Of a stretch of 64,000 bases of DNA, positions 1 through 64,000 are shown in pieces. The DNA comes from Anaerolineae bacterium (GTDB taxonomy: Bacteria > Chloroflexota > Anaerolineae > Aggregatilineales > J027). The translations under genes and the position numbers were made by a program. How positions within the stretch are numbered: position 1 is the stretch's first letter; every line of letters begins with the position of its first letter. The notes under the pieces were generated by a model. That model searched no databases, was not told the DNA's origin, and saw nothing but the letters and a program-made list of their open reading frames with translations. Where the stretch lies: NCBI GenBank assembly GCA_019913005.1, contig JAIOHL010000252.1:124001-188000 (forward strand), read 5' to 3'.

Positions 1-36
1 GCGTATCTGCGGTATCTGCGTGATGAAGCGCAATAG
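1..36 (+). CDS. C-terminal tail of an upstream protein (cytochrome c-like), partial
   Basis: The first 36 bases are an open frame that begins outside the window and ends in TAG, giving the tail AYLRYLRDEAQ. It lies 13 bases before the cytochrome b start, in the same orientation, so it is probably the preceding gene of the same operon. Short helices of the form 'AYLRxLRD' are common at the C-terminus of class I cytochromes c, which would suit this operon, but eleven residues are too few to prove the family. Confidence 0.5.
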   Translation, partial: AYLRYLRDEAQ

Positions 37-49
37 TTGAAGAACGCAT

Positions 50-1375
50 ATGGCACCGTCTCAACCCAATTTTGTTCACCGAGTCCGCCGCTCCATTCGC
101 CGCCAAACCTTTTGGGGTGAAACTGATCGTGAGCGAATGCGTCTTGTCACCAGCGATTTAATTCTACATCTGCACCCCCGGACGGTTCCGGCGGCGGCTT
201 TGCGATGGACATATACCTTTGGATTAGGCGGCCTAGCAATTTTGCTACTGCCTATCATGATTGTCACGGGTATTTTGTTGATGTTTTCGTATACCCCCTC
301 AACTGATGCCGCCTATACCAGCATCCTCAATTTGGAACAGCATATCTGGTTCGGGCAGTTGATTCGTAATCTACATCATTGGAGTGCCAATTTGCTGCTG
401 GTAGTGACGGTGCTGCATTTGTTGCGGGTGTTGTATACCGGGGCGTTCCATAAACCGCGTGAATTTAACTGGCAAATTGGTTTGATGTTGTTGGGTCTGG
501 TGGTTGCTGCCAATTTTACAGGGTATCTCCTGCCCTGGGATCAGTTGGGCTATTGGGCCGTCACGGTCGTAACCAGTCTGATTGATTCGATTCCGCTGAT
601 TGGCCCGGATTTACGGGTTTGGCTATTGGGCGGCGATCAAGTTAATGAAAATACGCTACATAATTTTTATGTGCTGCATATTATGTTGATTCCACTGGGC
701 CTGTTGCTGGCTACGTCGTTTCATATTTGGCGCGTCCGCAAAGACGGCATCAGTATTCCCCGCAATTTAAACGACGACCAAATTTCGACGGAGAAACGCA
801 CCACCATTCCGCATCTCATCAGCCGCGAATTCATTTTTGGCCTAGTGATAGTAACCCTGCTGTTAGCGTGGGCTACTTGGGTGGATGCGCCATTGGGTGC
901 GAGTGCCAATCCGAATCAACCGCCGAATCCGACCAAAACAGCGTGGTATTTTATGGGGCTTCAAGAGTTTTTGCTGCACATTTACCCCTCGGTTGCTGGC
1001 ATCGCCATTTTGGGCGTGTTAATTATTGCCTTGCTGCTGCTGCCCTACTGGTACGACACCAGCGATTCGACAGGCATTTGGTTTCGCAGTCGCCGTGCCC
1101 GATGGATGTGTGGGGTGAGTGTGCCTGTCGGGGTAGGGATTGCGCTCACCAGCATTTTACTCACCGAAATCTCGATGAGTAGTGGGGCGATGCCTTTAGT
1201 CGCAACGTGGCTGTTGGTGGGGGGGTATTGGTGGTTACTCCGTCGTCGCGGGGCCGAGGTGGGTGAAATCCGTTTGGCGCTTTTTACGCTGATATTCACT
1301 ATTTTCGTGACCTTCACCGTCATTGGGATTGGTTTTCGTGGGGAAGGAATGACATTGAGAGGCCCTTGGGCATGA
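50..1375 (+). CDS. Cytochrome b (b6-type, with fused subunit IV-like C-terminus) of a quinol:acceptor oxidoreductase
   Basis: Membrane subunit that oxidises quinol and passes electrons through two b haems in a bc-type complex. The 441-residue protein has about eight or nine hydrophobic helices. Haem-ligand histidines are visible as pairs: H109/H123 in RNLHHW...VLHLLRV and H210/H225 in VLHIML...SFHIWRV. The 14- and 15-residue spacings are those of cytochrome b6 rather than mitochondrial-type cytochrome b (14 and 14). The C-terminal third carries KTAWYFMGLQE, where classical proteins have the Qo-site PEWY motif; related Trp-Tyr variants occur in menaquinol-oxidising complexes. It overlaps the Rieske gene by 4 bp. 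The start has only a weak GAAG ribosome site. Confident family assignment; the quinone type is inferred. Confidence 0.93.
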   Translation: MAPSQPNFVHRVRRSIRRQTFWGETDRERMRLVTSDLILHLHPRTVPAAALRWTYTFGLGGLAILLLPIMIVTGILLMFSYTPSTDAAYTSILNLEQHIWFGQLIRNLHHWSANLLLVVTVLHLLRVLYTGAFHKPREFNWQIGLMLLGLVVAANFTGYLLPWDQLGYWAVTVVTSLIDSIPLIGPDLRVWLLGGDQVNENTLHNFYVLHIMLIPLGLLLATSFHIWRVRKDGISIPRNLNDDQISTEKRTTIPHLISREFIFGLVIVTLLLAWATWVDAPLGASANPNQPPNPTKTAWYFMGLQEFLLHIYPSVAGIAILGVLIIALLLLPYWYDTSDSTGIWFRSRRARWMCGVSVPVGVGIALTSILLTEISMSSGAMPLVATWLLVGGYWWLLRRRGAEVGEIRLALFTLIFTIFVTFTVIGIGFRGEGMTLRGPWA

Positions 1376-1845
1376 AACGACGCGATTTTTTGGTGACGAT
1401 TTGGCAGGGCATCGGGGTATTAGCCACTGGCGGAATGGGTTTTATTGGGCTGCGCTATTTGGCTTCACAAAATCGGGAATCTGCTACAGGTGGCATTGTC
1501 ACAGCAGGGTTAGTGGATAATTTTGCCCCCGATACGGTTACGCCTATCCCCGAAGGCAAATGTTATCTCGTGCGGAACTCAACCGGGGGCTTTTTGGCGC
1601 TCTATCGCCAGTGTACCCACCTCAGTTGTATTGTGATCTGGGAGGATGACCAATTCCGCTGTCCTTGTCATGGTTCGGCTTTTACCACAGAGGGTAAGGT
1701 GATTTCCCCCCCCGCACCCCATCCCCTAACGGTGCTTGAAGTACAGATCGAAAATGGGCAGGTGCGAATTGACACCAGCAAACAGATCAAACGTACCAAA
1801 ACAACCGCTGAAGATTTTATATATCCTCCGGAGCAATCAGTGTGA
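1372..1845 (+). CDS. Rieske [2Fe-2S] protein of the bc-type complex
   Basis: Iron-sulfur subunit that takes the first electron from quinol and hands it to cytochrome c. The two cluster-binding boxes are intact: CTHLSC and CPCHGS. The N-terminus MKRRDFLVTIWQG is a twin-arginine (Tat) signal followed by a single hydrophobic anchor, as in most bacterial Rieske proteins. An upstream in-frame TTG at 1366 exists, but ATG at 1372 is preferred: it overlaps the cytochrome b stop as ATGA and puts the twin arginines next to the N-terminus. The stop overlaps the GTG start of the next gene. About 157 residues, normal for a bacterial Rieske subunit. Confidence 0.94.
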   Translation: MKRRDFLVTIWQGIGVLATGGMGFIGLRYLASQNRESATGGIVTAGLVDNFAPDTVTPIPEGKCYLVRNSTGGFLALYRQCTHLSCIVIWEDDQFRCPCHGSAFTTEGKVISPPAPHPLTVLEVQIENGQVRIDTSKQIKRTKTTAEDFIYPPEQSV

Positions 1846-3116
1846 CTCGCTCAATGAAATGGCTCGGACTGCTGGCAACTGTCGGGATTTTGGTGCTGCT
1901 GGCCTTTAATATTTGGCGCGAACCGACCCGACAAACTGAAGCGCAGGTGGCTTATCGTGCTACCGCGATTGCCGAGGGGACAACGCTTTATGCCTTATAC
2001 TGTGCGGAATGTCACGGCGCGGCGGGTGAGGGCCTCAATAACTATCCATCCCTCGATCAAGCCTTTCTCCGGCAACAGGATGTCGAAGCGCTATATAAAC
2101 TTGTGTCGCGTGGGCATTATGGCACGGACATGGCGGCGTTTGGTTTGCAAGAGGGGGGACTGCTCAATCGGGCACAAATTGAAAGTATCATTGCAGTGAT
2201 TCAGCACGGCTCATGGGCAGAAACCTCGCAGTATGTATTAGCCGCTGGTTTTCAGCCTGCTGCTTCGGTAGGGGATTCTAGTGATTTTCAAGCCGTGTAT
2301 GCTGCTGCCAATAATGACCCGAACACCACTCTAGCTACAGGCCGGACGCTTTTTGCTGGTGTTTGCGTCGAGTGTCATGGGGCCAATGGCGAAGGCACGG
2401 CGGATGCCCCTATGCTAAACAGCGTTTATGTACAAAGCATGTCCGCCGACCAACTGTTGAGCATTATCAATTTCGGGGTATCGGGCACCAAAATGGATAC
2501 CTTCCGCGAGCGATTCTCATTGGAGGAGAAAGCCGCGCTCATCTACCTTCTCCAGCATTGGAATGGAGGGACGGTGGTGGTTGCTCCCGCCCCGACAATT
2601 GATACCAGCGGCGTCACCGTCAGCGGGCAGGTCTTATTTGAAAAATGGTGTGCCCCCTGTCACGGAATACGCGGGGAGGGCGGGTCTATCGCACCGCAGT
2701 TGAATGATGTGCCGCCGCTTCCAACTGAATTTATCATGACCCGTGTCCGCACTGGCAAAAATGCCATGCCACCTTTCCCGTTGACCGATTTGCCCGACCC
2801 TGAATTGATGGTGCTAATTGAATATGCCCAATCCAATATTTTTGGTTCAAGCCTGCCTGTGCTCACAGAGGCCGAACTAGCCAATGCTGCCACGTTGTAT
2901 CAGCAGCAGTGCGCGGAATGTCATGGGGTACAGGCTGAGGGCACAGCGGAACAGGGGCCGCCATTGGTCAAAATACCGCCCTTGCACGCCAATTATATTG
3001 TTTATTTCACCCGTTTTGGATCGGCGAACACCCCCGGTATTCCTGCCAGTACGGTCTCCGATGCTGACTTACAATTGATTGTGGCGTATCTACATAGTCT
3101 GGGGATGCACGAATAA
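1842..3116 (+). CDS. Membrane-anchored cytochrome c with four CXXCH haem domains
   Basis: Likely electron acceptor subunit of the complex encoded by the two genes before it. The 424-residue protein begins with an uncleaved or signal-type hydrophobic segment (about residues 5-22) and then carries four class I cytochrome c domains, with CAECHG, CVECHG, CAPCHG and CAECHG, each followed by a GEG or AEG loop. The four domains look like internal duplications of one module. Start is GTG at 1842, overlapping the Rieske stop (GTGA), with GGAG about nine bases upstream. A bc complex usually uses a mono- or di-haem subunit, so four haems in one chain is a lineage-type variation. The gene converges on the kinase gene at 3145. 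Confidence 0.92.
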   Translation: MTRSMKWLGLLATVGILVLLAFNIWREPTRQTEAQVAYRATAIAEGTTLYALYCAECHGAAGEGLNNYPSLDQAFLRQQDVEALYKLVSRGHYGTDMAAFGLQEGGLLNRAQIESIIAVIQHGSWAETSQYVLAAGFQPAASVGDSSDFQAVYAAANNDPNTTLATGRTLFAGVCVECHGANGEGTADAPMLNSVYVQSMSADQLLSIINFGVSGTKMDTFRERFSLEEKAALIYLLQHWNGGTVVVAPAPTIDTSGVTVSGQVLFEKWCAPCHGIRGEGGSIAPQLNDVPPLPTEFIMTRVRTGKNAMPPFPLTDLPDPELMVLIEYAQSNIFGSSLPVLTEAELANAATLYQQQCAECHGVQAEGTAEQGPPLVKIPPLHANYIVYFTRFGSANTPGIPASTVSDADLQLIVAYLHSLGMHE

Positions 3117-3144
3117 CGCTTTATCTGGGGCAAGATTGGAAGGA

Positions 3145-6100
3145 CTAAGGGAGAATAGTGGAGCAGGTCGGGGATATGAGGCGACCAAAAAATTGCTGTT
3201 GCTCGTGCTCGGTAAGGTTGCGATTGGCGATGCGGCACGCATCCGACATCCATGTGGTGATGCCTGTTTTCCAAAACTGAATGGCCCCCATACGATTGGC
3301 TGAAATTATCTGATGGGTCGTTTCATCAAAGACGAGGCTGGTAAACCACTGATCCTCTTGTTCAAAAGGCTCGCCTAACATACTGCGTGACGCAACATCC
3401 CACCAAATGATTTGCCCGCCACGTCCACTAGAGATAAGTTGGTCTCCATCGTTCGTAAACGCCAAATCCGTTACCCAATTGTTATGGCCGATAAGAAGGT
3501 CGGCGGAACGTGACGAAAGCCTCCAAAGGCGTATGGTGTTATCGCGGCTGCCGGATGCCAGATAGCGACCATCTGGGCTAAAAGCCAACGACGATACACT
3601 GTCAGTATGCTCTTCCAAAGTAGCGATAAGCTCTCTAGTGTCCACGTCCCACAGTCGAATCGTTTTGTCATGACCCGCTGTTGCCAGCACCTGACCATCT
3701 GGACCAAAAGCCAGCGCCAAAACACCCCCGGTGTGCCCAATCAAGGGGTCTCCAATGGGCTGACCTGTGGTTACATCCCAAAATATGACTTGACCATCTT
3801 CGCTGGCTGAAACCAAAAGTTGACCATCCGGGCTAAAGGCTACTGACCACACAGGGTTTTGGGCAAGGGTGGATACCACCATGCGTTTTTGCGGTTGAAA
3901 GTTAGCAGTCTCCCATAAAATGATCGTCTGGTCGGCACTGCCAGAGGCCAGCCATGTCCCGTTGGGGCTAAAGGCGACACTGGTAACTGGGCCAGCGTGT
4001 TCTGTCATTTGGGCGACTTGGCGATTTTCGACTGTATCCCAAATGCTGACGGCATCAATTCCGTCGTCTTGGGTAGGGCCACCTGACGCCACTCCCAGCA
4101 AGGATGAATTGGGTTTAATCGCAAGATCGTTGATCAACAAGCTGGTTTGTATTTCATCAGAGAAGAACCTGAGCAGTGCCACGTCATTGCCGTCAGTAGA
4201 AACAAGAAACTGCCCATCTGGGCTAAAGCCGACACTCCACACTTCATTTTGGGAGATCTGGATTGGGACTGGAACAGATTGGTTGGCGGCAACAGGCCAA
4301 AATTTGATTGTTTGATCTACACTTGCCGACGCCAATAGGTTGCCGGACGGGTCGAATGTTAGGCTACGTATCCAATCGGTGTGGGCCTCTTCAAAAGTGA
4401 AGATGGGGGTCGTGTTTTCGCCATCTAAACGCCATAAAATGATAGACTCGTCTGCACCCGCCGAAACCAGCAGTGACCCGGTAGGATGAAAGGTAACTGC
4501 AAATACCCAATTGGTGTGGGCCGTAAGCGGTTCGCCAATTTCCTTCCCGGTTTTTACATCCCATAGGCGGACGGTATTATCAGCACTCCCGGAGGCTAAA
4601 ATCGTTCCATCGGGGCTGAAGGCGACGCTGTAGATAATATCGCTATGGCCTGCCAATGGCTCATCTATTGGCTTTTGCGTTGCAACATCCCACACTTGAA
4701 TAAGTCCTGCTTCACCACCTGCTGCCAAAAACTGACCGTCTGGGCTAAAACTGACACTCCACACCGAGCCGACACCTGCCTCAAGGGGTAGACCAATCAT
4801 CTGACCACTGGCAACATCCCACAGACGTACCGTGCTATCAGCACTTCCCGAAGCTAAAACTGTACCATCCGGGCTAAAGGCAAGGCTGTTAACCCACCCT
4901 TCATGACCCGTCAATAAAAATTTCTGGGTATGACTGCTGGCATCCCACAAAATCACTTGGTTATCGCGTCCACCGGAAGCAATGTAATGACCATCGGGGC
5001 TAAAGGTCACGGTGCGGATTAAATCGGTATGCCCATGCAAATAGGCTTCAAGGCGCGGCTCAATTTGCAGCGTACTCAACAAACTGTTCCGTGCTTCATA
5101 CGTGTCGGATATGCGCAGTGCTTCTAAACTGAGCAGCAGCGCCAAATCAATTTGATCGGCATTTGACAACGCAACCGCCGCTAATTCGCGTGATTGGGCA
5201 ACATGGGCCTGACGATTGGCGCGAGCACGCTCGCGTTCAGCCTGATTCGCCCGATCTAATCCCAATCCCGCCAGAATGATCGCAAGGACGGTTAACGTGA
5301 TTAGCGCTCCTGCAATCAGTCTGCGATACCACATGAGGCGGTTGCTGAGTGCAATACTTGCTGAAAGATAGGTGTGCTCGTCCGTAGACAGATTGACCAT
5401 CTGATGAACGGATTTAGTAAGGGATTTGAATTGATCTAATCTTGCCCCGCGTGCCAAGAATCCGGTGTCTCGATTTGCTTTTAGCCAATCTTGGGTGTTT
5501 GAGGCTAACTGCCGTTGTATTCGCATTTCATCACGGCTAGTTTCGATCCATTGTTGGAGACGATCCCATTCACGAATTAAGGCTTCATGGGCAATTTCTA
5601 CGGTTGGGGCGCGGGTAACAGGGTCACGATCAAAGGTCAAAAAACGCTGCTTATAAAAAATGTCCAGCACTTTTTGAATGGCATTTTTGCGTTCAGGGGA
5701 TTGTTCGGTCAATAGATCGGCTTGAGCAATGCGGCGGCGGACTGGCTCTGAGCCTTCAATAATCGAGATCAATTGCAGAAAAATCATCTGCGCTAATGTT
5801 TTTTCTTCGGCGTTAAGTGTCAAATACAGTTCATCGGCCCGGCGCGTCAGTGTGCCTGTCAGCCCTCCCAAACGGCCATATGTATCGAGGGTCAGGATAG
5901 AGGTGTGACGGTTCTCAAATAATTCTGTGAGGGTATATTGGAGCAAGGGCAGTGCCCCCGGCTGGCGAATGACATCCGCGATGATCGTGGCGAGTAGAAC
6001 GGATTCAAGGGTGATATTAGTACGCTGGGCGGGGCCGATAATGGCATATTCTAGTTCTTTTGGCGAAAGTGGCAGAGCAACTTCGGTATGGGCACGAATC

Positions 6101-7599
6101 AGTTCCCCAAAACTGGGATACAACAGCGGGCGATCATAAAAATCGGCGCGTAAAGTAATCAAAATATGGAGGTGGCTTTGGCTATCTTGAACCGCATTGA
6201 CAATATTGCTTAGGAAATAATTTCGCTCGACCTCGCTGCTCACGGAGGTGAAAACTTCTTCAAATTGGTCAATGAAGATGACAGTCTCGCTTTGTGTTTG
6301 TTCAAAGATTTTCTGACCAATGTTTTTTAGGCTATCCAAACACTCTCTATCGAAGTGAATATTCTCAGAATCGGTGGCAATTTGGAGCAAGCTGACTTCG
6401 AGTTCTCGAATGGGATCAGCGCCCGGTGTCATCGTCAAAAAGAAGCTGTTTCGAAAGAGTGGGGCCGCTCTGTTCCTTAATGTGGGAATCACCCCAGCAC
6501 GCACCACACTCGATTTACCACTCCCACTTGGCCCCACCACCGCCAGAAATGGTTCGGTTTCCAAACGACTCACAAGTTTGACGATGAGTGTTTCTCGGCC
6601 AAAAAAATCAGCCGCATCAACCTCTTCAAACGCGCGTAAGCCTTTGTAGGGGTTTCGCACAGTTGATGCGTCTTGCTCAAACACCATGGTGCCAAGCTGC
6701 TGGCTCTCGATGACCGTCTGTTTAGCAGTTTCCCCCAGTGAGGTGGTAGCAGATGGCAGTTGGCTGACAATATTGGCGGCATTGTAGAAAGCCTCCGTTA
6801 ATTCAGCTACTGACCTAAATCGGGCGGCGGCATCCTTATAAGTCGCTTGCCAAATCACCTCATTCATTTTTTCGGGAATATCGGGTCGCTGCAAGGACAC
6901 TGGCGGGACATTGCCATATACATGACCTTGGATAAAGTCCTCGCGTGTTTTTCCGATAAAGGGTAGCACGCCAGTTAAAAGCTCATAGAGCATAATTCCC
7001 AGACTGTAGATGTCGCTGAGGGATGAGGTCGGCTTTCGCATTAATGCTTCGGGTGACATATATTCAGGCGACCCTAAAACATATTTCGCCATTTCTGGAA
7101 CTTCATCAAGCAAGGACTTGGCGATGCCGAAATCAGAGAGATAGGCATTTCCTTGTTCATCTAGGAGAATATTGCCGGGTTTAATATCTTGGTGGACTAC
7201 GCCTTGCGAATGGGCGAAATGGAGCGCGGAGGAAATTTGGGTTAATAGACCTGCGATGGAGCTTACAGCGAGGCCTTTGGGGTTCAGCAGAACCAATTTG
7301 GCAAGATTGCCCCCGCGTAAGAACCGCATCACCAGATAGGCTCGATCAGGTTCACGCCAATAGTCATAAAGGGGCACGATGTAGGGATGCTCCAGACGAG
7401 CAACCACATGCGCCTCGACCTCAAACTGACGTATAAAATGGGGGTTGTTCGCGTATAGGGGGAGAATTACTTTGATGGCAACATCACGCTCAATGACGGG
7501 TTGATAGGCCCTGTATACACTTCCAAACCCACCCTTACCAATCAGCCCACCTAGTACATATCCTCGTATCGTCTGCTGAGAAGATTCCTGATCGTGCAT
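3145..7599 (-). CDS. Ser/Thr protein kinase fused to a STAND-type ATPase and two WD40 propellers
   Basis: A roughly 1484-residue signalling protein. Order: Hanks-type kinase (about residues 12-270) with GKGGFGSVY, lysine K43 in DVAIKVI, catalytic loop VVHQDIKPGN, SDFG, and GSPEYMSPEAL; then NPYKGLRAFEE and the P-loop VVGPSGSGKSS of a novel-STAND NTPase (about 330-700); a transmembrane segment near residues 756-778; a short coiled region rich in Arg/Ala; and about 14 WD40 repeats (each ending LWD/FWD/IWD-like), enough for two seven-bladed propellers. The catalytic loop has HQD instead of HRD. ATG at 7599 is preferred over TTG at 7602. Only 15 bp separate it from the FHA gene, so they are probably co-transcribed. 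It likely senses an extracellular ligand through the propellers; that is inference. Confidence 0.93.
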   Translation of the reverse strand: MHDQESSQQTIRGYVLGGLIGKGGFGSVYRAYQPVIERDVAIKVILPLYANNPHFIRQFEVEAHVVARLEHPYIVPLYDYWREPDRAYLVMRFLRGGNLAKLVLLNPKGLAVSSIAGLLTQISSALHFAHSQGVVHQDIKPGNILLDEQGNAYLSDFGIAKSLLDEVPEMAKYVLGSPEYMSPEALMRKPTSSLSDIYSLGIMLYELLTGVLPFIGKTREDFIQGHVYGNVPPVSLQRPDIPEKMNEVIWQATYKDAAARFRSVAELTEAFYNAANIVSQLPSATTSLGETAKQTVIESQQLGTMVFEQDASTVRNPYKGLRAFEEVDAADFFGRETLIVKLVSRLETEPFLAVVGPSGSGKSSVVRAGVIPTLRNRAAPLFRNSFFLTMTPGADPIRELEVSLLQIATDSENIHFDRECLDSLKNIGQKIFEQTQSETVIFIDQFEEVFTSVSSEVERNYFLSNIVNAVQDSQSHLHILITLRADFYDRPLLYPSFGELIRAHTEVALPLSPKELEYAIIGPAQRTNITLESVLLATIIADVIRQPGALPLLQYTLTELFENRHTSILTLDTYGRLGGLTGTLTRRADELYLTLNAEEKTLAQMIFLQLISIIEGSEPVRRRIAQADLLTEQSPERKNAIQKVLDIFYKQRFLTFDRDPVTRAPTVEIAHEALIREWDRLQQWIETSRDEMRIQRQLASNTQDWLKANRDTGFLARGARLDQFKSLTKSVHQMVNLSTDEHTYLSASIALSNRLMWYRRLIAGALITLTVLAIILAGLGLDRANQAERERARANRQAHVAQSRELAAVALSNADQIDLALLLSLEALRISDTYEARNSLLSTLQIEPRLEAYLHGHTDLIRTVTFSPDGHYIASGGRDNQVILWDASSHTQKFLLTGHEGWVNSLAFSPDGTVLASGSADSTVRLWDVASGQMIGLPLEAGVGSVWSVSFSPDGQFLAAGGEAGLIQVWDVATQKPIDEPLAGHSDIIYSVAFSPDGTILASGSADNTVRLWDVKTGKEIGEPLTAHTNWVFAVTFHPTGSLLVSAGADESIILWRLDGENTTPIFTFEEAHTDWIRSLTFDPSGNLLASASVDQTIKFWPVAANQSVPVPIQISQNEVWSVGFSPDGQFLVSTDGNDVALLRFFSDEIQTSLLINDLAIKPNSSLLGVASGGPTQDDGIDAVSIWDTVENRQVAQMTEHAGPVTSVAFSPNGTWLASGSADQTIILWETANFQPQKRMVVSTLAQNPVWSVAFSPDGQLLVSASEDGQVIFWDVTTGQPIGDPLIGHTGGVLALAFGPDGQVLATAGHDKTIRLWDVDTRELIATLEEHTDSVSSLAFSPDGRYLASGSRDNTIRLWRLSSRSADLLIGHNNWVTDLAFTNDGDQLISSGRGGQIIWWDVASRSMLGEPFEQEDQWFTSLVFDETTHQIISANRMGAIQFWKTGITTWMSDACRIANRNLTEHEQQQFFGRLISPTCSTILP

Positions 7600-7614
7600 C
7601 AAACGGACAGCCGC

Positions 7615-8628
7615 TTATTCTATGATGATTTCGAAAGGACTGGTCAGGATCAATTTGATCAGTGGCTCGATTTTTTCAAAGAATGCTTTTTTCTTTTCTT
7701 CCTCTAGGTTATTTGCTCCGAACTGCTCAAGCATAATGGAAGCTAGTTCTGTGACTACCTGATCAATATCGGCTAAACCCGACAGATCAACCATTGCTTG
7801 AGGTGGAAGTGTCTCTTCGGGCGAAACTTGGATACCTTGAAGTTTCCCTGAAAGTGCCTCCCGTCGTTTGCTAATTTCCTTCCGACTAAATTCAATGGCG
7901 TTATAGGCCCCAACTAATTTGGCTTGGATCAGGGCACGTTCTTTATCGAAGCTGACGGCTTTAATCTGCATCGAGGGGGAGGGTTGATCTTGGACAACAC
8001 TGATGCAGGCTTCGATTTCTTGGATAGAGTTAAGCAAATTCAAAAGACCATCTGAGAATAGATTGGGCGTCAACCCCATATTGAGGCCGCCGCGCGTATC
8101 TCGCATGAGCAGAGTCTGTTCAGATAGCTCTACGGACTGAAAATAGACAAACATCAGAAGTTGGCCGAGTCGAATAATATCACCACTTTTGAGTGACTGG
8201 CTCTGGTGAGGGAGCAGTTTTGACTCGTTTACCCACGTGCCATTGCTGCTGCCTAAATCTTGCAACGTAACTTCTGATCCTGACACTTTAATCTTGGCAT
8301 GTCGGCGCGAGACACCGGAGAGATAGCCGTAAAATGGATTCAAGTCAACGTCAGGGGGAGGAAGTCCATCTTGATAGCGACCCAGCAAGATTTCTTCTTT
8401 GATGGCTAACTTAAGCGGCTGACCAAAACCGGGCACATAAATCGTGAAAACACCCGGCTGGGGTGAAAAGGGCGATGGTTCAACCGGAGAGAGTGCCATA
8501 TCATCCGCAACAGCCACGGTTGTTGAAGATCGTAGCGGTGTCCCACATTTCTCACAAGCGGGTGCGCTGGTAGGATTTTGATGTTGGCAAACGGAACAAA
8601 TTATAAAATCTGAGGTGTTCAAATTCAC
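7615..8628 (-). CDS. Zinc-ribbon FHA-domain protein
   Basis: Phosphothreonine-binding adaptor, probably a partner or substrate of the kinase encoded next to it. The 337-residue protein opens with a zinc ribbon (CSVCQHQN...CEKCGTPL), has a Pro/Ser-rich stretch, and then an FHA domain (about residues 75-160) with the expected LLGRYQ, SRRHAKI, LGSSNGTWVN and GDIIRLG motifs. The C-terminal half is predicted helical and not recognised. Start codon is uncertain: GTG at 8628 lies only two bases after GAGG, while TTG at 8622 has GAGG at eight bases, so translation may start at 8622. It sits between the secreted FecR-like gene and the kinase on the same strand. Confidence 0.9.
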   Translation of the reverse strand: MNLNTSDFIICSVCQHQNPTSAPACEKCGTPLRSSTTVAVADDMALSPVEPSPFSPQPGVFTIYVPGFGQPLKLAIKEEILLGRYQDGLPPPDVDLNPFYGYLSGVSRRHAKIKVSGSEVTLQDLGSSNGTWVNESKLLPHQSQSLKSGDIIRLGQLLMFVYFQSVELSEQTLLMRDTRGGLNMGLTPNLFSDGLLNLLNSIQEIEACISVVQDQPSPSMQIKAVSFDKERALIQAKLVGAYNAIEFSRKEISKRREALSGKLQGIQVSPEETLPPQAMVDLSGLADIDQVVTELASIMLEQFGANNLEEEKKKAFFEKIEPLIKLILTSPFEIIIE

Positions 8629-8658
8629 TTCCTCTTGCTCCCTAAAAGGAAAACGGAA

Positions 8659-10371
8659 TTATTTTCTGCGGCGCACTACCATGATCAGAGACGTAAGAAC
8701 TAGAGCACCCCCCACCGCCATTGGGGTTGCGGCAAAGCTCATCCCTTCTTGTTCACCTACTTCATCATTCGGGTTGCCGTTGCCATTCCCGTTGTTGGCA
8801 TTATTGCCGTTCCCATTGTTGCCGTTATTCCCATTATTTTGGTTACCGGTTTCGGGAGTAGGCTGGGTCGCAGAATTATTGTTGGCGTTGTTGCCATTTC
8901 CGTTGTTGCCGTTGTTCCCATTGCCATTATTTTGGTTACTGGTTTCGGGAGTAGGTTGGGTCGCAGAATTATTGTTGGCATTATTGCCGTTCCCATTATT
9001 CTGATTGTTGTTTACGGGAGCGGACTGATTGCCGTTGTTGCCATTGTTGGTTGCTGCGGAGTTCGACTGATTTACATTGGCAGCTTGGCTAGTGCTATTC
9101 CCATTTCCATTCCCGTTATTCCCATTATTGCCGTTATTGCCGTTATTGCCATTGTTGGGAACTGAGTCCGGTGGGTTCCCATTTGAGTTGCTGGGCGGGT
9201 TTCCGTTGTTGCCGTTATCATTATTGCCGTTGTTGCCAGTGCCATGATTCCCATTGTCCCCGTTGTTTTCTTTATCTTTTTTGTCTTTTTCTTCGCTGGA
9301 TTCTTCAGTTTCAGCGGGTGGGACAATCTCAATGGGTTCAGTTAGCAAGTCAATCGGGAGGGCCTCAATATCTTGAGACTCGTAGGCGGTTGGCTCATTG
9401 GGTACATCGGCGGGTGTCAGATCAGCAGTCATCGGAATTTCGATCTTTTGGCCTGCCGGTACTTCATATACCATGCCGCCTGAACTGACTTTGGCTTTGC
9501 CCTCCAACATTGTAATTTGCATGGTTTCATTGGGTCGGGCTTGAATAAAGGCCGTCGAGCCTAATTCAATGTTGACTTCATTGATGAGCAGGGTTACTTG
9601 GGCAACCCCTTCTGGCGTCTGAATCAGCAAACCATCCGAGGGAATATCGGAGCATTCATAGTCATTTGTCCCCGATTGTAGATAAAAGGCTTGCATTGGC
9701 GTCTGGTAGGGAGTTTCGCCATCTGTCACCGTCAATGTTGCAATATCAGCCACATCTCCAACATGGCTTGTAGGTATCCAGCCTCGGACTGTGCCATCCA
9801 TGGATTCTACCCGTAACCATGTACTATCACTTGTGCGGCCAGTCGCCTTAAGCTGCTGATTGGGTGTCGCAAAACCGATGGTTTCCGCAATTGGCCATGG
9901 TTGGGCGAGTATTGGAACTTCATCTTGGCCGTCTACTGTTATCTCAATCACCGTAATGGCGGGGATGGCGTTTTCAACCTGAACATCCCCAAATAGAATG
10001 ACGGTAACATTTTGGGGCTGCGAAGATGGAATATCCGCTTGTAGATAGAGTTGAGCGATTCCCCAGATGTTTTCTTGTGGATCAAACGGACTAAGCCTGA
10101 GCGACTTCAACGACGCCACTTCGACAATATCACCCGGTTCATCAAATTTGAATGGGCTAGTGTCGTTTTGCGGTTCGGCATTCACCAATAGGTTTCCGTA
10201 ACATGCCCTATGGCGACCAATCCCCGTGCAAAGACGTTTAGCAGCTTCTAAGGCAGTCTGGACGGTATCAGAACAAGCGCGAGGGTCATCTTGAGCCTTG
10301 GATGAATCTTGAGTCAATGACATGAATATCGCAAGGAGAACCAATATTGTGATGAGCTTGATGAATTTCAT
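8659..10371 (-). CDS. Secreted, membrane-anchored SH3/FecR-like protein with Asn/Gly-rich region
   Basis: 570-residue cell-surface protein of unknown function. A signal peptide (MKFIKLITILVLLAIFMSL...) is followed by a Cys-containing module ending RACYGN, a region resembling a bacterial SH3 fold (WLRVESMDGTVRGWIP), and a FecR-like segment (ALIQARPNE-type strands, LEGKAKV, VPAGQKIEIP). Next come an acidic/Lys stretch and about 180 residues almost entirely of NGN/NNG repeats with two copies of a SATQPTPET block. The C-terminus is one hydrophobic helix plus RRRK, as in wall- or membrane-anchored proteins, but no LPXTG is visible. AGGAG lies nine bases before the ATG. A paralogue lacking the repeat region is encoded at 19711-20991. 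Confidence 0.85.
   Translation of the reverse strand: MKFIKLITILVLLAIFMSLTQDSSKAQDDPRACSDTVQTALEAAKRLCTGIGRHRACYGNLLVNAEPQNDTSPFKFDEPGDIVEVASLKSLRLSPFDPQENIWGIAQLYLQADIPSSQPQNVTVILFGDVQVENAIPAITVIEITVDGQDEVPILAQPWPIAETIGFATPNQQLKATGRTSDSTWLRVESMDGTVRGWIPTSHVGDVADIATLTVTDGETPYQTPMQAFYLQSGTNDYECSDIPSDGLLIQTPEGVAQVTLLINEVNIELGSTAFIQARPNETMQITMLEGKAKVSSGGMVYEVPAGQKIEIPMTADLTPADVPNEPTAYESQDIEALPIDLLTEPIEIVPPAETEESSEEKDKKDKENNGDNGNHGTGNNGNNDNGNNGNPPSNSNGNPPDSVPNNGNNGNNGNNGNNGNGNGNSTSQAANVNQSNSAATNNGNNGNQSAPVNNNQNNGNGNNANNNSATQPTPETSNQNNGNGNNGNNGNGNNANNNSATQPTPETGNQNNGNNGNNGNGNNANNGNGNGNPNDEVGEQEGMSFAATPMAVGGALVLTSLIMVVRRRK
8740..9290 (-). repeat. Asn/Gly-codon low-complexity tract with a duplicated 65-bp unit
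   Basis: The part of the surface-protein gene that encodes NGN/NNG runs is a degenerate triplet-based repeat. Within it 8831-8895 and 8924-8988 are nearly identical 65-bp blocks with a 93-bp (31-codon) period, both encoding SATQPTPET plus flanking Asn/Gly. Such tracts change length by slippage or recombination, which would vary how far the protein projects from the surface. Confidence 0.85.
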
Positions 10372-10899
10372 AATGCAATGCTCCTACTACCAAAACTTCG
10401 AGCTGCCTACTAATAGTTATATCACAAATTAGCTGGCTTTTCGGAAAATTTACGTTCTTTACAAACACACAAGGGTTTCCTATGGGGGTCTCAGATACAG
10501 ATGAAGCTCTGTATCCCCTCAAGCAATGGTCATAGGGGTGCTGCGGTGATGGTGTGTTTGGCGGTATGCCCCTAAAACTGAGATTATAGCCCACGATCTA
10601 TCCATTTGCCCACAGTGAAACAGACCCTGAACCGCTAACACGCGCTCCCCATCAGGGTCTTTCCCACTTATTAGAGTCAATAGCTTATCCACAACGATCA
10701 CAATTGGAAATTTCGATAACGACTGCCTAGAGAGGGGTTTGGCAGGGAGAGTGTTTAGCTCCCCCTGCACCATCTGAAGTCAGCCATTACCAGTGACTTC
10801 AATCGGTAGTGTACCACACCTTTTGGTACTGCCGATTTTTGAAGGAATCACTGAAGGCAAATCGAAGTGTGTTCGGGGTTTACCATCAGGAGGATAGCT
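10372..10899. other. 528-bp non-coding, hairpin-rich leader upstream of parA
   Basis: No convincing gene is seen; the short frames here lack ribosome sites and family signals. The stretch holds several foldable elements: a stem GATACAG (10494-10500) / CTGTATC (10509-10515) inside an outer CCTATG/CATAGG pair (10479-10484 and 10531-10536); AGACCCTGA near 10621 pairing with TCAGGGTCT near 10655; an 8-bp inverted repeat TGAAGTCA (10775-10782) / TGACTTCA (10794-10801); and the terminator-like hairpin at 10801-10840. The left part also contains the promoter region of the minus-strand surface-protein gene. It marks the switch from chromosomal-looking to plasmid-like genes. Confidence 0.6.
10801..10840 (+). 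terminator. Terminator/attenuator-like hairpin before parA
   Basis: AATCGGTAGTGTACC (10801-10815) pairs with GGTACTGCCGATT (10825-10837) with one two-base bulge, and five T residues follow on the plus strand. This is the form of a rho-independent terminator. It lies 60 bp upstream of the parA start on the coding strand, so it either ends a short upstream transcript or acts as an attenuator for parAB. Confidence 0.6.
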
Positions 10900-11730
10900 A
10901 TGACCCCAGTTTTTGTACTCACCAATCATAAGGGCGGCGTGGGGAAATCCACGTCCGCAACGAACATCGCGTTTGGTATCTCCCAAATGCTCGCCCAGTT
11001 CGGCGTCGCCAATCATCGCGTATTGTTGATTGATACCGACAGTCAGGGACATGCCACCCTCGTCACTACCAGTCGGAATAATTTCGGACGGGATGACAGC
11101 CTATATGCGGTGCTGAATGCGGATCGCCGCGACGCCGCTACCGTTCTGAAGGAATGTATCGTCGCCAGTGAGTGGGATGCCAATTTGCATGTATTACCCG
11201 CTTCGCCGTTACTCGAAGCCGCCGAACGCGAACTCATCGCCGTACCCGGTGCGCCCTACCGATTGTCGGAACCCCTCAGTCAGATTGCCAGCCACTATGC
11301 GGCCATTGTGATTGACACCCGTCCTTCCTTCTCCCTGCTCACTGAAATGAGTCTCATCGCCGCGACGGATGCGCTCATCCCAATTGAGCCACGTTATTTG
11401 GAAACTATCGGGTTGGAGTCAGTGGTCAATAAGATCGAAGCCATTCGACAGGGCTGGCGCTGTCCTGATCTCAAGGTGGGTGGGATTATTATCACCAAAC
11501 TCGACAAACGCATGAAGGGACATGTCGAGATGCTAGATGGCCTCAAAGCTCATCCAGTGTTAGGCCGCCTGTTGTGTGGGGTGATTCCTGCCAATGAAGC
11601 AGTCGCTTACGCTCATCATGCCCACAAGAGCGTGTACGAATACAACCCCGAATGTCCGGCCAGCCAAGCCTATGCCATGCTCGCCGCCCAACTCATCAAA
11701 AAAACACTGGTGATTAGAGGGGGTGTGTAA
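10900..11730 (+). CDS. parA: ParA-family partition ATPase
   Basis: DNA-segregation ATPase that binds the nucleoid and moves ParB-bound DNA. The protein (276 residues) has the deviant Walker A box KGGVGKSTS near the N-terminus, LLIDTDSQGHAT (A' motif) and the Walker B-type strand AIVIDTRPSFS. Translation from ATG at 10900 is preferred over the upstream frame because a perfect AGGAGG (10888-10893) sits six bases before it. Its stop overlaps the parB ATG as TAATG, so the two are translationally coupled. Gene order parA-parB-palindrome-primase is plasmid- or ICE-like rather than the chromosomal parAB beside gidAB, which points to a mobile replicon. Confidence 0.93.
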   Translation: MTPVFVLTNHKGGVGKSTSATNIAFGISQMLAQFGVANHRVLLIDTDSQGHATLVTTSRNNFGRDDSLYAVLNADRRDAATVLKECIVASEWDANLHVLPASPLLEAAERELIAVPGAPYRLSEPLSQIASHYAAIVIDTRPSFSLLTEMSLIAATDALIPIEPRYLETIGLESVVNKIEAIRQGWRCPDLKVGGIIITKLDKRMKGHVEMLDGLKAHPVLGRLLCGVIPANEAVAYAHHAHKSVYEYNPECPASQAYAMLAAQLIKKTLVIRGGV

Positions 11731-12932
11731 TGGCGAAGAAATCAGATACCCCCAATCGTATCAATAGCCTGCTGCAAGATGTGGGGCAGATGATGATTCT
11801 GAATGCCGATCCGGCTGAACGATTGCAGGACACCCATCTGCGGGTTGAAAACTTGCCAATTCAACTGGTGCGGCCTGATCCAGCTCAACCCCGTCGTGTG
11901 TTGCCCGAAACGATTTACCAAGCGTTTCACCAGCAGCACCTCACCCCCTATCAAGCGCTCAAAGAACTCGTTCAATTGGTGCAAATCGCCGCCCGCCAGA
12001 AAGGGCGGCCTTTCACCCATATCTTGGATTTGCTGCCTAATCCCAATGATGAGAGTGAAACAGATACCCCCGTCACTCTCACCCCTGAAGAAATCCTGCT
12101 GCGGGATTTGGTGAACTTGGCAGTGACCATTCGGGATGATGGGCAGGTCAACCCGCTGACAGTGGTGGATAAATCCGAGGGGATGACGCACATCTACCAG
12201 ATTGAGACCGGAGAGCGGCGTTACTGGGCGACTTGGCTGATGATGGAATTCTTGCCGGGGTATCAAGGCGATGGTTCCATCCCCTGCATCATCGTCCCAT
12301 CCAATCGAGCCTCGGTATTCCGTCAAGCCAAAGAAAACACCTCACGCGCTGGACTGAATGCGATTGCGATGGCACGCCAAGCAGCACTACTCGTTCTCGC
12401 CGCTCATCAGATTCGGCCACCTGATGGGCCAGTCTCAAATGACTACTATCGGCAGGCACTTGAACTTGATCTGCGTTCCAAAAGGGAATATTCAGCCGAC
12501 ATTCTTAGTGCAATGGGAGGACTTAGTCGGGCACGATTCAGTCGAATCAAAGCATTGATTGGGCTATCAGACGAAGCCATTGAAATTGCAGATCGTCATG
12601 ATTTAGATGAGGCACGTCTGCGATATGTACTCGCATTACCTGAAGATCAACAGGCGGAAATGGTACGCCAGATTATCGAATACGGTCTTACACGCAAACA
12701 GGTTGAGGAGATGTGTCTAATGGATGACGAATCTGACAAATCAGAAGAAACGGTTCTCCCTTCAGAGATTCGTAGAACAGTGAAATTGTTGCGTTTAACA
12801 GTGAATGTTGATCCCTATGAAACCGCGAAGGCTTTATTCGAGGCGGAAGGGGACATCTATACTGCTCGTATTCATCTTCAAAAACTGCGGGCGTTTATTG
12901 ATGAAGTGGATAAGCGTCTACTTGGTCAATGA
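11730..12932 (+). CDS. parB: ParB-like partition protein
   Basis: Centromere-binding partner of the ParA encoded just upstream. The 400-residue protein has the ParB/Srx N-terminal fold: LPIQLVRPDPAQPRR, then TIRDDGQVNPLTVV and the nucleotide-contacting box GERRYWA, in place of the classical GERR(L/R)RA. A helical DNA-binding middle follows (AMGGLSRARFSRIKALIGL, helix-turn-helix-like) and then a helical C-terminus for dimerisation. About 100 residues longer than many ParBs because of an insertion between the first strand and the GERR box (residues about 65-125). The gene ends at the edge of a perfect 26-bp palindrome that is a natural candidate for its binding site. Confidence 0.88.
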   Translation: MAKKSDTPNRINSLLQDVGQMMILNADPAERLQDTHLRVENLPIQLVRPDPAQPRRVLPETIYQAFHQQHLTPYQALKELVQLVQIAARQKGRPFTHILDLLPNPNDESETDTPVTLTPEEILLRDLVNLAVTIRDDGQVNPLTVVDKSEGMTHIYQIETGERRYWATWLMMEFLPGYQGDGSIPCIIVPSNRASVFRQAKENTSRAGLNAIAMARQAALLVLAAHQIRPPDGPVSNDYYRQALELDLRSKREYSADILSAMGGLSRARFSRIKALIGLSDEAIEIADRHDLDEARLRYVLALPEDQQAEMVRQIIEYGLTRKQVEEMCLMDDESDKSEETVLPSEIRRTVKLLRLTVNVDPYETAKALFEAEGDIYTARIHLQKLRAFIDEVDKRLLGQ

Positions 12933-12957
12933 AATTGTTGCCCCGGGGCAACAATTT
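12932..12957. promoter_or_regulatory. Perfect 26-bp palindrome, candidate parS centromere
   Basis: The half-site AAATTGTTGCCCC is followed without a spacer by its exact reverse complement, centred between 12944 and 12945. It begins on the last base of the parB stop codon. With no loop and no T-run it is a poor terminator. ParB sites are typically perfect palindromes of 14-16 bp or longer near parAB, and the inner GTTGCCCC/GGGGCAAC has the GTT...AAC outer bases also found in canonical parS. Assignment as parS is inference. Confidence 0.6.
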
Positions 12958-12969
12958 GAGGAATGAGTG

Positions 12970-13059
12970 ATGACTAATCAATCGCGTGGCCCGCCGAAAA
13001 AAGAAAACCGCCTTCATTTAGGGCAGGCGGACAGGCAAACAATTTTGCTATTGCAATGA
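12970..13059 (+). CDS. 29-codon ORF with a strong ribosome site, between parB and the primase
   Basis: ATG at 12970 is preceded by GAGGA (12958-12962) at seven bases, a better ribosome site than many genes here have. The product is basic and starts MTNQSRGPPKKENRLHL, then runs through DRQTILLLQ to TGA. The pattern resembles the first strand and helix of small ribbon-helix-helix proteins, so it may be a truncated regulator or a genuine small peptide. Nothing else supports a function. Confidence 0.4.
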   Translation: MTNQSRGPPKKENRLHLGQADRQTILLLQ

Positions 13060-13167
13060 CTCATGAGAACTTTCATTGTAGTAGGTTTACCGCCTGTCCG
13101 CAAGCGAATCCCATCTCCACTTACAGAAATTAGACCGATTTTTTGCATTATGACAGGAGAGACTATC

Positions 13168-15516
13168 ATGTCCAATGAATCTTTGATCGTTCAGGCCGCC
13201 CAATCGAATACCATTCTGGATGCCGCTTTGATGTATGCCCGATTAGGCATGAGTGTCATTCCCCTCAAAGGCAAACGCCCGTCTTTAGCTAGTTGGACAC
13301 AATTTCAACAAATTCGCGCCGATGCCGTGACGATCCATCGCTGGCAGCGAAATGGGTTGCTGCAAAATGTCGGTATTGTGTGTGGCAGCGCCTCGCAAAA
13401 TCTAGTGATCTTGGATGCCGATGGGCCAGCGAGTTACGCCGCCTTTGCTGCAACCTTTCCGAAATTGGCGGAAACCTATACGGTTGCAACGGGCAGCGGG
13501 AAAGGCCATCACGTCTATTTTTATGTGGAAAATCTGCCTGACAGTATCAAGGCGATGAATCTACCGATTGGCAATTTGGAATTGTGTGCAGATGGACGGC
13601 AGGTAGTCGCACCGCCCAGTCGCCATCCGGTGACGGGGAATCCCTATTGTGTACATAAACCGCTGGATATTCTGCGGGTGGAAACACTCAATGAATTAGC
13701 GGAATGGATCGAGTCATTTAAGACCAAGCCTCTAGCTGCGCCAGCCCACTTTACTCCAACGCCTCCAAATCATTCCACTAAATTGAATCCCAAAGTGATG
13801 GAAGAAATCGAGCGATATTTTTTGCAGCAGGGTTATCGAGAAGTCGGCGAGTGGCTGCATGGGCCGTGTATTTACCCTCATCGGCATCAACATGGTGATC
13901 GTAACCCGTCCTTTGGCTTCAATCGCCTCAGCGGATTTGGGTCGTGTTTTGTCTGCGGCACGATTTTGGCGAAAGACATCTGTGCGGCGGTGGGACTTGA
14001 TGTCAGTACCCTCGGAGGGCTGGTTGGGAATTTTTCAAAGACAAATCCCCCTCACCAGCCCACAGCCGTTAGGCTGTCTTTACCCGTGAATGAGCCGCTA
14101 ATCCCCCAAGAAATCCAACCTCACAGTATCACTTTTCCTCCGACGATGCCTCCAAGCGACCTACCACCTTTTGAGCCAAATTTTGGAGTATCTATCCATG
14201 ATCTAAAACTCCCTAACTGGCTAAAAATTTACGTGGAATGGGCCGGAGCAACGGGTAATCAGACACCTTTATCATTCCATCTTGCAGCGGGATTATGGCT
14301 GTTATCCGTCGCGGTGGGACGGCGCTTGTATGGATCAGCGCCTTGGGGAGTGAAGATTTTCCCGAATCTATATTTGATGCTCATCGCGGCGACGACTTAT
14401 TATCGCAAATCCACCGCGTATAAATTGGCTGAGGGTATCGCACTTGAGGCCATTCCTCATATGTTGATGGCAACGCCGGGTTCCCCTGAACGCTTTCAAG
14501 AGGCGCTGGCAGGTCAACTACCCGGTAATTTTGACAAGCTCAATCCAACGGAACAGGAGCGTTTTCGCAAAGCCCAACCCTTTGCCGCCCAACGTGGTTT
14601 GCTTAAAGATGAGGTCGCTGGTCTATTCAGCGCCATCAACAAGAAAGACTATATGACAGGCATGAAAGATTTGTTGATGGAACTCTATGATTGCCCTGAT
14701 CGCTCTAGCAAAGAAACCCAATCTGGGGTCACGATTGTTGAGAACGCCGCTTTATCCATTCTGGGGGTGACAACTCCCGCAGGTTTGGCATCCGGCGTGA
14801 GTGAGGCAGATTGGGCTAATGGCTTGCTGGTACGTTTCGCCTTAGTTACGCCAGAATTGGATTACACTGAACGACCATCTGCAATTACCTATCAACCACC
14901 CCCGCCAATACTCATTGAAGGCTTACGTCGGTTACATGACCGGCTGCCGAATCCTGTCCAGACTGAACGGGGCCTGATTCCACCAGCAGCGCTTGAATTA
15001 GATGTCGCTTGCTGGTTAGAGTGTCAAAACTATGGGGACCGCCTGCGCCGCCTGTGTGCGCCGCATCAAGATACTGAATTGGATGAACGCCTCAAGGGTG
15101 TCTATGGGCGTTTGCATGTCCAAGCCTTCAAACTTGCCACATTGATGGCGGCTTTGGATTGGCTGGATACCGATTTGCCAGCGCCGATGCTCACGGTTGA
15201 CCATTGGTCAATGGGAGAGGCGATAGTGGAAACGTGGCGGATGAGTGCCCATCGTTTGATTGAGCAGATGGACAGGCGAGGCGAGGCCAGTCATGAGCGC
15301 CGCCAGCAAGACACGTTATTACGAGCGATTCGGCAAACTGGAATGGAAGGTGTCAGCTTAAGAGTGCTATATAGGAACCTGCATCTGACGGCCCAACGTG
15401 CCCGGTTTTTGACCCAAGAGCTTGTACGAGCAGGTCTAGTAGTAGAGCAACGTTTAGGCGGGATTGAATCGTATATCGCCAGCGAATATGCCTTATCTGA
15501 GAACTCTCCGATATAG
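13168..15516 (+). CDS. Bifunctional primase-polymerase (prim-pol) with DUF3987 helicase-like domain
   Basis: Replication protein of plasmid/ICE type. Start at ATG 13168 is preferred over the longer frame because AGGAGA lies seven bases upstream and the prim-pol fold begins directly after it (782 residues). Domains: prim-pol (about 12-190) with the catalytic D83-A-D85, SGKGHHVYF and GRQVVAPPSRHP; a CHC2-like zinc finger (about 230-270, CIYPHRHQHGD...FGSCFVCG); a DUF3987-type ATPase-like domain (about 340-600), where the P-loop position reads AATTYYRKSTA and so is degenerate; and a C-terminal winged-helix-like tail. It would prime and extend DNA at a plasmid origin. The mirrored repeat array starts five bases after its stop. 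Confidence 0.88.
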   Translation: MSNESLIVQAAQSNTILDAALMYARLGMSVIPLKGKRPSLASWTQFQQIRADAVTIHRWQRNGLLQNVGIVCGSASQNLVILDADGPASYAAFAATFPKLAETYTVATGSGKGHHVYFYVENLPDSIKAMNLPIGNLELCADGRQVVAPPSRHPVTGNPYCVHKPLDILRVETLNELAEWIESFKTKPLAAPAHFTPTPPNHSTKLNPKVMEEIERYFLQQGYREVGEWLHGPCIYPHRHQHGDRNPSFGFNRLSGFGSCFVCGTILAKDICAAVGLDVSTLGGLVGNFSKTNPPHQPTAVRLSLPVNEPLIPQEIQPHSITFPPTMPPSDLPPFEPNFGVSIHDLKLPNWLKIYVEWAGATGNQTPLSFHLAAGLWLLSVAVGRRLYGSAPWGVKIFPNLYLMLIAATTYYRKSTAYKLAEGIALEAIPHMLMATPGSPERFQEALAGQLPGNFDKLNPTEQERFRKAQPFAAQRGLLKDEVAGLFSAINKKDYMTGMKDLLMELYDCPDRSSKETQSGVTIVENAALSILGVTTPAGLASGVSEADWANGLLVRFALVTPELDYTERPSAITYQPPPPILIEGLRRLHDRLPNPVQTERGLIPPAALELDVACWLECQNYGDRLRRLCAPHQDTELDERLKGVYGRLHVQAFKLATLMAALDWLDTDLPAPMLTVDHWSMGEAIVETWRMSAHRLIEQMDRRGEASHERRQQDTLLRAIRQTGMEGVSLRVLYRNLHLTAQRARFLTQELVRAGLVVEQRLGGIESYIASEYALSENSPI

Positions 15517-15520
15517 GGAA

Positions 15521-15683
15521 TGCGACCAATGCGACATATGCGACACGCGACATTGCGACAAAATCGGACTTATCGTGCTTGTAATATTATGTAATATATT
15601 TAGATATTAAGTCAAATATTTCTATATCACTATAAAATACCCTTGTCGCGCTGTCACATGTCGCATCTGTCGCGTTTGTCACA
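15521..15683. repeat. Mirrored GCGAC iteron array around an AT-rich core, candidate replication origin
   Basis: Left arm: GCGAC-type units starting at 15521, 15530, 15539, 15546 and 15554 (spacings 9, 9, 7, 8). Right arm: reverse-complement GTCGC/GTCAC units at 15645, 15653, 15660, 15669 and 15678 (spacings 8, 7, 9, 9), an exact mirror of the left spacing. The two arms align as an imperfect inverted repeat of about 45 bp with roughly 80% identity. The centre, about 15580-15640, is strongly AT-rich, as expected of an unwinding element. The array follows the prim-pol gene immediately. Iterons plus AT-rich DNA next to a replication gene is classic origin architecture; the function is inferred. 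Confidence 0.65.
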
Positions 15684-15723
15684 TTAAATGGGGGGGAGTG
15701 GTGGAAGGGATAGTAAGGCCGAG

Positions 15724-15729
15724 TATAAT
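15724..15729 (+). promoter_or_regulatory. Consensus -10 box (TATAAT) upstream of the epimerase
   Basis: A perfect TATAAT lies 42 bp before the epimerase ATG. No good -35 hexamer is seen 16-18 bases upstream, so the promoter is either activator-dependent or a chance match. It could drive the epimerase gene and lies just outside the repeat array. Confidence 0.35.
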
Positions 15730-15770
15730 TAGCGGGTCAACTTGGCGAATCATGAAAAGGGGCATATTTT

Positions 15771-16715
15771 ATGACGGTTTCTTTGGTAACAGGTGGTGCA
15801 GGTTTCATTGGGTCACATCTTGTTGAAGCACTGCTGGCTGAAGGCCATGAAGTACGTGTTGTGGATAATTTTGCTACGGGCAAGCGCGAGAATTTATCCC
15901 CATCCATAAACAAGATCAAGTTATATGAAATTAGCATTACCGATGCTGCCGCGCTTCAAGAAGCGATGGAAGGGGTAAATTACGTTTTTCATCAAGCTGC
16001 TATCCCATCTGTGCCGCGTTCTGTAGCTGACCCTGTCACCTGCCATGAAGTCAATGTGACAGGCACATTTAATGTCCTAAATGCTGCACGGTTAGCAGGC
16101 GTCAAACGGGTTGTATATGCGGCGTCATCATCAGCGTATGGTGATATTGAAGGTGATTATAAACAAGAAGATATGGCCCCACGCCCTTTATCGCCATATG
16201 GTGCGGCAAAGTTGGCTGGTGAATACTATATGCAGGTTTTTTATCGGGTGTATAGATTAGAAACGGTATGTCTACGTTATTTTAATGTCTTTGGCCCACG
16301 CCAAGACCCGAAGTCTGAGTATGCGGCTGTGATTCCTAAATTTGCTACCGCGATGCTTGAGGGCAAGTCACCCACAATTTATGGTGATGGCACGCAATCC
16401 CGCGATTTCACTTATATCGAAAATACGGTGAAGGGCAATCTGCTGGCGGCAACAAACCCCATTGCTTCCGGCCAAGTGATTAATTTAGCATGTGGACAAC
16501 GCTACACATTATTGGATTTGGTTAATGTAATCAATGATTATCTCGGCACGAATATCAAACCCATATTCGCGCCACCCCGCACAGGCGATATTAAACATTC
16601 GCTGGCGGATATTTCTAAGGCCGAGGAATTATTGGGTTACGCGCCAGCAACGTTATTCAAAGAAGGGGTATCGAATACGGTCAACTGGTTTGCCGCGCAA
16701 CCCAAAAAGGCATGA
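15771..16715 (+). CDS. NAD-dependent UDP-sugar 4-epimerase (GalE/WbpP-like extended SDR)
   Basis: Interconverts UDP-GlcNAc/UDP-Glc type sugars with their galacto epimers in the cytoplasm, supplying the glycan cluster. The 314-residue protein shows the NAD-binding TGGAGFIGSH at the N-terminus, VDNFATGK, the AASSSAYG strand with the catalytic serine, and the YGAAK catalytic Tyr-Lys pair; RYFNVFGPRQDP and YGDGTQSRDFTY are characteristic of WbpP/GalE-like members. AAGGGG lies eight bases before the ATG. It is the first gene after the origin-like array and converges with the dehydrogenase gene (13 bp gap). Whether its substrate is UDP-GlcNAc or UDP-GlcNAcA cannot be read from sequence; pairing with a dehydrogenase favours HexNAc derivatives. 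Confidence 0.9.
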   Translation: MTVSLVTGGAGFIGSHLVEALLAEGHEVRVVDNFATGKRENLSPSINKIKLYEISITDAAALQEAMEGVNYVFHQAAIPSVPRSVADPVTCHEVNVTGTFNVLNAARLAGVKRVVYAASSSAYGDIEGDYKQEDMAPRPLSPYGAAKLAGEYYMQVFYRVYRLETVCLRYFNVFGPRQDPKSEYAAVIPKFATAMLEGKSPTIYGDGTQSRDFTYIENTVKGNLLAATNPIASGQVINLACGQRYTLLDLVNVINDYLGTNIKPIFAPPRTGDIKHSLADISKAEELLGYAPATLFKEGVSNTVNWFAAQPKKA

Positions 16716-16728
16716 GATTAGATCACAA

Positions 16729-18048
16729 TTACAAACTGACGATATTGGCGTATTGCGTGAAGCGGCTGGTTGCATTGCGGGTATCCACAATCAATGGGCT
16801 ATGCTTCACGATAGTTTCCCAATCGTATGCGGTATGATCGGTCACGATTACCAAACAATCGAGCGATTCAAGCCATTCAGTTGAAAATGGGGTGGAGTGC
16901 GAAACCTCATCATTTTCTAACCGGATGCTTGGGACATGAGGATCATTCCACTCGACCTCTGCTCCTTTTTCATTAAGCAAGTGGATAATATCCAGTGCTG
17001 GACTTTCGCGGACATCGTCAATATCACGCTTATAGGCTACTCCCAGTACCCCGATTCGTGATGATCGAATCGGTTTGACGACGTTGTTTAGCGCCTCAGC
17101 TACTTTATCTACTACATAGAATGGCATGTGTGTATTGATTTCACTCGCCAGTTCAATGAAGCGGGCATTATAGTTTAGCGCCTTCAATTTCCAGCTTAAA
17201 TAATGGGGATCAACTGGAATGCAATGCCCGCCGAGGCCCGGTCCCGGATAAAACGGCATAAAGCCGAAGGGCTTACTTTTGGCTGCTTCAATGATTTCCC
17301 AGACATCCAAACTTAGCTTGTCACACATCAAAGCCATTTCATTAACTAGGCCGATGTTGACAGCCCGGAAGGTGTTTTCGAGCAGCTTGACCATTTCAGC
17401 AGCGGTGGGGGAGGAAACTTTAACTACCTTCTCGACGATGGTCTGGTAATAAGCTGTGACAATTTCCGTGCAGGCGGGTGTGATGCCTCCCACGACTTTC
17501 GGAGTGTTGTACACCGCGTATTTTTCATTGCCGGGGTCAATGCGCTCGGGCGAAAAGGCGACGAATACATCCTGCCCGACAGTGAACCCACGTCTTTCGA
17601 CTTCAGGCCCAACGATTTCTTCCGTTGTGCCGGGATAGGTGGTGCTTTCTAGGACAATCAACATTCCGGCGTGACAAATTTCGGCGACATGCGATGTGGC
17701 ATCCAAGACAAAGGACATATCGGGGTCTTTGGTTTTGCGAAGGGGTGTTGGTACGCAGATGCTCACGGCATCAACGGTTTCGAGGGCACTATAATTGGTG
17801 AACGCCTGTAACTTACCGCTTCTGACGAGGGGGGCAAGTTGACTGGTTGGAATGTCGGGAATATAACTTTCACCTGAATTAAGTTTATCAACTTTCCATT
17901 CGGAAAGATCAATCCCAATCACTCTAAATCCGGCCTCAGCGAAGGCTACTGCCAAAGGCAAGCCTACATAACCTAAACCTACAATACCAATTGTGGCTGT
18001 TCCATCACTAAATCGAGATAACAACTGCTGACGATAATCGGTACTCAT
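16729..18048 (-). CDS. UDP-N-acetylhexosamine 6-dehydrogenase (WbpA/WecC-type)
   Basis: Oxidises C6 of a UDP-HexNAc to the uronic acid using two NAD+. Features: GIVGLGYVGLPLAVAFAEAGF (Rossmann), CVPTPL, ESTTYPGTT, FSPERIDPG, the ENTFRAVNIGLVNEMA helix, and the catalytic cysteine in GGHCIPVDP. SPERIDPGN and the about 440-residue length fit UDP-GlcNAc/ManNAc dehydrogenases better than UDP-glucose dehydrogenase. ATG at 18048 is preferred over 18117 because GGAG lies nine bases upstream and the Rossmann strand then starts at about residue 18. Together with the 4-epimerase it would give a HexNAc uronic acid, a plausible substrate for the AsnB-like amidotransferase at 47898-49733. Confidence 0.9.
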   Translation of the reverse strand: MSTDYRQQLLSRFSDGTATIGIVGLGYVGLPLAVAFAEAGFRVIGIDLSEWKVDKLNSGESYIPDIPTSQLAPLVRSGKLQAFTNYSALETVDAVSICVPTPLRKTKDPDMSFVLDATSHVAEICHAGMLIVLESTTYPGTTEEIVGPEVERRGFTVGQDVFVAFSPERIDPGNEKYAVYNTPKVVGGITPACTEIVTAYYQTIVEKVVKVSSPTAAEMVKLLENTFRAVNIGLVNEMALMCDKLSLDVWEIIEAAKSKPFGFMPFYPGPGLGGHCIPVDPHYLSWKLKALNYNARFIELASEINTHMPFYVVDKVAEALNNVVKPIRSSRIGVLGVAYKRDIDDVRESPALDIIHLLNEKGAEVEWNDPHVPSIRLENDEVSHSTPFSTEWLESLDCLVIVTDHTAYDWETIVKHSPLIVDTRNATSRFTQYANIVSL

Positions 18049-18128
18049 AGACGGTTTCTCCATCTTTTTATACAGAGGTTCTAAATTAACAATTGAACCC
18101 AATAAGATGGGTATCAACTAGTTTTTCT

Positions 18129-19499
18129 CTATTCTTCCGATGTGACTGGCTCAAGGTAATACAAGTCAGGTTGCCCTTCTGCGATCCATCCGGTTTGACC
18201 GTTTTCCAATTTGACCTCCCACCATAAAATGTCGTCCCGGCAAACTGGTAGACTTACTGTACGCACTATGATCCCTGCTGCGACCATATCTAAAATTGCA
18301 CCATTGAAACCCGGCATCTCTCGCAATCGTACTCCCTCCCCATAGATAACACGAGCCGATTGATTCACCTGTAAGCGGGTCTTCGGGGCCAAATTACACA
18401 CGATGGTTTGAGCATCAATGGTAGGTGTTAGGGTCGGTAGGGGAGTAAAAGTCAATGTTGGTGTACTGCTAGGGAAGAGCGTGTTAGTCGGAATCAGTGT
18501 TAGAGATGATGTTGCGGTATGAGTACGAGTGGGACTCGGAATCGGGGTAAAGGTTCGGGTTCTCGTCGGCGAAGATGTCATAGTCGCGGTAGCTGTTGGT
18601 GTCGAACTAGGTCGGGGTGTACGAGTAGAACTAGCCGTTTGAGTGGATGTCAAACTACTTGTCGGCGTGCGTGTGATGGTGCGACTTGGGGGCATTGTGT
18701 TCGTTCTGGATGGCTGAGATGCTGCAGAATCACTGGGGGCCAATCTAGTTGACGAAGGCGTGGCTGTTATTGTGTTTGTAGCGGTCACACTCGGCGCGGT
18801 AGTGTGAGTTTGAGTCGCAGACGGGCTACTCGTAAGAGTTGGGCTAGATGATGGGCTTGCTGTAGCGGCAGCGAGGACTTCGGTTGTCTGAGAACTGCTT
18901 GGCGAAGTGGTTGGTGTTGGAGAATCAGGATTTGTCGCTATTGCCGCCTGCGTTGACGAAGCGACTTGGGTATTGGTCTTTTCCACTAATCGCTCGGCAT
19001 GTTCGGAATCTTTGTCTCTATCTTGTAGCAGATACCCTACCCCCAAAGCCATCAAAATGGCTATGACAATCAAAGCCGCGAAAACTGGTAGGCGATTGGG
19101 AGGTCTAAGCTGAATTTCCGCCTGCTGTAGCCGTGATAGCGTATCTAAGAGAGCAGCACTTTTTTCTTGAGTAAGGCCTTGCGTCATATCAAGTGGCGCA
19201 AAGCGTCCCGGTAGGGCAAACAAAGTTCTCGTGGGACGTACTTGAATGGGCTGCATTACTTTGCCGAGCCGAATGGCTTCTTGGACTTGGGCTTCCCATC
19301 GTCCTGACCCTAAGGCAGTGGGGCTAATCAGATAGATAAATATCTCACAGTTCCCGATCTCGGCTAGTAAGTCTTCGGTGCTAAGCTGCTGTTCACTGAG
19401 TTGAATGGTTGCACTTTTGAAGGCTTGCCTAAGTAAATCAGCAAGTTGCTGTGCAAAATCATGCTCTTGAGGAGAATGACAAATGTAGAAATATCGCAT
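18129..19499 (-). CDS. TIR-like domain, transmembrane helix, Ser/Thr-Pro linker and SH3-like domain
   Basis: Unusual four-part protein of 456 residues. Residues 1-135 look like a TIR domain: YFYICHSPQEHDFAQQLADLL, IFIYLISPTALGSGRWEAQVQEAIRLGK. A transmembrane helix follows (about 142-160), then about 200 residues of Ser/Thr with regular TPS/TRT motifs (likely O-glycosylated or simply extended), then an SH3b-like domain (ARVIYGEGVRLREMPG...WWEVKLENGQTGWIAEG). The topology puts TIR inside and SH3 outside. The glutamate that catalyses NAD cleavage in TIR NADases normally sits four residues after the conserved Trp; here that position is Val, with Glu at +1 and +6, so enzymatic activity is doubtful. 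Role unknown; it may sense the wall or glycan. Confidence 0.72.
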   Translation of the reverse strand: MRYFYICHSPQEHDFAQQLADLLRQAFKSATIQLSEQQLSTEDLLAEIGNCEIFIYLISPTALGSGRWEAQVQEAIRLGKVMQPIQVRPTRTLFALPGRFAPLDMTQGLTQEKSAALLDTLSRLQQAEIQLRPPNRLPVFAALIVIAILMALGVGYLLQDRDKDSEHAERLVEKTNTQVASSTQAAIATNPDSPTPTTSPSSSQTTEVLAAATASPSSSPTLTSSPSATQTHTTAPSVTATNTITATPSSTRLAPSDSAASQPSRTNTMPPSRTITRTPTSSLTSTQTASSTRTPRPSSTPTATATMTSSPTRTRTFTPIPSPTRTHTATSSLTLIPTNTLFPSSTPTLTFTPLPTLTPTIDAQTIVCNLAPKTRLQVNQSARVIYGEGVRLREMPGFNGAILDMVAAGIIVRTVSLPVCRDDILWWEVKLENGQTGWIAEGQPDLYYLEPVTSEE

Positions 19500-19515
19500 T
19501 GGTTTTTAAAAACCA
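19500..19515. promoter_or_regulatory. 16-bp perfect palindrome abutting the TIR-protein start codon
   Basis: TGGTTTTTAAAAACCA is its own reverse complement and touches the ATG on the minus strand. No Shine-Dalgarno sequence is present there, so the gene may be leaderless, with the palindrome as operator; this is inference. Confidence 0.4.
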
Positions 19516-19648
19516 CTTCTAAGTTGAAGACAAAAGACTTGGCTGTCTACTCACCATCAATCTTGGGCTGATTTCAAAGGGTCTTCAATGTTGTTTTCCA
19601 TAAGCGAGGTGAGGGTCAAACGTAAAATTGTGCCAGTTATTTCAAAAC

Positions 19649-19673
19649 AACGGGGTCACAATTGGACCCCGTT
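19649..19673 (-). terminator. Rho-independent-type hairpin after the FecR-like gene
   Basis: AACGGGGTC (19649-19657) and GACCCCGTT (19665-19673) form a nine-base perfect stem around a seven-base loop. Read on the minus strand it is followed by GTTTTG. It lies 38 bp beyond the stop of the gene at 19711-20991, between it and the TIR gene, so the two minus-strand genes are probably separate transcripts. Confidence 0.65.
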
Positions 19674-19710
19674 ATCGAATTCTGTCTAGGCTTCAATTTC
19701 CATCGTATCT

Positions 19711-20991
19711 CTACGGAAGCAATCCCAAGTAGCGGCAAACACTAGCTGGGATTTTACCTTCTTGGCACAACCGACGCGCAATTGCCAGTAGCGTTGGATC
19801 TGAGAAGATAATCTGTTGAATGACGCCGCCAATACCCGACGCAATGATAATTACAGGAATTGGAATAGGCCGATGAGTGATGTTTGTTGGTAGATTCCCG
19901 AGTGGTGTCAAACTCAACGCATCACCGCGAGTCATTCGAAGCAGTCTTGGTTTTCCGCAACGTGTATCAAGACCCTTGTCATCCTTGTCACCCTCGATAC
20001 CGAGGTCTTCAGCGGCACGTAAGCAGAGTCTCGCTTTATGGCCCGGCGGGATAATCAACTCATTGGACGTATCAGGGAACAAGGTCGTCACGCCACCCAG
20101 TGTATAGACTTCCATAACGCGGGTTGAAGGTAGACGGAAGACAGTAGTGGCTTCTTCGAATCGAACGTCTACTTCATTAATGCGCATATCCACTTGTTTA
20201 AATTCCAGTGGAGTCTGAGCAACCATTAGGGGTGGGGGAGTCTGAGTTCTGCATTGACGGCTGAAGGAAGCAGTTGTCAGATAATATTCTTGCATAGGAG
20301 TGCGGTTATCAGGGTCAATCTTGGGCAGGGTGCTAATATCAGGTGATCCCAAGTCTTCGGCTTTTACCCAACCATTTTGTCCCTCAAACAAGACGCGCAA
20401 GTAGTTACCATCTAAGCTCGCAGCATCTGCAAACAAATTCTCACCACTCGCTAGACTTCCTATAGTTTCTGAAAAATTGAAGTCTTTGAATACTTCAGTC
20501 TCGGAGCTTGTACTCACAAAAATTGGCTCAACCGGGACATATTCCATTTCAGGCTCAACATCTGATTCAATTTGACCCTCGCCAACCAATACCAGAGAGG
20601 CGGCATCAACTGAACTATGAATATTTGCCTGTGGCTTGAGGACAGTAATGCCATATTCTGAAGTCGAAGTCTTGATGGCTGATGTCATCAATGATTCCAA
20701 TTCGGTCAATTCGGCTCGATCCCCGGGTTCGCTAATGAGTGCATCATCATCTGAATCAATAAATGATGGGGTGACTGTTTTGAAACCATAACAAGCAGAA
20801 TTTCGATCAAGATTGCCACAATTTGTACCTGTTTGGGCAAATGCATCTCGAACCAGTGTGGCACAGACATTAGTTTGCTGCGATGAAATCGGGGATAATG
20901 GATTTTCGGACTGTGCATGGCTGGATTGAGGTATATTGACTAGAACAAGTACAACCACAACAACAATGAGTGTTATATGTCTTAAATACAT
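19711..20991 (-). CDS. Secreted SH3/FecR-like protein, paralogue of the gene at 8659-10371
   Basis: Exported protein of unknown function. With ATG at 20991 (GAGGA eight bases upstream; a TTG at 21006 is less likely) it starts with a clear signal peptide ending in SSHAQ. The first part matches the protein encoded at 8659-10371: Cys-x(n)-Cys module ending SACYG, then PGDRAELTELESLM, an SH3-like strand set (YLRVLFEGQNGWVK), TPMQEYYL, and a FecR-like domain (MRINEVDVRFEEATTVFRLPS, IIPPGHKARLC). It lacks the Asn/Gly-rich region and has a different C-terminus with a Gly/Ile-rich hydrophobic stretch (IPVIIIASGIGGVI). Its position beside the Wzc gene suggests a link to the surface glycan. Confidence 0.78.
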   Translation of the reverse strand: MYLRHITLIVVVVVLVLVNIPQSSHAQSENPLSPISSQQTNVCATLVRDAFAQTGTNCGNLDRNSACYGFKTVTPSFIDSDDDALISEPGDRAELTELESLMTSAIKTSTSEYGITVLKPQANIHSSVDAASLVLVGEGQIESDVEPEMEYVPVEPIFVSTSSETEVFKDFNFSETIGSLASGENLFADAASLDGNYLRVLFEGQNGWVKAEDLGSPDISTLPKIDPDNRTPMQEYYLTTASFSRQCRTQTPPPLMVAQTPLEFKQVDMRINEVDVRFEEATTVFRLPSTRVMEVYTLGGVTTLFPDTSNELIIPPGHKARLCLRAAEDLGIEGDKDDKGLDTRCGKPRLLRMTRGDALSLTPLGNLPTNITHRPIPIPVIIIASGIGGVIQQIIFSDPTLLAIARRLCQEGKIPASVCRYLGLLP

Positions 20992-21091
20992 CCCTAATGT
21001 CCTCAACCTCTCTTAGGATAAATTTACAGGGCGAGTCATCATGAATTAGTATATCAAATAACAGACCAATTTTGCCACTAATTTAATTTGT

Positions 21092-21105
21092 GTGCAATTT
21101 TGCAC
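21092..21105. promoter_or_regulatory. Operator-like palindrome in the divergent promoter region of the glycan operon
   Basis: GTGCAA-TT-TTGCAC is a perfect hyphenated palindrome in the AT-rich 200-bp gap between the divergent FecR-like and Wzc-like genes. Two TTGACA hexamers occur nearby (around 21144 and 21163), but neither has a good -10 at proper spacing. The palindrome is a reasonable regulator site for either direction. Confidence 0.35.
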
Positions 21106-21190
21106 TTTGCAATTTTCTGAAAATATAGACAATAGTGATTACATTGACAATTATATCCTAAATTGACATCATAGCTAGAAACAAAATTCT

Positions 21191-22912
21191 ATGGAATTAA
21201 CGCAATATATCCGCCTTCTTAGGAAATGGTTGTGGCTTATTCTTTTAGTGGCATTTCTCGGCGGAAGTAGCAGTTTTATCTTCCGCAGTCGCCAAGAAAG
21301 AACTTATCAAGCACAGGTTACTATTTTTGTTGGTAGTTTCCGCGAAGACCCCAACCCCGGAAGCGGTGAGATCAATACTGGGACTCAATTAGCGTCAACT
21401 TATGCAGCATTGGCAACGACCTATAGTATTGCACAGGCAGCGGTTGAGGCAGGTGGGTTTCCCATTTCCCCCGATGGCCTTAGAGGAAGTATCACCACCA
21501 GTATTGTCCCTGAAACCTCCTTGTTAGTTCTGAGTGTCACCTATACCGACCCCATTTTGGCGGCGGATATGGCGAATCAAGTTGCCGAACAACTTATTCT
21601 CAACAGTCCGACTAATCTAACCCCTGATCAGCAAAGCCAACTTGATCTGGCAAATACAGAAATCTTACGCCTAACAGGTGAACTCGATAAGACTCGCCAA
21701 GATTTAAATGTCATAGATGGTCAGCTAGAGACGGAAACCGATCCCGACGAAATTGAGAGTTTGACAACCCGTCGTGATACACTCGTAGACCAGATCACCA
21801 GTATTTCCTCTACTATTGCTCAATATTCCAGCACGGTTGAAAATCTGCGCCGTCGTACCAATTCACTTGAAATCATTGAACGTGCGCGTGTCCCTAGTAG
21901 TCCCACTGGTACGGGAACACTTCAAGTTACCCTATTGGGTGCTATGGTAGGGGCAGCTTTAGCTTTCGGGGCAGTTCTGTTAATCGAATATTTGAATGAT
22001 ACGATTAAGATGCCCGAAGAGGTGACACACCTTTTATCCGTGCCTGTTTTAGGAACTATTTTTCGATTCGGCAAGTCAGGTGAGAATTACTCGAAACGCC
22101 TGATTACCTATCTACAACCGAACTCGCCTGTTTCCGAGAGTTATCGTACTCTCCGTACTAATCTGCTCTATACCTCACAAAATGGCGGTAAACAAGCCTA
22201 TATTGTCACTAGCCCCGGCCCAGAAGAAGGGAAATCGGTTACGGCAGCTAACCTAGCAGTCGTTATGGCAACTGCAGGCCTGCAAGTTCTGTTAGTAGAT
22301 GCAGACTTACGACGACCCAAAGTCCATGAAATTTTTGATCTGAAGAATGAAATTGGCTTGACAACGCTTTTGTTTGCCGATCCCACCAATCCCTCAAAAC
22401 CCTCCGAAGCCGATGCTGAAAAAACGAATGCGGAGTTTTCAACACGATTGCGCCAATGTATTCAAAGTACATCCGTACCGCGTTTGCGGGTAATTACCAG
22501 TGGATTTATTCCCTCGAATCCGGCTGAAATTTTGGGATCGGCTTTGATGAAACGCTGGTTTGAACTCTTTCAATCTTCTACCAATATTGATGTTATAATA
22601 TTTGATACACCACCTGTGTTGGTGGTAGCGGACAGTGCTGTTTTAGCTGCGACTATCAATGTTCCTGTTCTTTTGGTTGTCCAAGCAGGCCGGACACGAA
22701 GAGGGGCAGCTTTGCGCACTAAAGACCAACTGGACACATTGGGGGCCGAGTTGGTGGGGATTTCGTTGAATCAAGTGAATCCTGCTGAACAAAATTATGG
22801 CTATGGGTATGGTGGCGGGTATTACTACTACTATGCCAATTCTGAGAATGGACAAGGTCAACTTTCGGCGTGGAGGCGTCTTGTAAGTCGTTTTAAAAAG
22901 CTCAGCTCGTAA
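21191..22912 (+). CDS. Wzz-type chain-length regulator fused to a bacterial tyrosine autokinase (Wzc-like)
   Basis: Controls polysaccharide chain length and export by cycles of tyrosine phosphorylation. 573 residues: N-terminal Wzz domain with TM1 (about 13-31) and a periplasm-facing helical region, TM2 (about 248-270, TLLGAMVGAALAFGAVLLIEYL), then a BY-kinase domain with Walker A SPGPEEGKSVTAANLA, A' LLVDADLRRP and Walker B VIIFDTPPVL. The tail carries a tyrosine cluster (NYGYGYGGGYYYYYA), the expected autophosphorylation site. Adaptor and kinase are fused, as in Wzc, although no outer-membrane Wza gene is present, consistent with a monoderm. It is the first gene of the long plus-strand series; the ribosome site is weak. 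Confidence 0.92.
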   Translation: MELTQYIRLLRKWLWLILLVAFLGGSSSFIFRSRQERTYQAQVTIFVGSFREDPNPGSGEINTGTQLASTYAALATTYSIAQAAVEAGGFPISPDGLRGSITTSIVPETSLLVLSVTYTDPILAADMANQVAEQLILNSPTNLTPDQQSQLDLANTEILRLTGELDKTRQDLNVIDGQLETETDPDEIESLTTRRDTLVDQITSISSTIAQYSSTVENLRRRTNSLEIIERARVPSSPTGTGTLQVTLLGAMVGAALAFGAVLLIEYLNDTIKMPEEVTHLLSVPVLGTIFRFGKSGENYSKRLITYLQPNSPVSESYRTLRTNLLYTSQNGGKQAYIVTSPGPEEGKSVTAANLAVVMATAGLQVLLVDADLRRPKVHEIFDLKNEIGLTTLLFADPTNPSKPSEADAEKTNAEFSTRLRQCIQSTSVPRLRVITSGFIPSNPAEILGSALMKRWFELFQSSTNIDVIIFDTPPVLVVADSAVLAATINVPVLLVVQAGRTRRGAALRTKDQLDTLGAELVGISLNQVNPAEQNYGYGYGGGYYYYYANSENGQGQLSAWRRLVSRFKKLSS

Positions 22913-22964
22913 GGTTCTTAGCGATGTACCACATTTCGACTTAGGTGTTAGGGAGAACGTCCTA

Positions 22965-24872
22965 ATGAAAGGCTTGCTGCGAGAACTATTTTATTCCATT
23001 CGGATAAAGCGCTTCATAGCTTGGGCTACCATTGACGCCATTATCATCGTATTTGCTTATTTCATCGCTTTTTCCGTTCGCGCTGTAACTACTCCATTAT
23101 CACCATTCTTTGAGAGTTTACCTTTTATCACTTTTTGTTGTTTCATTACTGTCTTTTTTCAATATATTGCGGGCGTATACCATCGTATTTGGAGCAGAAC
23201 AGGGGTTCACGGCTTAACAAATTTAATGGGTGGTGTTGTGATGGCGACGATGACGATTCTCGCTATCGACATGTCTTCCCTTGCAGGTGATCGCCCATTA
23301 CCCATCAGTGTCGTGTTGGTGGCAAACGCCTTGTCATTTGTTGGTTTCATTGGTGTGCGCTATAGAACACGCCTAGTCACTGGGGTCCAATGGCGTTGGA
23401 AAGCTGTTTGGAATCAAGAATTTCCTTCTAAAAACTCCGTGAAAGTTCTCATCGTTGGGGCAGGTGAGTCAGGACAGGCATTAGCCACTCGGTTTAGAAA
23501 TCGAGCGGTGAACAGCCATGATTATAAGGTAGTCGGGTTTGCGGATGACGACACAGCTAAAAAAGGTTTCATGATCGAGGGCTATCGAGTGTTGGGCGAT
23601 TGTCATGATATTCCGACAATTGTGCAAAGTCACCAAATCGATTTGATTGTGATCGCTATCCACAAGATTTCGAGTAACGACCTCAATCGCATTCTCAGTT
23701 ATTGTGAAAAAACAGATGCTCTAATCAAGATGGCTCCCGATGTGCTTGCCTCGATTAGTAAGACGACCAATGCCCCTCTATTGCGTGATATGGAAGTAGA
23801 GGACTTCATTGGGCGTAAGCCTATCGGCAAGCACGAAGCGGTGGATTTGTCTGCTGTCTCAAACAAGATAGTACTCATAACGGGCGCTGCTGGATCTATT
23901 GGTTCGGAGCTAAGTCGGCAAATCCTAGATTACGAACCATCATGTGTGATTTTGCTGGATAACAACGAAAGTGGCCTTCACGATCTGGTTGTTGAGTTGA
24001 AAACTCGGTCTGGCAATTTGAAGCTCATAGATATTTTGGCAGATATCACCCGCCGTGCCTCTTTAGAATGCTTATTTGAAGAATATAAGCCTCAAGTGGT
24101 CTTTCATGCGGCAGCTTACAAGCATGTACCCCTGTTAGAGAAATACCCTGATGAGGGTGTGCGGGTCAATATTGGCGGAACTTATCACTTAGCGTCACTG
24201 GCCCAAGAACATCATGTCGAGCGTTTCGTCCTAATTTCAACGGATAAGGCAGTTAACCCGGTCAGCGTAATGGGCGCAACCAAGCGGATTTGTGAATTGT
24301 TGATGTACAGTTTTTCCAAACGCCATAACAACCGCACCCTCTTTGCATCTGTTCGGTTTGGCAACGTATTAGGCAGCCGGGGCAGTGTAGTGCCAACCTT
24401 TAATAAACAAATTGATAATGGTGGGCCTGTAACCGTTACACATCCCGATATGACTCGGTATTTTATGGCGATTCCAGAAGCAGTGAATTTGGTCATTCAT
24501 GCAGCTTGTCTGACACGAGGAAATGACTTGTTTATGCTTCATATGGGTGAGGTGGTGAAGATTGTGGAACTAGCCGAACGCATGATTCGGATGCGAGGAC
24601 TTCGCCCTCACAAAGATATCGTGATTGAATTCACTGGCGTTCGACCCGGTGAAAAACTGCATGAAGAATTGCATACGGGTGGAGAGGCTACTGAAGCCAC
24701 CATTCATCCAAACATTGAAAAAGTGATGGGTGAAGAGGTAAATTTTGACTGTGATCAGTTTTTTGAACGAGTTTTGCTGCTCCTTGACCGGGGTTTGTTG
24801 CCCAAAAATCCCCTATCTCAGCTTCAGCGACTTGTAAGCTCCAGAGATTTAATGGATAACGCAGCGGACTAA
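22965..24872 (+). CDS. Membrane-bound UDP-HexNAc 4,6-dehydratase (PglF/WbpM/CapD family)
   Basis: Converts UDP-GlcNAc to the UDP-4-keto-6-deoxy sugar, first step toward bacillosamine-type or 6-deoxyamino sugars. The 635-residue long form has four N-terminal transmembrane helices, a first Rossmann-like domain (VLIVGAGESGQALATRF), and a second SDR domain (VLITGAAGSIGSELSRQIL). The active-site region reads STDKAVNPVSVMGATKRICE: Met replaces the usual catalytic Tyr, giving the Ser-Met-Lys triad known for WbpM-type enzymes. Its natural partners in this window are the PglE-, PglD- and PglC-like genes at 52788-55274, about 28 kb downstream. Confidence 0.93.
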   Translation: MKGLLRELFYSIRIKRFIAWATIDAIIIVFAYFIAFSVRAVTTPLSPFFESLPFITFCCFITVFFQYIAGVYHRIWSRTGVHGLTNLMGGVVMATMTILAIDMSSLAGDRPLPISVVLVANALSFVGFIGVRYRTRLVTGVQWRWKAVWNQEFPSKNSVKVLIVGAGESGQALATRFRNRAVNSHDYKVVGFADDDTAKKGFMIEGYRVLGDCHDIPTIVQSHQIDLIVIAIHKISSNDLNRILSYCEKTDALIKMAPDVLASISKTTNAPLLRDMEVEDFIGRKPIGKHEAVDLSAVSNKIVLITGAAGSIGSELSRQILDYEPSCVILLDNNESGLHDLVVELKTRSGNLKLIDILADITRRASLECLFEEYKPQVVFHAAAYKHVPLLEKYPDEGVRVNIGGTYHLASLAQEHHVERFVLISTDKAVNPVSVMGATKRICELLMYSFSKRHNNRTLFASVRFGNVLGSRGSVVPTFNKQIDNGGPVTVTHPDMTRYFMAIPEAVNLVIHAACLTRGNDLFMLHMGEVVKIVELAERMIRMRGLRPHKDIVIEFTGVRPGEKLHEELHTGGEATEATIHPNIEKVMGEEVNFDCDQFFERVLLLLDRGLLPKNPLSQLQRLVSSRDLMDNAAD

Positions 24873-24890
24873 AAGATTTTTGAGGATTTG

Positions 24891-26933
24891 ATGGCAACAA
24901 CTGACTTTGATAAGGGTGTTTCCTCGGAAACACTTCAAGCAGAAAAATTGCACAAGCGACGCAGACACCACAGAAGCAGATTTAAGGCGGTGCGTCGGAT
25001 TAAGAAACGCCTACGGAAGTTCAAATGGCGTGTTATTCTAATTGCAATTGTAGCGGGAATTCTGATTGCAATTGCTGGCAGTGCTGTATTGGTTGTTGAC
25101 TCATTAAGCAAAGTTCAATCATCGCAGGAAAGCCTAAACCGTTTATTGGACTCGCTCAATACCAAACCAGCTAATGAATGGACATATACCGATTTTGAAC
25201 GGTTGCAGGCGGCCATCACTGAATTGTTGAGTTCATTGGAATCGGCGGAACAGCGGGCATTTCTGGTGCGCCCTTTTGCTAGATTCAATGATGATCTCGC
25301 TGGTGTCATGGATATGCTGGATGCTGCCCAAGAATTAGGCACTGCCACCAATGTGATGCTAACCGGATTGCAACCGACCTTATTCTATCTGACCGAAGGC
25401 CAACAAGATGAGGCAATTGCTGTTCAAGGTTCATCAGGCGAACGGACTGTTGAATTGTTAACTTTGGGGAGAGGGAGTTTTGCATCTGCCAGCCAGCATT
25501 TGGTAGTTGCCAATGGCATACTTGATTCCCTAAATTCGGGCGGGTTTTCTGCTGATCTTTTGTTGGTAGAGCAAGATTTATTAGCATATTATGACCAATT
25601 AGTCGAAATCAACCAAATTTTATTGGAGTCTCCCGAATTACTTTCTGTAGCCCTTGGCCTTAACGATACCCAGAGCTATTTGGTTTTGGCTCAAAACAGT
25701 GACGAAATTCGCCCTTCGGGTGGTTACATTAGTACCTATGGCTGGATGACAGTTCGCAACGCCCGTGTGGTCGATTACGATTACAGTCCCACGACGGAAA
25801 CTAGCCCTAATCCTCCACCTGCATCAATGGCAAGTGAACTAGATATTCCTTCATGGTGGATTCAGTACAGTCAGCCAATCTATGCTGCGTGGGACGCTAG
25901 TTGGTATGCTGATTTTCCTTCCACTGCGAAGATGGCAGCTTGGTATTACGACAATGGCAACAACCCACAATCACCGGTGGATGGAGTAATTGCTATTGAT
26001 ATTGTCGGCTTTGAATATTTGGTGGAAGCTTTAGGGAGTGTAGTTGTTCCCGGGTATAATGAGGTTGTGACTGCCGATGACTTTCGAGACGTAATCTATC
26101 GTATTCGCGCTGAGGGCGAAGGCTCACTGCCGCATAAGCAGTTTCTCGTTGCCCTATACAAGCAAATTATCAATGACTGGCAAAAAGCCCCTGCCGAAAA
26201 GAAAGATGATTTGCTCGGCGCCCAGCTTCGTGCCCTCCGTGAAAAACATATCATACTGTATTTCACTGATGAGTCGCTAAATAATGCGGTCGAGATTCTA
26301 AATTGGGCAGGGCAAGTTGATTCGGGTGTTGATAATGATTACTTACTTGTCGCAGATGCCAATGTTGGGGCTAACAAATCAGGCCGCTCGATTCATCGCC
26401 AAATCACTTATGACGTTGAGATTAAAGCTGATGGGACATTATCCAGCCGCGTGACTGTCGCCTACGATTATTCTGCTAGTGTGGCTGAACTTGATCCAGC
26501 CGTGCGCCCTGAGCATTATCGAGATATTGATTATTACAACACACTTCAGGTGATTACTCCTCCGGGCAGCACATTGACTGATAGTTCAGATGTATCGAGC
26601 ATCGTTCATACGATAAGTCAGCCCGACAGTACAACTTTCGTCACTTTGACCAAAATTCCGTACGATAGCGCAGAGCGGTTTCAGTTCTCATATTCGACTC
26701 CTACATTGGTTGAAACATTTGGTTCCTATCGACGGTATCGGTTGCACATCCAAAAGCAACCGGGTATTATTAACGATCTAGTGAGTGTGCAAGTTCGCTT
26801 GCCAGTAAACGCGAAGATTATTGATACATCTATCGAACCAAGCGCAAGTTTTACTTTGGAGCAACCGATCTTAGAATTTCGCACCGACTTGAGTCGAGAT
26901 CAATGGATCGAGATAATTTTCCAATCCATCTGA
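24891..26933 (+). CDS. DUF4012 membrane-anchored extracytoplasmic protein
   Basis: About 680 residues. A basic N-terminal tail (HKRRRHHRSRFKAVRRIKKRLRKFKWR) precedes one transmembrane helix (about 48-70), then a long external region. The core (about 260-420) has LNDTQSYLVLAQNSDEIRPSGGYISTYG, the hallmark of DUF4012 proteins, which are frequent in polysaccharide clusters of Chloroflexota, Actinobacteria and Firmicutes. The C-terminal part is predicted beta-rich. Function is not established; location suggests a role in glycan assembly or attachment. ATG at 24891 follows GAGG; an in-frame TTG three bases earlier is less likely. Confidence 0.85.
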   Translation: MATTDFDKGVSSETLQAEKLHKRRRHHRSRFKAVRRIKKRLRKFKWRVILIAIVAGILIAIAGSAVLVVDSLSKVQSSQESLNRLLDSLNTKPANEWTYTDFERLQAAITELLSSLESAEQRAFLVRPFARFNDDLAGVMDMLDAAQELGTATNVMLTGLQPTLFYLTEGQQDEAIAVQGSSGERTVELLTLGRGSFASASQHLVVANGILDSLNSGGFSADLLLVEQDLLAYYDQLVEINQILLESPELLSVALGLNDTQSYLVLAQNSDEIRPSGGYISTYGWMTVRNARVVDYDYSPTTETSPNPPPASMASELDIPSWWIQYSQPIYAAWDASWYADFPSTAKMAAWYYDNGNNPQSPVDGVIAIDIVGFEYLVEALGSVVVPGYNEVVTADDFRDVIYRIRAEGEGSLPHKQFLVALYKQIINDWQKAPAEKKDDLLGAQLRALREKHIILYFTDESLNNAVEILNWAGQVDSGVDNDYLLVADANVGANKSGRSIHRQITYDVEIKADGTLSSRVTVAYDYSASVAELDPAVRPEHYRDIDYYNTLQVITPPGSTLTDSSDVSSIVHTISQPDSTTFVTLTKIPYDSAERFQFSYSTPTLVETFGSYRRYRLHIQKQPGIINDLVSVQVRLPVNAKIIDTSIEPSASFTLEQPILEFRTDLSRDQWIEIIFQSI

Positions 26934-27011
26934 CATAGTTGCTCCAAAATATGTATTGGAATATGCGATGAGCTTGGTTTGAAAGATACCTTTGGCGTAA
27001 TGGAAAAGCAT

Positions 27012-27524
27012 ATGGCAACTCAATGGTATACGGTTTTCTGCAAACCGCGCAAAGAGTTTCAGGTAGCGAATTATCTGCAATCCAATGACATTACAGTCTA
27101 TCACCCAACGCTGAAGGTTAAACCCGTCAATCCGCGTGCTTCAAAAATTCGATCTTATTTTCCGCGCTATCTGTTTATTTGTGTTGATTTCGAGCAGATT
27201 GGTATCAGTGCATTACAATGGACACCGGGTTCTGTTGGACTAGTCGAGTTTGATGGTAAACCTGCCGTTGTACCTGATCTCTTTATTAAAGATCTGCGTA
27301 AACGAATCGCTAAGATTGAAGCGGTAGGTGGATTACATTTAGATGGTCTCAAACAGGGTGATCCTGTACTAATCAAGAGCGGGGCGTTTGCAGGATACGA
27401 CGCCATTTTTGACCTCCGCCTAAGTGATCAAGAACGAGTACAGGTTTTATTGTACTGGCTAGGCCGTGAGACGAAGGTTCAAATTAACGCCAATGCAATT
27501 GACAAGCGTCATCGACAACACTAA
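27012..27524 (+). CDS. NusG-like transcription elongation factor (RfaH/LoaP-type paralogue)
   Basis: Probable operon-specific antiterminator. The product (170 residues from ATG 27012) starts MATQWYTVFCKPRKEFQVANYLQ, the NGN-domain signature of NusG/RfaH, followed by KIRSYFPRYLFICVDFEQIG and a C-terminal KOW-like segment (LKQGDPVLIKSGAFAGYDAIF). ATG at 27012 has GGAAAAG upstream; the longer in-frame starts at 26979 and 27000 lack one. Family knowledge: specialised NusG paralogues such as RfaH and LoaP are encoded inside or near long polysaccharide operons and suppress termination there. No canonical ops element (GGCGGTAG) was seen before the next gene, so its recognition site would differ. Confidence 0.88.
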   Translation: MATQWYTVFCKPRKEFQVANYLQSNDITVYHPTLKVKPVNPRASKIRSYFPRYLFICVDFEQIGISALQWTPGSVGLVEFDGKPAVVPDLFIKDLRKRIAKIEAVGGLHLDGLKQGDPVLIKSGAFAGYDAIFDLRLSDQERVQVLLYWLGRETKVQINANAIDKRHRQH

Positions 27525-27630
27525 ATTTAACGCTTCAGAAATTGTATTTGCTTCATAATATAAAGCACGATTGTCATTTTGTTGATGTCGCAACGGCGGA
27601 GCACGCCTGAAAGCTAAACTTACGGGTACG

Positions 27631-28518
27631 ATGAAAATTCTCAACAAGCAAACTGCTCCAATTGCAGTAAACTCAGCATTATCACGCGATACACAGCTAC
27701 CGCACCTGCGTATTCAACCATCCCATGGGTGGGTTTCCCTCAAGCTAGGTGAATTATGGGAGTATCGGGAACTACTCTATTTTTTGACATGGCGTGATGT
27801 GAAGGTTCGCTACAAACAAACAGTATTGGGTGCAAGTTGGGCAATCATCCAACCATTTTTTACGATGATCGTTTTTAGTCTATTTTTCGGCAACCTGGCG
27901 AAAGTCCCATCCGATGGGATTCCGTATCCTATTTTCAGCTATACGGCTCTTGTTCCTTGGACGTTTTTTTCATATGGACTCCAGCAGTCATCAAATAGCC
28001 TAGTTATAAGCGCTAACCTGCTCAAAAAAATCTATTTTCCTCGGCTTGTTATTCCAATCTCCTCCATTCTGTCAGGCATAGTGGATTTTGCGCTCGCTTT
28101 TGCAGTACTGATAGTCATGATGTTGCTATACGGCATTTTTCCGACTGTCAATCTCATCTTTCTACCATTATTTTTGCTTTTAACATTCATTACGTCGCTT
28201 GGCGTCGGAATGTGGTTGTCAGCTATGAATGTTCAGTTTCGTGATGTGCGCTATACCGTCCCATTTATTACCCAGTTTTGGATGTTTGCCACGCCGATTG
28301 CCTATCCTAGTAGTTTGATCAAGAATGACTTGCTGCAAATGATCTACGGACTTAACCCAATGACGGGTGTGGTGGAGGGATTTCGCTGGGTGCTGTTGGA
28401 TACTGACACAGCCCCGGGTCCGATTATTGTTGTATCAACATTGGCGGCGGTTGCATTATTGGTCAGTGGAACATACTATTTTCGCCGTATGGAAAAGTCC
28501 TTTGCAGACGTGGTCTAG
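27631..28518 (+). CDS. ABC-2 polysaccharide exporter permease (Wzm/TagG-like)
   Basis: Membrane half of an ABC exporter that moves lipid-linked glycan across the membrane. The 295-residue protein has a cytoplasmic N-terminus with WEYRELLYFLTWRDVKVRYKQT, the conserved entry motif of this family, then six transmembrane helices; MWLSAMNVQFRDVRYTVPFITQFWMFATPIAYP is also typical of Wzm/TagG. The partner ATPase follows nine bases later. Presence of an ABC exporter alongside a Wzy-like protein means the cluster mixes elements of both export routes. Confidence 0.93.
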   Translation: MKILNKQTAPIAVNSALSRDTQLPHLRIQPSHGWVSLKLGELWEYRELLYFLTWRDVKVRYKQTVLGASWAIIQPFFTMIVFSLFFGNLAKVPSDGIPYPIFSYTALVPWTFFSYGLQQSSNSLVISANLLKKIYFPRLVIPISSILSGIVDFALAFAVLIVMMLLYGIFPTVNLIFLPLFLLLTFITSLGVGMWLSAMNVQFRDVRYTVPFITQFWMFATPIAYPSSLIKNDLLQMIYGLNPMTGVVEGFRWVLLDTDTAPGPIIVVSTLAAVALLVSGTYYFRRMEKSFADVV

Positions 28519-28526
28519 GTGACTGA

Positions 28527-29801
28527 ATGAGTGATATAGCGATTCGGGTCGAACAATTGGGTAAGATGTATCGTATCGGTGGCAAGCAAGAGCGCTATTT
28601 CACGTTGCGTGATTCGCTAGCAGATATAGTAATATCTCCTTTTAATCGTGCGCGTAGTGTACTCCAAGGTAAGGCTTACGGCGCGGCTGGGCTTGAAGAG
28701 ACTTTCTGGGCATTAAAGAATGTGTCGTTTGAGGTTAAGCATGGCGAAGTAGTAGGCATCATTGGGCGAAACGGTGCTGGCAAAAGTACCCTGCTCAAGA
28801 TACTCTCACGTATCACCGAGCCAACTGAGGGCTACGCAGATATATTTGGGCGCGTGGGTGCGCTACTCGAAGTCGGCACAGGCTTTCATCCCGAATTGAC
28901 CGGACGTGAGAATATTTACTTAAACGGGGCGATTCTGGGCATGTCGAGGCAAGAAATCGATCATAAATTTGATGAGATTGTCGAGTTTGCGGGAATAGAA
29001 AAGTTTATAGATACTCCTGTTAAACACTATTCTAGCGGGATGAGCCTTCGACTAGGATTTGCTGTTGCTGCCCATTTGGAACCCGAAATTTTGGTTGTTG
29101 ATGAAGTGTTGGCTGTGGGGGATGCGGAATTTCAGCGTAAATGTCTGGGTAAGATGAGCGACGTTGTAAATGAAGGCCGAACAGTGTTATTTGTAAGTCA
29201 TAATATGAGTGCAGTGCAAAATTTGTGCGAATATGCTTATGTACTCTCGCATGGAGGCATCCGCTTTAGTGGAAGTGTTGAAGATGCCATTAAGAGATAC
29301 TTTGATGATATTCGGACAAACAGTCGTGAGATTGTGTTGTCCGACCGAACAGATCGGCAAGGAAATGGCCCATTTCGATTTGTTGGGCTGGTGTTTCGTG
29401 ATAAAGAAATGGGTAATGTTCTCGAATCGGTCATTTCAGGACAGAATGTGGTTATCGAGATGACTTATGAAACTGAAGACGGGTTACCGCCAAAGGGCTT
29501 ACGTGTGTCTATCGGTTTCTGGACCATAACGGGCGCGTTTATGTTCGCTTGTAGTAATGATGCCGTTGGAGTTGATCTGCGATTGGTGTCCAATACTGGC
29601 AAAATCTACTGTGAAATTCTTAACTGGCCCCTATCGGCTGGTGACTATGTCTACACTCTATATGCTAGCCAAGATCGTTCTATGGCTGATCGAATTAAAG
29701 ATGCGGGGATCATTAGCGTTCAGAACGGAGATTTTTACGGCACAGGGCGCATTCCCTCACCGTATCAAGGAGTTCTCGTTAACTATAATTACGCGATTTA
29801 G
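28527..29801 (+). CDS. Polysaccharide ABC exporter ATPase with C-terminal glycan-binding domain (Wzt-like)
   Basis: ATPase half of the exporter. 424 residues: Walker A GRNGAGKST, Q-loop region GALLEVGTGFHPELTGRENIYLNG (typical for Wzt/TagH), signature YSSGMSLRLGFAVA and Walker B ILVVDEVLAVGD in residues 1-250. A separate beta-rich domain of about 150 residues follows. In Wzt proteins this C-terminal domain binds the modified end of the chain and couples chain termination to export; that fits the many methyltransferases encoded next. Tightly linked to the permease. Confidence 0.94.
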   Translation: MSDIAIRVEQLGKMYRIGGKQERYFTLRDSLADIVISPFNRARSVLQGKAYGAAGLEETFWALKNVSFEVKHGEVVGIIGRNGAGKSTLLKILSRITEPTEGYADIFGRVGALLEVGTGFHPELTGRENIYLNGAILGMSRQEIDHKFDEIVEFAGIEKFIDTPVKHYSSGMSLRLGFAVAAHLEPEILVVDEVLAVGDAEFQRKCLGKMSDVVNEGRTVLFVSHNMSAVQNLCEYAYVLSHGGIRFSGSVEDAIKRYFDDIRTNSREIVLSDRTDRQGNGPFRFVGLVFRDKEMGNVLESVISGQNVVIEMTYETEDGLPPKGLRVSIGFWTITGAFMFACSNDAVGVDLRLVSNTGKIYCEILNWPLSAGDYVYTLYASQDRSMADRIKDAGIISVQNGDFYGTGRIPSPYQGVLVNYNYAI

Positions 29802-29809
29802 TAGTAAAT

Positions 29810-30484
29810 ATGAATAATATATCTGTTAAGAATCGTACCTCAAACAATTTAGTCACCATTCAGGCTACGGCATCGATGTACTTATCTTCAAGATATTTGG
29901 TCCCAGAGCGTCTAACGTCAATCTATTATCAATTGCTATTATGTGAAGAAAGTGAAGGACGCAGCTTCCTTGAAATTGGCACAGGAAACAAAATATTGTT
30001 TCATTTACTTAAACAAGCTGGCAAAACGATCTATGCGGCGGATATTGATCTTGATATTCGGCCGGATGTTATTGCCGATCTAGCACATTTACCTTTTGCA
30101 GCAAGAACGTTTGATGTGGTGATGTGCTTTCAAGTGCTGGAACATATGCCCTTTATACACTTAAGACGAAACCTAGAATCATTAGGGATTATTGCCAAGA
30201 AACAAGTAATTATTAGTTTGCCGGATGCTTGTGTCCCCTTACATAAATTGCGTGGCAAAAAGCGTTTTAAGGGTATTATATATCAACTTTTCCATTTTCC
30301 CCGCACTTGGAACTATTCTCTTAAACGGATGTCTAGCGAACATTTTTGGGAAATTGGCTACGATAATGTATTTCCAGAGGATGTCTCCAACATTGGTCGG
30401 GTGGCTGGACTGCAACTTGTCAAGCATTTTCGTAATCCGTATTTGATAAGCCACCATTTCTTTGTTTTTGATGTGAGGTACTAA
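29810..30484 (+). CDS. SAM-dependent methyltransferase (type 11)
   Basis: 224-residue class I methyltransferase. The SAM-binding glycine motif reads FLEIGTGNK, with motif II acidic residue in IYAADIDLD, then IADLAHLPFAARTFDVVMCFQVLEHMP, the typical methyltransferase-11 box. Acceptor is unknown; because the gene lies directly after wzm/wzt and before a glycosyltransferase, it probably methylates a sugar of the exported chain, possibly its terminus. Confidence 0.8.
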   Translation: MNNISVKNRTSNNLVTIQATASMYLSSRYLVPERLTSIYYQLLLCEESEGRSFLEIGTGNKILFHLLKQAGKTIYAADIDLDIRPDVIADLAHLPFAARTFDVVMCFQVLEHMPFIHLRRNLESLGIIAKKQVIISLPDACVPLHKLRGKKRFKGIIYQLFHFPRTWNYSLKRMSSEHFWEIGYDNVFPEDVSNIGRVAGLQLVKHFRNPYLISHHFFVFDVRY

Positions 30485-31642
30485 TTGCGAATTTTATTTC
30501 CGATGCGCCGATTTAATGTTGCTACTTCTCAACCTCTGACTCATGTTGAATACTATTTCTATCAGGCACTGATCGATAACGACTTTAATGTATTGCCCCT
30601 CGGCCCCTATCACGAATACCGTAGTTTGTTGGATCTGTTGCTCGGGAAGTTGCATGGTCTAGTGACTCGTAAAAGGTTCCTTAAGGATCCATTGCTTAAT
30701 GTGTGGAGAATTTCCAATGAAGTGAATCGCGCCGTTGATCAATTTAAACCTGATCTGATCTTTGCAGTTACGTCGCCACCGTTCGTTTTTTATACCGGAC
30801 AAGTCCCCTATATTATTCGCGCCGATTCATTTTCATTGACCAATCAGAAGGCAACTGATAATCAGTCAGGCATGTTGGGCCACAGTAATATCGGGTTGAA
30901 AATTACGAAGTGGGAAGAACATCGAACTCTAAAACACAGTGCGAAAGTAATTACGCACAGTACTTGGTCTCGAGATAGCTTAGTTTCTGATTACGGTGTT
31001 AATTCTCAAAAGATAGTGGTACTGCCATTGGCGGCTCCTCTACCGGAAACGGTAGTGCCCTCAACTTGGACCTTAGAACTGCAAAAAAAGATGATCGAAC
31101 CACTAAAACTTCTATTTGTCGGACGCGATGCTCATCGGAAGGGCTTAGATATTGCGACTGAGGTCGTTCGTTTGCTTAATGAAACCGGTATCGTCTCTGA
31201 ATTGACTGTTTGTGGTGCGAAGCAGCCTGACCAACTTTATGCACATTTTGCAGGATCTTTCAACAAATCAAACCCGGAAGAGCTGCAAGCTTATGTCGAT
31301 TACTATAAACACGCGCATTTTGTCCTACATCCGGCACGATTCGAGCCGTATGGCCAGCTGACGAGCGAAGCTGCGGCTTTTGGCACGCCTGTAATTACTA
31401 ACGATGTTGGTGGCCTTGCTTCGGCAGTGACACCCGAATCAGGTGTTGTATTGCCAGCACATAGCCCTGCCAGTGCTTATGTTGATGTGATAAAAAAGCT
31501 ATGGCTTGATCCTAAGGCATATCACGAGTTGTGTGCGAGCGCGCACAGCCGATTTGTTCGTGATCTGAACTGGAAGGTACTAGGAAAAAGGTTGGTCGAA
31601 GTGTTGGAAGATGTACATTCGTTACATCGAAACCAAATTTAA
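30485..31642 (+). CDS. GT4-like glycosyltransferase
   Basis: 385 residues with GT-B fold. TTG at 30485 is taken as start: it follows the preceding stop directly, GAGG lies seven bases upstream, and it yields the N-terminal strand RILFPMRRFNV; ATG at 30503 would remove that strand. The C-terminal domain has LLFVGRDAHRKGLDIATEVV and FVLHPARFEPYGQLTSEAAAFGTPVITNDVGG, where the E(x7)E-type nucleotide-sugar site of GT4 enzymes lies (FEPYGQLTSE). Donor and acceptor unknown. Confidence 0.85.
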   Translation: MRILFPMRRFNVATSQPLTHVEYYFYQALIDNDFNVLPLGPYHEYRSLLDLLLGKLHGLVTRKRFLKDPLLNVWRISNEVNRAVDQFKPDLIFAVTSPPFVFYTGQVPYIIRADSFSLTNQKATDNQSGMLGHSNIGLKITKWEEHRTLKHSAKVITHSTWSRDSLVSDYGVNSQKIVVLPLAAPLPETVVPSTWTLELQKKMIEPLKLLFVGRDAHRKGLDIATEVVRLLNETGIVSELTVCGAKQPDQLYAHFAGSFNKSNPEELQAYVDYYKHAHFVLHPARFEPYGQLTSEAAAFGTPVITNDVGGLASAVTPESGVVLPAHSPASAYVDVIKKLWLDPKAYHELCASAHSRFVRDLNWKVLGKRLVEVLEDVHSLHRNQI

Positions 31643-31652
31643 GGAATTTTCA

Positions 31653-32663
31653 TTGACTCAAAAATTACTCATTCCACCAGACAAGCTCCGAGAGATGCGC
31701 AAGCGTTGCCAACCTATCGTCAAACGCCTGTGTGAGCTAGATATGATATCGGAAACAGCTTCGCCTATTGCTCCTAATACTAGTAGTACGGTAGTTGCTG
31801 TGTCTGATCGGTATGGATTTCCGATACGTACTGCAATCTGCAATCATACTGGTCTAATCTACTTGGTCGATCATTTTACACAGGAAGCCTACTCAACGTT
31901 CTACAAAAGTGGCGGCTATCGTGATTTGATCACTCGTTTCAAAAACTACCAACAAACAATTGAGGTAGTTGAGCTTGCCCAGAGAAGATACACTCAAAAA
32001 CTGATTAATATATTACGCGATTATCTATATAAGCCTGTTGGCGCAAAACTCCTTGATATTGGCGGTAGCACTGGCCTGACTGCAAAGGCATTTCAGGATG
32101 CATTTGGTTACGATGTCACTGTACTAGAACCTGCGCCGAATGAAGTGATGGCTGCCAAACGTTTAGGCATTAATGCAGTGCAGGGTTCTATTGAAACTTG
32201 GGAGACTGATCAGAAGTATGATGTGATTCTAATGTGTCGAACCATAGAACATGTATTCGATTTGCCTTATACGTTGGTTAAAATAAGACAACTTCTTGCC
32301 GATGATGGAGTCTTTTTCTGCGATATAGTGGATTATTTTGATGTTTGTCGTAGAGAGGGACCTCCTCAGGTGACGAGCAAAATTGACCACAAACAGTGGC
32401 TGTGCCAAGAAAACACCCCTGCCATTCTCAAGACTTATGGCTTAAATGTAAAACATTCTTTTATGCTTGCAGTTGATCAAATTGGTTATCTTACGACCCT
32501 ATCTGAAACGACCTATATGGAACCTATGCCCACAGATTGGATTAACGAAAGAATTCGGTTTTTCCGTCAGATTGAAAGTGATTGGATGGCGCAGCCACCG
32601 TCAAGTTTTTCCGAAATGGTCTGGCGGAAAATCTATCCGATAAAGAAAAAACTAATTCGTTGA
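31653..32663 (+). CDS. SAM-dependent methyltransferase (methyltransferase-23 like)
   Basis: Start TTG 31653 is proposed because AAGGAA (31641-31646) precedes it; the longer frame from 31611 would overlap the previous gene by 32 bp. The middle holds LLDIGGSTGLTAKAFQ and VTVLEPAPNEV (SAM motifs), and YDVILMCRTIEHVFD, with a hydrophobic DDGVFFCDIVDYFD strand. The N-terminal 120 residues (VSDRYGFPIRTAICNHTGLIYLV) resemble the zinc- or acceptor-binding extension of sugar C-methyltransferases, but Cys residues are few. Its stop overlaps the next start as TTGA. Confidence 0.75.
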   Translation: MTQKLLIPPDKLREMRKRCQPIVKRLCELDMISETASPIAPNTSSTVVAVSDRYGFPIRTAICNHTGLIYLVDHFTQEAYSTFYKSGGYRDLITRFKNYQQTIEVVELAQRRYTQKLINILRDYLYKPVGAKLLDIGGSTGLTAKAFQDAFGYDVTVLEPAPNEVMAAKRLGINAVQGSIETWETDQKYDVILMCRTIEHVFDLPYTLVKIRQLLADDGVFFCDIVDYFDVCRREGPPQVTSKIDHKQWLCQENTPAILKTYGLNVKHSFMLAVDQIGYLTTLSETTYMEPMPTDWINERIRFFRQIESDWMAQPPSSFSEMVWRKIYPIKKKLIR

Positions 32664-33838
32664 ACATTCTTGCTATAATCCCTGCGCGGGGAGGTTCAAA
32701 AGGCATCCCCAAAAAGAATATCAAGCCAATTCTAGGAAAGCCGCTTCTTGCGTATTCAATTGAGCAAGCATGGGCGACACTCGCTATCAGTCGCGTGATT
32801 GTCTCAACCGATAGTACCGATATTGCAGATGTAGCCAAGCAATACAAAGCTGAGGTTGTCCTACGCCCTGCCGAGATCAGTGGAGACAAAGCGAGTAGTG
32901 AGTCTGCCCTGCTTCATGTGCTTGACCATTTGCGAGAGACAGAGCAGTATGAACCAGACCTCGTTGTCTTTCTACAAGCTACATCTCCTATGCGTCAACC
33001 GGACGACATCCAGAACGCCATCGAGACGCTCCAGCGCGAAAACGCGGACTCGTTGCCCTCTGTGGCACCGTTTCATGGATTTCTATGGAGGAGAACAACT
33101 GAGGGCGTGCAGTCATTCAGTTATGACTATCAAAATCGCCAGATGCGCCAAGAGGCACCAGAAGATTTTGTCGAGAATGGGTCGATATACATCTTTAAGC
33201 CTGAAATACTACGTAAGACAAACAACCGTCTTGGAGGAAAGATCGCGGTCTACCCTATGCGCCCCATCGACTCCTTTCAGATCGATGAACCCGATGACCT
33301 TGACCTGATCGAAACCTTGATGAAACGGGAATTGAGTCAGAACGCTGGCGTTCCTCCTCTCGTAGATGTCAAGTTACTCGTGTTGGACTTCGACGGTGTA
33401 ATGACCGATAACCGTGTGATCGTCGATGAAGGAGGCCGCGAAGCAGTCATCGCCAATCGCGCTGATGGTCTAGGGATCGAGCATCTGAAGCGTGCAGGGA
33501 TTGAAGTTATCGTTCTGTCAAAAGAGACTAACCAGGTCGTGGCCGCACGCTGTCGCAAACTTAATGTTCCTTATGTGCAAGGCGAAAATGATAAAGTGGG
33601 TGCACTAATACGTATTGCCAGTGAGCGTAACATTTCTGCGAAGCACATCGCCTTTGTGGGAAATGATGTTAATGATGTTGAGTGCCTCCAATGGGTTGGA
33701 ACGCCTATCGCCGTTTCAGATGCATTTGAGGACGTTAAGTCTTATGCCAGATTCGTCACGAAAGCTCGGGGAGGATATGGGGCTGTGCGAGAAGTAGCCA
33801 ATGCCATTCTGAAAGGACTGTCAACACATGAGCGATGA
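32660..33838 (+). CDS. neuA: CMP-nonulosonate synthetase fused to a HAD (KdsC-like) phosphatase
   Basis: Activates a sialic-acid-type sugar with CTP. Start TTG 32660 overlaps the previous stop (TTGA) and puts NILAIIPARGGSKGIPKKN at the very N-terminus, as in all NeuA proteins. The cytidylyltransferase domain (about 1-225) has FLQATSPMR and FVENGSIYIF. A second domain (about 235-392) is a KdsC-type HAD phosphatase with the intact nucleophile motif DFDGVMTD, later VLSKE and GNDVNDVECL. The fusion implies dephosphorylation of a nonulosonate 9-phosphate, or possibly a structural role as in animal CMAS. The partner synthase is at 34494. Confidence 0.92.
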   Translation: MNILAIIPARGGSKGIPKKNIKPILGKPLLAYSIEQAWATLAISRVIVSTDSTDIADVAKQYKAEVVLRPAEISGDKASSESALLHVLDHLRETEQYEPDLVVFLQATSPMRQPDDIQNAIETLQRENADSLPSVAPFHGFLWRRTTEGVQSFSYDYQNRQMRQEAPEDFVENGSIYIFKPEILRKTNNRLGGKIAVYPMRPIDSFQIDEPDDLDLIETLMKRELSQNAGVPPLVDVKLLVLDFDGVMTDNRVIVDEGGREAVIANRADGLGIEHLKRAGIEVIVLSKETNQVVAARCRKLNVPYVQGENDKVGALIRIASERNISAKHIAFVGNDVNDVECLQWVGTPIAVSDAFEDVKSYARFVTKARGGYGAVREVANAILKGLSTHER

Positions 33839-34493
33839 TGCGGCCATCTGGGATGCCTACAATATGCTTCTACTGGGGTCTGATGTTGACCGCCTCCGCA
33901 AGCTCTTTACCCGATATGAACTATTTCGTATGTCATTAGATGTACCCGGCGACATCGTGGAATGTGGTGTGTTAAAAGGGAGCAGCCTGATGCTATTTCT
34001 CAAACTCCTGCACATTCATGCTCATGGATCTAGCAAACGCGTTATTGGCCTTGATATGTTCACCTCATTTCCCTCGAAAAGTACTCATGAACAGACTCAA
34101 GTTGATGCATTCGTTGCCGAAAGCGGTTTTAAAGGAATTACCCCTGAGAGTCTCTATAAAAAGATCGACGATGCTAACTTGGATAGAACACGTTGCGACT
34201 TGATTGTGGGAGATATTACTGAGACTGCATTCGCCTACGTTGCTAAGAATCCCGGACTACGCATCTCCTTACTTCATCTTGATCTCGACTTGGAAGCACC
34301 AACCTTTACGGCACTTGAGGCTTTTTGGCCGCGAGTTGTACGTGGTGGTATCGTTATTCTCGATGAGTATGCCGTCTCACGGTGGACTGAAAGCAATGGT
34401 GTGGATCGCTTCTTCTCAGATAAAGATGTTAAACTTCAAACACTACCATGGTCACGAACTCCAACTGCTTATGTTGTGAAAGGAAAGATTTGA
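33828..34493 (+). CDS. TylF/MycF-family O-methyltransferase
   Basis: 221-residue class I methyltransferase of the macrocin-O-methyltransferase family: VPGDIVECGVLKGSSLMLFLKLL near residue 43, GLDMFTSFP, and LLHLDLDLEAPTFTALEAFWPRVVRGGIVILDEYA with the metal-binding Asp residues. Family members methylate hydroxyl groups of sugars in a metal-dependent way. Located between neuA (11-bp overlap) and neuB, it may act on the nonulosonic acid or the sugar next to it; this is inference. Confidence 0.82.
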   Translation: MSDDAAIWDAYNMLLLGSDVDRLRKLFTRYELFRMSLDVPGDIVECGVLKGSSLMLFLKLLHIHAHGSSKRVIGLDMFTSFPSKSTHEQTQVDAFVAESGFKGITPESLYKKIDDANLDRTRCDLIVGDITETAFAYVAKNPGLRISLLHLDLDLEAPTFTALEAFWPRVVRGGIVILDEYAVSRWTESNGVDRFFSDKDVKLQTLPWSRTPTAYVVKGKI

Positions 34494-35384
34494 ATGAGAC
34501 ATCAAATCACGATTGGCAAGCATGTTGTAGGCGATGGAAGCCCTGTATTTATTATTGCGGAAATAGGTATAAATCATAATGGAGACATAAATATAGCAAA
34601 ACGGCTCATAGATGCAGCTGTATTGGCTGGGTGCAACGCGATCAAATTGCAGAAACGCACCCCAGAGTTGTGCGTACCACCCGAACAACAGTCCATAATG
34701 CGCGAAACCCCTTGGGGTTTGATGACTTATCTGGAGTATAGACATCGAATTGAATTGAATAAAGATCAGTACATTGAGATTGCTAGTTATTGCCATGAGC
34801 GTGGTATTGAATGGTTTGCATCCCCTTGGGACGAGCCATCAGTTGATTTCTTGGAGCAGTTTGGCCCTGCGTGCTATAAAATAGCCTCAGCTTCACTGAC
34901 TGATCATGATTTGCTTCAGTATGTACGCTCAACAGGGCGTCCAATTATTCTTTCCACCGGCATGTCAACTCCGGAGCAAATTGACCTAGCTATCAATATA
35001 TTGGGTCTAGAAAATTTGGCAATTATGCATGCAACTAGTACGTATCCCTGTCCCCCTGAGCAGTTAAATCTAAGGATGATACCTACGTTGCGCGAAAAAT
35101 ATCCCATTCCGATTGGCTATAGTGGTCATGAGACTGGCTTACAAACAACTATTGCCGCGGTTGTTTTAGGATCAAATTTAATAGAACGACATATAACGCT
35201 CGATCGAGCTATGTGGGGTAGTGACCAAGCCGCCTCAATTGAGCCGCATGGCTTTATGCGACTTGTGCGCGATATTAGAATTGTAGAAACTGCACTAGGT
35301 GATGGACAGAAACGTGTCTATGATAGTGAGGTAGCTGTTATGAAGAAGCTCAGACGAAACGTAAACAATCCCAAAAATGACTAA
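34494..35384 (+). CDS. neuB: NeuB-family nonulosonate (sialic/legionaminic acid) synthase lacking the SAF domain
   Basis: Condenses phosphoenolpyruvate with an N-acetyl-hexosamine to make a nine-carbon acid. The TIM-barrel signature is clear: VFIIAEIGINHNGD, CNAIKLQKRT, ERGIEWFASPWD, YKIASASLTDHDLL, ILSTGMST, MHATSTYPCPPEQLNLRMI, IGYSGHE and ERHITLDRAMWGSDQAASIEP. At 296 residues it stops right after MKKLRRNV, where classical NeuB proteins continue into the C-terminal SAF (antifreeze-like) domain that caps the partner's active site. Good AAGGAAAG ribosome site. Which acid is made is unresolved; phosphorylated-route KDN/sialic acid or legionaminic acid are possible. Confidence 0.9.
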   Translation: MRHQITIGKHVVGDGSPVFIIAEIGINHNGDINIAKRLIDAAVLAGCNAIKLQKRTPELCVPPEQQSIMRETPWGLMTYLEYRHRIELNKDQYIEIASYCHERGIEWFASPWDEPSVDFLEQFGPACYKIASASLTDHDLLQYVRSTGRPIILSTGMSTPEQIDLAINILGLENLAIMHATSTYPCPPEQLNLRMIPTLREKYPIPIGYSGHETGLQTTIAAVVLGSNLIERHITLDRAMWGSDQAASIEPHGFMRLVRDIRIVETALGDGQKRVYDSEVAVMKKLRRNVNNPKND

Positions 35385-36780
35385 AAAACCACATATCATT
35401 ATAATAATTCCACGTGGTGAAGCCGTTCGTAATTTTCTTTACTCGGATACGTTGCGAGTTCTTAGCGAGAATGCGACAATAACACTATTATCTGTAATCC
35501 ATGATGAAGTATTTGCAGCGCGTTTTGGCCCACTGGTGGAGCAGATTGTTCCACTCCTTGAACACGATGAACCTCGATGGATTCGGCAATATCGTTCGCT
35601 AGTCCACAATGCACACTTCTGCTGGTTGGGTAGTGGAGTAGCCCGCTGGCGTTTTGAGTATGGTGACTCCCTGTTCGATACTCTGCCCCAAAAGGTGTTT
35701 CGTAATGGCTACAAAACATTTTTGAGATTGTTAGCCAATCGTCCTGTACTAGATGCCTTGACGTCTGCAGAACGATATTTCGCCGTAAGATTCGTCAAGA
35801 CAGACGATTTACGAGAATTATATGAGCAAATTCAACCCGATCTAGTCTTTAACACATCTCATGTCCATGGTCATGCAAGTGATCTTCCCATGCATGTTGC
35901 ATACAGCATGGGAATCCCTACTGCTGGGTTTATCTTCTCATGGGATAATCTCACTTCACGCAGTCGTATATATGTGCCCTACAACTATTATCTGGTATGG
36001 AATGGCCACATGCACGACGAGCTTTTGCATATTTATTCAGACATCTCGCCTGAACAAGTTTTCATTACAGGTACTCCTCAGTTTGACTTTCATTTCAAGC
36101 CTGAACACCGCCTGTCGAGAGAGGAATTGGCAAATCGATTAGGTATTGATCCTGCTCGCCCTTTCATTCTTTATACAACGGGTATAGATCGGCATTTCCC
36201 AAAAGAGCACTTGACGGTGCGCCTAGTCATCGATTTGCTCAAGGAACTTGACGTAGATCCCAAGCCGCAACTTGTGGTACGAACTTATGCGAAAGGTACC
36301 AGTAAGGAGATGCTAGAGCTGGCAGAGCGAAAAGATCCTCATGTGGTTTTCCCACCTGTTATGTGGGACAAGAAATGGTTCATGCCCGCTGAAGAAGATA
36401 TCTCACTCTATAGCAGTTTATTGCATGAAACATGTTTAGGCATCAATGCTGCATCGACTGTAACACTAGAACTGCTTATGCTTGACAAACCGGTAATCAA
36501 TTTAGGATTCGACCCCCCCGACAGTAATTTGCACCATAGAGACCGTTATGGCAAACATGTGGACGAATTCGACCATTTCATTCCTGTAAGAAACAGTGGC
36601 GCAACTATGATCGCACGCGCGGTAGAAGACATGCGAAACATGTTATATCAGGGACTTACTGATCCCAACGCGAATCGAGACGCACGCAAACGATTTATCT
36701 CTCAAATGTTTGGGGAAATGTTGGATGGAAAATCAGGCGAACGTATAGCAAATACACTAATCACTTTGGCGCGAGGATGA
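35377..36780 (+). CDS. GT-B-like glycosyl- or glycerophospho-transferase, unassigned family
   Basis: 467-residue cytosolic protein with no family I can name firmly. It has a two-Rossmann layout: IQPDLVFNTSHVHG and GIPTAGFIFSWDNLTSRSR in the N-terminal half, then YLVWNGHMHDELLHIYSD...VFITGTPQFDFHF and LGINAASTVTLELLMLDKPVINLGFD in the C-terminal half. The latter resembles the donor-binding region of CDP-glycerol-type and 2-epimerase-like GT-B proteins. It overlaps neuB by 8 bp. Being coupled to the nonulosonate genes, it is a candidate transferase for that sugar, but this is inference. Confidence 0.6.
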   Translation: MTKKPHIIIIIPRGEAVRNFLYSDTLRVLSENATITLLSVIHDEVFAARFGPLVEQIVPLLEHDEPRWIRQYRSLVHNAHFCWLGSGVARWRFEYGDSLFDTLPQKVFRNGYKTFLRLLANRPVLDALTSAERYFAVRFVKTDDLRELYEQIQPDLVFNTSHVHGHASDLPMHVAYSMGIPTAGFIFSWDNLTSRSRIYVPYNYYLVWNGHMHDELLHIYSDISPEQVFITGTPQFDFHFKPEHRLSREELANRLGIDPARPFILYTTGIDRHFPKEHLTVRLVIDLLKELDVDPKPQLVVRTYAKGTSKEMLELAERKDPHVVFPPVMWDKKWFMPAEEDISLYSSLLHETCLGINAASTVTLELLMLDKPVINLGFDPPDSNLHHRDRYGKHVDEFDHFIPVRNSGATMIARAVEDMRNMLYQGLTDPNANRDARKRFISQMFGEMLDGKSGERIANTLITLARG

Positions 36781-36787
36781 GGACAAA

Positions 36788-37537
36788 ATGCTCGATATTC
36801 GTCAACTGGTAGCATCACTGTGGTGGGGATCTCTGCAACGTCCGATTCGAATGATTCTGGTTCGCCTGCTCGATAGAGACAAAATAATCCGATTAGGCCC
36901 GTTGCGTGGTCGAAAATTCAACGGCAATTACTCCCAGCTTCTGGGTATTTATGAAATGAAGGTTGAGCATTCTATCCGAGACAATCTCCTTTCCGGGGAT
37001 ATTTTCTATGATATTGGTGCAAACTATGGCTATTTCAGCCTCTTGGGCGCTTTCATCTGTGGCCCCACCGGTCACGTTTATTCGTTTGAGCCTGTTCCTA
37101 GTAATATCCAGCGTATCCAACAAAATACACAAGGTTTCGTGAATTGTACTGTCGTTAGCAAAGCAGTTTCCGACACAACAGGCATCTCTCACATTGTTGT
37201 TGGCGATGGAGTGAACGCCGTAATCACGGATGGGGCGCAAGAAAATTCGATTCCCGTCGATTTGATAGCTCTTGATGACTTTGTACAGCAAAACCCCATA
37301 CCCAAACTGATCAAAATAGATGTTGAAGGTGCCGAATATAAGGTCATGCAAGGGGCGCGGCAGTTACTGAGTTCCCCCAATGCCCCAGCCTTCATCATTG
37401 AACTTCACGACCAGGAAAACGATCGATTAGTCACTGCCGAGCTAATCAAAAACGAATTCACAGTGACTCCTATTCTCAGCCGGTTCAGAAAGAAGCGGGA
37501 TTATCCGCATCACGTTTTTGCACAAAAGAAGTTATAA
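36788..37537 (+). CDS. FkbM-family methyltransferase
   Basis: 249 residues with the FkbM signatures: FYDIGANYGYFSLLGAF (SAM motif I), VYSFEPVPSNIQRIQQN, LDDFV and KIDVEGAEYKVMQGA. FkbM enzymes O-methylate sugars and polyketides and are frequent in glycan clusters. GAGGA lies before the ATG; the next glycosyltransferase starts within two bases of its stop. Acceptor unknown. Confidence 0.88.
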   Translation: MLDIRQLVASLWWGSLQRPIRMILVRLLDRDKIIRLGPLRGRKFNGNYSQLLGIYEMKVEHSIRDNLLSGDIFYDIGANYGYFSLLGAFICGPTGHVYSFEPVPSNIQRIQQNTQGFVNCTVVSKAVSDTTGISHIVVGDGVNAVITDGAQENSIPVDLIALDDFVQQNPIPKLIKIDVEGAEYKVMQGARQLLSSPNAPAFIIELHDQENDRLVTAELIKNEFTVTPILSRFRKKRDYPHHVFAQKKL

Positions 37538-37538
37538 T

Positions 37539-38771
37539 GTGTCTAAACCGACTTTGCTCGTTATTTCTCATGTAATGCCGTTCCCAGGCTCGTCGGGACA
37601 GCAGCAGCGCGTCTTCTACAAACTCAAGGCGCTTCGGCCACATTTTCACCTGACTTTCTTGAGCTATGTCACTGCCGATCAATCCCAAGAAGTTAGCCGA
37701 AAACTTCATGAAGTGGTCGATGATGTGCTGCTTCTGCCATCCGTCTATGATAAAAATCGGCTCTGGCACCGTGCGCACGGCCAGCTCTATGCACTGCTCA
37801 GCGGACTTAAATTTTCCAATTATCGTATTGGCGGCCTAGAGTTTTCCCCCAGCCGTGTAGCTGAAGCCACGCGGAACCTTTCGTATGATCTCGTCCTGTA
37901 CGAATACTGGCATTCGGTTGACAGTGTAGGGGTCTTCAGAGCACGCAACATTCCCTGCGTGCTTGATACTCACAACATTCTCTGGCAGTCCTATGCGCGA
38001 CAACTCGCGGCCCAACCCAATATCCCGACTTTCTGGAAACGAAGGGCTGCCGCACTTTATAAGCGCCACGAAGAAAAAGCTTGGGATGCCTTTGACGGGC
38101 TGATTGCAATCAATGCTGCCGAGCGCGACTATATGCGGCAGACGGCGTCCGAAGCGCCAAGAATATTCTATACGCCAATGGGCACCGATTTGGAGTTTTG
38201 GCCGTATTCCTGGAGGCTAGGTGCGCCTCCACGTTTTGCTTATTATGGCGGACTGGGTAGTGTTCATAATCAGGCGGATGCTCTGCGCTGCTACCATCAG
38301 ATCATGCCGCATATCTGGAGCGAGCGACCCGAAACCGAATTCTGGGTGGTAGGGAGCAATCCACCGCCGAGTATACAAGCATTGGTCGAAGATAAACGTG
38401 TTACTGTTACTGGATTTGTCGAACGTCCCCAAGACATTCTATCCACCATGACAGCTGTGCTTTGTCCCTGGTCGGGCACCTATGGGTTCCGCAGCCGGAT
38501 CGTCGAGGTGATGGCCCTAGGTGTGCCGGTTATCGCAACTCCCGAAGCCGTCTATGGGATGGAAATGGAAGATGGTCAGGGAATTCTATTTGCCGACACT
38601 AATACGCAGTTGGCTCAACACGGCTTGAGCCTGCTTAGAGACGATGGCCTAGCACACCAACAAAGTGTTCTGGCACGCCAGCAAATAGAAGCAAAGTATA
38701 GTTTTGCTTCTACTTACGGTCAATTGGCACAAGACTTATATGATTTTGCCTGTCGCAGCACCAAAAACTAA
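37539..38771 (+). CDS. GT4-like glycosyltransferase
   Basis: Start GTG 37539 is preferred over TTG 37518: it clears the previous stop and begins just before the first strand PTLLVISHVMPFPGSSGQQQR, with AGAAG upstream. N-terminal domain includes VLDTHNILWQSYARQ; C-terminal domain has FAYYGGLGSVHNQ, VTVTGFVERPQDILSTMTAVLCPWSGTYGFRSRIVEVMALGVPVIATPEAVYG, the GT4 donor-binding region. About 410 residues. Substrate unknown. Confidence 0.85.
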   Translation: MSKPTLLVISHVMPFPGSSGQQQRVFYKLKALRPHFHLTFLSYVTADQSQEVSRKLHEVVDDVLLLPSVYDKNRLWHRAHGQLYALLSGLKFSNYRIGGLEFSPSRVAEATRNLSYDLVLYEYWHSVDSVGVFRARNIPCVLDTHNILWQSYARQLAAQPNIPTFWKRRAAALYKRHEEKAWDAFDGLIAINAAERDYMRQTASEAPRIFYTPMGTDLEFWPYSWRLGAPPRFAYYGGLGSVHNQADALRCYHQIMPHIWSERPETEFWVVGSNPPPSIQALVEDKRVTVTGFVERPQDILSTMTAVLCPWSGTYGFRSRIVEVMALGVPVIATPEAVYGMEMEDGQGILFADTNTQLAQHGLSLLRDDGLAHQQSVLARQQIEAKYSFASTYGQLAQDLYDFACRSTKN

Positions 38772-38821
38772 CGACACTATTTGGCAAGCGAATTAAGCGG
38801 TCTAGTCAAAAGGATCAGGAG

Positions 38822-39433
38822 ATGCAAAAGGGTTGGCGGGACCTAATGTGCGATCTGGAACGGTATACCTACCTCAGTCACCACTCAAAGTTCCATGCTT
38901 TTTGGGCCTTCCCAGGTGCACAGGCCATGCTGGTATATCGGTTAGGCCATTGGCTCTATACATCACCCAAGCGCGGCAACCCACTGATGCGCTTGGGGCG
39001 TGGGTTTTACCTAGTGCTGTACCGGCTCGTCGAAATTACAACCGGCATATCGCTCAACCCTTTAGCCGAAATTGGACCCGGCCTATACATTGGTCACTTT
39101 GGCGAGATTATCATCGGCGGTCAGGTTAGAATGGGAAGCAACTGCAATATCTCCCAGGGTGTCACGATAGGCGGTGGTGGACGTTCTGAACGCCACTCTC
39201 CTGAAATCGGCAATCGTGTGTATATTGCTCCCGGAGCAAAAGTATTTGGCCCTATCACTATCGGGGATGATGTCGCTATTGGCGCGAATGCGGTTGTCAC
39301 GGAATCTTTTCCCGCACGCTCGGTGGTTGGCGGCGTGCCCGCGAAGCTTATTTCAGAACAAGGGAGTTTCGACTTCGTGAATTACGCGCACATGGAGACC
39401 GACCCAGACAGACAACCGAGCTTGCCACAATGA
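38822..39433 (+). CDS. Serine-O-acetyltransferase-like hexapeptide acetyltransferase
   Basis: 203 residues. N-terminal helices (FWAFPGAQAMLVYRLGHWLY) are those of the CysE-like family, followed by left-handed beta-helix repeats: LAEIGPGLYIGHFGEIIIGG, VRMGSNCNISQGVTIGGGG, IGNRVYIAPGAKVFG, IGDDVAIGANAVVTESFP and VVGGVPAKLIS. In this setting it more probably O-acetylates the glycan than makes cysteine. The stop overlaps the next start as ATGA. Confidence 0.85.
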   Translation: MQKGWRDLMCDLERYTYLSHHSKFHAFWAFPGAQAMLVYRLGHWLYTSPKRGNPLMRLGRGFYLVLYRLVEITTGISLNPLAEIGPGLYIGHFGEIIIGGQVRMGSNCNISQGVTIGGGGRSERHSPEIGNRVYIAPGAKVFGPITIGDDVAIGANAVVTESFPARSVVGGVPAKLISEQGSFDFVNYAHMETDPDRQPSLPQ

Positions 39434-40224
39434 CAACTTCCGGTTCTTTTACCTCCTGGTCGAGTTGGCCGGTTGACGCTCAAACCCGTGCTGCCGTTGA
39501 AGCAGCGCGGCAAGCAGAGTCAAATACTGAGCTAGTGTTGGGAAGCTTTGATCGCGATGGCCGGGTAATGGCCCGCTTTGGCCCACTACCTGACATCCAG
39601 ACTGCTCAACAGCCCGCTCAGAAGTCGCAGGGACGTTATGATCTGTCCATTGTGCTGATTGGAGACTCCGTGCTGGTTCGGAAGGACTTCCGAGGAAACC
39701 GCCAGGCGTTTCTACGCGAATGGTACAACCTAGTGCACCTCCAAGATAAAGCCAATGTTCCATCGGTTTATTCGGTGGATGAGCATCAATATATACTATA
39801 TAAGAACCTCGTTTTCGGTAGAACCTTGCGTGATCTGCTGGTTGAGAAAGGTGCAGCGATTCTTCTCTCTCAGACACAAAATGACCAGAGTTTGCAGGAC
39901 CTAAACCCAAACGAGCGTATCGAAGCCGTGTGGGCCAGAGGGAGAGAATATTTAAGCCGAACGGTACCACAATCTTTCGTAAGCCAGATCGAACAGCAAA
40001 TCCGCATCATCCATGCCCAGGGTATCGTCAAACTTAGTTTGACATTTGGCAATGTAATGCGGGGGACAGCCGACGGCAAGCCTTGGTTGATCGATTTTGA
40101 AAACAGCGAATACCTTCGCTGGAAACTCCACCCCAAATATTGGCTTCGGCGGAAACAAGATGTCGAGAAATTCCACCGCATCTACGGAACATCAGGTTAT
40201 GAGAATCTTGAGAAACAAACTTAA
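39430..40224 (+). CDS. Protein-kinase-fold protein with altered catalytic loop (pseudokinase candidate)
   Basis: 264 residues with kinase-like order: SIVLIGDSVLVRKDF (lysine), AFLREWYNLVHLQ (alpha-C Glu), hinge YILYKNLVFGRTL, then IHAQGIVKLSLTFGNVM and PWLIDFENSEY. In LPS-kinase and Bud32/WaaP relatives the catalytic loop reads HGDxxxxN; here the HGD is KLS, so the catalytic Asp appears lost while the downstream Asn and DFG-like DFE remain. It might be an inactive regulator or a diverged sugar kinase. It lies between an acetyltransferase and a GT61 gene, with overlaps at both ends. Confidence 0.6.
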   Translation: MTTSGSFTSWSSWPVDAQTRAAVEAARQAESNTELVLGSFDRDGRVMARFGPLPDIQTAQQPAQKSQGRYDLSIVLIGDSVLVRKDFRGNRQAFLREWYNLVHLQDKANVPSVYSVDEHQYILYKNLVFGRTLRDLLVEKGAAILLSQTQNDQSLQDLNPNERIEAVWARGREYLSRTVPQSFVSQIEQQIRIIHAQGIVKLSLTFGNVMRGTADGKPWLIDFENSEYLRWKLHPKYWLRRKQDVEKFHRIYGTSGYENLEKQT

Positions 40225-41410
40225 GAGACTACTACATCACATTTATTTGCGCCTTGTTGTTCCTTGCCTCCGATGTCTCCCTGTACCAAGTACCCTGTTC
40301 GGTCCTGTAAAGGGCATCCATTCTCAGTTGTCAGCATGGACGAGTATTCACAGAGTCTCACATATACCTGATAAACCCTGGTCTGAGCATTGGCTATATG
40401 AACATCATCTTGGGGGGCCAGTGCAGGTCGCCAGTCCTGTTGCCGCCAATCCAGAAATACCAGATGGTTTTAGAAAACACTCAATCTACGAGTGTCCACC
40501 TACTTATGTGGCTTGTCTTTATCATGGTCGCGTTGCTACCAAGAACTTGGATGTGATTTCACCCGATGACAGAGTCTTCGGTGACTTATATCAACCTTCG
40601 GATGGGAAGATCTCGACCCTCAGCCTGATTTACCCTCGTTTACCCCGGCTTAAGCGAGTGCCGGGAGTGTATGCCACTATCGTATCCAATCGCAATCCTC
40701 ACAATTACTATCACTGGATGGTAGATTACCTCACACGCCTATGGCCTTTACATGAGAGCGGGATTATAAACTATAAAGTGCTGGTACCTGCTAAATTGAC
40801 TTCATTTCAAACGCAGTCGTTGCAGATGTTGGGTTACTCAGAAGACGATCTGGTACCTTTCGGCCAGGAACACTGGGAAGTAGACCATCTCTTGGTTCCT
40901 TCGTTCGCGCCAGCCTACCGTTTCTCACCACAGGCGTGTCAGTGGTTGCGGACGAAGTTGATCTCAACACTAAATAATGTAGAAGAACAGTGCCCTAAAA
41001 AAGTGTTTGTAAGTCGGCAGCTTGCAGCTAAGCGCCGGGTTTCTAATGAAGATGAAATTTGGAACTCCTTACTTAAGCCAGCAGGTTTTGTCCGAATGTA
41101 TTCGGAGAAGATGACTCTTGCCGAGCAGGCAAAACTTTTTTGTGGAGCCGACGTTGTGATCTCACCACATGGGGCAGGGTTAACAAATATCTTATTCATG
41201 CGGCAGAATGCTCTGGTGGTTGAATTAGGTCCAGCACTCAGGGGTAAACCAGAATACTTCTTGTTGGCTAGTGCTATGGGTGTCCGATATGCGTGCGTGA
41301 CTAATGCCACCAACGACGCAATTCGTCCATCGGGGCGGGTACCCGATGGCGACTTTGATATTCCTGTTGAACGTCTAGCTGCCACGATGACTCTACTGAG
41401 ATTAAGATAA
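40199..41410 (+). CDS. GT61-family glycosyltransferase (DUF563)
   Basis: Start ATG 40199 (MRILRNKLKRLL) is chosen over 40097, which would overlap the kinase-like gene by 128 bp. The about 400-residue protein has the GT61 motifs YATIVSNRNPHNYYHWMVDYLTRLWPL in the middle and VISPHGAGLTNILFMRQNALVVEL near the C-terminus, plus KVFVSRQLAAKRRVSNEDE. GT61 enzymes transfer xylose or other sugars in eukaryotes and are widespread in bacterial capsule clusters. Donor unknown. Confidence 0.82.
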   Translation: MRILRNKLKRLLHHIYLRLVVPCLRCLPVPSTLFGPVKGIHSQLSAWTSIHRVSHIPDKPWSEHWLYEHHLGGPVQVASPVAANPEIPDGFRKHSIYECPPTYVACLYHGRVATKNLDVISPDDRVFGDLYQPSDGKISTLSLIYPRLPRLKRVPGVYATIVSNRNPHNYYHWMVDYLTRLWPLHESGIINYKVLVPAKLTSFQTQSLQMLGYSEDDLVPFGQEHWEVDHLLVPSFAPAYRFSPQACQWLRTKLISTLNNVEEQCPKKVFVSRQLAAKRRVSNEDEIWNSLLKPAGFVRMYSEKMTLAEQAKLFCGADVVISPHGAGLTNILFMRQNALVVELGPALRGKPEYFLLASAMGVRYACVTNATNDAIRPSGRVPDGDFDIPVERLAATMTLLRLR

Positions 41411-41499
41411 TCCCGTCAACTACCATGAGCTCTATTGTGTGGGAGTAAAGCTCGTACATTTACACAAGTATCAACTAACCAGCTATAGATAAGGATACT

Positions 41500-42258
41500 A
41501 TGATGACGCACGGTGTAAGCGATGAATATGTTAATTATCTACGTGGCATCTCTTTCACTTTTATCAAACCGCATCACCCTATTCCTCGAGGATTCCGCCG
41601 TCTCAGCCGACTTCTTCTAAGAGCTGGGATATCGTTTGAGCATATGAATACCAGATTGCCGAACAATGAGAAAGGGATCGCAAGAATACTCTATCCCCTC
41701 TGTAAAATGCCCAAAATGTCAACGCTGGCAATGGGTGCAGCTATCAATTATGGGGTTTCTTTAATGGCACCTGGTCAAGATTTCGTCAACATTGGGGTCT
41801 GGCACGGGTTCTCATTTCTGGCCGGGATGATTGGAAATGAAGATAAAGTATGTATAGGGGTAGACAACTTCTCCCAGTTTGGTGGCCCAGAGGAGCAATT
41901 TCAAAAACGCTTTCAAGAGATGAAAAGTCCTAATAGTAGGTTTTTCAACACGGATTATATAGAGTATCTGCAGAACATCTACCAAGGTTCTATGGGCCTC
42001 TATTTCTACGACGGACCGCATAGTTATGAGAACCAACTCAAAGCTCTTCAGATAGCCGAACCCTTTTTCTCAGAAGAATGCGTTGTGATCGTTGATGATA
42101 CAAATTGGGATGCTCCTCGGCAGGCTACTGAAGATTTTATTCACGGAAGTCGCCATCAATATGAGATGTTGCTCGATGTAAAAACATGGTATCGCTATCA
42201 TCCAACATTTTGGAATGGGATCATGATATTTCGAAAAAAGACAGGCCTTAGTACCTGA
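41500..42258 (+). CDS. Class I SAM methyltransferase (methyltransferase-24 like)
   Basis: 252 residues. Motif I is diverged (DFVNIGVWHGFSFLAGMI), followed by CIGVDNFSQFGGP, and LYFYDGPHSYENQLKALQIAEPFFSEECVVIVDDTNWDAPRQATEDFI, the metal-associated box seen in TylF/methyltransferase-24 proteins. AAGGAT ribosome site precedes the ATG pair (41500 or 41503). Preceded by an 89-bp gap, the largest in this part, so it may start a new transcript segment. Confidence 0.72.
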   Translation: MMTHGVSDEYVNYLRGISFTFIKPHHPIPRGFRRLSRLLLRAGISFEHMNTRLPNNEKGIARILYPLCKMPKMSTLAMGAAINYGVSLMAPGQDFVNIGVWHGFSFLAGMIGNEDKVCIGVDNFSQFGGPEEQFQKRFQEMKSPNSRFFNTDYIEYLQNIYQGSMGLYFYDGPHSYENQLKALQIAEPFFSEECVVIVDDTNWDAPRQATEDFIHGSRHQYEMLLDVKTWYRYHPTFWNGIMIFRKKTGLST

Positions 42259-42344
42259 TCTCAATTAGTTTCAGCCAAGCGTGGGGCAATAAATAAGGAG
42301 CACGCAGTGGTATTAAACGCGCCTTTGACAACGGGGGATGAGTG

Positions 42345-43076
42345 ATGAAAAACATTGGGAAGAGACTTTCTAATCAACTTCTGGGGAAGCAACAACAGAA
42401 TCCGAATGACAGTGCCCTTTTGCTTGGCGTTTACCGGCGGCTCACATTTTTGCAGCCTGTATACCGTAATATCAGAACTTCTGTCTCAAAATATAGACTT
42501 AGGAAACAAATTGAGCGAAAAGTGGCGCTTGCTGAGCCATGCCGAATCGTTATCGGGGCAAACAGGAAACCCCGCAGTGGCTGGATACTGACGGAGATAT
42601 ATAATTTAGATATCCTGAATGAAAGGGATTGGAAGCGAAATTTCACGGAGGAGGGGGTTGATGCCTTACTTGCCGAACATGTATGGGAGCACCTGACTAT
42701 TGATGAAGGAATAGCAGCAGCCCGCTTCTGTTTCCAGTATTTGAAGCCGGGTGGCTACTTACGAGTGGCAGTGCCTGATGGGTATTTTCCTTCCACTGAT
42801 TACATTGATTATGTGCGTCCGGGTGGCTTCGGCCCCAGCGCTGACGATCACAAAATACTCTATACCCACGATACGTTCGGTAATGTGTTTAAGTCAGCCG
42901 GGTTCAAAGTTGAACTGCTGGAGTATTGGGATGAGCATGGCCAGTTCCATAGTTCTGATTGGGACGCTGACGGGGGTACAATTACACGCTCCAATCGCTT
43001 CGCCAAGCATACATTTCGCTGCCATAACGGCGAGGAGCACAAGTATACGTCCATCATATTGGATGCCAAGAAATGA
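42345..43076 (+). CDS. SAM-dependent methyltransferase-like protein
   Basis: About 243 residues from ATG 42345 (an in-frame GTG is three bases earlier). Class I features: PCRIVIGANRKPRSGWILTEIYNLDIL, then VDALLAEHVWEHLTIDEGIAAARFCFQYLKPGGYLRVAVPDGYFP, the EHVxEH...LKPGG box. The SAM glycine loop is poor, so it belongs to the divergent predicted-SAM-methyltransferase group often found in capsule clusters. Overlaps the next gene as ATGA. Confidence 0.75.
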   Translation: MKNIGKRLSNQLLGKQQQNPNDSALLLGVYRRLTFLQPVYRNIRTSVSKYRLRKQIERKVALAEPCRIVIGANRKPRSGWILTEIYNLDILNERDWKRNFTEEGVDALLAEHVWEHLTIDEGIAAARFCFQYLKPGGYLRVAVPDGYFPSTDYIDYVRPGGFGPSADDHKILYTHDTFGNVFKSAGFKVELLEYWDEHGQFHSSDWDADGGTITRSNRFAKHTFRCHNGEEHKYTSIILDAKK

Positions 43077-44242
43077 AGCTCGTCGTTATCTCGTACAAAC
43101 TGTGCTGGCTCAGTTCTGACTCGCCGTCGGGATATGCGACTCGTGGAGGCTTCCCATTTCAAATGAAGGCGCTGTCGGAACTGTTTGATTCGACAACTCT
43201 GATCGTGCCTTGCCTGCCAGCAGGAAACAGGGAATATGAGACCCCACTCGACGGACGCAACCTTTCAGTTATCCCCCTAGCTCTCCCTTCTGGGAAAGGG
43301 TTTTGGCGAAAATTGGGTCTGCTACCTTGGCTCATGCGGCATAGTTATGTTCTTCTCCGCGAAACACTCCATGCTGATGCCTGCCACACACCGATACCGG
43401 GGGATATTGGAACCATTGGGATGCTGCTGGCACTCATGTTGCGTAAGCCTTTGTTTGTCCGACACTGTGGTAACTGGTTTGTCCAAGAAACAACCGCCGA
43501 GCGCTTTTGGAAATGGTCTATAGAGCAGTTCGCTGGCGGGCGTAATGTGATGCTGGTTACGGGCGGCTCTGACGAGGCACCCTCTCAGCGCAACGCTAAC
43601 ATTCGCTGGATTTTCTCCACCTCCTTGACGGATGAGCAGATTAGTCGCTATGCCCGACAGCGACAGACCATTTCTTCGGATGCGCCGCGCCTGATTACCG
43701 TTTGCCGTCAGCAGCACGATAAAGGCACCGATCTGATTATTCAAAGTCTCCCGCAGCTTGTAACTGACTTTCCTGGAATCACATTAGATGTGTTGGGAGA
43801 AGGACCGGCGTTGAAAGAATGGATCGCGCTTGCTGATACGCTGGGAATAAGTCATCGAATCAAGTTTCATGGCGAAATCGTGCACGCTCAGGTTCTTGGA
43901 TACCTTCATCGTGCAGATATTTTTTGTTTTCCAACATCTGCGTCTGAGGGGTTTCCCAAAGCCGTATTGGAGGCATTGGCTTGCGGACTTCCAGTGATCA
44001 CGACTCCTGTCTCCGTTTTACCACGATTGATCGGTACTGGTTGTGGCTTGATTATTCAGGAGCGGAGCTCAACAGCTCTTGCGGAGGCCGTACGGTCCCT
44101 TATATTAGACGTATCTCTCTACCGATCAATGTCTTCTCAAGCACTGGATACAGCTCGTAACTATTCGATTGAACGGTGGAGAGAGATGATTCGAGAGCAA
44201 TTATACTTAGCGTGGGGAGAATTGCATTCCAGTGACTACTAG
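43073..44242 (+). CDS. GT4-like glycosyltransferase
   Basis: 389 residues, GT-B fold. N-terminal domain contains GGFPFQMKALSELFD and FVRHCGNWFVQETTAERFWKW. C-terminal donor-binding domain: RLITVCRQQHDKGTDLIIQSLPQL, LDVLGEGPALKEWIALADTLG, IKFHGEIVHAQVLGYLHRADIFCFPTSASEGFPKAVLEALACGLPVITTPVS; the E-x7-E pair lies in SEGFPKAVLE. Translationally coupled to neighbours on both sides. Confidence 0.9.
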   Translation: MKLVVISYKLCWLSSDSPSGYATRGGFPFQMKALSELFDSTTLIVPCLPAGNREYETPLDGRNLSVIPLALPSGKGFWRKLGLLPWLMRHSYVLLRETLHADACHTPIPGDIGTIGMLLALMLRKPLFVRHCGNWFVQETTAERFWKWSIEQFAGGRNVMLVTGGSDEAPSQRNANIRWIFSTSLTDEQISRYARQRQTISSDAPRLITVCRQQHDKGTDLIIQSLPQLVTDFPGITLDVLGEGPALKEWIALADTLGISHRIKFHGEIVHAQVLGYLHRADIFCFPTSASEGFPKAVLEALACGLPVITTPVSVLPRLIGTGCGLIIQERSSTALAEAVRSLILDVSLYRSMSSQALDTARNYSIERWREMIREQLYLAWGELHSSDY

Positions 44243-45359
44243 ACCGCTGCGTGTCAGTTTTATCGCAGGTACACTGGGGAACGGTGGAGCTGAGCGTCAA
44301 TTGTTCTATATGAGTTCTTCCCTTTTGCAAACAGGCACTCAGTGCCAAGTATTGAGCCTCGATCAGAACCAATTTTATCACACACGGCTTGCAGAGATTG
44401 GCGTACCTGTCGTCTATGTGGGACAGTATAAATCACGGCTACGGAGATTATTGAGAATTGTTCAGGAAGTGCAGCAGTGGAATCCTGATATTATTCAAAG
44501 TTCACATCTCTATACCAATCTATATGCGGCATTCGCGGCTTGGATGACTAGCTCTTATAGTATTGGGGCTAACCGCAGTGATGTCTATCATGAGGTTCAA
44601 TCACTGCGGTATCTTGGCAAACTTAGTCTAAAATGTCCCGGTGCAATCATCTCAAATTCGGAACATGCTATTCAAACAATGCAAGACAAAAAACTGCGGC
44701 ATCGAAACATTTTTTTGTTAGAGAACGCTGTTGACTGCGAATATTTTAGACCTAGCCCAAGATCTAAACCACACACTGCCCAGATACAAGTTGTAGCAGT
44801 GGGTCGGCTAGTTACGCTAAAACGATATGACGTATTATTAAGCGCCATCGCCATCGTGCGGAGGACTATTCCTAATATAAAGGTGCGCATTGTGGGAGAT
44901 GGTCCCCAACGTGCCAACTTGGAAAGCCTAGCAACCGAGTTGGCTGTTCACGACATCGTTGACTTCGTGGGTGAGCAGTACGATATGTCTCCAATTTACC
45001 AAGGGGGCGATATTTTTGTCCTTACATCGGATTACGAAGGAACACCCAATGTAGTACTAGAAGCAATGGCATGTGGTTTGCCAGTCATCGCAACGCGAGC
45101 TGGTGCGATGGCGAAGCTAATTGACAACGGAAGAACGGGCTTCGTGACTGATATAGGAGACGTGGACGCCATTGCTACCTCCATTACTGAATTGGCAAGC
45201 CACCCCGATCAACGAGTGCAGATGGGATATTCAGCACGTGCCAAAATAGAAGCTCAATTTTCATCTGAGACGTATGCTTCTCGCCTTTATGCTATCTATT
45301 ATCAGGTTCTGAAAAATCGTGGCGGAAAAAACCCTAGTGAAAGTCTGAGATTTCCGTGA
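44232..45359 (+). CDS. GT4-like glycosyltransferase
   Basis: 375 residues from GTG 44232. N-terminal GTLGNGGAERQLFYMSSSL is the classical GGAExxL acceptor-side motif; C-terminal VVAVGRLVTLKRYDVLLSAI, VRIVGDGPQRANLESLA, VDFVGEQYDMSPIYQGGDIFVLTSDYEGTPNVVLEAMACGLPVIATRAGA carries the EGTPNVVLE donor-site pair. Overlaps the preceding and following genes by 11 and 4 bp. Substrates unknown. Confidence 0.92.
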   Translation: MTTRPLRVSFIAGTLGNGGAERQLFYMSSSLLQTGTQCQVLSLDQNQFYHTRLAEIGVPVVYVGQYKSRLRRLLRIVQEVQQWNPDIIQSSHLYTNLYAAFAAWMTSSYSIGANRSDVYHEVQSLRYLGKLSLKCPGAIISNSEHAIQTMQDKKLRHRNIFLLENAVDCEYFRPSPRSKPHTAQIQVVAVGRLVTLKRYDVLLSAIAIVRRTIPNIKVRIVGDGPQRANLESLATELAVHDIVDFVGEQYDMSPIYQGGDIFVLTSDYEGTPNVVLEAMACGLPVIATRAGAMAKLIDNGRTGFVTDIGDVDAIATSITELASHPDQRVQMGYSARAKIEAQFSSETYASRLYAIYYQVLKNRGGKNPSESLRFP

Positions 45360-46828
45360 TAGGTGCCCATAATAACCGATTGCCTCAATCTCAATTTACT
45401 CATGATAGTCTAGGACTCCAACATATTCACGCTGATAAAAAAAACCTACTTCTAGTGGTGTTTGTTCTGTTGCATATTCCACTTGGGCTGTTGTTGTTCT
45501 ATTTTCCCAATCTGGGGATTTTACAGGCCGGTCTGGTGTTTTTTGTTGGCATTAGAGCGGTGATGCACGCTAAAAGAAATGATGTCATGGTGGTCTGGAC
45601 ATTAGGATATTTGATCGGTGGAGAAGTATTATGGCGTCTACTTAGCCTGAGTCCGATTGTACCGCATGAAGGAGGGAAGTATATAGCGATTGCTATTGCA
45701 ACCCTAGGTATCATGCGGCGTTACAAACGCATACGGGAATGGCCCTTGCTACCTTTCCTGATGTTTTTATTTCTTTTGCCTTCAACAGTCATGTTGTTAG
45801 GTACTATTGATATCATATATGCGCGTAAGGAAGTCCTAGGTGCTCTTACAGGACCTATAGCGCTGGTTTTATGCTCAATGTATTTCATGAATCTTAAACT
45901 TGATCACCAAGAAGTTAAGCATCTGGCTGTGTGTATTATTGCGCCTATTGTTAGTATCGGAGCGATCGCGGCCTACAATACTTGGCAAAGTAACCAAGCA
46001 GGCACTTTGTATTTTGGCGCAGGCTCAATCAAGACAACTTCGGGAGGGTTTGGACCAAATCAGGTATCTAACACCTTAGCATTGGGTGCAATGGTTTGTT
46101 GGGCAATGCTTATTACTCTAAGAATGCGTTTCATCGAGAATTTGTTTTTTTTATTCATAATTATTGGCCTCACTATCCAGATTCTATTGACATTTTCGCG
46201 TGGTGGAGCCATTGTTCTTGGTTTATGTATTGCCAGTACCTTGATAACGCAAATTCTGAATTTTGATAAAAAAGAGTCAGTCCATTCGAAAGTTTTTCTC
46301 TGGGCGTCTTTTTTCGCTTTTATTTTTTTACTCATACTTTGGCCTAGAATAGAAGATTTTACTGAAGGCGGACTTACCAGAAGATATACCAGCGAAGACA
46401 CTGAGCGTGTCCGTATCATATCTGCCGAACTTGAAATCTGGAGGGATTACCCTCTGCTCGGGATCGGACCAGGTAGAACTATTCTCTTTATTGGGAATTA
46501 TACCCCCCAAGTTAACCACTCTCATACTGAATTTTCTCGTCTCCTTTCGGAGCATGGCATTTTTGGTTTGTTGATTATATTACTACTTATTAAAGGCGCT
46601 ATCACAAATTACTCGCGTCAGGCAACGGTTCTCTCACGAATATGGGCGGTAAGTTTTATTGTTTACTCTTTTCTTTATATGACTCAAGCTGCGACTCGTA
46701 CTGTCGCGCCTTCCATTATCTATGCTTTGATTTGGACAGATTGGTTTTGGACAGAAAAAATATCGGTTGAAATTGAAGAGGAGTCCGCCTTGAGTCGGAG
46801 ACTGGTGTTATGGATAGATCAGCATTGA
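45356..46828 (+). CDS. O-antigen ligase/polymerase-like (Wzy/WaaL family) membrane protein
   Basis: 490-residue polytopic membrane protein with about eleven hydrophobic helices. The conserved large external loop with PLLGIGPGRTILFIGNYTPQVNHSHTEFSRLLSEHGIFGLLIILLL is the Wzy_C signature (the G...HxxxxxxxxExG pattern). The family polymerises lipid-linked repeats or ligates glycan to an acceptor. With an ABC exporter also present, it more likely acts after export, attaching or joining chains. GTG start overlaps the previous stop (GTGA). Confidence 0.87.
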   Translation: MIGAHNNRLPQSQFTHDSLGLQHIHADKKNLLLVVFVLLHIPLGLLLFYFPNLGILQAGLVFFVGIRAVMHAKRNDVMVVWTLGYLIGGEVLWRLLSLSPIVPHEGGKYIAIAIATLGIMRRYKRIREWPLLPFLMFLFLLPSTVMLLGTIDIIYARKEVLGALTGPIALVLCSMYFMNLKLDHQEVKHLAVCIIAPIVSIGAIAAYNTWQSNQAGTLYFGAGSIKTTSGGFGPNQVSNTLALGAMVCWAMLITLRMRFIENLFFLFIIIGLTIQILLTFSRGGAIVLGLCIASTLITQILNFDKKESVHSKVFLWASFFAFIFLLILWPRIEDFTEGGLTRRYTSEDTERVRIISAELEIWRDYPLLGIGPGRTILFIGNYTPQVNHSHTEFSRLLSEHGIFGLLIILLLIKGAITNYSRQATVLSRIWAVSFIVYSFLYMTQAATRTVAPSIIYALIWTDWFWTEKISVEIEEESALSRRLVLWIDQH

Positions 46829-47841
46829 TTGTTGGGGCATTTAATTCACTAGGAAACCATCACCCTTACGAGGATTTGGCAAAACTCCTTTCCGAGTCTG
46901 GCTGGACCGTTATTACTACGTCCCATTATCGCCCACGCCTCTTACGCGCTTTAGACATGATTATAATATCTTATCTGAAACATAAGCATTACCAGATAGC
47001 GTATATTAACGTATACAGTGGCCGTGCATTTCTTTGGGCAGAAAGCGTTTGCAGGATCTTACGGTACTTCGAAAAACCGTATATATTGACGCTACACGAT
47101 GGTGCTATGCCAGCCTTTTCTCGCAAATATCCAGCACGAGTGCGAAGCTTATTAGAATCAGCGAAAGTTGTAACCACCCCTTCTCGCTATTTACAAGAGC
47201 ATATGGCGGAATATCGTCACGAGTTACAGTTGCTACCGAATGCCATCAACTGTAGCATGTACGAGTTTATGTTACGTGTTCGCCCGACCCCTCGCCTAAT
47301 CTGGCTGCGAGCCTTCAATTCTGTCTACAATCCGAGTCTTGCCGCAGATGTCATTGCCCTGCTCAAAGATGATTTTCCTGATATTCGCCTGACCATGATT
47401 GGTGCGGATAAAGGTGATGGGTCATTTCAGAGTTTTCAGAGTAGAGTGTCTGCGAAAGGTCTTAATAGTCATATCGCATGTATAGGCTGGATACCGAGCG
47501 TTGATGTTCCGCAACGATTGCGAGAGCATGACATCTTCCTAAACACGACTAATGTAGATAACACACCCGTAAGCCTAATAGAGGCGATGGCTTGTGGCTT
47601 GTGTATAGTGAGTACCAATGTCGGAGGTATACCGTACTTGGTCGAACACGAACAAGACGCCTTGCTAGTACCACCGGACGATCCCGAAGCTATGGCTACG
47701 GCAGTAAGCCGTATATTAACTGAGAAAGGTCTAGCTGAAAGACTGTCGCGCAATGCGCGTACCAAAGCGTTGAATTTCGACTGGTCTGTCATTTTCCCTC
47801 AGTGGGAAGCCATACTTTCGCACTTTCTTGCAACGAAATAA
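46810..47841 (+). CDS. GT4-like glycosyltransferase
   Basis: 343 residues; ATG 46810 overlaps the ligase-like gene by 19 bp. N-terminal half: IVGAFNSLGNHHPYEDLAKLL, PYILTLHDGAMPAF, SAKVVTTPSRYLQEHM. C-terminal half: LTMIGADKGDGSFQSF, HIACIGWIPSVDVPQRLREHDIFLNTTNVDNTPVSLIEAMACGLCIVSTNVGGIPYLV, where DNTPVSLIE is the donor-site region. It is the last plus-strand gene before the inverted asnB-like gene. Confidence 0.88.
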   Translation: MDRSALIVGAFNSLGNHHPYEDLAKLLSESGWTVITTSHYRPRLLRALDMIIISYLKHKHYQIAYINVYSGRAFLWAESVCRILRYFEKPYILTLHDGAMPAFSRKYPARVRSLLESAKVVTTPSRYLQEHMAEYRHELQLLPNAINCSMYEFMLRVRPTPRLIWLRAFNSVYNPSLAADVIALLKDDFPDIRLTMIGADKGDGSFQSFQSRVSAKGLNSHIACIGWIPSVDVPQRLREHDIFLNTTNVDNTPVSLIEAMACGLCIVSTNVGGIPYLVEHEQDALLVPPDDPEAMATAVSRILTEKGLAERLSRNARTKALNFDWSVIFPQWEAILSHFLATK

Positions 47842-47897
47842 CAGCGCATGGCTGTATTACTGTATTTGCTCATAGCTCCAAGAACAAATCGTAATTC

Positions 47898-49733
47898 TCA
47901 GGAGTGTTCGCTCAGCCATAACAATGATAATGCGTCGGCTTGGCGTATACGGTTTTTGACGAGTATTTCGTCGGTAAACTCGCTGTCGATATTTACATTA
48001 TTACGCAGGTAGTGACTGATACATTCATATCGTTCGTTAAGCGTTACGCGGATGAAACTACCAAGACCGTCTTCGAGCCAATTCGCTTGAACATCGAAAC
48101 CCCGTTTGTATCGAGCATTGCGAATTTCTTCGGGAATGCGATTTCTCATAGCATAACGTAGAATCCATTTACCATAACCGTGCCGCAATTTGAGAGATGT
48201 AGGCAAGGCGAGTGCTAGTTCGACTAATCGGTAATCCGTAAAGGGAAGACGCCCCTCCACGCTGTGTGCCATCGAGTTGCGGTCTTCGTCTCTCAATAAC
48301 ATTGGCAGGCTGAATCGGGTTACATCATCTGCTTGGCGCTTCCAAAGAGGTTGGTGGCTGATGGCATTTAGATCGATCGGCGCACAAACAGGTAAGTCGA
48401 GCAATGTTTCCAGACCGTCTTGCTCTGTATAACGGTGGCGAATCTGCCAATACAAAGATAACTGAGGTATTTCCGACACGATGCTTGGAACTAGCCCAAA
48501 CAAAAAACTAAGGGCTTGGAGATAGGCACGTTTATCAAGCATCTCACGGAAGTAAAAAAGGAGATACTTACGATAGCCCATGAATACTTCGTCACCAGCC
48601 TGTCCACCCAATAGAACCTTGACTCCTTCGGTTCGTGCTCGTTGGTACACAAAGTACTGTGCAACCCGACTCAAACTAAAGATAGGAGCATTTTGCGCGA
48701 GGAGGATTTCTAAAAGTTTATCTATAACTTCTCTTGTATCAGGCCATATATAATGTTGGTGTAGATTGATACTTTGTGCTAGGTGGTTGGCTATTACTCC
48801 TTCGGTTTTCTGAATATCAGGGCGACCGAAGGTAAATCCCACTATCATCGGGTGTTTGCTGGCCGCGATAGTGGCAACAGTTGATGAATCTAGTCCCCCG
48901 CTGAGTGAAACACCAACAGGCACATCGGCGCGCAAGCGTAGCGTAACAGCGCTTAACAAACATTCTTCGACACGAGAAGCCAAAGTAGGCAAAGGTTGCC
49001 CTGATAATTCATCAGCTAAATCTTGTATTTTTTCATGGAGTCGATAATAGCTTTGGATATGGCTTTTTAGGTGGTCATTCTGGCCTATTTTAATGGATAG
49101 AAAGTGACCCGCTGGTAGCGCCTTTAGCCCTTCATAAGGAGTAATGTCACTTGCGTCCTCGTATACCCAATAGCGGACGCCTTGCGCAACGTACTCCAAG
49201 TTTGGGGATAATCCCATCTCCTGCGCAATAATCTGAGGGGTTGAGGCAAAGACCAACAGATCATGTTTTAGATAGTAAAATAAGGGCTTTTTGCCAAACC
49301 GATCACGACATAGAAACAAAGTCTGCTCATGCGCGTCCCAAAAACCGAAGGCAAATTGACCATTAAAACGCTCGAGCGCACTGACTTTCCAAGCCTTGAA
49401 GGCTTCCAAAATTACTTCAGTATCACTTTGGGAAACGAAGCGATGCCCTAAAGTTTCTAAGTGGGATCGCAGCTCAATATAGTTATAAATCTCGCCATTA
49501 AAAATGATACAGCACTGATGATCAACATCCCACATAGGTTGGTTGGCCTGAGCGGATAAATCGATAATACTTAAACGGTTATGTCCTAACAGCAACTCTC
49601 CTCTCGTCGCCGCAATCGTCTCGACTGCACGGAAATCGGGACCCCGACGATGCTGACTGTCCAAAATTTTATCCAATAACAGCCGCGGTTGTGATGTGGG
49701 GTGTGGTCCAAAGATGCCAGCAATTCCGCACAT
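47898..49733 (-). CDS. asnB: Glutamine-hydrolysing asparagine synthetase-like amidotransferase
   Basis: 611 residues. The N-terminal glutaminase begins MCGIAGIFGP with nucleophile Cys2; NGEIYNYIELRSHL and SDTEVILEAF follow. The synthetase domain has the pyrophosphate loop SLSGGLDSSTVA and LLGGQAGDEVFMGYRKYL. AGGAG lies seven bases before the ATG. It is inverted relative to the cluster. AsnB homologues in polysaccharide loci can amidate uronic acids (as proposed for WbpS), which would fit the UDP-HexNAc dehydrogenase here; a plain asparagine synthetase cannot be excluded. Confidence 0.93.
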   Translation of the reverse strand: MCGIAGIFGPHPTSQPRLLLDKILDSQHRRGPDFRAVETIAATRGELLLGHNRLSIIDLSAQANQPMWDVDHQCCIIFNGEIYNYIELRSHLETLGHRFVSQSDTEVILEAFKAWKVSALERFNGQFAFGFWDAHEQTLFLCRDRFGKKPLFYYLKHDLLVFASTPQIIAQEMGLSPNLEYVAQGVRYWVYEDASDITPYEGLKALPAGHFLSIKIGQNDHLKSHIQSYYRLHEKIQDLADELSGQPLPTLASRVEECLLSAVTLRLRADVPVGVSLSGGLDSSTVATIAASKHPMIVGFTFGRPDIQKTEGVIANHLAQSINLHQHYIWPDTREVIDKLLEILLAQNAPIFSLSRVAQYFVYQRARTEGVKVLLGGQAGDEVFMGYRKYLLFYFREMLDKRAYLQALSFLFGLVPSIVSEIPQLSLYWQIRHRYTEQDGLETLLDLPVCAPIDLNAISHQPLWKRQADDVTRFSLPMLLRDEDRNSMAHSVEGRLPFTDYRLVELALALPTSLKLRHGYGKWILRYAMRNRIPEEIRNARYKRGFDVQANWLEDGLGSFIRVTLNERYECISHYLRNNVNIDSEFTDEILVKNRIRQADALSLLWLSEHS

Positions 49734-49935
49734 TAATTAACTCCTTGCCCTAGTTTTCTATAAAGCTAACAATGTTTCCGAACACAAATCACAGCAAGTT
49801 GAGGGAACGGTGTATCCCATTAAGATTCAAAAAAGTAGACCTATCGATTTTACCCTCATCGGAAATACTATGGTTCCAATCCGCTTTCATTTGCGTATTT
49901 AGTAAATGATATTATACGCATAATGTGAATTAGAA

Positions 49936-50008
49936 TTGCCAAGGAAGAAATACCTCGGAGAATAGGTTTTTGGCAAAAGCAATTCTCAGCGAGGTACTCC
50001 AATGGCAA
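49936..50008 (+). ncRNA. Long RNA-like hairpin inside the TIR element, covering a ribosome site
   Basis: TACCTCGGAGAAT (49951-49963) pairs with ATTCTC-AG-CGAGGTA (49982-49996), and the outer TTGCCA/TGGCAA pair extends the arm. The GAGG at 49991-49994 is the Shine-Dalgarno sequence of the ATG at 50002 and lies inside the stem, so the fold would hide it. No known RNA family is recognised. Confidence 0.4.
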
Positions 50009-50151
50009 ATATAGAGATTATGCTTACCCCCATTGTCAAGACCACGAAAAGGCAAAAGCTAGCTCAAAAGTCTATCTGTTCAGGCCGTGGACTTCGGCAG
50101 GCGTCCAGTAGGCTAAACTCTGGTGGGGCTGTGTACTCGCGTAGCCACTAA
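50002..50151 (+). CDS. 49-codon ORF inside the TIR element
   Basis: ATG 50002 follows GAGG at seven bases. The product starts MANIEIMLTPIVKTTKRQK and is basic (Lys, Arg, Gln rich), ending AVYSRSH. It resembles no transposase I know. It may be a remnant of the parental element or a chance frame; the good ribosome site inside a hairpin is the only positive sign. Confidence 0.25.
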   Translation: MANIEIMLTPIVKTTKRQKLAQKSICSGRGLRQASSRLNSGGAVYSRSH

Positions 50152-50459
50152 ACTAACGGCTGGGACTCTCAGTTTAGTCCTTGATCAAAACTTTTCCATC
50201 AATATCCGTACTTTTGAAACTATTTAATTCACATTATGCGTATTATATAACCCAACACAGCGATGCCCATATAAGCCCATGGTGAGTTACACTTTCGTCT
50301 GTTGCCGCTATCTCAAATTGATCTTTACTACCCTCGTACAGGTAAATGATCGTTGGCAATATATTCGGTTTTCTGATTCGGATTGGACTTGATTGGCATA
50401 CGAACGATGAAGTAAACTCCATACATATTGGGGGAGGTAGTCAAGAATTGTCAGCATCC

Positions 50460-51548
50460 ATGCGAGTTATTCATGTAGTAGGGGCGCGTCCCAATTTTAT
50501 GAAAGTAGCGCCTGTCATAGCCGCATTTTCACGGTATACAGATGTCCGGCAGATGCTTGTCCATACTGGGCAACATTACAACCAAGAAATGTCAGATATC
50601 TTTTTTCAGCAGCTTGGGTTACCGCTCCCTGACGTCAATCTTGAAGTTGGCTCGGGTAGTCACGCCCAACAGACATCCCAAATCATCAGCCGCCTTGAAC
50701 CGGCCTTACTAGAAAGCAATGCTGATTGGGTTCTGGTCTATGGGGATGTCAACTCAACAGTAGCTGCTGCGCTGGTTTGTGCCAAACTGCTTATACCAGT
50801 AGCGCACATTGAAGCCGGCTTGCGCTCGTTTGACCGCACTATGCCAGAAGAGATTAACCGTCTGCTGACTGATCAGATCTCAGATAGTTTATTTACTCCT
50901 TCTAGAGATGCCGATCTGAATTTGTTACGAGAAGGTATTCCGTCAGAGAAGATATTCTGTGTGGGTAATGTAATGATTGACACATTAGTGCGGTTGTTAC
51001 CTCAAGCAGACTGGCGGCCGATCCTCACGCAATTGGCGCTGACCCCAGAACAACCCTATATACTCGCGACTTTGCACCGTCCGTCCAACGTAGATGATTC
51101 CTCGATATTGGCTGGTTTGGTGACAACTCTGGCCGGGATCAGCAGAGATCTGCCCGTCATTTTCCCGGTTCACCCTCGCACACGACAGCGCCTAATAGCC
51201 TTGCGGTCAGCAACAACCGCCCCGAATCTTCACCTTGTAGAACCGTTGAGTTACCTTGATTTCCTCGCTCTTCAGAGATATGCGAGAGCGGTTATCACCG
51301 ACTCCGGGGGCGTTCAGGAGGAAACTACTTTTCTTGGGGTGCCATGTCTCACGGTGCGGATGAACACTGAACGACCTATCACCGTTGATCTAGGAACAAA
51401 CATCCTAGTCGGCCAAGATATGCAGGTCCTTCGGGACGAAGTGTCTAAAATTCTAGAAGGAAAGGCTAAACAGGGACGACCTATCCCGCTCTGGGATGGT
51501 CAAGCGGCTGAGCGAATTGTTAAAATTATCACGAATACCTCGGTGTAA
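50460..51548 (+). CDS. wecB: UDP-N-acetylglucosamine 2-epimerase, non-hydrolysing (WecB type)
   Basis: Interconverts UDP-GlcNAc and UDP-ManNAc. Start ATG 50460 gives the family N-terminus MRVIHVVGARPNFMKVAPV; a longer frame begins at 50346. Motifs: VHTGQHYNQEMSDIFF, VYGDVNSTVAAAL, VAHIEAGLRSFDRTMPEEINRLLTDQISD, LHRPSNVDD and ITDSGGVQEETTFLGVPCLTVR. The non-hydrolysing form is indicated by the overall pattern; the hydrolysing form (NeuC) would feed a sialic-acid pathway directly. About 362 residues. First gene of the downstream plus-strand block. Confidence 0.92.
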   Translation: MRVIHVVGARPNFMKVAPVIAAFSRYTDVRQMLVHTGQHYNQEMSDIFFQQLGLPLPDVNLEVGSGSHAQQTSQIISRLEPALLESNADWVLVYGDVNSTVAAALVCAKLLIPVAHIEAGLRSFDRTMPEEINRLLTDQISDSLFTPSRDADLNLLREGIPSEKIFCVGNVMIDTLVRLLPQADWRPILTQLALTPEQPYILATLHRPSNVDDSSILAGLVTTLAGISRDLPVIFPVHPRTRQRLIALRSATTAPNLHLVEPLSYLDFLALQRYARAVITDSGGVQEETTFLGVPCLTVRMNTERPITVDLGTNILVGQDMQVLRDEVSKILEGKAKQGRPIPLWDGQAAERIVKIITNTSV

Positions 51549-51551
51549 AAT

Positions 51552-52787
51552 ATGGCTCGAATTCTCCTAATCCATCAGGCTTTTGTTGGTCCGAATGAGG
51601 CCGGCGGAACGCGACATTTTGAATTGGCTCAACATCTTATTCGAAACGAGCACAGCTTTACCATTGTAGCTAGCAATTTGAGCTATCTCACGGGAGGATG
51701 TGCCGTTGAAGGCAAAGGGTTAGTCAAAGAACAATTCATCGATAAGGTGCGAGTCTTGCGCACCTATACCTATCCCAGTTTGCACAGAAGTTTTTTCTGG
51801 CGGATTGTCTCATTTCTCAGTTTTATGTTTACTTCTGTTTTAGCTTCATTCCAGGCTGGCCCAGTTGACCTTGTTATCGGTACATCACCCCCAATTTTCC
51901 AAGCTTTTTCAGCGTGGCTAGTATCATTCCTACGCCGTAAGCCTTTTTTTCTTGAGATCCGTGATCTTTGGCCCGAATTCGCCATTGATATGGGAATATT
52001 GAAGAATCATATTCTTATTAGTATGTCTCGGTCTCTAGAACGTTTTCTTTACGCACGTGCGACTCATATTGTCGTTAATTCTCCAGCCTATAAAACTTAC
52101 CTTACTCAAAAAGGCATTTCTGAGTCTAAAATCAGTTTGATTCCAAATGGTGTGGACACTAGTATGTTCGATCCTGACCTTGATGGCGGTGCAATCCGCA
52201 AGAGACTTGATTTAGAGGGAAAGTTCATAATTACTTACGCAGGAGCATTAGGGATAGCAAATCACCTTGATACAATATTGTGTGCCGCAGATCTACTGCG
52301 TGACAATGATCAAATACATTTTTTGATAGTTGGTGATGGAAAAGAACGCATTAATCTTGAGACTGAGGCAAATCGGCAAAATCTACCCAACGTAACTTTC
52401 CTCGGGCCACGTCCTAAGACTGAGATACCTCAAATTCTAGCCGCATCAGATGTTTGTATAGCTATCTTGCAAGATATTCCCATGTTTCGTACTACGTATC
52501 CTAATAAAGTATTCGACTATATGGCCGCTGGACGACCAACATTATTGGGAATTGATGGGGTTATTCGTCAAGTGATAGAGGCCGCTAACGGTGGAATCTT
52601 TTTCCCTCCCAGTAATGCTGAAGCTCTGGCAGAAATTGTGGTGAGGCTGAGTAAAAACCCTAGTGAAGTCAAGTTAATGGGCCAGTCTGCTCGATCTTAC
52701 GTGGTCGAGCATTTCGATCGAAATCAACAGGCTGAGCAGCTGATAGATCTTTTCGAACTTATGTCCCATAAACGGGATCGCCACTGA
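51552..52787 (+). CDS. GT4-like glycosyltransferase (WbuB-like)
   Basis: 411 residues. N-terminal ILLIHQAFVGPNEAGGTRHFELAQHLI and VIGTSPPIFQAFSAWLVSFLRRKPFFLEIRDLWPEFAIDMGIL are the motifs of the WbuB/aminosugar-transferase subgroup of GT4. C-terminal: ITYAGALGIANHLDTIL, FLIVGDGKERINLE, VTFLGPRPKTEIPQILAASDVCIAIL, TYPNKVFDYMAAGRPTLLGIDG. The nearest named relatives act directly after the first sugar is placed on the lipid carrier, which suits the PglC-like gene that follows immediately. Confidence 0.88.
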   Translation: MARILLIHQAFVGPNEAGGTRHFELAQHLIRNEHSFTIVASNLSYLTGGCAVEGKGLVKEQFIDKVRVLRTYTYPSLHRSFFWRIVSFLSFMFTSVLASFQAGPVDLVIGTSPPIFQAFSAWLVSFLRRKPFFLEIRDLWPEFAIDMGILKNHILISMSRSLERFLYARATHIVVNSPAYKTYLTQKGISESKISLIPNGVDTSMFDPDLDGGAIRKRLDLEGKFIITYAGALGIANHLDTILCAADLLRDNDQIHFLIVGDGKERINLETEANRQNLPNVTFLGPRPKTEIPQILAASDVCIAILQDIPMFRTTYPNKVFDYMAAGRPTLLGIDGVIRQVIEAANGGIFFPPSNAEALAEIVVRLSKNPSEVKLMGQSARSYVVEHFDRNQQAEQLIDLFELMSHKRDRH

Positions 52788-53423
52788 ATGTATAACTTCT
52801 ATTGTCGGCGCCTCAAACGACTAATTGATTTCATGCTCGCGCTTTTCGCGTTAAGCTTGTTAGGGCCTATCTTATGTCTACTTGCATCACTTGTATATTT
52901 TAAACACGGCTCCCCTATACTTTTTCGCCAATCCCGTCCAGGGTTATATGGCATACCTTTTGTGTTACTTAAATACCGTACTATGACGGATGAATACAAT
53001 TCTGATGGGCAGTTACTCCCTGACAAGGAGCGATTGACCCCATTTGGGCAATTTCTACGCCGTACCAGTTTGGACGAACTCCCTGAACTGATCAACGTTC
53101 TGCGCGGTGATATGAGTTTGGTCGGCCCCCGACCTTTGCTGATGCAGTATCTTGACCACTATACGCCTGAACAAGCTCGTCGGCATGAAGCCCGCCCGGG
53201 AATTACTGGTTGGGCGCAGATCAATGGGCGTAATGCGATTTCATGGGAAGAGAAATTCGCCCTCGATGTGTGGTACGTTGATCACTGCTCTTTATGGGTA
53301 GACTTGAAAATAATTTTTCTGACTATCTGGAAAGTACTTCGTCGTGAAGGCATTAGCCAAGATGGGCAGGCTACGATGTCGAAGTTTACGGGGACTACAA
53401 TAGCATCCAATGATGAGGGGTAA
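52788..53423 (+). CDS. Small phosphoglycosyl transferase (PglC-like), initiating lipid loading
   Basis: 211 residues. One re-entrant N-terminal hydrophobic segment (LIDFMLALFALSLLGPILCLLASLVYF) and the catalytic domain with GSPILFRQSRPG, FVLLKYRTM, RRTSLDELPELINVLRGDMSLVGPRPLL and ARPGITGWAQINGRN. The catalytic Asp-Glu dyad is in LDELPEL. These monotopic enzymes transfer a phospho-HexNAc, often diNAc-bacillosamine, from UDP to polyprenyl phosphate. The following two genes make that sugar. Confidence 0.92.
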   Translation: MYNFYCRRLKRLIDFMLALFALSLLGPILCLLASLVYFKHGSPILFRQSRPGLYGIPFVLLKYRTMTDEYNSDGQLLPDKERLTPFGQFLRRTSLDELPELINVLRGDMSLVGPRPLLMQYLDHYTPEQARRHEARPGITGWAQINGRNAISWEEKFALDVWYVDHCSLWVDLKIIFLTIWKVLRREGISQDGQATMSKFTGTTIASNDEG

Positions 53424-54033
53424 TCTTATTATAGGGGCTGGTGGACACGGCAAAATTATTGCTGACCTGATGCTGAGCCAAGGAATGAAGTTAATTGGGT
53501 TTCTAGATGATAACCAATCCCTTATAGGACAAAGAATATTCGAGCTACCTGTACTAGGTAAAAGCAGCGAATGGGAAAAATTTGAGCCTGATGGAATAGT
53601 TTTAGCCATCGGGGATAATTCTATTCGGAGTAAAATTCTTCAAAAACTAACATCGAATGTAATGCTACCTTGGATAACAGTTGTTCATCCTAAGGCTATA
53701 GTCGCCAGCTCGGTTAAACTTGGAATAGGCACAACAGTTATGGCTGGGGCCATTATCAACTGTGATGCGGTTTTAGGAGATCACACGATTATAAATACAG
53801 GAGCAACAGTTGATCATGACTGTGTGATCGGAGATTTCGTACATATTGCTCCGGGCGTGAATCTTGCGGGTGGAGTGAGGGTAAACAATGGGGCATTTCT
53901 TGGAATAGGTAGTTGTGTTATTCCCAATTGTACAATTGGGGAAAATTCCGTTATTGGGGCTGGAGCGGTAGTCATACGTGATATACCCTCTAACGCGGTG
54001 GCAAAAGGTGTTCCCGCTCGCTGGGATTCTTGA
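53410..54033 (+). CDS. Sugar N-acetyltransferase (PglD/NeuD family)
   Basis: 207 residues. N-terminal nucleotide-sugar-binding domain with NLIIGAGGHGKIIADLML and GFLDDNQ, then left-handed beta-helix repeats: VAIGDN, VVHPKAIVASSVKLGIGTTVMAGAIINCDAVLGDHTIINTGATVDHDCVIGDFVHIAPG. The histidine in VDHDCVIG is the proposed catalytic base of PglD. It would N-acetylate the 4-amino group made by the aminotransferase encoded next. Overlaps the PglC-like gene by 14 bp. Confidence 0.9.
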   Translation: MMRGNLIIGAGGHGKIIADLMLSQGMKLIGFLDDNQSLIGQRIFELPVLGKSSEWEKFEPDGIVLAIGDNSIRSKILQKLTSNVMLPWITVVHPKAIVASSVKLGIGTTVMAGAIINCDAVLGDHTIINTGATVDHDCVIGDFVHIAPGVNLAGGVRVNNGAFLGIGSCVIPNCTIGENSVIGAGAVVIRDIPSNAVAKGVPARWDS

Positions 54034-54143
54034 TTAGGGACATAATATATCCCTCCCATTATCTACAAAATTGACACCCTTATTAAATACCTTGAAATGT
54101 CTCAGTTTATAACCCTGTTAAAACCTTAGTTGGGGAAATGATC

Positions 54144-55274
54144 ATGCCTGAACGGATTTATCTTTCTCCTCCTCATATGTCTGGTGAGGAGTTGACTCTA
54201 ATACAACAAGCATTTGCTGATAACTGGATTGCCCCGGCGGGCCCACACTTAGCAGCATTTGAGCAGAAATTTTGTGAATACATAGATACAAAATATGCTG
54301 TCGCTTTATCGTCCGGAACTGCTGCCATTCACTTAGCTTTATTGACTATGGGTATTCAACCCCGAGACGAGGTTTTTGTCTCTACGTTAACATTTGCTGG
54401 AAGTGTCAACCCAATCATATATATGGGCGCGAAGCCAGTATTTATTGATAGCGAACCACTCTCATGGAATATGGATCCATCTATTCTTGAAACTGCTTTA
54501 AAAGTTCGTGCTCAAAAAGGTTCTCTACCCAAGGCTGTGATTCCTGTTCATCTCTATGGTCAATCGGCAGACATGGACATGATTATGGCGATATGTGATC
54601 ACTATGGAGTTCCAGTCATTGAAGATGCTGCTGAAGCCATTGGAACTCTCTATCATGACCGCCGTCCCGGCACGATGGGTAAATTGGGCGCTTTTTCTTT
54701 CAATGGCAATAAAATCATCACCACATCTGGGGGCGGAATGTTGGTTTCTGATGATAAATCACTTATTGATCATGCCCGTAAACTTTCAAGTCAATCGCGA
54801 GAGCCTGTACCGCACTATGAGCATGTGGAAATCGGCTACAATTACCGTATGAGTAACGTATTGGCAGCTATTGGTCTTGGTCAGTTGAGCGCAATTGAAA
54901 AACGAGTACAGCGCAAACTTGAGATTTATGAGTATTACCGAACCCATCTCAGCAAAGTACCCGGCCTCACCTTTGTTGATGAAATGCCCTATGGACGACA
55001 TACGCGGTGGTTGACAGTTATACTTGTGGATGCCAAGCAATTTGGCGCGGACCGTGAACAAATCCGTGTGAAGTTGGAAGAACATAATATCGAGTCTCGA
55101 CCTCTATGGAAACCCATGCATCTCCAGCCAGTTTTCAAAGATTATGAGTCTATTGGTGGTCAAGTCGCTGAATCTCTGTTCCATCAGGGTCTGTGTTTGC
55201 CCTCCGGTACAGCATTGACGGATGAGCAACTCTGCCGTGTAGTTTCAATCATTTGCGAGATGAGCCACCATTGA
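54144..55274 (+). CDS. PLP-dependent sugar aminotransferase (DegT/DnrJ/EryC1, PglE-like)
   Basis: Transfers an amino group to the 4-keto sugar made by the PglF-like dehydratase. About 376 residues; ATG 54144 is preferred because GGGGA lies seven bases upstream (ATG 54138 is too close). MPERIYLSPPHMSGEEL at the N-terminus matches PglE-type enzymes; ALSSGTAAIHLAL, VIEDAAEAIGT (Asp for the pyridine nitrogen), GAFSFNGNKIITTSGGGML (PLP lysine) and GYNYRMSNVLAAIGLGQL follow. It ends the glycan cluster. Confidence 0.92.
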   Translation: MPERIYLSPPHMSGEELTLIQQAFADNWIAPAGPHLAAFEQKFCEYIDTKYAVALSSGTAAIHLALLTMGIQPRDEVFVSTLTFAGSVNPIIYMGAKPVFIDSEPLSWNMDPSILETALKVRAQKGSLPKAVIPVHLYGQSADMDMIMAICDHYGVPVIEDAAEAIGTLYHDRRPGTMGKLGAFSFNGNKIITTSGGGMLVSDDKSLIDHARKLSSQSREPVPHYEHVEIGYNYRMSNVLAAIGLGQLSAIEKRVQRKLEIYEYYRTHLSKVPGLTFVDEMPYGRHTRWLTVILVDAKQFGADREQIRVKLEEHNIESRPLWKPMHLQPVFKDYESIGGQVAESLFHQGLCLPSGTALTDEQLCRVVSIICEMSHH

Positions 55275-55356
55275 CTTTTCTGTATCGAGGAAAACCGGAT
55301 AGTTTTGTGGAAGTTTTTGAATCCATTGGGTTCGTCTATTGGGCTTACATCAAAGT

Positions 55357-55386
55357 TTTCTAAACACAGGATTTACTGTGTAGAAA
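55357..55386. terminator. Hairpin after the last glycan gene
   Basis: TTTCTAAACACAG (55357-55369) pairs with CTGTGTAGAAA (55376-55386) with a two-base bulge. It lies 83 bp past the aminotransferase stop. A clean T-run is missing, so termination is plausible but not certain. Confidence 0.4.
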
Positions 55387-55432
55387 TATTCAACTTATCT
55401 CATCGCACTACTCTGACGGTGTGGCGTGCGAA

Positions 55433-55583
55433 GCACGGTACACCGTGCACCCCGAACGCAGTGAGGGCCAGCTTTTAGCTGGCTCGCGACAACGGCCTGC
55501 TCGACCTTACCGGAGGTGCAGTCGAGGGCGTTGTCAGCGCGAGGTGCAGCCGAGGCTCTGGTGGCTCACGGCGAGGTGAGCCA
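55433..55583. other. Hairpin-rich segment between the glycan cluster and the mobilisation genes
   Basis: Four perfect or near-perfect stems sit in 150 bp: GCACGGT-AC-ACCGTGC (55433-55448); GCCAGCT-TTT-AGCTGGC (55467-55483); GACAACG/CGTTGTC enclosing CTCGAC/GTCGAG (55488-55535); TGGCTCAC/GTGAGCCA (55562-55583). A direct repeat GAGGTGCAGYCGAGG occurs at 55513 and 55541. The relaxase stop is 70 bp away, so an oriT or single-strand-folding site is possible, as is a structured RNA. Base composition is more GC-rich than the preceding genes. Nothing in 55275-55430 looks coding. Confidence 0.55.
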
Positions 55584-55652
55584 ATTGGCGACTCGGTACG
55601 CCTTCTTCTATACCGCCTATTCAACATTGATCTGCTACCGGGAAGGATATGC

Positions 55653-56657
55653 TCACAAATCCAGCGAGGGGCCATCGTACTTGGGAGACTCTGCTTGGTG
55701 ATATTTTTCGGCAAGTTCCACGCTGTATTCCATCAATGCACGAATATCTAAATTTGGCTCTATTGCTAGTATCTCGTGAAAATGGTTGGTGATGGCGGTT
55801 GCCTGTTCGGGAGTGAGATGATCTATCGGGGCGAGAAATTCCTGTTGTTCCCCTATTTCTGGTTCTTCCCAGCGGCAAATAAACCCCACGCGCTGCGTCT
55901 CGGTGAATAGGTCTGCCTGTACTCCGATCCACACCTGCAATTGAATGTCATCCGCCATTGATAGAACGGCATCGGGTGGGGTGGTTGGGATAATGAAAGG
56001 AATGGTTTCGAGGGGGGCCTCAATCTCAGGCTCATCAGATAGTTGTCGCTCGGCCATGAGTGCATCATAACGCTGTTCCCAATCGAGGCCCACATACCGC
56101 TGCATCAAAACATCCATCTGCTGTTGGGCGGCTTCATGCAGCATCTCGATGTGGTTTTCTTTTTTGTAGCGGTTCATGTAGAGGGGCAGGCGTGCCCCAT
56201 CGGCCCAACTGTGATACGTCCCCGGCAAGATGATATGGGCATGGGGATTGTCACGGTAATCACCTGTTTCACGCCGATGGATGGCATAGGCATATTCTGG
56301 CACTTCCATTTCGCGTGCCTCGAAAAACTGCTCAAGCGTCGTTTCGGTTAGTTCACGGACGAATTGCTCACGCTTCTTCTCTGGGACAAAGGCGATCAAA
56401 TCTGGGTTAGGATTGATGACCCATGTGAAGGCCTGCACATGCTCGGATTTGTATTCCTCACAATTAGCAGCAATGGTTTGGAAATTGAGGCCTAACCCTC
56501 GATCTACCCAGCGTTCTAAACCTCGACGTTGCGGAATATGCCCATCGCGGTCATCCCGATACTGAACATACCGGAGCAGCCCTTTGAGTTGGGCTGCCCC
56601 CTTCCCTTTCGGTGATTGATACTTCACATTCGCTACGACGCTAAGTTTACGATCCAT
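55653..56657 (-). CDS. HUH-type relaxase/mobilisation protein
   Basis: Would nick oriT and lead DNA transfer. The 334-residue protein has the three-histidine metal motif of MOB relaxases: H127 in YAIHRRETGDYRDNPHAHIIL and H139/H141 in NPHAHII. The N-terminus (SVVANVKYQSPKGKGAAQLKGLLRYVQYRDD) carries Tyr30 and Tyr33 as nicking candidates. The C-terminal 150 residues are acidic and unrecognised; a helicase or primase domain is absent, as in small mobilisable elements. Last of four minus-strand genes with 4- to 6-base gaps or overlaps. Confidence 0.78.
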   Translation of the reverse strand: MDRKLSVVANVKYQSPKGKGAAQLKGLLRYVQYRDDRDGHIPQRRGLERWVDRGLGLNFQTIAANCEEYKSEHVQAFTWVINPNPDLIAFVPEKKREQFVRELTETTLEQFFEAREMEVPEYAYAIHRRETGDYRDNPHAHIILPGTYHSWADGARLPLYMNRYKKENHIEMLHEAAQQQMDVLMQRYVGLDWEQRYDALMAERQLSDEPEIEAPLETIPFIIPTTPPDAVLSMADDIQLQVWIGVQADLFTETQRVGFICRWEEPEIGEQQEFLAPIDHLTPEQATAITNHFHEILAIEPNLDIRALMEYSVELAEKYHQAESPKYDGPSLDL

Positions 56658-56663
56658 AGCACT

Positions 56664-57020
56664 TTATTTGGGTCGTGGGGTGACGCGCTCGATCACCGGC
56701 TGCAATGCTCGGCCTAAGCGGATAATCAATTCGCGTTCCTCTTGGATTTGCCGCTGGATAGCCTGTACCTGTTGACTCAGGGTGGTCACTTGAGCCGCGA
56801 GGTCATTGATTTGGCCTTCCAATGATTTGGCAATCTGTTTGCGTGAGCCGCGTGCATCGGCTTGCTCATCCAAATACAGACGAATCGCCTCGCGGATGAG
56901 ATCAGACTTGCCCACAGGTTTGCCTTTACGAGTGCGGCTGATGGCGATGTCTTCCAATAAATCATCCATCGCAGGAGTAATGCCAATACTCAAACGCTCA
57001 GTGAATTTGGCGTTACTCAT
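56664..57020 (-). CDS. Ribbon-helix-helix protein with coiled coil (relaxosome accessory candidate)
   Basis: 118 residues. N-terminal RHH-like part: ERLSIGITPAMDDLLEDIAI...GKSDLIREAIRLYLDEQ. The rest is a coiled coil (about residues 60-105, regular QQVQAIQRQIQEERE heptads). Proteins of this shape serve as MobC/TraY-like relaxase partners that bind oriT. It lies six bases before the relaxase gene and overlaps the HU-like gene by 4 bp. Confidence 0.72.
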   Translation of the reverse strand: MSNAKFTERLSIGITPAMDDLLEDIAISRTRKGKPVGKSDLIREAIRLYLDEQADARGSRKQIAKSLEGQINDLAAQVTTLSQQVQAIQRQIQEERELIIRLGRALQPVIERVTPRPK

Positions 57021-57340
57021 TCGACGAACTCCCCTGTACGAATCCGGGTAGCTAAATCGCGTTTCAAAGTGCGGGTCGGGCGAAAACGAAAGTAGCTGCG
57101 GGTGACTATGCCACCGGGCTGGCCCGCCTGCTCCATCAACTGCTTGGCAAGACCACTCGCTTCAATCTGTTGTAACTGAACATACAGATTGCCTAATCCC
57201 CGTATATGAACATTCCCCTCTGGACTCAGTAGTTCTTCGCGCCAGACCTCCACCAAAACTTCCATGATTTCTGCGACATCGCGGCGACTGAACCGATAGA
57301 GACGACGGGCTACGGCATCAATGGACTGTTGATGATTCAT
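57017..57340 (-). CDS. HU/IHF-like DNA-binding protein
   Basis: 107 residues with the HU plan: helical pair at the N-terminus (IDAVARRLYRFSRRDVAEIMEVLVEVWREEL), then GNVHIRGLGNLYVQ, a beta-arm region, and the RFRPTRTLKRDL C-terminus that matches the RFxPxxxLK ending of HU/IHF. DNA bending would fit assembly of a relaxosome or an integration complex. Overlaps both neighbours by 4 bp. Confidence 0.75.
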   Translation of the reverse strand: MNHQQSIDAVARRLYRFSRRDVAEIMEVLVEVWREELLSPEGNVHIRGLGNLYVQLQQIEASGLAKQLMEQAGQPGGIVTRSYFRFRPTRTLKRDLATRIRTGEFVE

Positions 57341-57546
57341 TGCGCGGCCCTCGATTCCTGCCCGATTTTATTTTGAGTGGGGTGGGGCAGTTGAGAATCC
57401 TGCGCGGATTCTCCGGCAACGGGTTTCGATTCGGTGGCGTGTCGTTCGGCTTCAAGTGGTTCCTCTTCGGCGGCGGCGGCCAGACATTGCCAGATGGCTA
57501 ACACACGGCGCAGGACTTGTCGGGCGGTATCTTCGTTGTTTTGCAT
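57337..57546 (-). CDS. Small protein of unknown function, first gene of the mobilisation operon
   Basis: About 69 residues. ATG 57546 is chosen over the frame start at 57597 because AAGGAA lies eight bases upstream. The N-terminal half is helical (NNEDTARQVLRRVLAIWQCLAAAAEEEPLEAERH); the C-terminal half is Ser/Gln/Pro rich and probably disordered. I do not recognise it. It overlaps the HU-like gene by 4 bp, so it belongs to the operon. Confidence 0.55.
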   Translation of the reverse strand: MQNNEDTARQVLRRVLAIWQCLAAAAEEEPLEAERHATESKPVAGESAQDSQLPHPTQNKIGQESRAAQ

Positions 57547-57669
57547 GGTCTTGGTTCCTTCCCTATTGGTTACGTAATTCGATATAAACCCCCTCAAAGA
57601 AAAGGTTGTAGAGTAAAAAGAATCATTTCGATAGTATATCTTGTTATGAATTGCATACTTCGTAATTCA

Positions 57670-57698
57670 TTGACATATAGTATAGGATATGTTATAAA
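57670..57698 (+). promoter_or_regulatory. Sigma-70-type promoter of the XRE regulator
   Basis: TTGACA (57670-57675) and TATAAA (57693-57698) are separated by exactly 17 bp. It points at the XRE gene and lies in the AT-rich 190-bp gap between that gene and the divergent mobilisation operon. Confidence 0.75.
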
Positions 57699-57701
57699 GA
57701 G

Positions 57702-57713
57702 TGTCAAATGACA
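57702..57713. promoter_or_regulatory. Operator-like inverted repeat TGTCA-AA-TGACA
   Basis: A perfect hyphenated palindrome begins four bases after the -10 box, overlapping the expected transcription start. This is where a phage- or plasmid-type XRE repressor would bind to control its own gene, and perhaps the divergent operon. Confidence 0.5.
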
Positions 57714-57735
57714 TCAAAAAAGGATGGTTCACGCG

Positions 57736-58494
57736 ATGGATCAATCAAATGAAAAAACGCTGGGTGGATTTTTACGCCGAACGTTAGACACGCAACATAT
57801 CAGCAACAATAGCCTTGCCCATGCTACGGGAATCGCCGAAGGCACAGTTCGTAATCTATTGAGATATGGCATTGATGCCGATGCCCCGGCTCCACATCCC
57901 CATACATTGCGGGCGGTGGCCGAGTTTTTGCACCTAAACCCCACCCACCTCTTTCGCTTGGCAGGGTATATTACGGATGCGGATGTATTGAGCCATCTCA
58001 GTCCGGTTGCGGAGTATGTCGGCCAGCGATTTGATGCGCTACGCCCCGATCAACAAAAAATGGTGCTCGATATTCTGGGTACACTCGAAAAATCCAATGG
58101 CCTGCCCAATTATGGAGCGGTGATTTTGGACTACATCGCGGCGGGCAAGACGCTACGGCAACGGCATCTGACGCGCCTAGAGTGGCTAGATTTGAAAATT
58201 TCCGACCTGTTGGGCATTCGTACCGATCAACTCATGCTCAACGGGATTCAGCGCCGCCTGCAAGATTTATTTCCAGATGAGACTTTCACCTTTGATGACA
58301 TCCAAAAAGTGGCGGACCATCCGGTGGCGATGGCAATCATGAGTGTTTTGCTGCCGCGCAAAGACGTGCCGCGTGGATTGGATAAGCTGTACTATCTGAC
58401 ATGGTTTGACCAAGATCGAGAAGTTCCAGCGGCCACCCGGGACGCCATTATAGATACATGGGATGCCCTGCAACGGGCCGCTCAAATAGGTTAA
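57736..58494 (+). CDS. XRE-family helix-turn-helix regulator
   Basis: 252 residues from ATG 57736; the earlier ATG at 57724 touches its AAGG and cannot use it. The HTH lies near the N-terminus: NNSLAHATGIAEGTVRNLLRYG...HTLRAVAEFLHLNPTHLFRLAGY, a lambda-repressor-like fold. The C-terminal 170 residues are helical and not recognised; they may sense a signal or mediate dimerisation. It sits between the mobilisation operon and the recombinase with its own promoter and operator-like site, so it probably controls transfer or excision. Confidence 0.85.
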   Translation: MDQSNEKTLGGFLRRTLDTQHISNNSLAHATGIAEGTVRNLLRYGIDADAPAPHPHTLRAVAEFLHLNPTHLFRLAGYITDADVLSHLSPVAEYVGQRFDALRPDQQKMVLDILGTLEKSNGLPNYGAVILDYIAAGKTLRQRHLTRLEWLDLKISDLLGIRTDQLMLNGIQRRLQDLFPDETFTFDDIQKVADHPVAMAIMSVLLPRKDVPRGLDKLYYLTWFDQDREVPAATRDAIIDTWDALQRAAQIG

Positions 58495-58571
58495 TTTCTT
58501 CAAAAACTGATCACTCCCAAAAATGCGTTAGTATCTTGTCCACGTCCGGCACATAGCGCAATGAGGTCACG

Positions 58572-60395
58572 ATGGCACGTAAGAAGAAACTGCGTCTTAC
58601 CCTTACCCCCGGTTGGGCTTTATACCTCCGTACAAGCGATGAAGAGGCCCAAGCCCCTGAGAGATCCCAAGCCAGTCAGCGGCGTATGATTCATGAGCAG
58701 TTATGCACCAATTCGGATGTGCCGATTGTGGCGGAATATGCCGATACATTTAGTGGGCGGGCAACGGACCGACGGAGCTATCAACATTTAATGGCGGATG
58801 CCCGTTTGGGCAAGTTTTCGCATGTCGGTGTGGCGTTTGTAGATCGTTTTGGTCGCAATGATGTCGAGGGCATCCGAGCATTCGATGAACTGATTGACCT
58901 CGGCATTGTCGTTCGTATTGCCACCTATCCCAGCCTCGACCCCGCTACCCCAGATGGTCGCATGATTGTCGGTGTATTGTTCTCCGTTGCCCGTTATGAG
59001 TCTTTGCGGATTGGTCAGCGGTCACGTGAGGGCATGTATACCAAACTGCTTGAAGGTGGATGGAGTGGGCGAGCACCCGACGGGTATCTCAATTGTGAGA
59101 TGAAAACCAACATGGTCAGTGCCGCCGATAAACTCAAAAATGCCCGCTATAAACGTTGGATCGAAATTGACCCACAGCAAGCTCCGGTCTGGCGTTATGC
59201 GTGGGATTTATTGCTTGAAGATCGGCACTCGCTCGAAGAAATCTGCGAAATTCTGCATTCCAAAGGTTATAAACTCCGTAGCGGCGCGTCCTTTGTCAGC
59301 GTAGGGTCGAATGGTTTACGGCGCTGTAATGCCGGGTCGGTATCACGGATATTTCACAATTGGTTTTACGCCGGATGGGTGGTGTCTGATAGTGAATTGG
59401 GGGCTATTCCGCCCAAAACCATTCGCGGACATTGGGAGCCGATTGTCAGCACTGAAGAATTTGAGGTTGGGCTGGCTATTTTGCAACGCCGCAACCAGCA
59501 GCGGGTTCATCAACGCAAGCATTTCTATTTGCTGCAAGGCTTGATTTATCTACGGATGCCCAGCGGACGACTTGCTAAATTAAGCTGCGCCATGCCCAAT
59601 GCCAATCGCGCTCGTGGTGGGGTGAAATATTATTGTCTCGATCATGGTCACTACTATTTCCTTTGCCGCCGGGTGGATGAACAAGTTACAGATTATCTCC
59701 AAGCCGTGCAAATTGACGGGCGTTGGATTCCCAAACTGCGTCGGGCCTTTGAAGATGACATTGACCAGTTGTTGGGGCCGAATTATGGCGATCAGCGTCC
59801 ATCGCTCCAAGAGGCTTTACGGGGGATTGAAGAGGAAGAATCGCGCACGGCCCGTTTGTATGCGTCAGGTCGGATTACGGACGATGTTTGGAATATGTTG
59901 TGGGCTGAATGGCAAGATCGGCGCGAAACCATCCGCCGAACGCTGACGGATTTGGATAAAAGTCGGCATTTGCATCTGGCAAATTTGGACGCCGCACTCT
60001 CGATCATCACAAAACTGGGTATACTTTATAATAAGGTAGACAAAGAAAGTCAGCGGGATTTGCTCCGGCATATCATTAAACGAGTGGTCATTAATGTGGA
60101 AGGCAAGATCATAGAAGTGGAACTGCGTACCCCTTTTACCTACCTGCGTTCATTATTGGGCGGTGACGAATCGTCACCATCTCATAATGGGTCGCGGGGT
60201 ATAGCAGAAAAAGTTGTGGGCAATCAAGCAAAAACTAGCGCGATGGCTGGTTCAGTACAAGCACATGGTTTTGCCCCCGGCGGGATTCGAACCCACGACA
60301 CACAGTTTAGGAAACCGCTGCTCTGGCCTCTGAGCTACGAGGGCAATAGTCTCAATTACAGTCTAGCGAAAATCAGTTGCGGTTGGCAAGCCTGA
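58572..60395 (+). CDS. Large serine recombinase (integrase)
   Basis: Site-specific recombinase. The 607-residue frame starts with the resolvase domain: WALYLRTSDEE with nucleophile S22, AEYADTFSGRATDRRSYQHLM, VAFVDRFGRND and MIVGVLFSVARYESLRIGQRSREG. The recombinase domain (about 150-310) has the GWSGRAPDGY motif. A zinc-ribbon-like region follows (LSCAMPN...YYCLDHGHY...FLCRR) with fewer Cys than usual, then a coiled coil (about 420-475). The last about 45 residues, from residue 565 on, are translated from an antisense tRNA-Arg and beyond (PGGIRTHD...), so the natural C-terminus probably ends near residue 530-565. GAGG precedes the ATG. Confidence 0.9.
   Translation: MARKKKLRLTLTPGWALYLRTSDEEAQAPERSQASQRRMIHEQLCTNSDVPIVAEYADTFSGRATDRRSYQHLMADARLGKFSHVGVAFVDRFGRNDVEGIRAFDELIDLGIVVRIATYPSLDPATPDGRMIVGVLFSVARYESLRIGQRSREGMYTKLLEGGWSGRAPDGYLNCEMKTNMVSAADKLKNARYKRWIEIDPQQAPVWRYAWDLLLEDRHSLEEICEILHSKGYKLRSGASFVSVGSNGLRRCNAGSVSRIFHNWFYAGWVVSDSELGAIPPKTIRGHWEPIVSTEEFEVGLAILQRRNQQRVHQRKHFYLLQGLIYLRMPSGRLAKLSCAMPNANRARGGVKYYCLDHGHYYFLCRRVDEQVTDYLQAVQIDGRWIPKLRRAFEDDIDQLLGPNYGDQRPSLQEALRGIEEEESRTARLYASGRITDDVWNMLWAEWQDRRETIRRTLTDLDKSRHLHLANLDAALSIITKLGILYNKVDKESQRDLLRHIIKRVVINVEGKIIEVELRTPFTYLRSLLGGDESSPSHNGSRGIAEKVVGNQAKTSAMAGSVQAHGFAPGGIRTHDTQFRKPLLWPLSYEGNSLNYSLAKISCGWQA
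60273..60344 (-). tRNA. tRNA-Arg (anticodon CCT)
   Basis: On the minus strand the 72 bases fold into a cloverleaf. Acceptor GCCCTCG/CGGGGGC; D arm GCTC/GAGC; anticodon arm GCGGT-TTCCTAA-ACTGT with anticodon CCT (reads AGG, Arg); five-base variable loop; T arm GTGGG-TTCGAAT-CCCGC. CCA is not encoded. Its 3' end (60273) faces the recombinase side, as is usual for elements inserted at tRNA 3' ends, and the whole gene lies antisense inside the recombinase frame. Confidence 0.93.
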
Positions 60396-60403
60396 AGTTT
60401 GGA

Positions 60404-61870
60404 CTAATTACTCTGACCAACCCACTCCAAAAAGACTTCATCGAGTTCTTGCTCCCATGAGGCTTCTAGAACGCTTTGTAGGTCAGTTGGCGTGGCGATT
60501 TGATAACGATAGGCTATAAAGTAGGCGTTCAACCCTTGAATTAAGGCCGCTTGCCCATAGGTGTCTGCTAGGAATTTGAAAAACAATGGCCCTTTGGCAT
60601 AGACAAATGAAAAATAAGCCGCACCCTCATAATCGCTTGGTGTTAAGCCAATAACCCTATCCCCATTTTCCGTGCTGAAATTCTGCCACGAGTCAGTATA
60701 ACTATCGAAAAATTCCTGCTGAAAATCCGGGCCATAGACTTCACCAAAATAGAGGACGGTTGCATATTGGGCCAACGATTCATCCAACCAAGGATCACGG
60801 GTTTGATCGTTGCCGACCAACGAATACCACCATTGGTGGGCGACCTCATGAACCGTCACGATTTCCAAATAGAGGTCTTGTGTGTTCCATGATTCAGATT
60901 GCACTACCACGAGACCGGGGTATTCGATACCACCTGCCACCGTGCGGGTTTCCACCACATCTAGTTCAGCAAAGGGGTATTCCCCAAAATGGGCATTGAA
61001 GATTCGGACGGCATCCTCAGCAAAACGAAGCGCGGTGTTTGCAGCTTCATCACCCCCACTGAAATAATGCACATCAATGGCGATACCATCCTGCTCACCA
61101 CTGACCGTCTCATACTGCGTGCTTGCCATCAACGCAAAATCCCGCATCAAAGGGGCGACGTAATGGTGTGTGCGGGTTTGGTCGGCATTGTCAGTGCTGG
61201 CGATGCGTGTACCGCTGGTAATCAACACCCATTTGGCGGGGGCAGTCAGTGTGACATCAAAATTCGCGGTGGCACTATAAACTGCATCGCCTTGTGGATG
61301 GGCCACATTACGCCACCAGCCTACGCCTGTTTCGTAAACCGAGAGCAAAGGGAAAAAATTCGGTAGGGCCAAATTTCCACCCAGATAGCTGTATTGGGCA
61401 TACAAAACGGTCTGTTCCGCAAACACGGTAGACGTAAAATCTATCGTGACCAGTGTTTGTTCGCTGGGGAGCAGCGGCGTTGGCAGGAGGATGCTGATAA
61501 TCGAGACCGTTGGGTCGAGTTTAGGTGTCACGGTTGTTCCATTCACCAAAACGTTACTCACCGATGCTTGTCCGCCATAGGAAGGGTAATTGGGATACAA
61601 GCGAAAAACAATTTCACTTAGAGTATCAGGGGATACGTTGGTATAGAGAACTTCCATATTTCCAGTGATGGTGGCTTGTTGGTCAGTAATGTCGAGCGAT
61701 GCCGTAATGGTGATTTGAGGAATGTCGGGAAAAGCGGCAATGTCCTGCTGAAATTCGGGTTGCATAGCTTGGCTAAATTGACCCCCATCTTGAGCATGGG
61801 CCATAGGATAGGTCGCCCACAACAGGCTGATTAAAACAAAGCTGACCAATATACGAGAATAGCTCATCAT
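60404..61870 (-). CDS. Secreted M1-family zinc metallopeptidase
   Basis: 488 residues with signal peptide (ILVSFVLISLLWATYPMAHAQ). The GluZincin motif is HEVAHQWW, with the second glutamate in WLDESLAQYATVLYF; VAGGIEYPGLVVV is the GxMEN-like exopeptidase motif of M1 enzymes in a changed form (GGIEYPG). N-terminal beta-sandwich typical for the family. AAGGGA precedes the ATG. It is the first gene right of the tRNA and so probably belongs to the core chromosome; two paralogues follow. Confidence 0.9.
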   Translation of the reverse strand: MMSYSRILVSFVLISLLWATYPMAHAQDGGQFSQAMQPEFQQDIAAFPDIPQITITASLDITDQQATITGNMEVLYTNVSPDTLSEIVFRLYPNYPSYGGQASVSNVLVNGTTVTPKLDPTVSIISILLPTPLLPSEQTLVTIDFTSTVFAEQTVLYAQYSYLGGNLALPNFFPLLSVYETGVGWWRNVAHPQGDAVYSATANFDVTLTAPAKWVLITSGTRIASTDNADQTRTHHYVAPLMRDFALMASTQYETVSGEQDGIAIDVHYFSGGDEAANTALRFAEDAVRIFNAHFGEYPFAELDVVETRTVAGGIEYPGLVVVQSESWNTQDLYLEIVTVHEVAHQWWYSLVGNDQTRDPWLDESLAQYATVLYFGEVYGPDFQQEFFDSYTDSWQNFSTENGDRVIGLTPSDYEGAAYFSFVYAKGPLFFKFLADTYGQAALIQGLNAYFIAYRYQIATPTDLQSVLEASWEQELDEVFLEWVGQSN

Positions 61871-61952
61871 TCTGTCCCTTTTAATAACAAAGGCGAGTCC
61901 ATTGATGTATGACCCGCCCTCATCTCAATTCGATTACACGAGAAAAATCAGC

Positions 61953-63599
61953 CTACTGTGAACGTTCCTTGTCTACCTCGGCCTTCGCTTCAGGATCAAG
62001 GCCAGCGAAATCGCCAATCCATTCATAGAAATAGGCATCCAAGTCTTCGCCGATGACTGCCTCAAAATTACGGAGTAAATCGGCTTCGGCAGCAACCTTA
62101 TAGTGCATGTCCTCGAAATAGGCATGGAGGGCCCGATAGACCAATTCGCGCCCATATTCTTTTTCGAGTTCCACATAAAACAATGCGCCTTTGGTATAGG
62201 GCAGGAAGCAGTTGTTGAGATCGTCACAGGTATTCCAACTAATCGTGGTCAGCGGATAATCGCCGCCATTGCTGCGGGCATAATTGTAGAAGTTGCGATC
62301 CCCATCAATGCTATCATTGGCGCGTTTTTCATTGTCATCATAGGCCGCACGCCAATAAACGAATTCTGAATAGGAGGCAAGGGCCTCATCCAACCATGTT
62401 TTGGTGATGGCATTATTGCCAACCAAGCCATACCAATATTGATGAGCAATTTCGTGCGCAATGACACTTTCTAATTGTGGACTGCCATTTTCCCAAAAGT
62501 CATCGGCGATTGTCACTGCGCCGGAAAACTCAACGCCGCCAGCTTGACCACGTAGGTCAATTTCAATGATGTCGAGTTCATTATAGGGATACTCGCCGTA
62601 AACATCATTAAAGATGCTGAAAGAGCGGATACCGGATTCCATTGCCCATTCAGAGGCGCGTTCGCCACCGGGCATATACACGACGTTAATTGTTATCCCA
62701 TCCACTGAATCGGTCAGTTTGCCGGATTTTGGACTGGCAAAGATGAAGTTGTCGCGCATGGGGCCGCTGACGATATGTTCTGTTACCGAACCATCGGCAC
62801 TTTCTTCCGTGCCAATGTTCGTGCCGCTGATGGTGATATTGAGGTCGGGACTGTGGGTGAGCATGATTTCAAATAGCCCCGTCTCATTATAATAAGGGTC
62901 AGCGCTGGCATAGACCCCTTTCCACCAGCCGACGCCTTCATCATAGACGCCGAAGCAGGGATACCACACGGGAGAAGCAAAAATGTCACCGGTGTTAGCG
63001 AAAATCCCGTTGCTAAACCCGCGTTCCGCGACCAGATTAAAACGCATGGTGAACTCAACCGACTCGCCCGGTTGCAAAGGTTGATCGAGTGGCACTTCCA
63101 TCACTGTTTCATAGACTTCATAGGTGGGCTGGACGGCCTCCCCATTCATGGTCAAATCACTGACCTGCATTCGCCAACCCGTCAGCGGGGTGTTGGGCAC
63201 AAGGCGGAACACGATGGAATTGAGGGGGAAATCATAGGTATTGGTATAGCGTGCTCGTTGAACGCCATTAATGACGGTGGCGATGGGGTTCATTTCAATC
63301 GTCGCCTCGATGTAGTGGCGACGGCTGTTGGCAAATTGCTCCACGTCGTCGGCAAATTCGGGGCGCATGGCGGATTTAAAGACATCCACGTTTTCCCAAT
63401 CCACAAGGGCGGGTTCATTCATCGCAGCAATGGCAACAGGCGTAATAGTGGCGTGGGGACGGGCGGTGCTGGTCGGCATTTGAGTAGGCAGCCCGTTTTC
63501 AGCATTACTTTTGTCGTCGCCGCACGCGCTAACCGCCATCGCTAAGAAAATGATCAAAAGTGTGAGTCCGATTAAACGTTGGTGTAGGGTCTTGAACAC
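61953..63599 (-). CDS. M1-family metallopeptidase lipoprotein
   Basis: 548 residues. The N-terminus is a lipoprotein signal with lipobox AVSAC, followed by a Thr/Pro-rich spacer. The catalytic motif is HEIAHQYW with the second Glu in WLDEALASYSEF; the exopeptidase-like box is AGGVEFSGAV. It resembles the neighbours in the C-terminal half (LPYTKGALFYVELE, DLDAYFYEWIGDF), indicating tandem duplication. Start is GTG 63599 with GAGGGG nearby. Confidence 0.9.
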   Translation of the reverse strand: MFKTLHQRLIGLTLLIIFLAMAVSACGDDKSNAENGLPTQMPTSTARPHATITPVAIAAMNEPALVDWENVDVFKSAMRPEFADDVEQFANSRRHYIEATIEMNPIATVINGVQRARYTNTYDFPLNSIVFRLVPNTPLTGWRMQVSDLTMNGEAVQPTYEVYETVMEVPLDQPLQPGESVEFTMRFNLVAERGFSNGIFANTGDIFASPVWYPCFGVYDEGVGWWKGVYASADPYYNETGLFEIMLTHSPDLNITISGTNIGTEESADGSVTEHIVSGPMRDNFIFASPKSGKLTDSVDGITINVVYMPGGERASEWAMESGIRSFSIFNDVYGEYPYNELDIIEIDLRGQAGGVEFSGAVTIADDFWENGSPQLESVIAHEIAHQYWYGLVGNNAITKTWLDEALASYSEFVYWRAAYDDNEKRANDSIDGDRNFYNYARSNGGDYPLTTISWNTCDDLNNCFLPYTKGALFYVELEKEYGRELVYRALHAYFEDMHYKVAAEADLLRNFEAVIGEDLDAYFYEWIGDFAGLDPEAKAEVDKERSQ

Positions 63600-63699
63600 G
63601 TCCCCTCATCCTTCCAAACTGAAGCTATATAAAACTCAAAGAGAGGCTTTGATTTGCCCCTCAACGATACCATATTCAGTGCCTAATTGACATGGCAGA

Positions 63700-64000
63700 T
63701 CAATCGGCTTCCTCCCGATCTACAGCGGCTTTCGCCTCGGGATCAAGACCGGGGAAGTCGCCAACCCATCGGTAGAAATACGCATCCAAATCTTGACCGG
63801 ATACCTGCTCAAACACGCGGAGTAAATCAATCGTGGTGACGAGTTGATATTTCATTTCACTCACATAAGTTCGCAGGGCTGCATAGACCGTCTCGCGTCC
63901 CAACATTTCCTCTAGGCCGACATAAAACAATGGGCCTTTGGTATAGGGTAAGAGACAGCTATTTTGCTGCGGACATTCGACCCAGTTGATGGTACTTAGT
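63700..64000 (-). CDS. M1-family metallopeptidase, C-terminal part (gene continues past the window edge)
   Basis: Open frame from the window end to 63700, with no start inside the family. The visible about 100 residues (INWVECPQQNSCLLPYTKGPLFYVGLEE...DAYFYRWVGDFPGLDPEAKAAVDREEAD) are close to the C-terminus of the protein at 61953-63599 (LPYTKGALFYVELE...DAYFYEWIGDFAGLDPEAKAEVDKE). It is therefore a third, recent paralogue. The catalytic part lies outside the window. Confidence 0.85.
   Translation of the reverse strand, partial: LSTINWVECPQQNSCLLPYTKGPLFYVGLEEMLGRETVYAALRTYVSEMKYQLVTTIDLLRVFEQVSGQDLDAYFYRWVGDFPGLDPEAKAAVDREEAD

Follow-up and report, generated by a model that had tools for sequence, protein, structure and literature searches.

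A conserved mirrored iteron array directly 3′ of a Prim-Pol/DUF3987 gene: a candidate replication origin of a plasmid-like integrative element in Chloroflexota

What role does a mirrored array of short repeats play immediately behind a replication gene that is integrated in the chromosome of a Chloroflexota bacterium? The array in question lies at 15521–15683 of the window, i.e., the whole 64-kb stretch of DNA analyzed here, which is part of a 271-kb contig, and it starts 4 nt past the stop codon of the rep ORF (13168–15516, forward strand). The left arm (15521–15560, forward strand) consists of five YGYGACM 7-mers at 15521, 15530, 15539, 15546, and 15554, corresponding to spacings of 9, 9, 7, and 8, and the right arm (15644–15683) is inverted, with units on the reverse strand at 15644, 15652, 15659, 15668, and 15677 and spacings of 8, 7, 9, and 9. 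The two arms enclose a core of 83 bp with 77% AT (15561–15643), which is a candidate melting site. The original prediction of five plus five GCGAC-type units with these spacings around an AT-rich core is exact, the units being of the form GYGAC.

The array is real and far beyond chance. An inverted-repeat search returns it as one 43-nt inverted repeat with 81% complementarity (arms 15519–15561 and 15643–15685, with 81 nt between them). Its inverted-repeat score is 23, whereas 60 dinucleotide shuffles do not exceed 11 and the stretches behind 27 other window genes do not exceed 10.5. The two-unit pattern has four matches in the 64 kb, all inside the array, where 0.26 are expected; the exact matches in the whole 7.6-Mb genome are three, also all within the array, and the one-mismatch background across the genome is similar to that of a reversed-pattern control. 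The AT content of the core is reached by 0.02% of the 75-nt windows in the 64 kb. The pattern scan found no second array elsewhere in the genome.

The protein encoded by rep combines a Prim-Pol domain (PF09250, 5.5e-23), a DUF3987 putative helicase domain (PF13148), and a C-terminal winged helix. The former two are the only Pfam domains in Rep; the winged helix, comprising approximately residues 703–775 (15274–15492, forward strand), comes from the structure model. In the AlphaFold model it is built of helices 705–723, 731–737, and 742–754 and strands 758–763 and 766–771. The best structural match of the primase domain is 1rni (ORF904 of pRN1). The model is poor across the helicase (mean pLDDT of 63), in which the motifs are an invariant degenerate Walker-A-like one (T409-T410-Y412-R413-K414..T416 region) and LLKDE. 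Archaeo-eukaryotic primases (AEPs) fused to DUF3987, a predicted helicase, are described in integrated elements in the available part of PMC5862659, where a C-terminal winged helix is also proposed to read the origin in PolpTN2. The window Rep resembles these proteins of mobile elements in its AEP–DUF3987 fusion and in its location in an integrated element; unlike here, the origin sequences of the DUF3987 members are not discussed in that part of the paper.

Judging from the sequence, we consider it highly probable that a plasmid-like integrative element starts its replication at the array and that the adjacent Prim-Pol/DUF3987 protein binds there through its winged helix. In the mechanism that we propose as the simplest one, the C-terminal winged helix of Rep would bind the GYGAC iterons on both arms, and, since the arms are oppositely oriented, the Rep assembly on one arm would face that on the other, with the AT-rich core between them. 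The core would then melt, the DUF3987 ATPase would act as a self-loading helicase, the Prim-Pol domain would make the primers, and replication would ensue. Since the 33 bp spanned by an arm amount to about 3.1 turns of B-DNA, the five sites wind about −308° in all around the helix. One may speculate that five or six subunits arranged as a spiral would match this winding.

The classical iteron plasmids (P1, RK2, and pSC101) have long direct iterons of about 17–22 bp and an initiator of the Rep_3/TrfA type; in the window, unlike in these, the units are of 7 bp and in two orientations, and Rep has no Rep_3/TrfA-type domain. The suggestion that the array represents a new type of origin could not be sustained, as the PICI/SaPI origins (EcCICFT073 and SaPIbov1; PMC6092414, Fig. 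2 legend, and PMC7581432) already have a set of iterons on each side of an AT-rich region, immediately 3′ of the gene for a primase-helicase. The window shares with PICI/SaPI an origin candidate directly 3′ of a primase/helicase gene, short iterons in two sets around an AT-rich region, a Rep with a C-terminal DNA-binding domain (predicted here), and the location in an integrated island. Unlike in PICI/SaPI, the window Rep is a Prim-Pol fused to DUF3987 rather than a DUF927 or D5-type (D5/Primase_Cterm) protein, the arms are mirror-spaced, the element carries ParA-ParB and a candidate parS, no phage-satellite genes were recognized among the Pfam-scanned genes of the island, and compact members of the Rep family lack the AT-rich core. 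The putative origin of SCCmec Cch2 likewise has short, 5-nt iterons 3′ of a helicase gene, which are bound by the isolated C-terminal domain, nearby inverted repeats being dispensable for binding (PMC7581432). The C-terminal domain would be the reader in the window as well, but Cch2 has three direct iterons only and belongs to an unrelated helicase family. What is new here is accordingly that the putative initiators belong to the DUF3987 family and that their arrays share a conserved spacing, together with the exchange of a cassette and a possible two-residue/two-base recognition code.

Orthologues of Rep with 84–93% identity are present in three further genomes of the genus (L017 = CFX10, L018 = CFX5, and L019/L070 = NC_groundwater_1614). 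Four species-level genomes (that of the window, L017, L018, and L070) have the array at this locus, and the mirrored spacing is the same in all of them; the gene neighbors are common to these loci, in L070 on the downstream side only, plus ParA-ParB. The core diverges fast between the orthologues (44–48% identity) while the arms stay; its length is 83–109 and its AT content 62–77% across the window and the three orthologues. Judged by this conservation, the array is functional, and because the spacing geometry is conserved, it is probably functional too.

In 154 genomes of the order, more than 30 close relatives of Rep were found, at least six of them in the window's own genome. Outside the order, distant relatives matched over the helicase part only, and the plasmid, phage, and viral collections gave no close relatives, only distant primase/helicase matches or none. 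Every close relative whose 3′ end is readable has a short-repeat array immediately behind the stop codon, and most of these arrays are mirrored; the inverted repetition is above all 60 shuffles in 23 of 31 family members. The repeat words across the family are GCGAC, GTGAC, CCGAC, MTGAC, and GCGAAA (the iteron of L052 could not be assigned, and L052 was excluded from the trees). The proposal of an origin beside the prim-pol/DUF3987 gene is supported by this constant position and by the joint change of the repeat word and the DNA-binding domain discussed below. Neither of the two outcomes that the original prediction had named as refuting it was seen: the array is conserved beside homologous genes, and this genome has no array at any other place.

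The geometry is likewise retained in part. Of the 28 left arms with at least three units, 22 have 9 as their outermost spacing, the 9, 9, 7, 8 spacing of the left arm (span of 33 bp) recurs with GTGAC in L072, L078, and L082, and the 8, 7, 9, 9 spacing recurs with CCGAC in L062. In L072, L078, and L082, both arms span 33 bp, but their spacings of 9, 9, 7, 8 and 8, 8, 8, 9 are not an exact mirror. Exact mirroring had been taken to argue for a two-fold symmetric assembly; the conservation of the spacing is in line with this, but the exact mirror identity is not universal, so that a two-fold complex can be suggested rather than deduced. The AT-rich core is specific to the window clade, the core being 1–17 nt in most relatives, and its absence from most compact paralogues counts against the origin assignment. 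As a separate observation, compact members have a small HU-like gene just past the array (L078:6936-7295 and L067:7413-7799), which is not present in the window clade, where the AT-rich core is found instead.

The pRN1 plasmid requires a region 3′ of its Prim-Pol gene, and its origin is described as a stem-loop, of 100 nt (PMC4234260). The window Rep is of the same gene type as ORF904, to which it is similar in the Prim-Pol N-terminus (ORF904 being the closest solved structure), the winged-helix C-terminus, and the origin region 3′ of the gene, whereas DUF3987 takes the position of the SF3 helicase of ORF904. It is therefore conceivable that the arms pair as a cruciform or hairpin and that the primase-helicase recognizes this structure and not the iteron sequence, and the paralogues L056 and L059 have perfect palindromes. 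We regard such a mode of recognition as unlikely. L057 is an imperfect palindrome despite the perfect one of its close relative L056, L058 retains a single arm only, and in L072, L078, and L082 the arms are out of register with every unit kept. Over their full length, the arms of the latter three are unable to pair in register, an argument for double-stranded iterons rather than a hairpin; a long stem-loop like that of pRN1 is not conserved in the family. In the window itself, the arms are imperfect copies, with 29 of 35 iteron positions and 3 of 5 spacer positions complementary, and pairing beyond the units can therefore not be judged there.

Autoregulation is frequent among iteron-binding initiators, and one could thus envisage an array that only represses or terminates the transcription of rep or the next gene and is no origin. 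The terminator-like look of the compact palindromic members would fit such a role, as would the position of the array just ahead of an HU-like or actin-like gene in several paralogues. We find this very unlikely, however, as the array lies after rep, the unit scan shows no array at either the rep or the parA promoter in the window, and no T-run follows the right arm in the window sequence. In addition, the gene after the array varies among the members (epimerase, HU-like, actin-like), whereas the gene before it is constant.

Close pairs of relatives with different repeat words (L072/L083, L074/L075, L080/L082, and L079/L082) were compared in terms of DNA identity, which drops from about 70–90% in the helicase to about 30–65% from about 200 nt before the stop codon through the array and rises to 80–90% in the next gene. 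The winged helix and the array are thus exchanged, or diversify, as one cassette, while the flanking genes stay alike; as the two are neighbors, their joint exchange may come from linkage. Two residues of the winged helix are candidate specificity determinants, N737 (15376–15378) and H739 (15382–15384, both forward strand). Residue 739 is His when base 1 of the iteron is G and Asn when it is C or A, in 30 of 30 rows, with nine concordant changes on the tree of the rest of the protein (helicase tree). The six independent pairs all agree (sign test, p = 0.03), which, because the array and the winged helix are linked, tests co-inheritance and not physical contact. With the tree built from the winged helix itself, the rule is consistent, but only three His/Asn changes are left, and the test is without power. 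Residue 737 is Asn when base 2 of the iteron is C and otherwise not, with one exception (L064), and the decayed copy L076, which lies outside these rows, fits both rules. That the winged helix and the repeat word are exchanged in step lies outside the original prediction and is the most valuable part of the analysis.

With rather less than even confidence, one may go further and envisage a replication-specificity cassette, made up of the last ~220 bp of rep and the array of ~100–170 bp, that would be swapped as a unit between similar elements. Its two-residue code would have His739 read G and Asn739 read C or A at base 1, and Asn737 read C and other residues T at base 2. Such swapping would spare several related replicons in the same cell any incompatibility, and one such replicon would now be a fixed and selected second chromosomal origin.

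The Rep gene belongs to an island of about 49.7 kb (10605–60267), which is a present/absent block since the sister genome G001 joins 4311–10604 directly to 60268–64000 (empty site). At the left end, the order is a ParA-like ATPase (10867–11730, forward), a ParB-like partition protein (11730–12932, forward), a candidate parS in the form of a 26-bp perfect palindrome, AAATTGTTGCCCCGGGGCAACAATTT (12932–12957), Rep, and the array. At the right end, a large serine recombinase with Resolvase and Recombinase domains (58572–60392, forward) lies beside a tRNA-Arg(CCT) gene (60271–60345, reverse), which flanks the right boundary. The block is thus bounded by a recombinase and a tRNA gene, as in a serine-recombinase integrative element. 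The same block is found at the same site in G004, with a recombinase 96.5% identical and a diverged polysaccharide interior; the polysaccharide genes vary between species far more than the island ends. The Pfam-scanned subset of the island genes consists of polysaccharide, partition, and recombinase genes. No attL/attR direct repeats were found, as the two boundaries share no run of 9 nt or more. This does not exclude an element, since serine recombinases may leave very short cores, but it is the reason why insertion into this genome is what we infer, with a deletion in G001 as the alternative. Upon circularization of the island, the recombinase would adjoin ParA; this order is seen on the paralogous contig L052, whose recombinase has no similarity to that of the window detectable by tblastn. 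It can also be mentioned that the ORF of the recombinase continues across the tRNA-Arg gene on the other strand, its C-terminal residues being translated tRNA, and that the end given here for the recombinase is therefore provisional.

In ParMRC plasmids, five plus five repeats are bound by the partition protein, and the ParAB genes upstream of the window array, together with the actin-like genes near some paralogues, raise the question of whether the array is a parC/parS-like partition centromere. This is extremely unlikely: the separate palindrome after parB is a better parS candidate, as paired substitutions have kept it perfect in each of the four orthologues, the arrays are found either with ParAB or with actin-like genes nearby, and the repeat word tracks the winged helix of Rep.

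The locus was also considered as a dominant chromosomal origin, which is ruled out: the GC-skew trend is unbroken across the array, with no turn on either the 271-kb or the 385-kb contig, and the DnaA genes lie on other contigs. The original assignment as a plasmid origin is borne out in part: in this genome, the Rep/Par module belongs to an integrated island, and the GC skew does not switch there. The origin may be active only upon excision of the island, or rarely. The chromosomal integration and the unchanged GC skew, as well as the existence of decayed paralogues (L055 and L076), could also indicate the remnant of an integrated plasmid with no present function. We consider this improbable in view of the strong purifying selection on Rep (dN/dS of 0.06–0.08 at dS of 0.44–1.4 among orthologues), the units kept while the core diverges, and the paired changes that maintain the parS palindrome. 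Two further genes were noted beside the island, one (3145–7602) for a 1485-aa protein with a kinase, an nSTAND1 NTPase, and WD40 repeats, and the other (8659–10371) for a 570-aa protein with long Asn/Gly low-complexity repeats, of which the first 355 residues alone align between species.

Mobile elements often carry DUF3987 proteins, which are only predicted helicases in the available part of PMC5862659; the array is a concrete candidate for their target DNA. The natural series of winged helix/repeat word pairs makes origin recognition, incompatibility, and assembly geometry testable on short synthetic DNAs, and the conserved 33-bp arm with its uneven 9, 9, 7, 8 steps sets quantitative limits to the way in which such initiators stack on DNA.

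Similar arrays are found outside the close family. A 21-nt piece of the right arm matched one viral contig (L209), where the repeats are upstream of a DUF3987 gene. Among 120 viral stretches with three GYGACA units, four have a DUF3987/Prim-Pol-like gene, and in three of the four the array is on the 3′ side of this gene at a distance of at most 140 bp. Unrelated viral contigs thus have iteron arrays at such short distances 3′ of DUF3987 or Prim-Pol/VapE genes, and on the viral contig L237 a mirrored GTGACA array (4740–4960), with units on both strands, lies directly 3′ of a Toprim/DUF5906 primase-helicase gene. In the reversed-pattern scan of viral contigs, the pattern lies no more than 106 bp past the 3′ end of a DUF3987-like gene at 7 of 64 loci, the array being 3′ of the gene in all seven that hold one (L330, L335, L343, L358, L362, L364, and L368; the genes were Pfam-checked in the first three). 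These seven use CACTGT-type repeats, and several look near-identical. Because the reversed pattern marks similar arrays with another word, the proximity to DUF3987-like genes cannot be expressed as forward versus control. The CACTGT-type arrays appear to be putative origins of this kind that use a further word, and arrays directly 3′ of primase-helicase genes look widespread. As a final observation, the distant DUF3987 helicases of about 540 aa (L086–L110) have TTGTCA/TGACAA-type repeats right past the stop codon, with the next gene immediately after.
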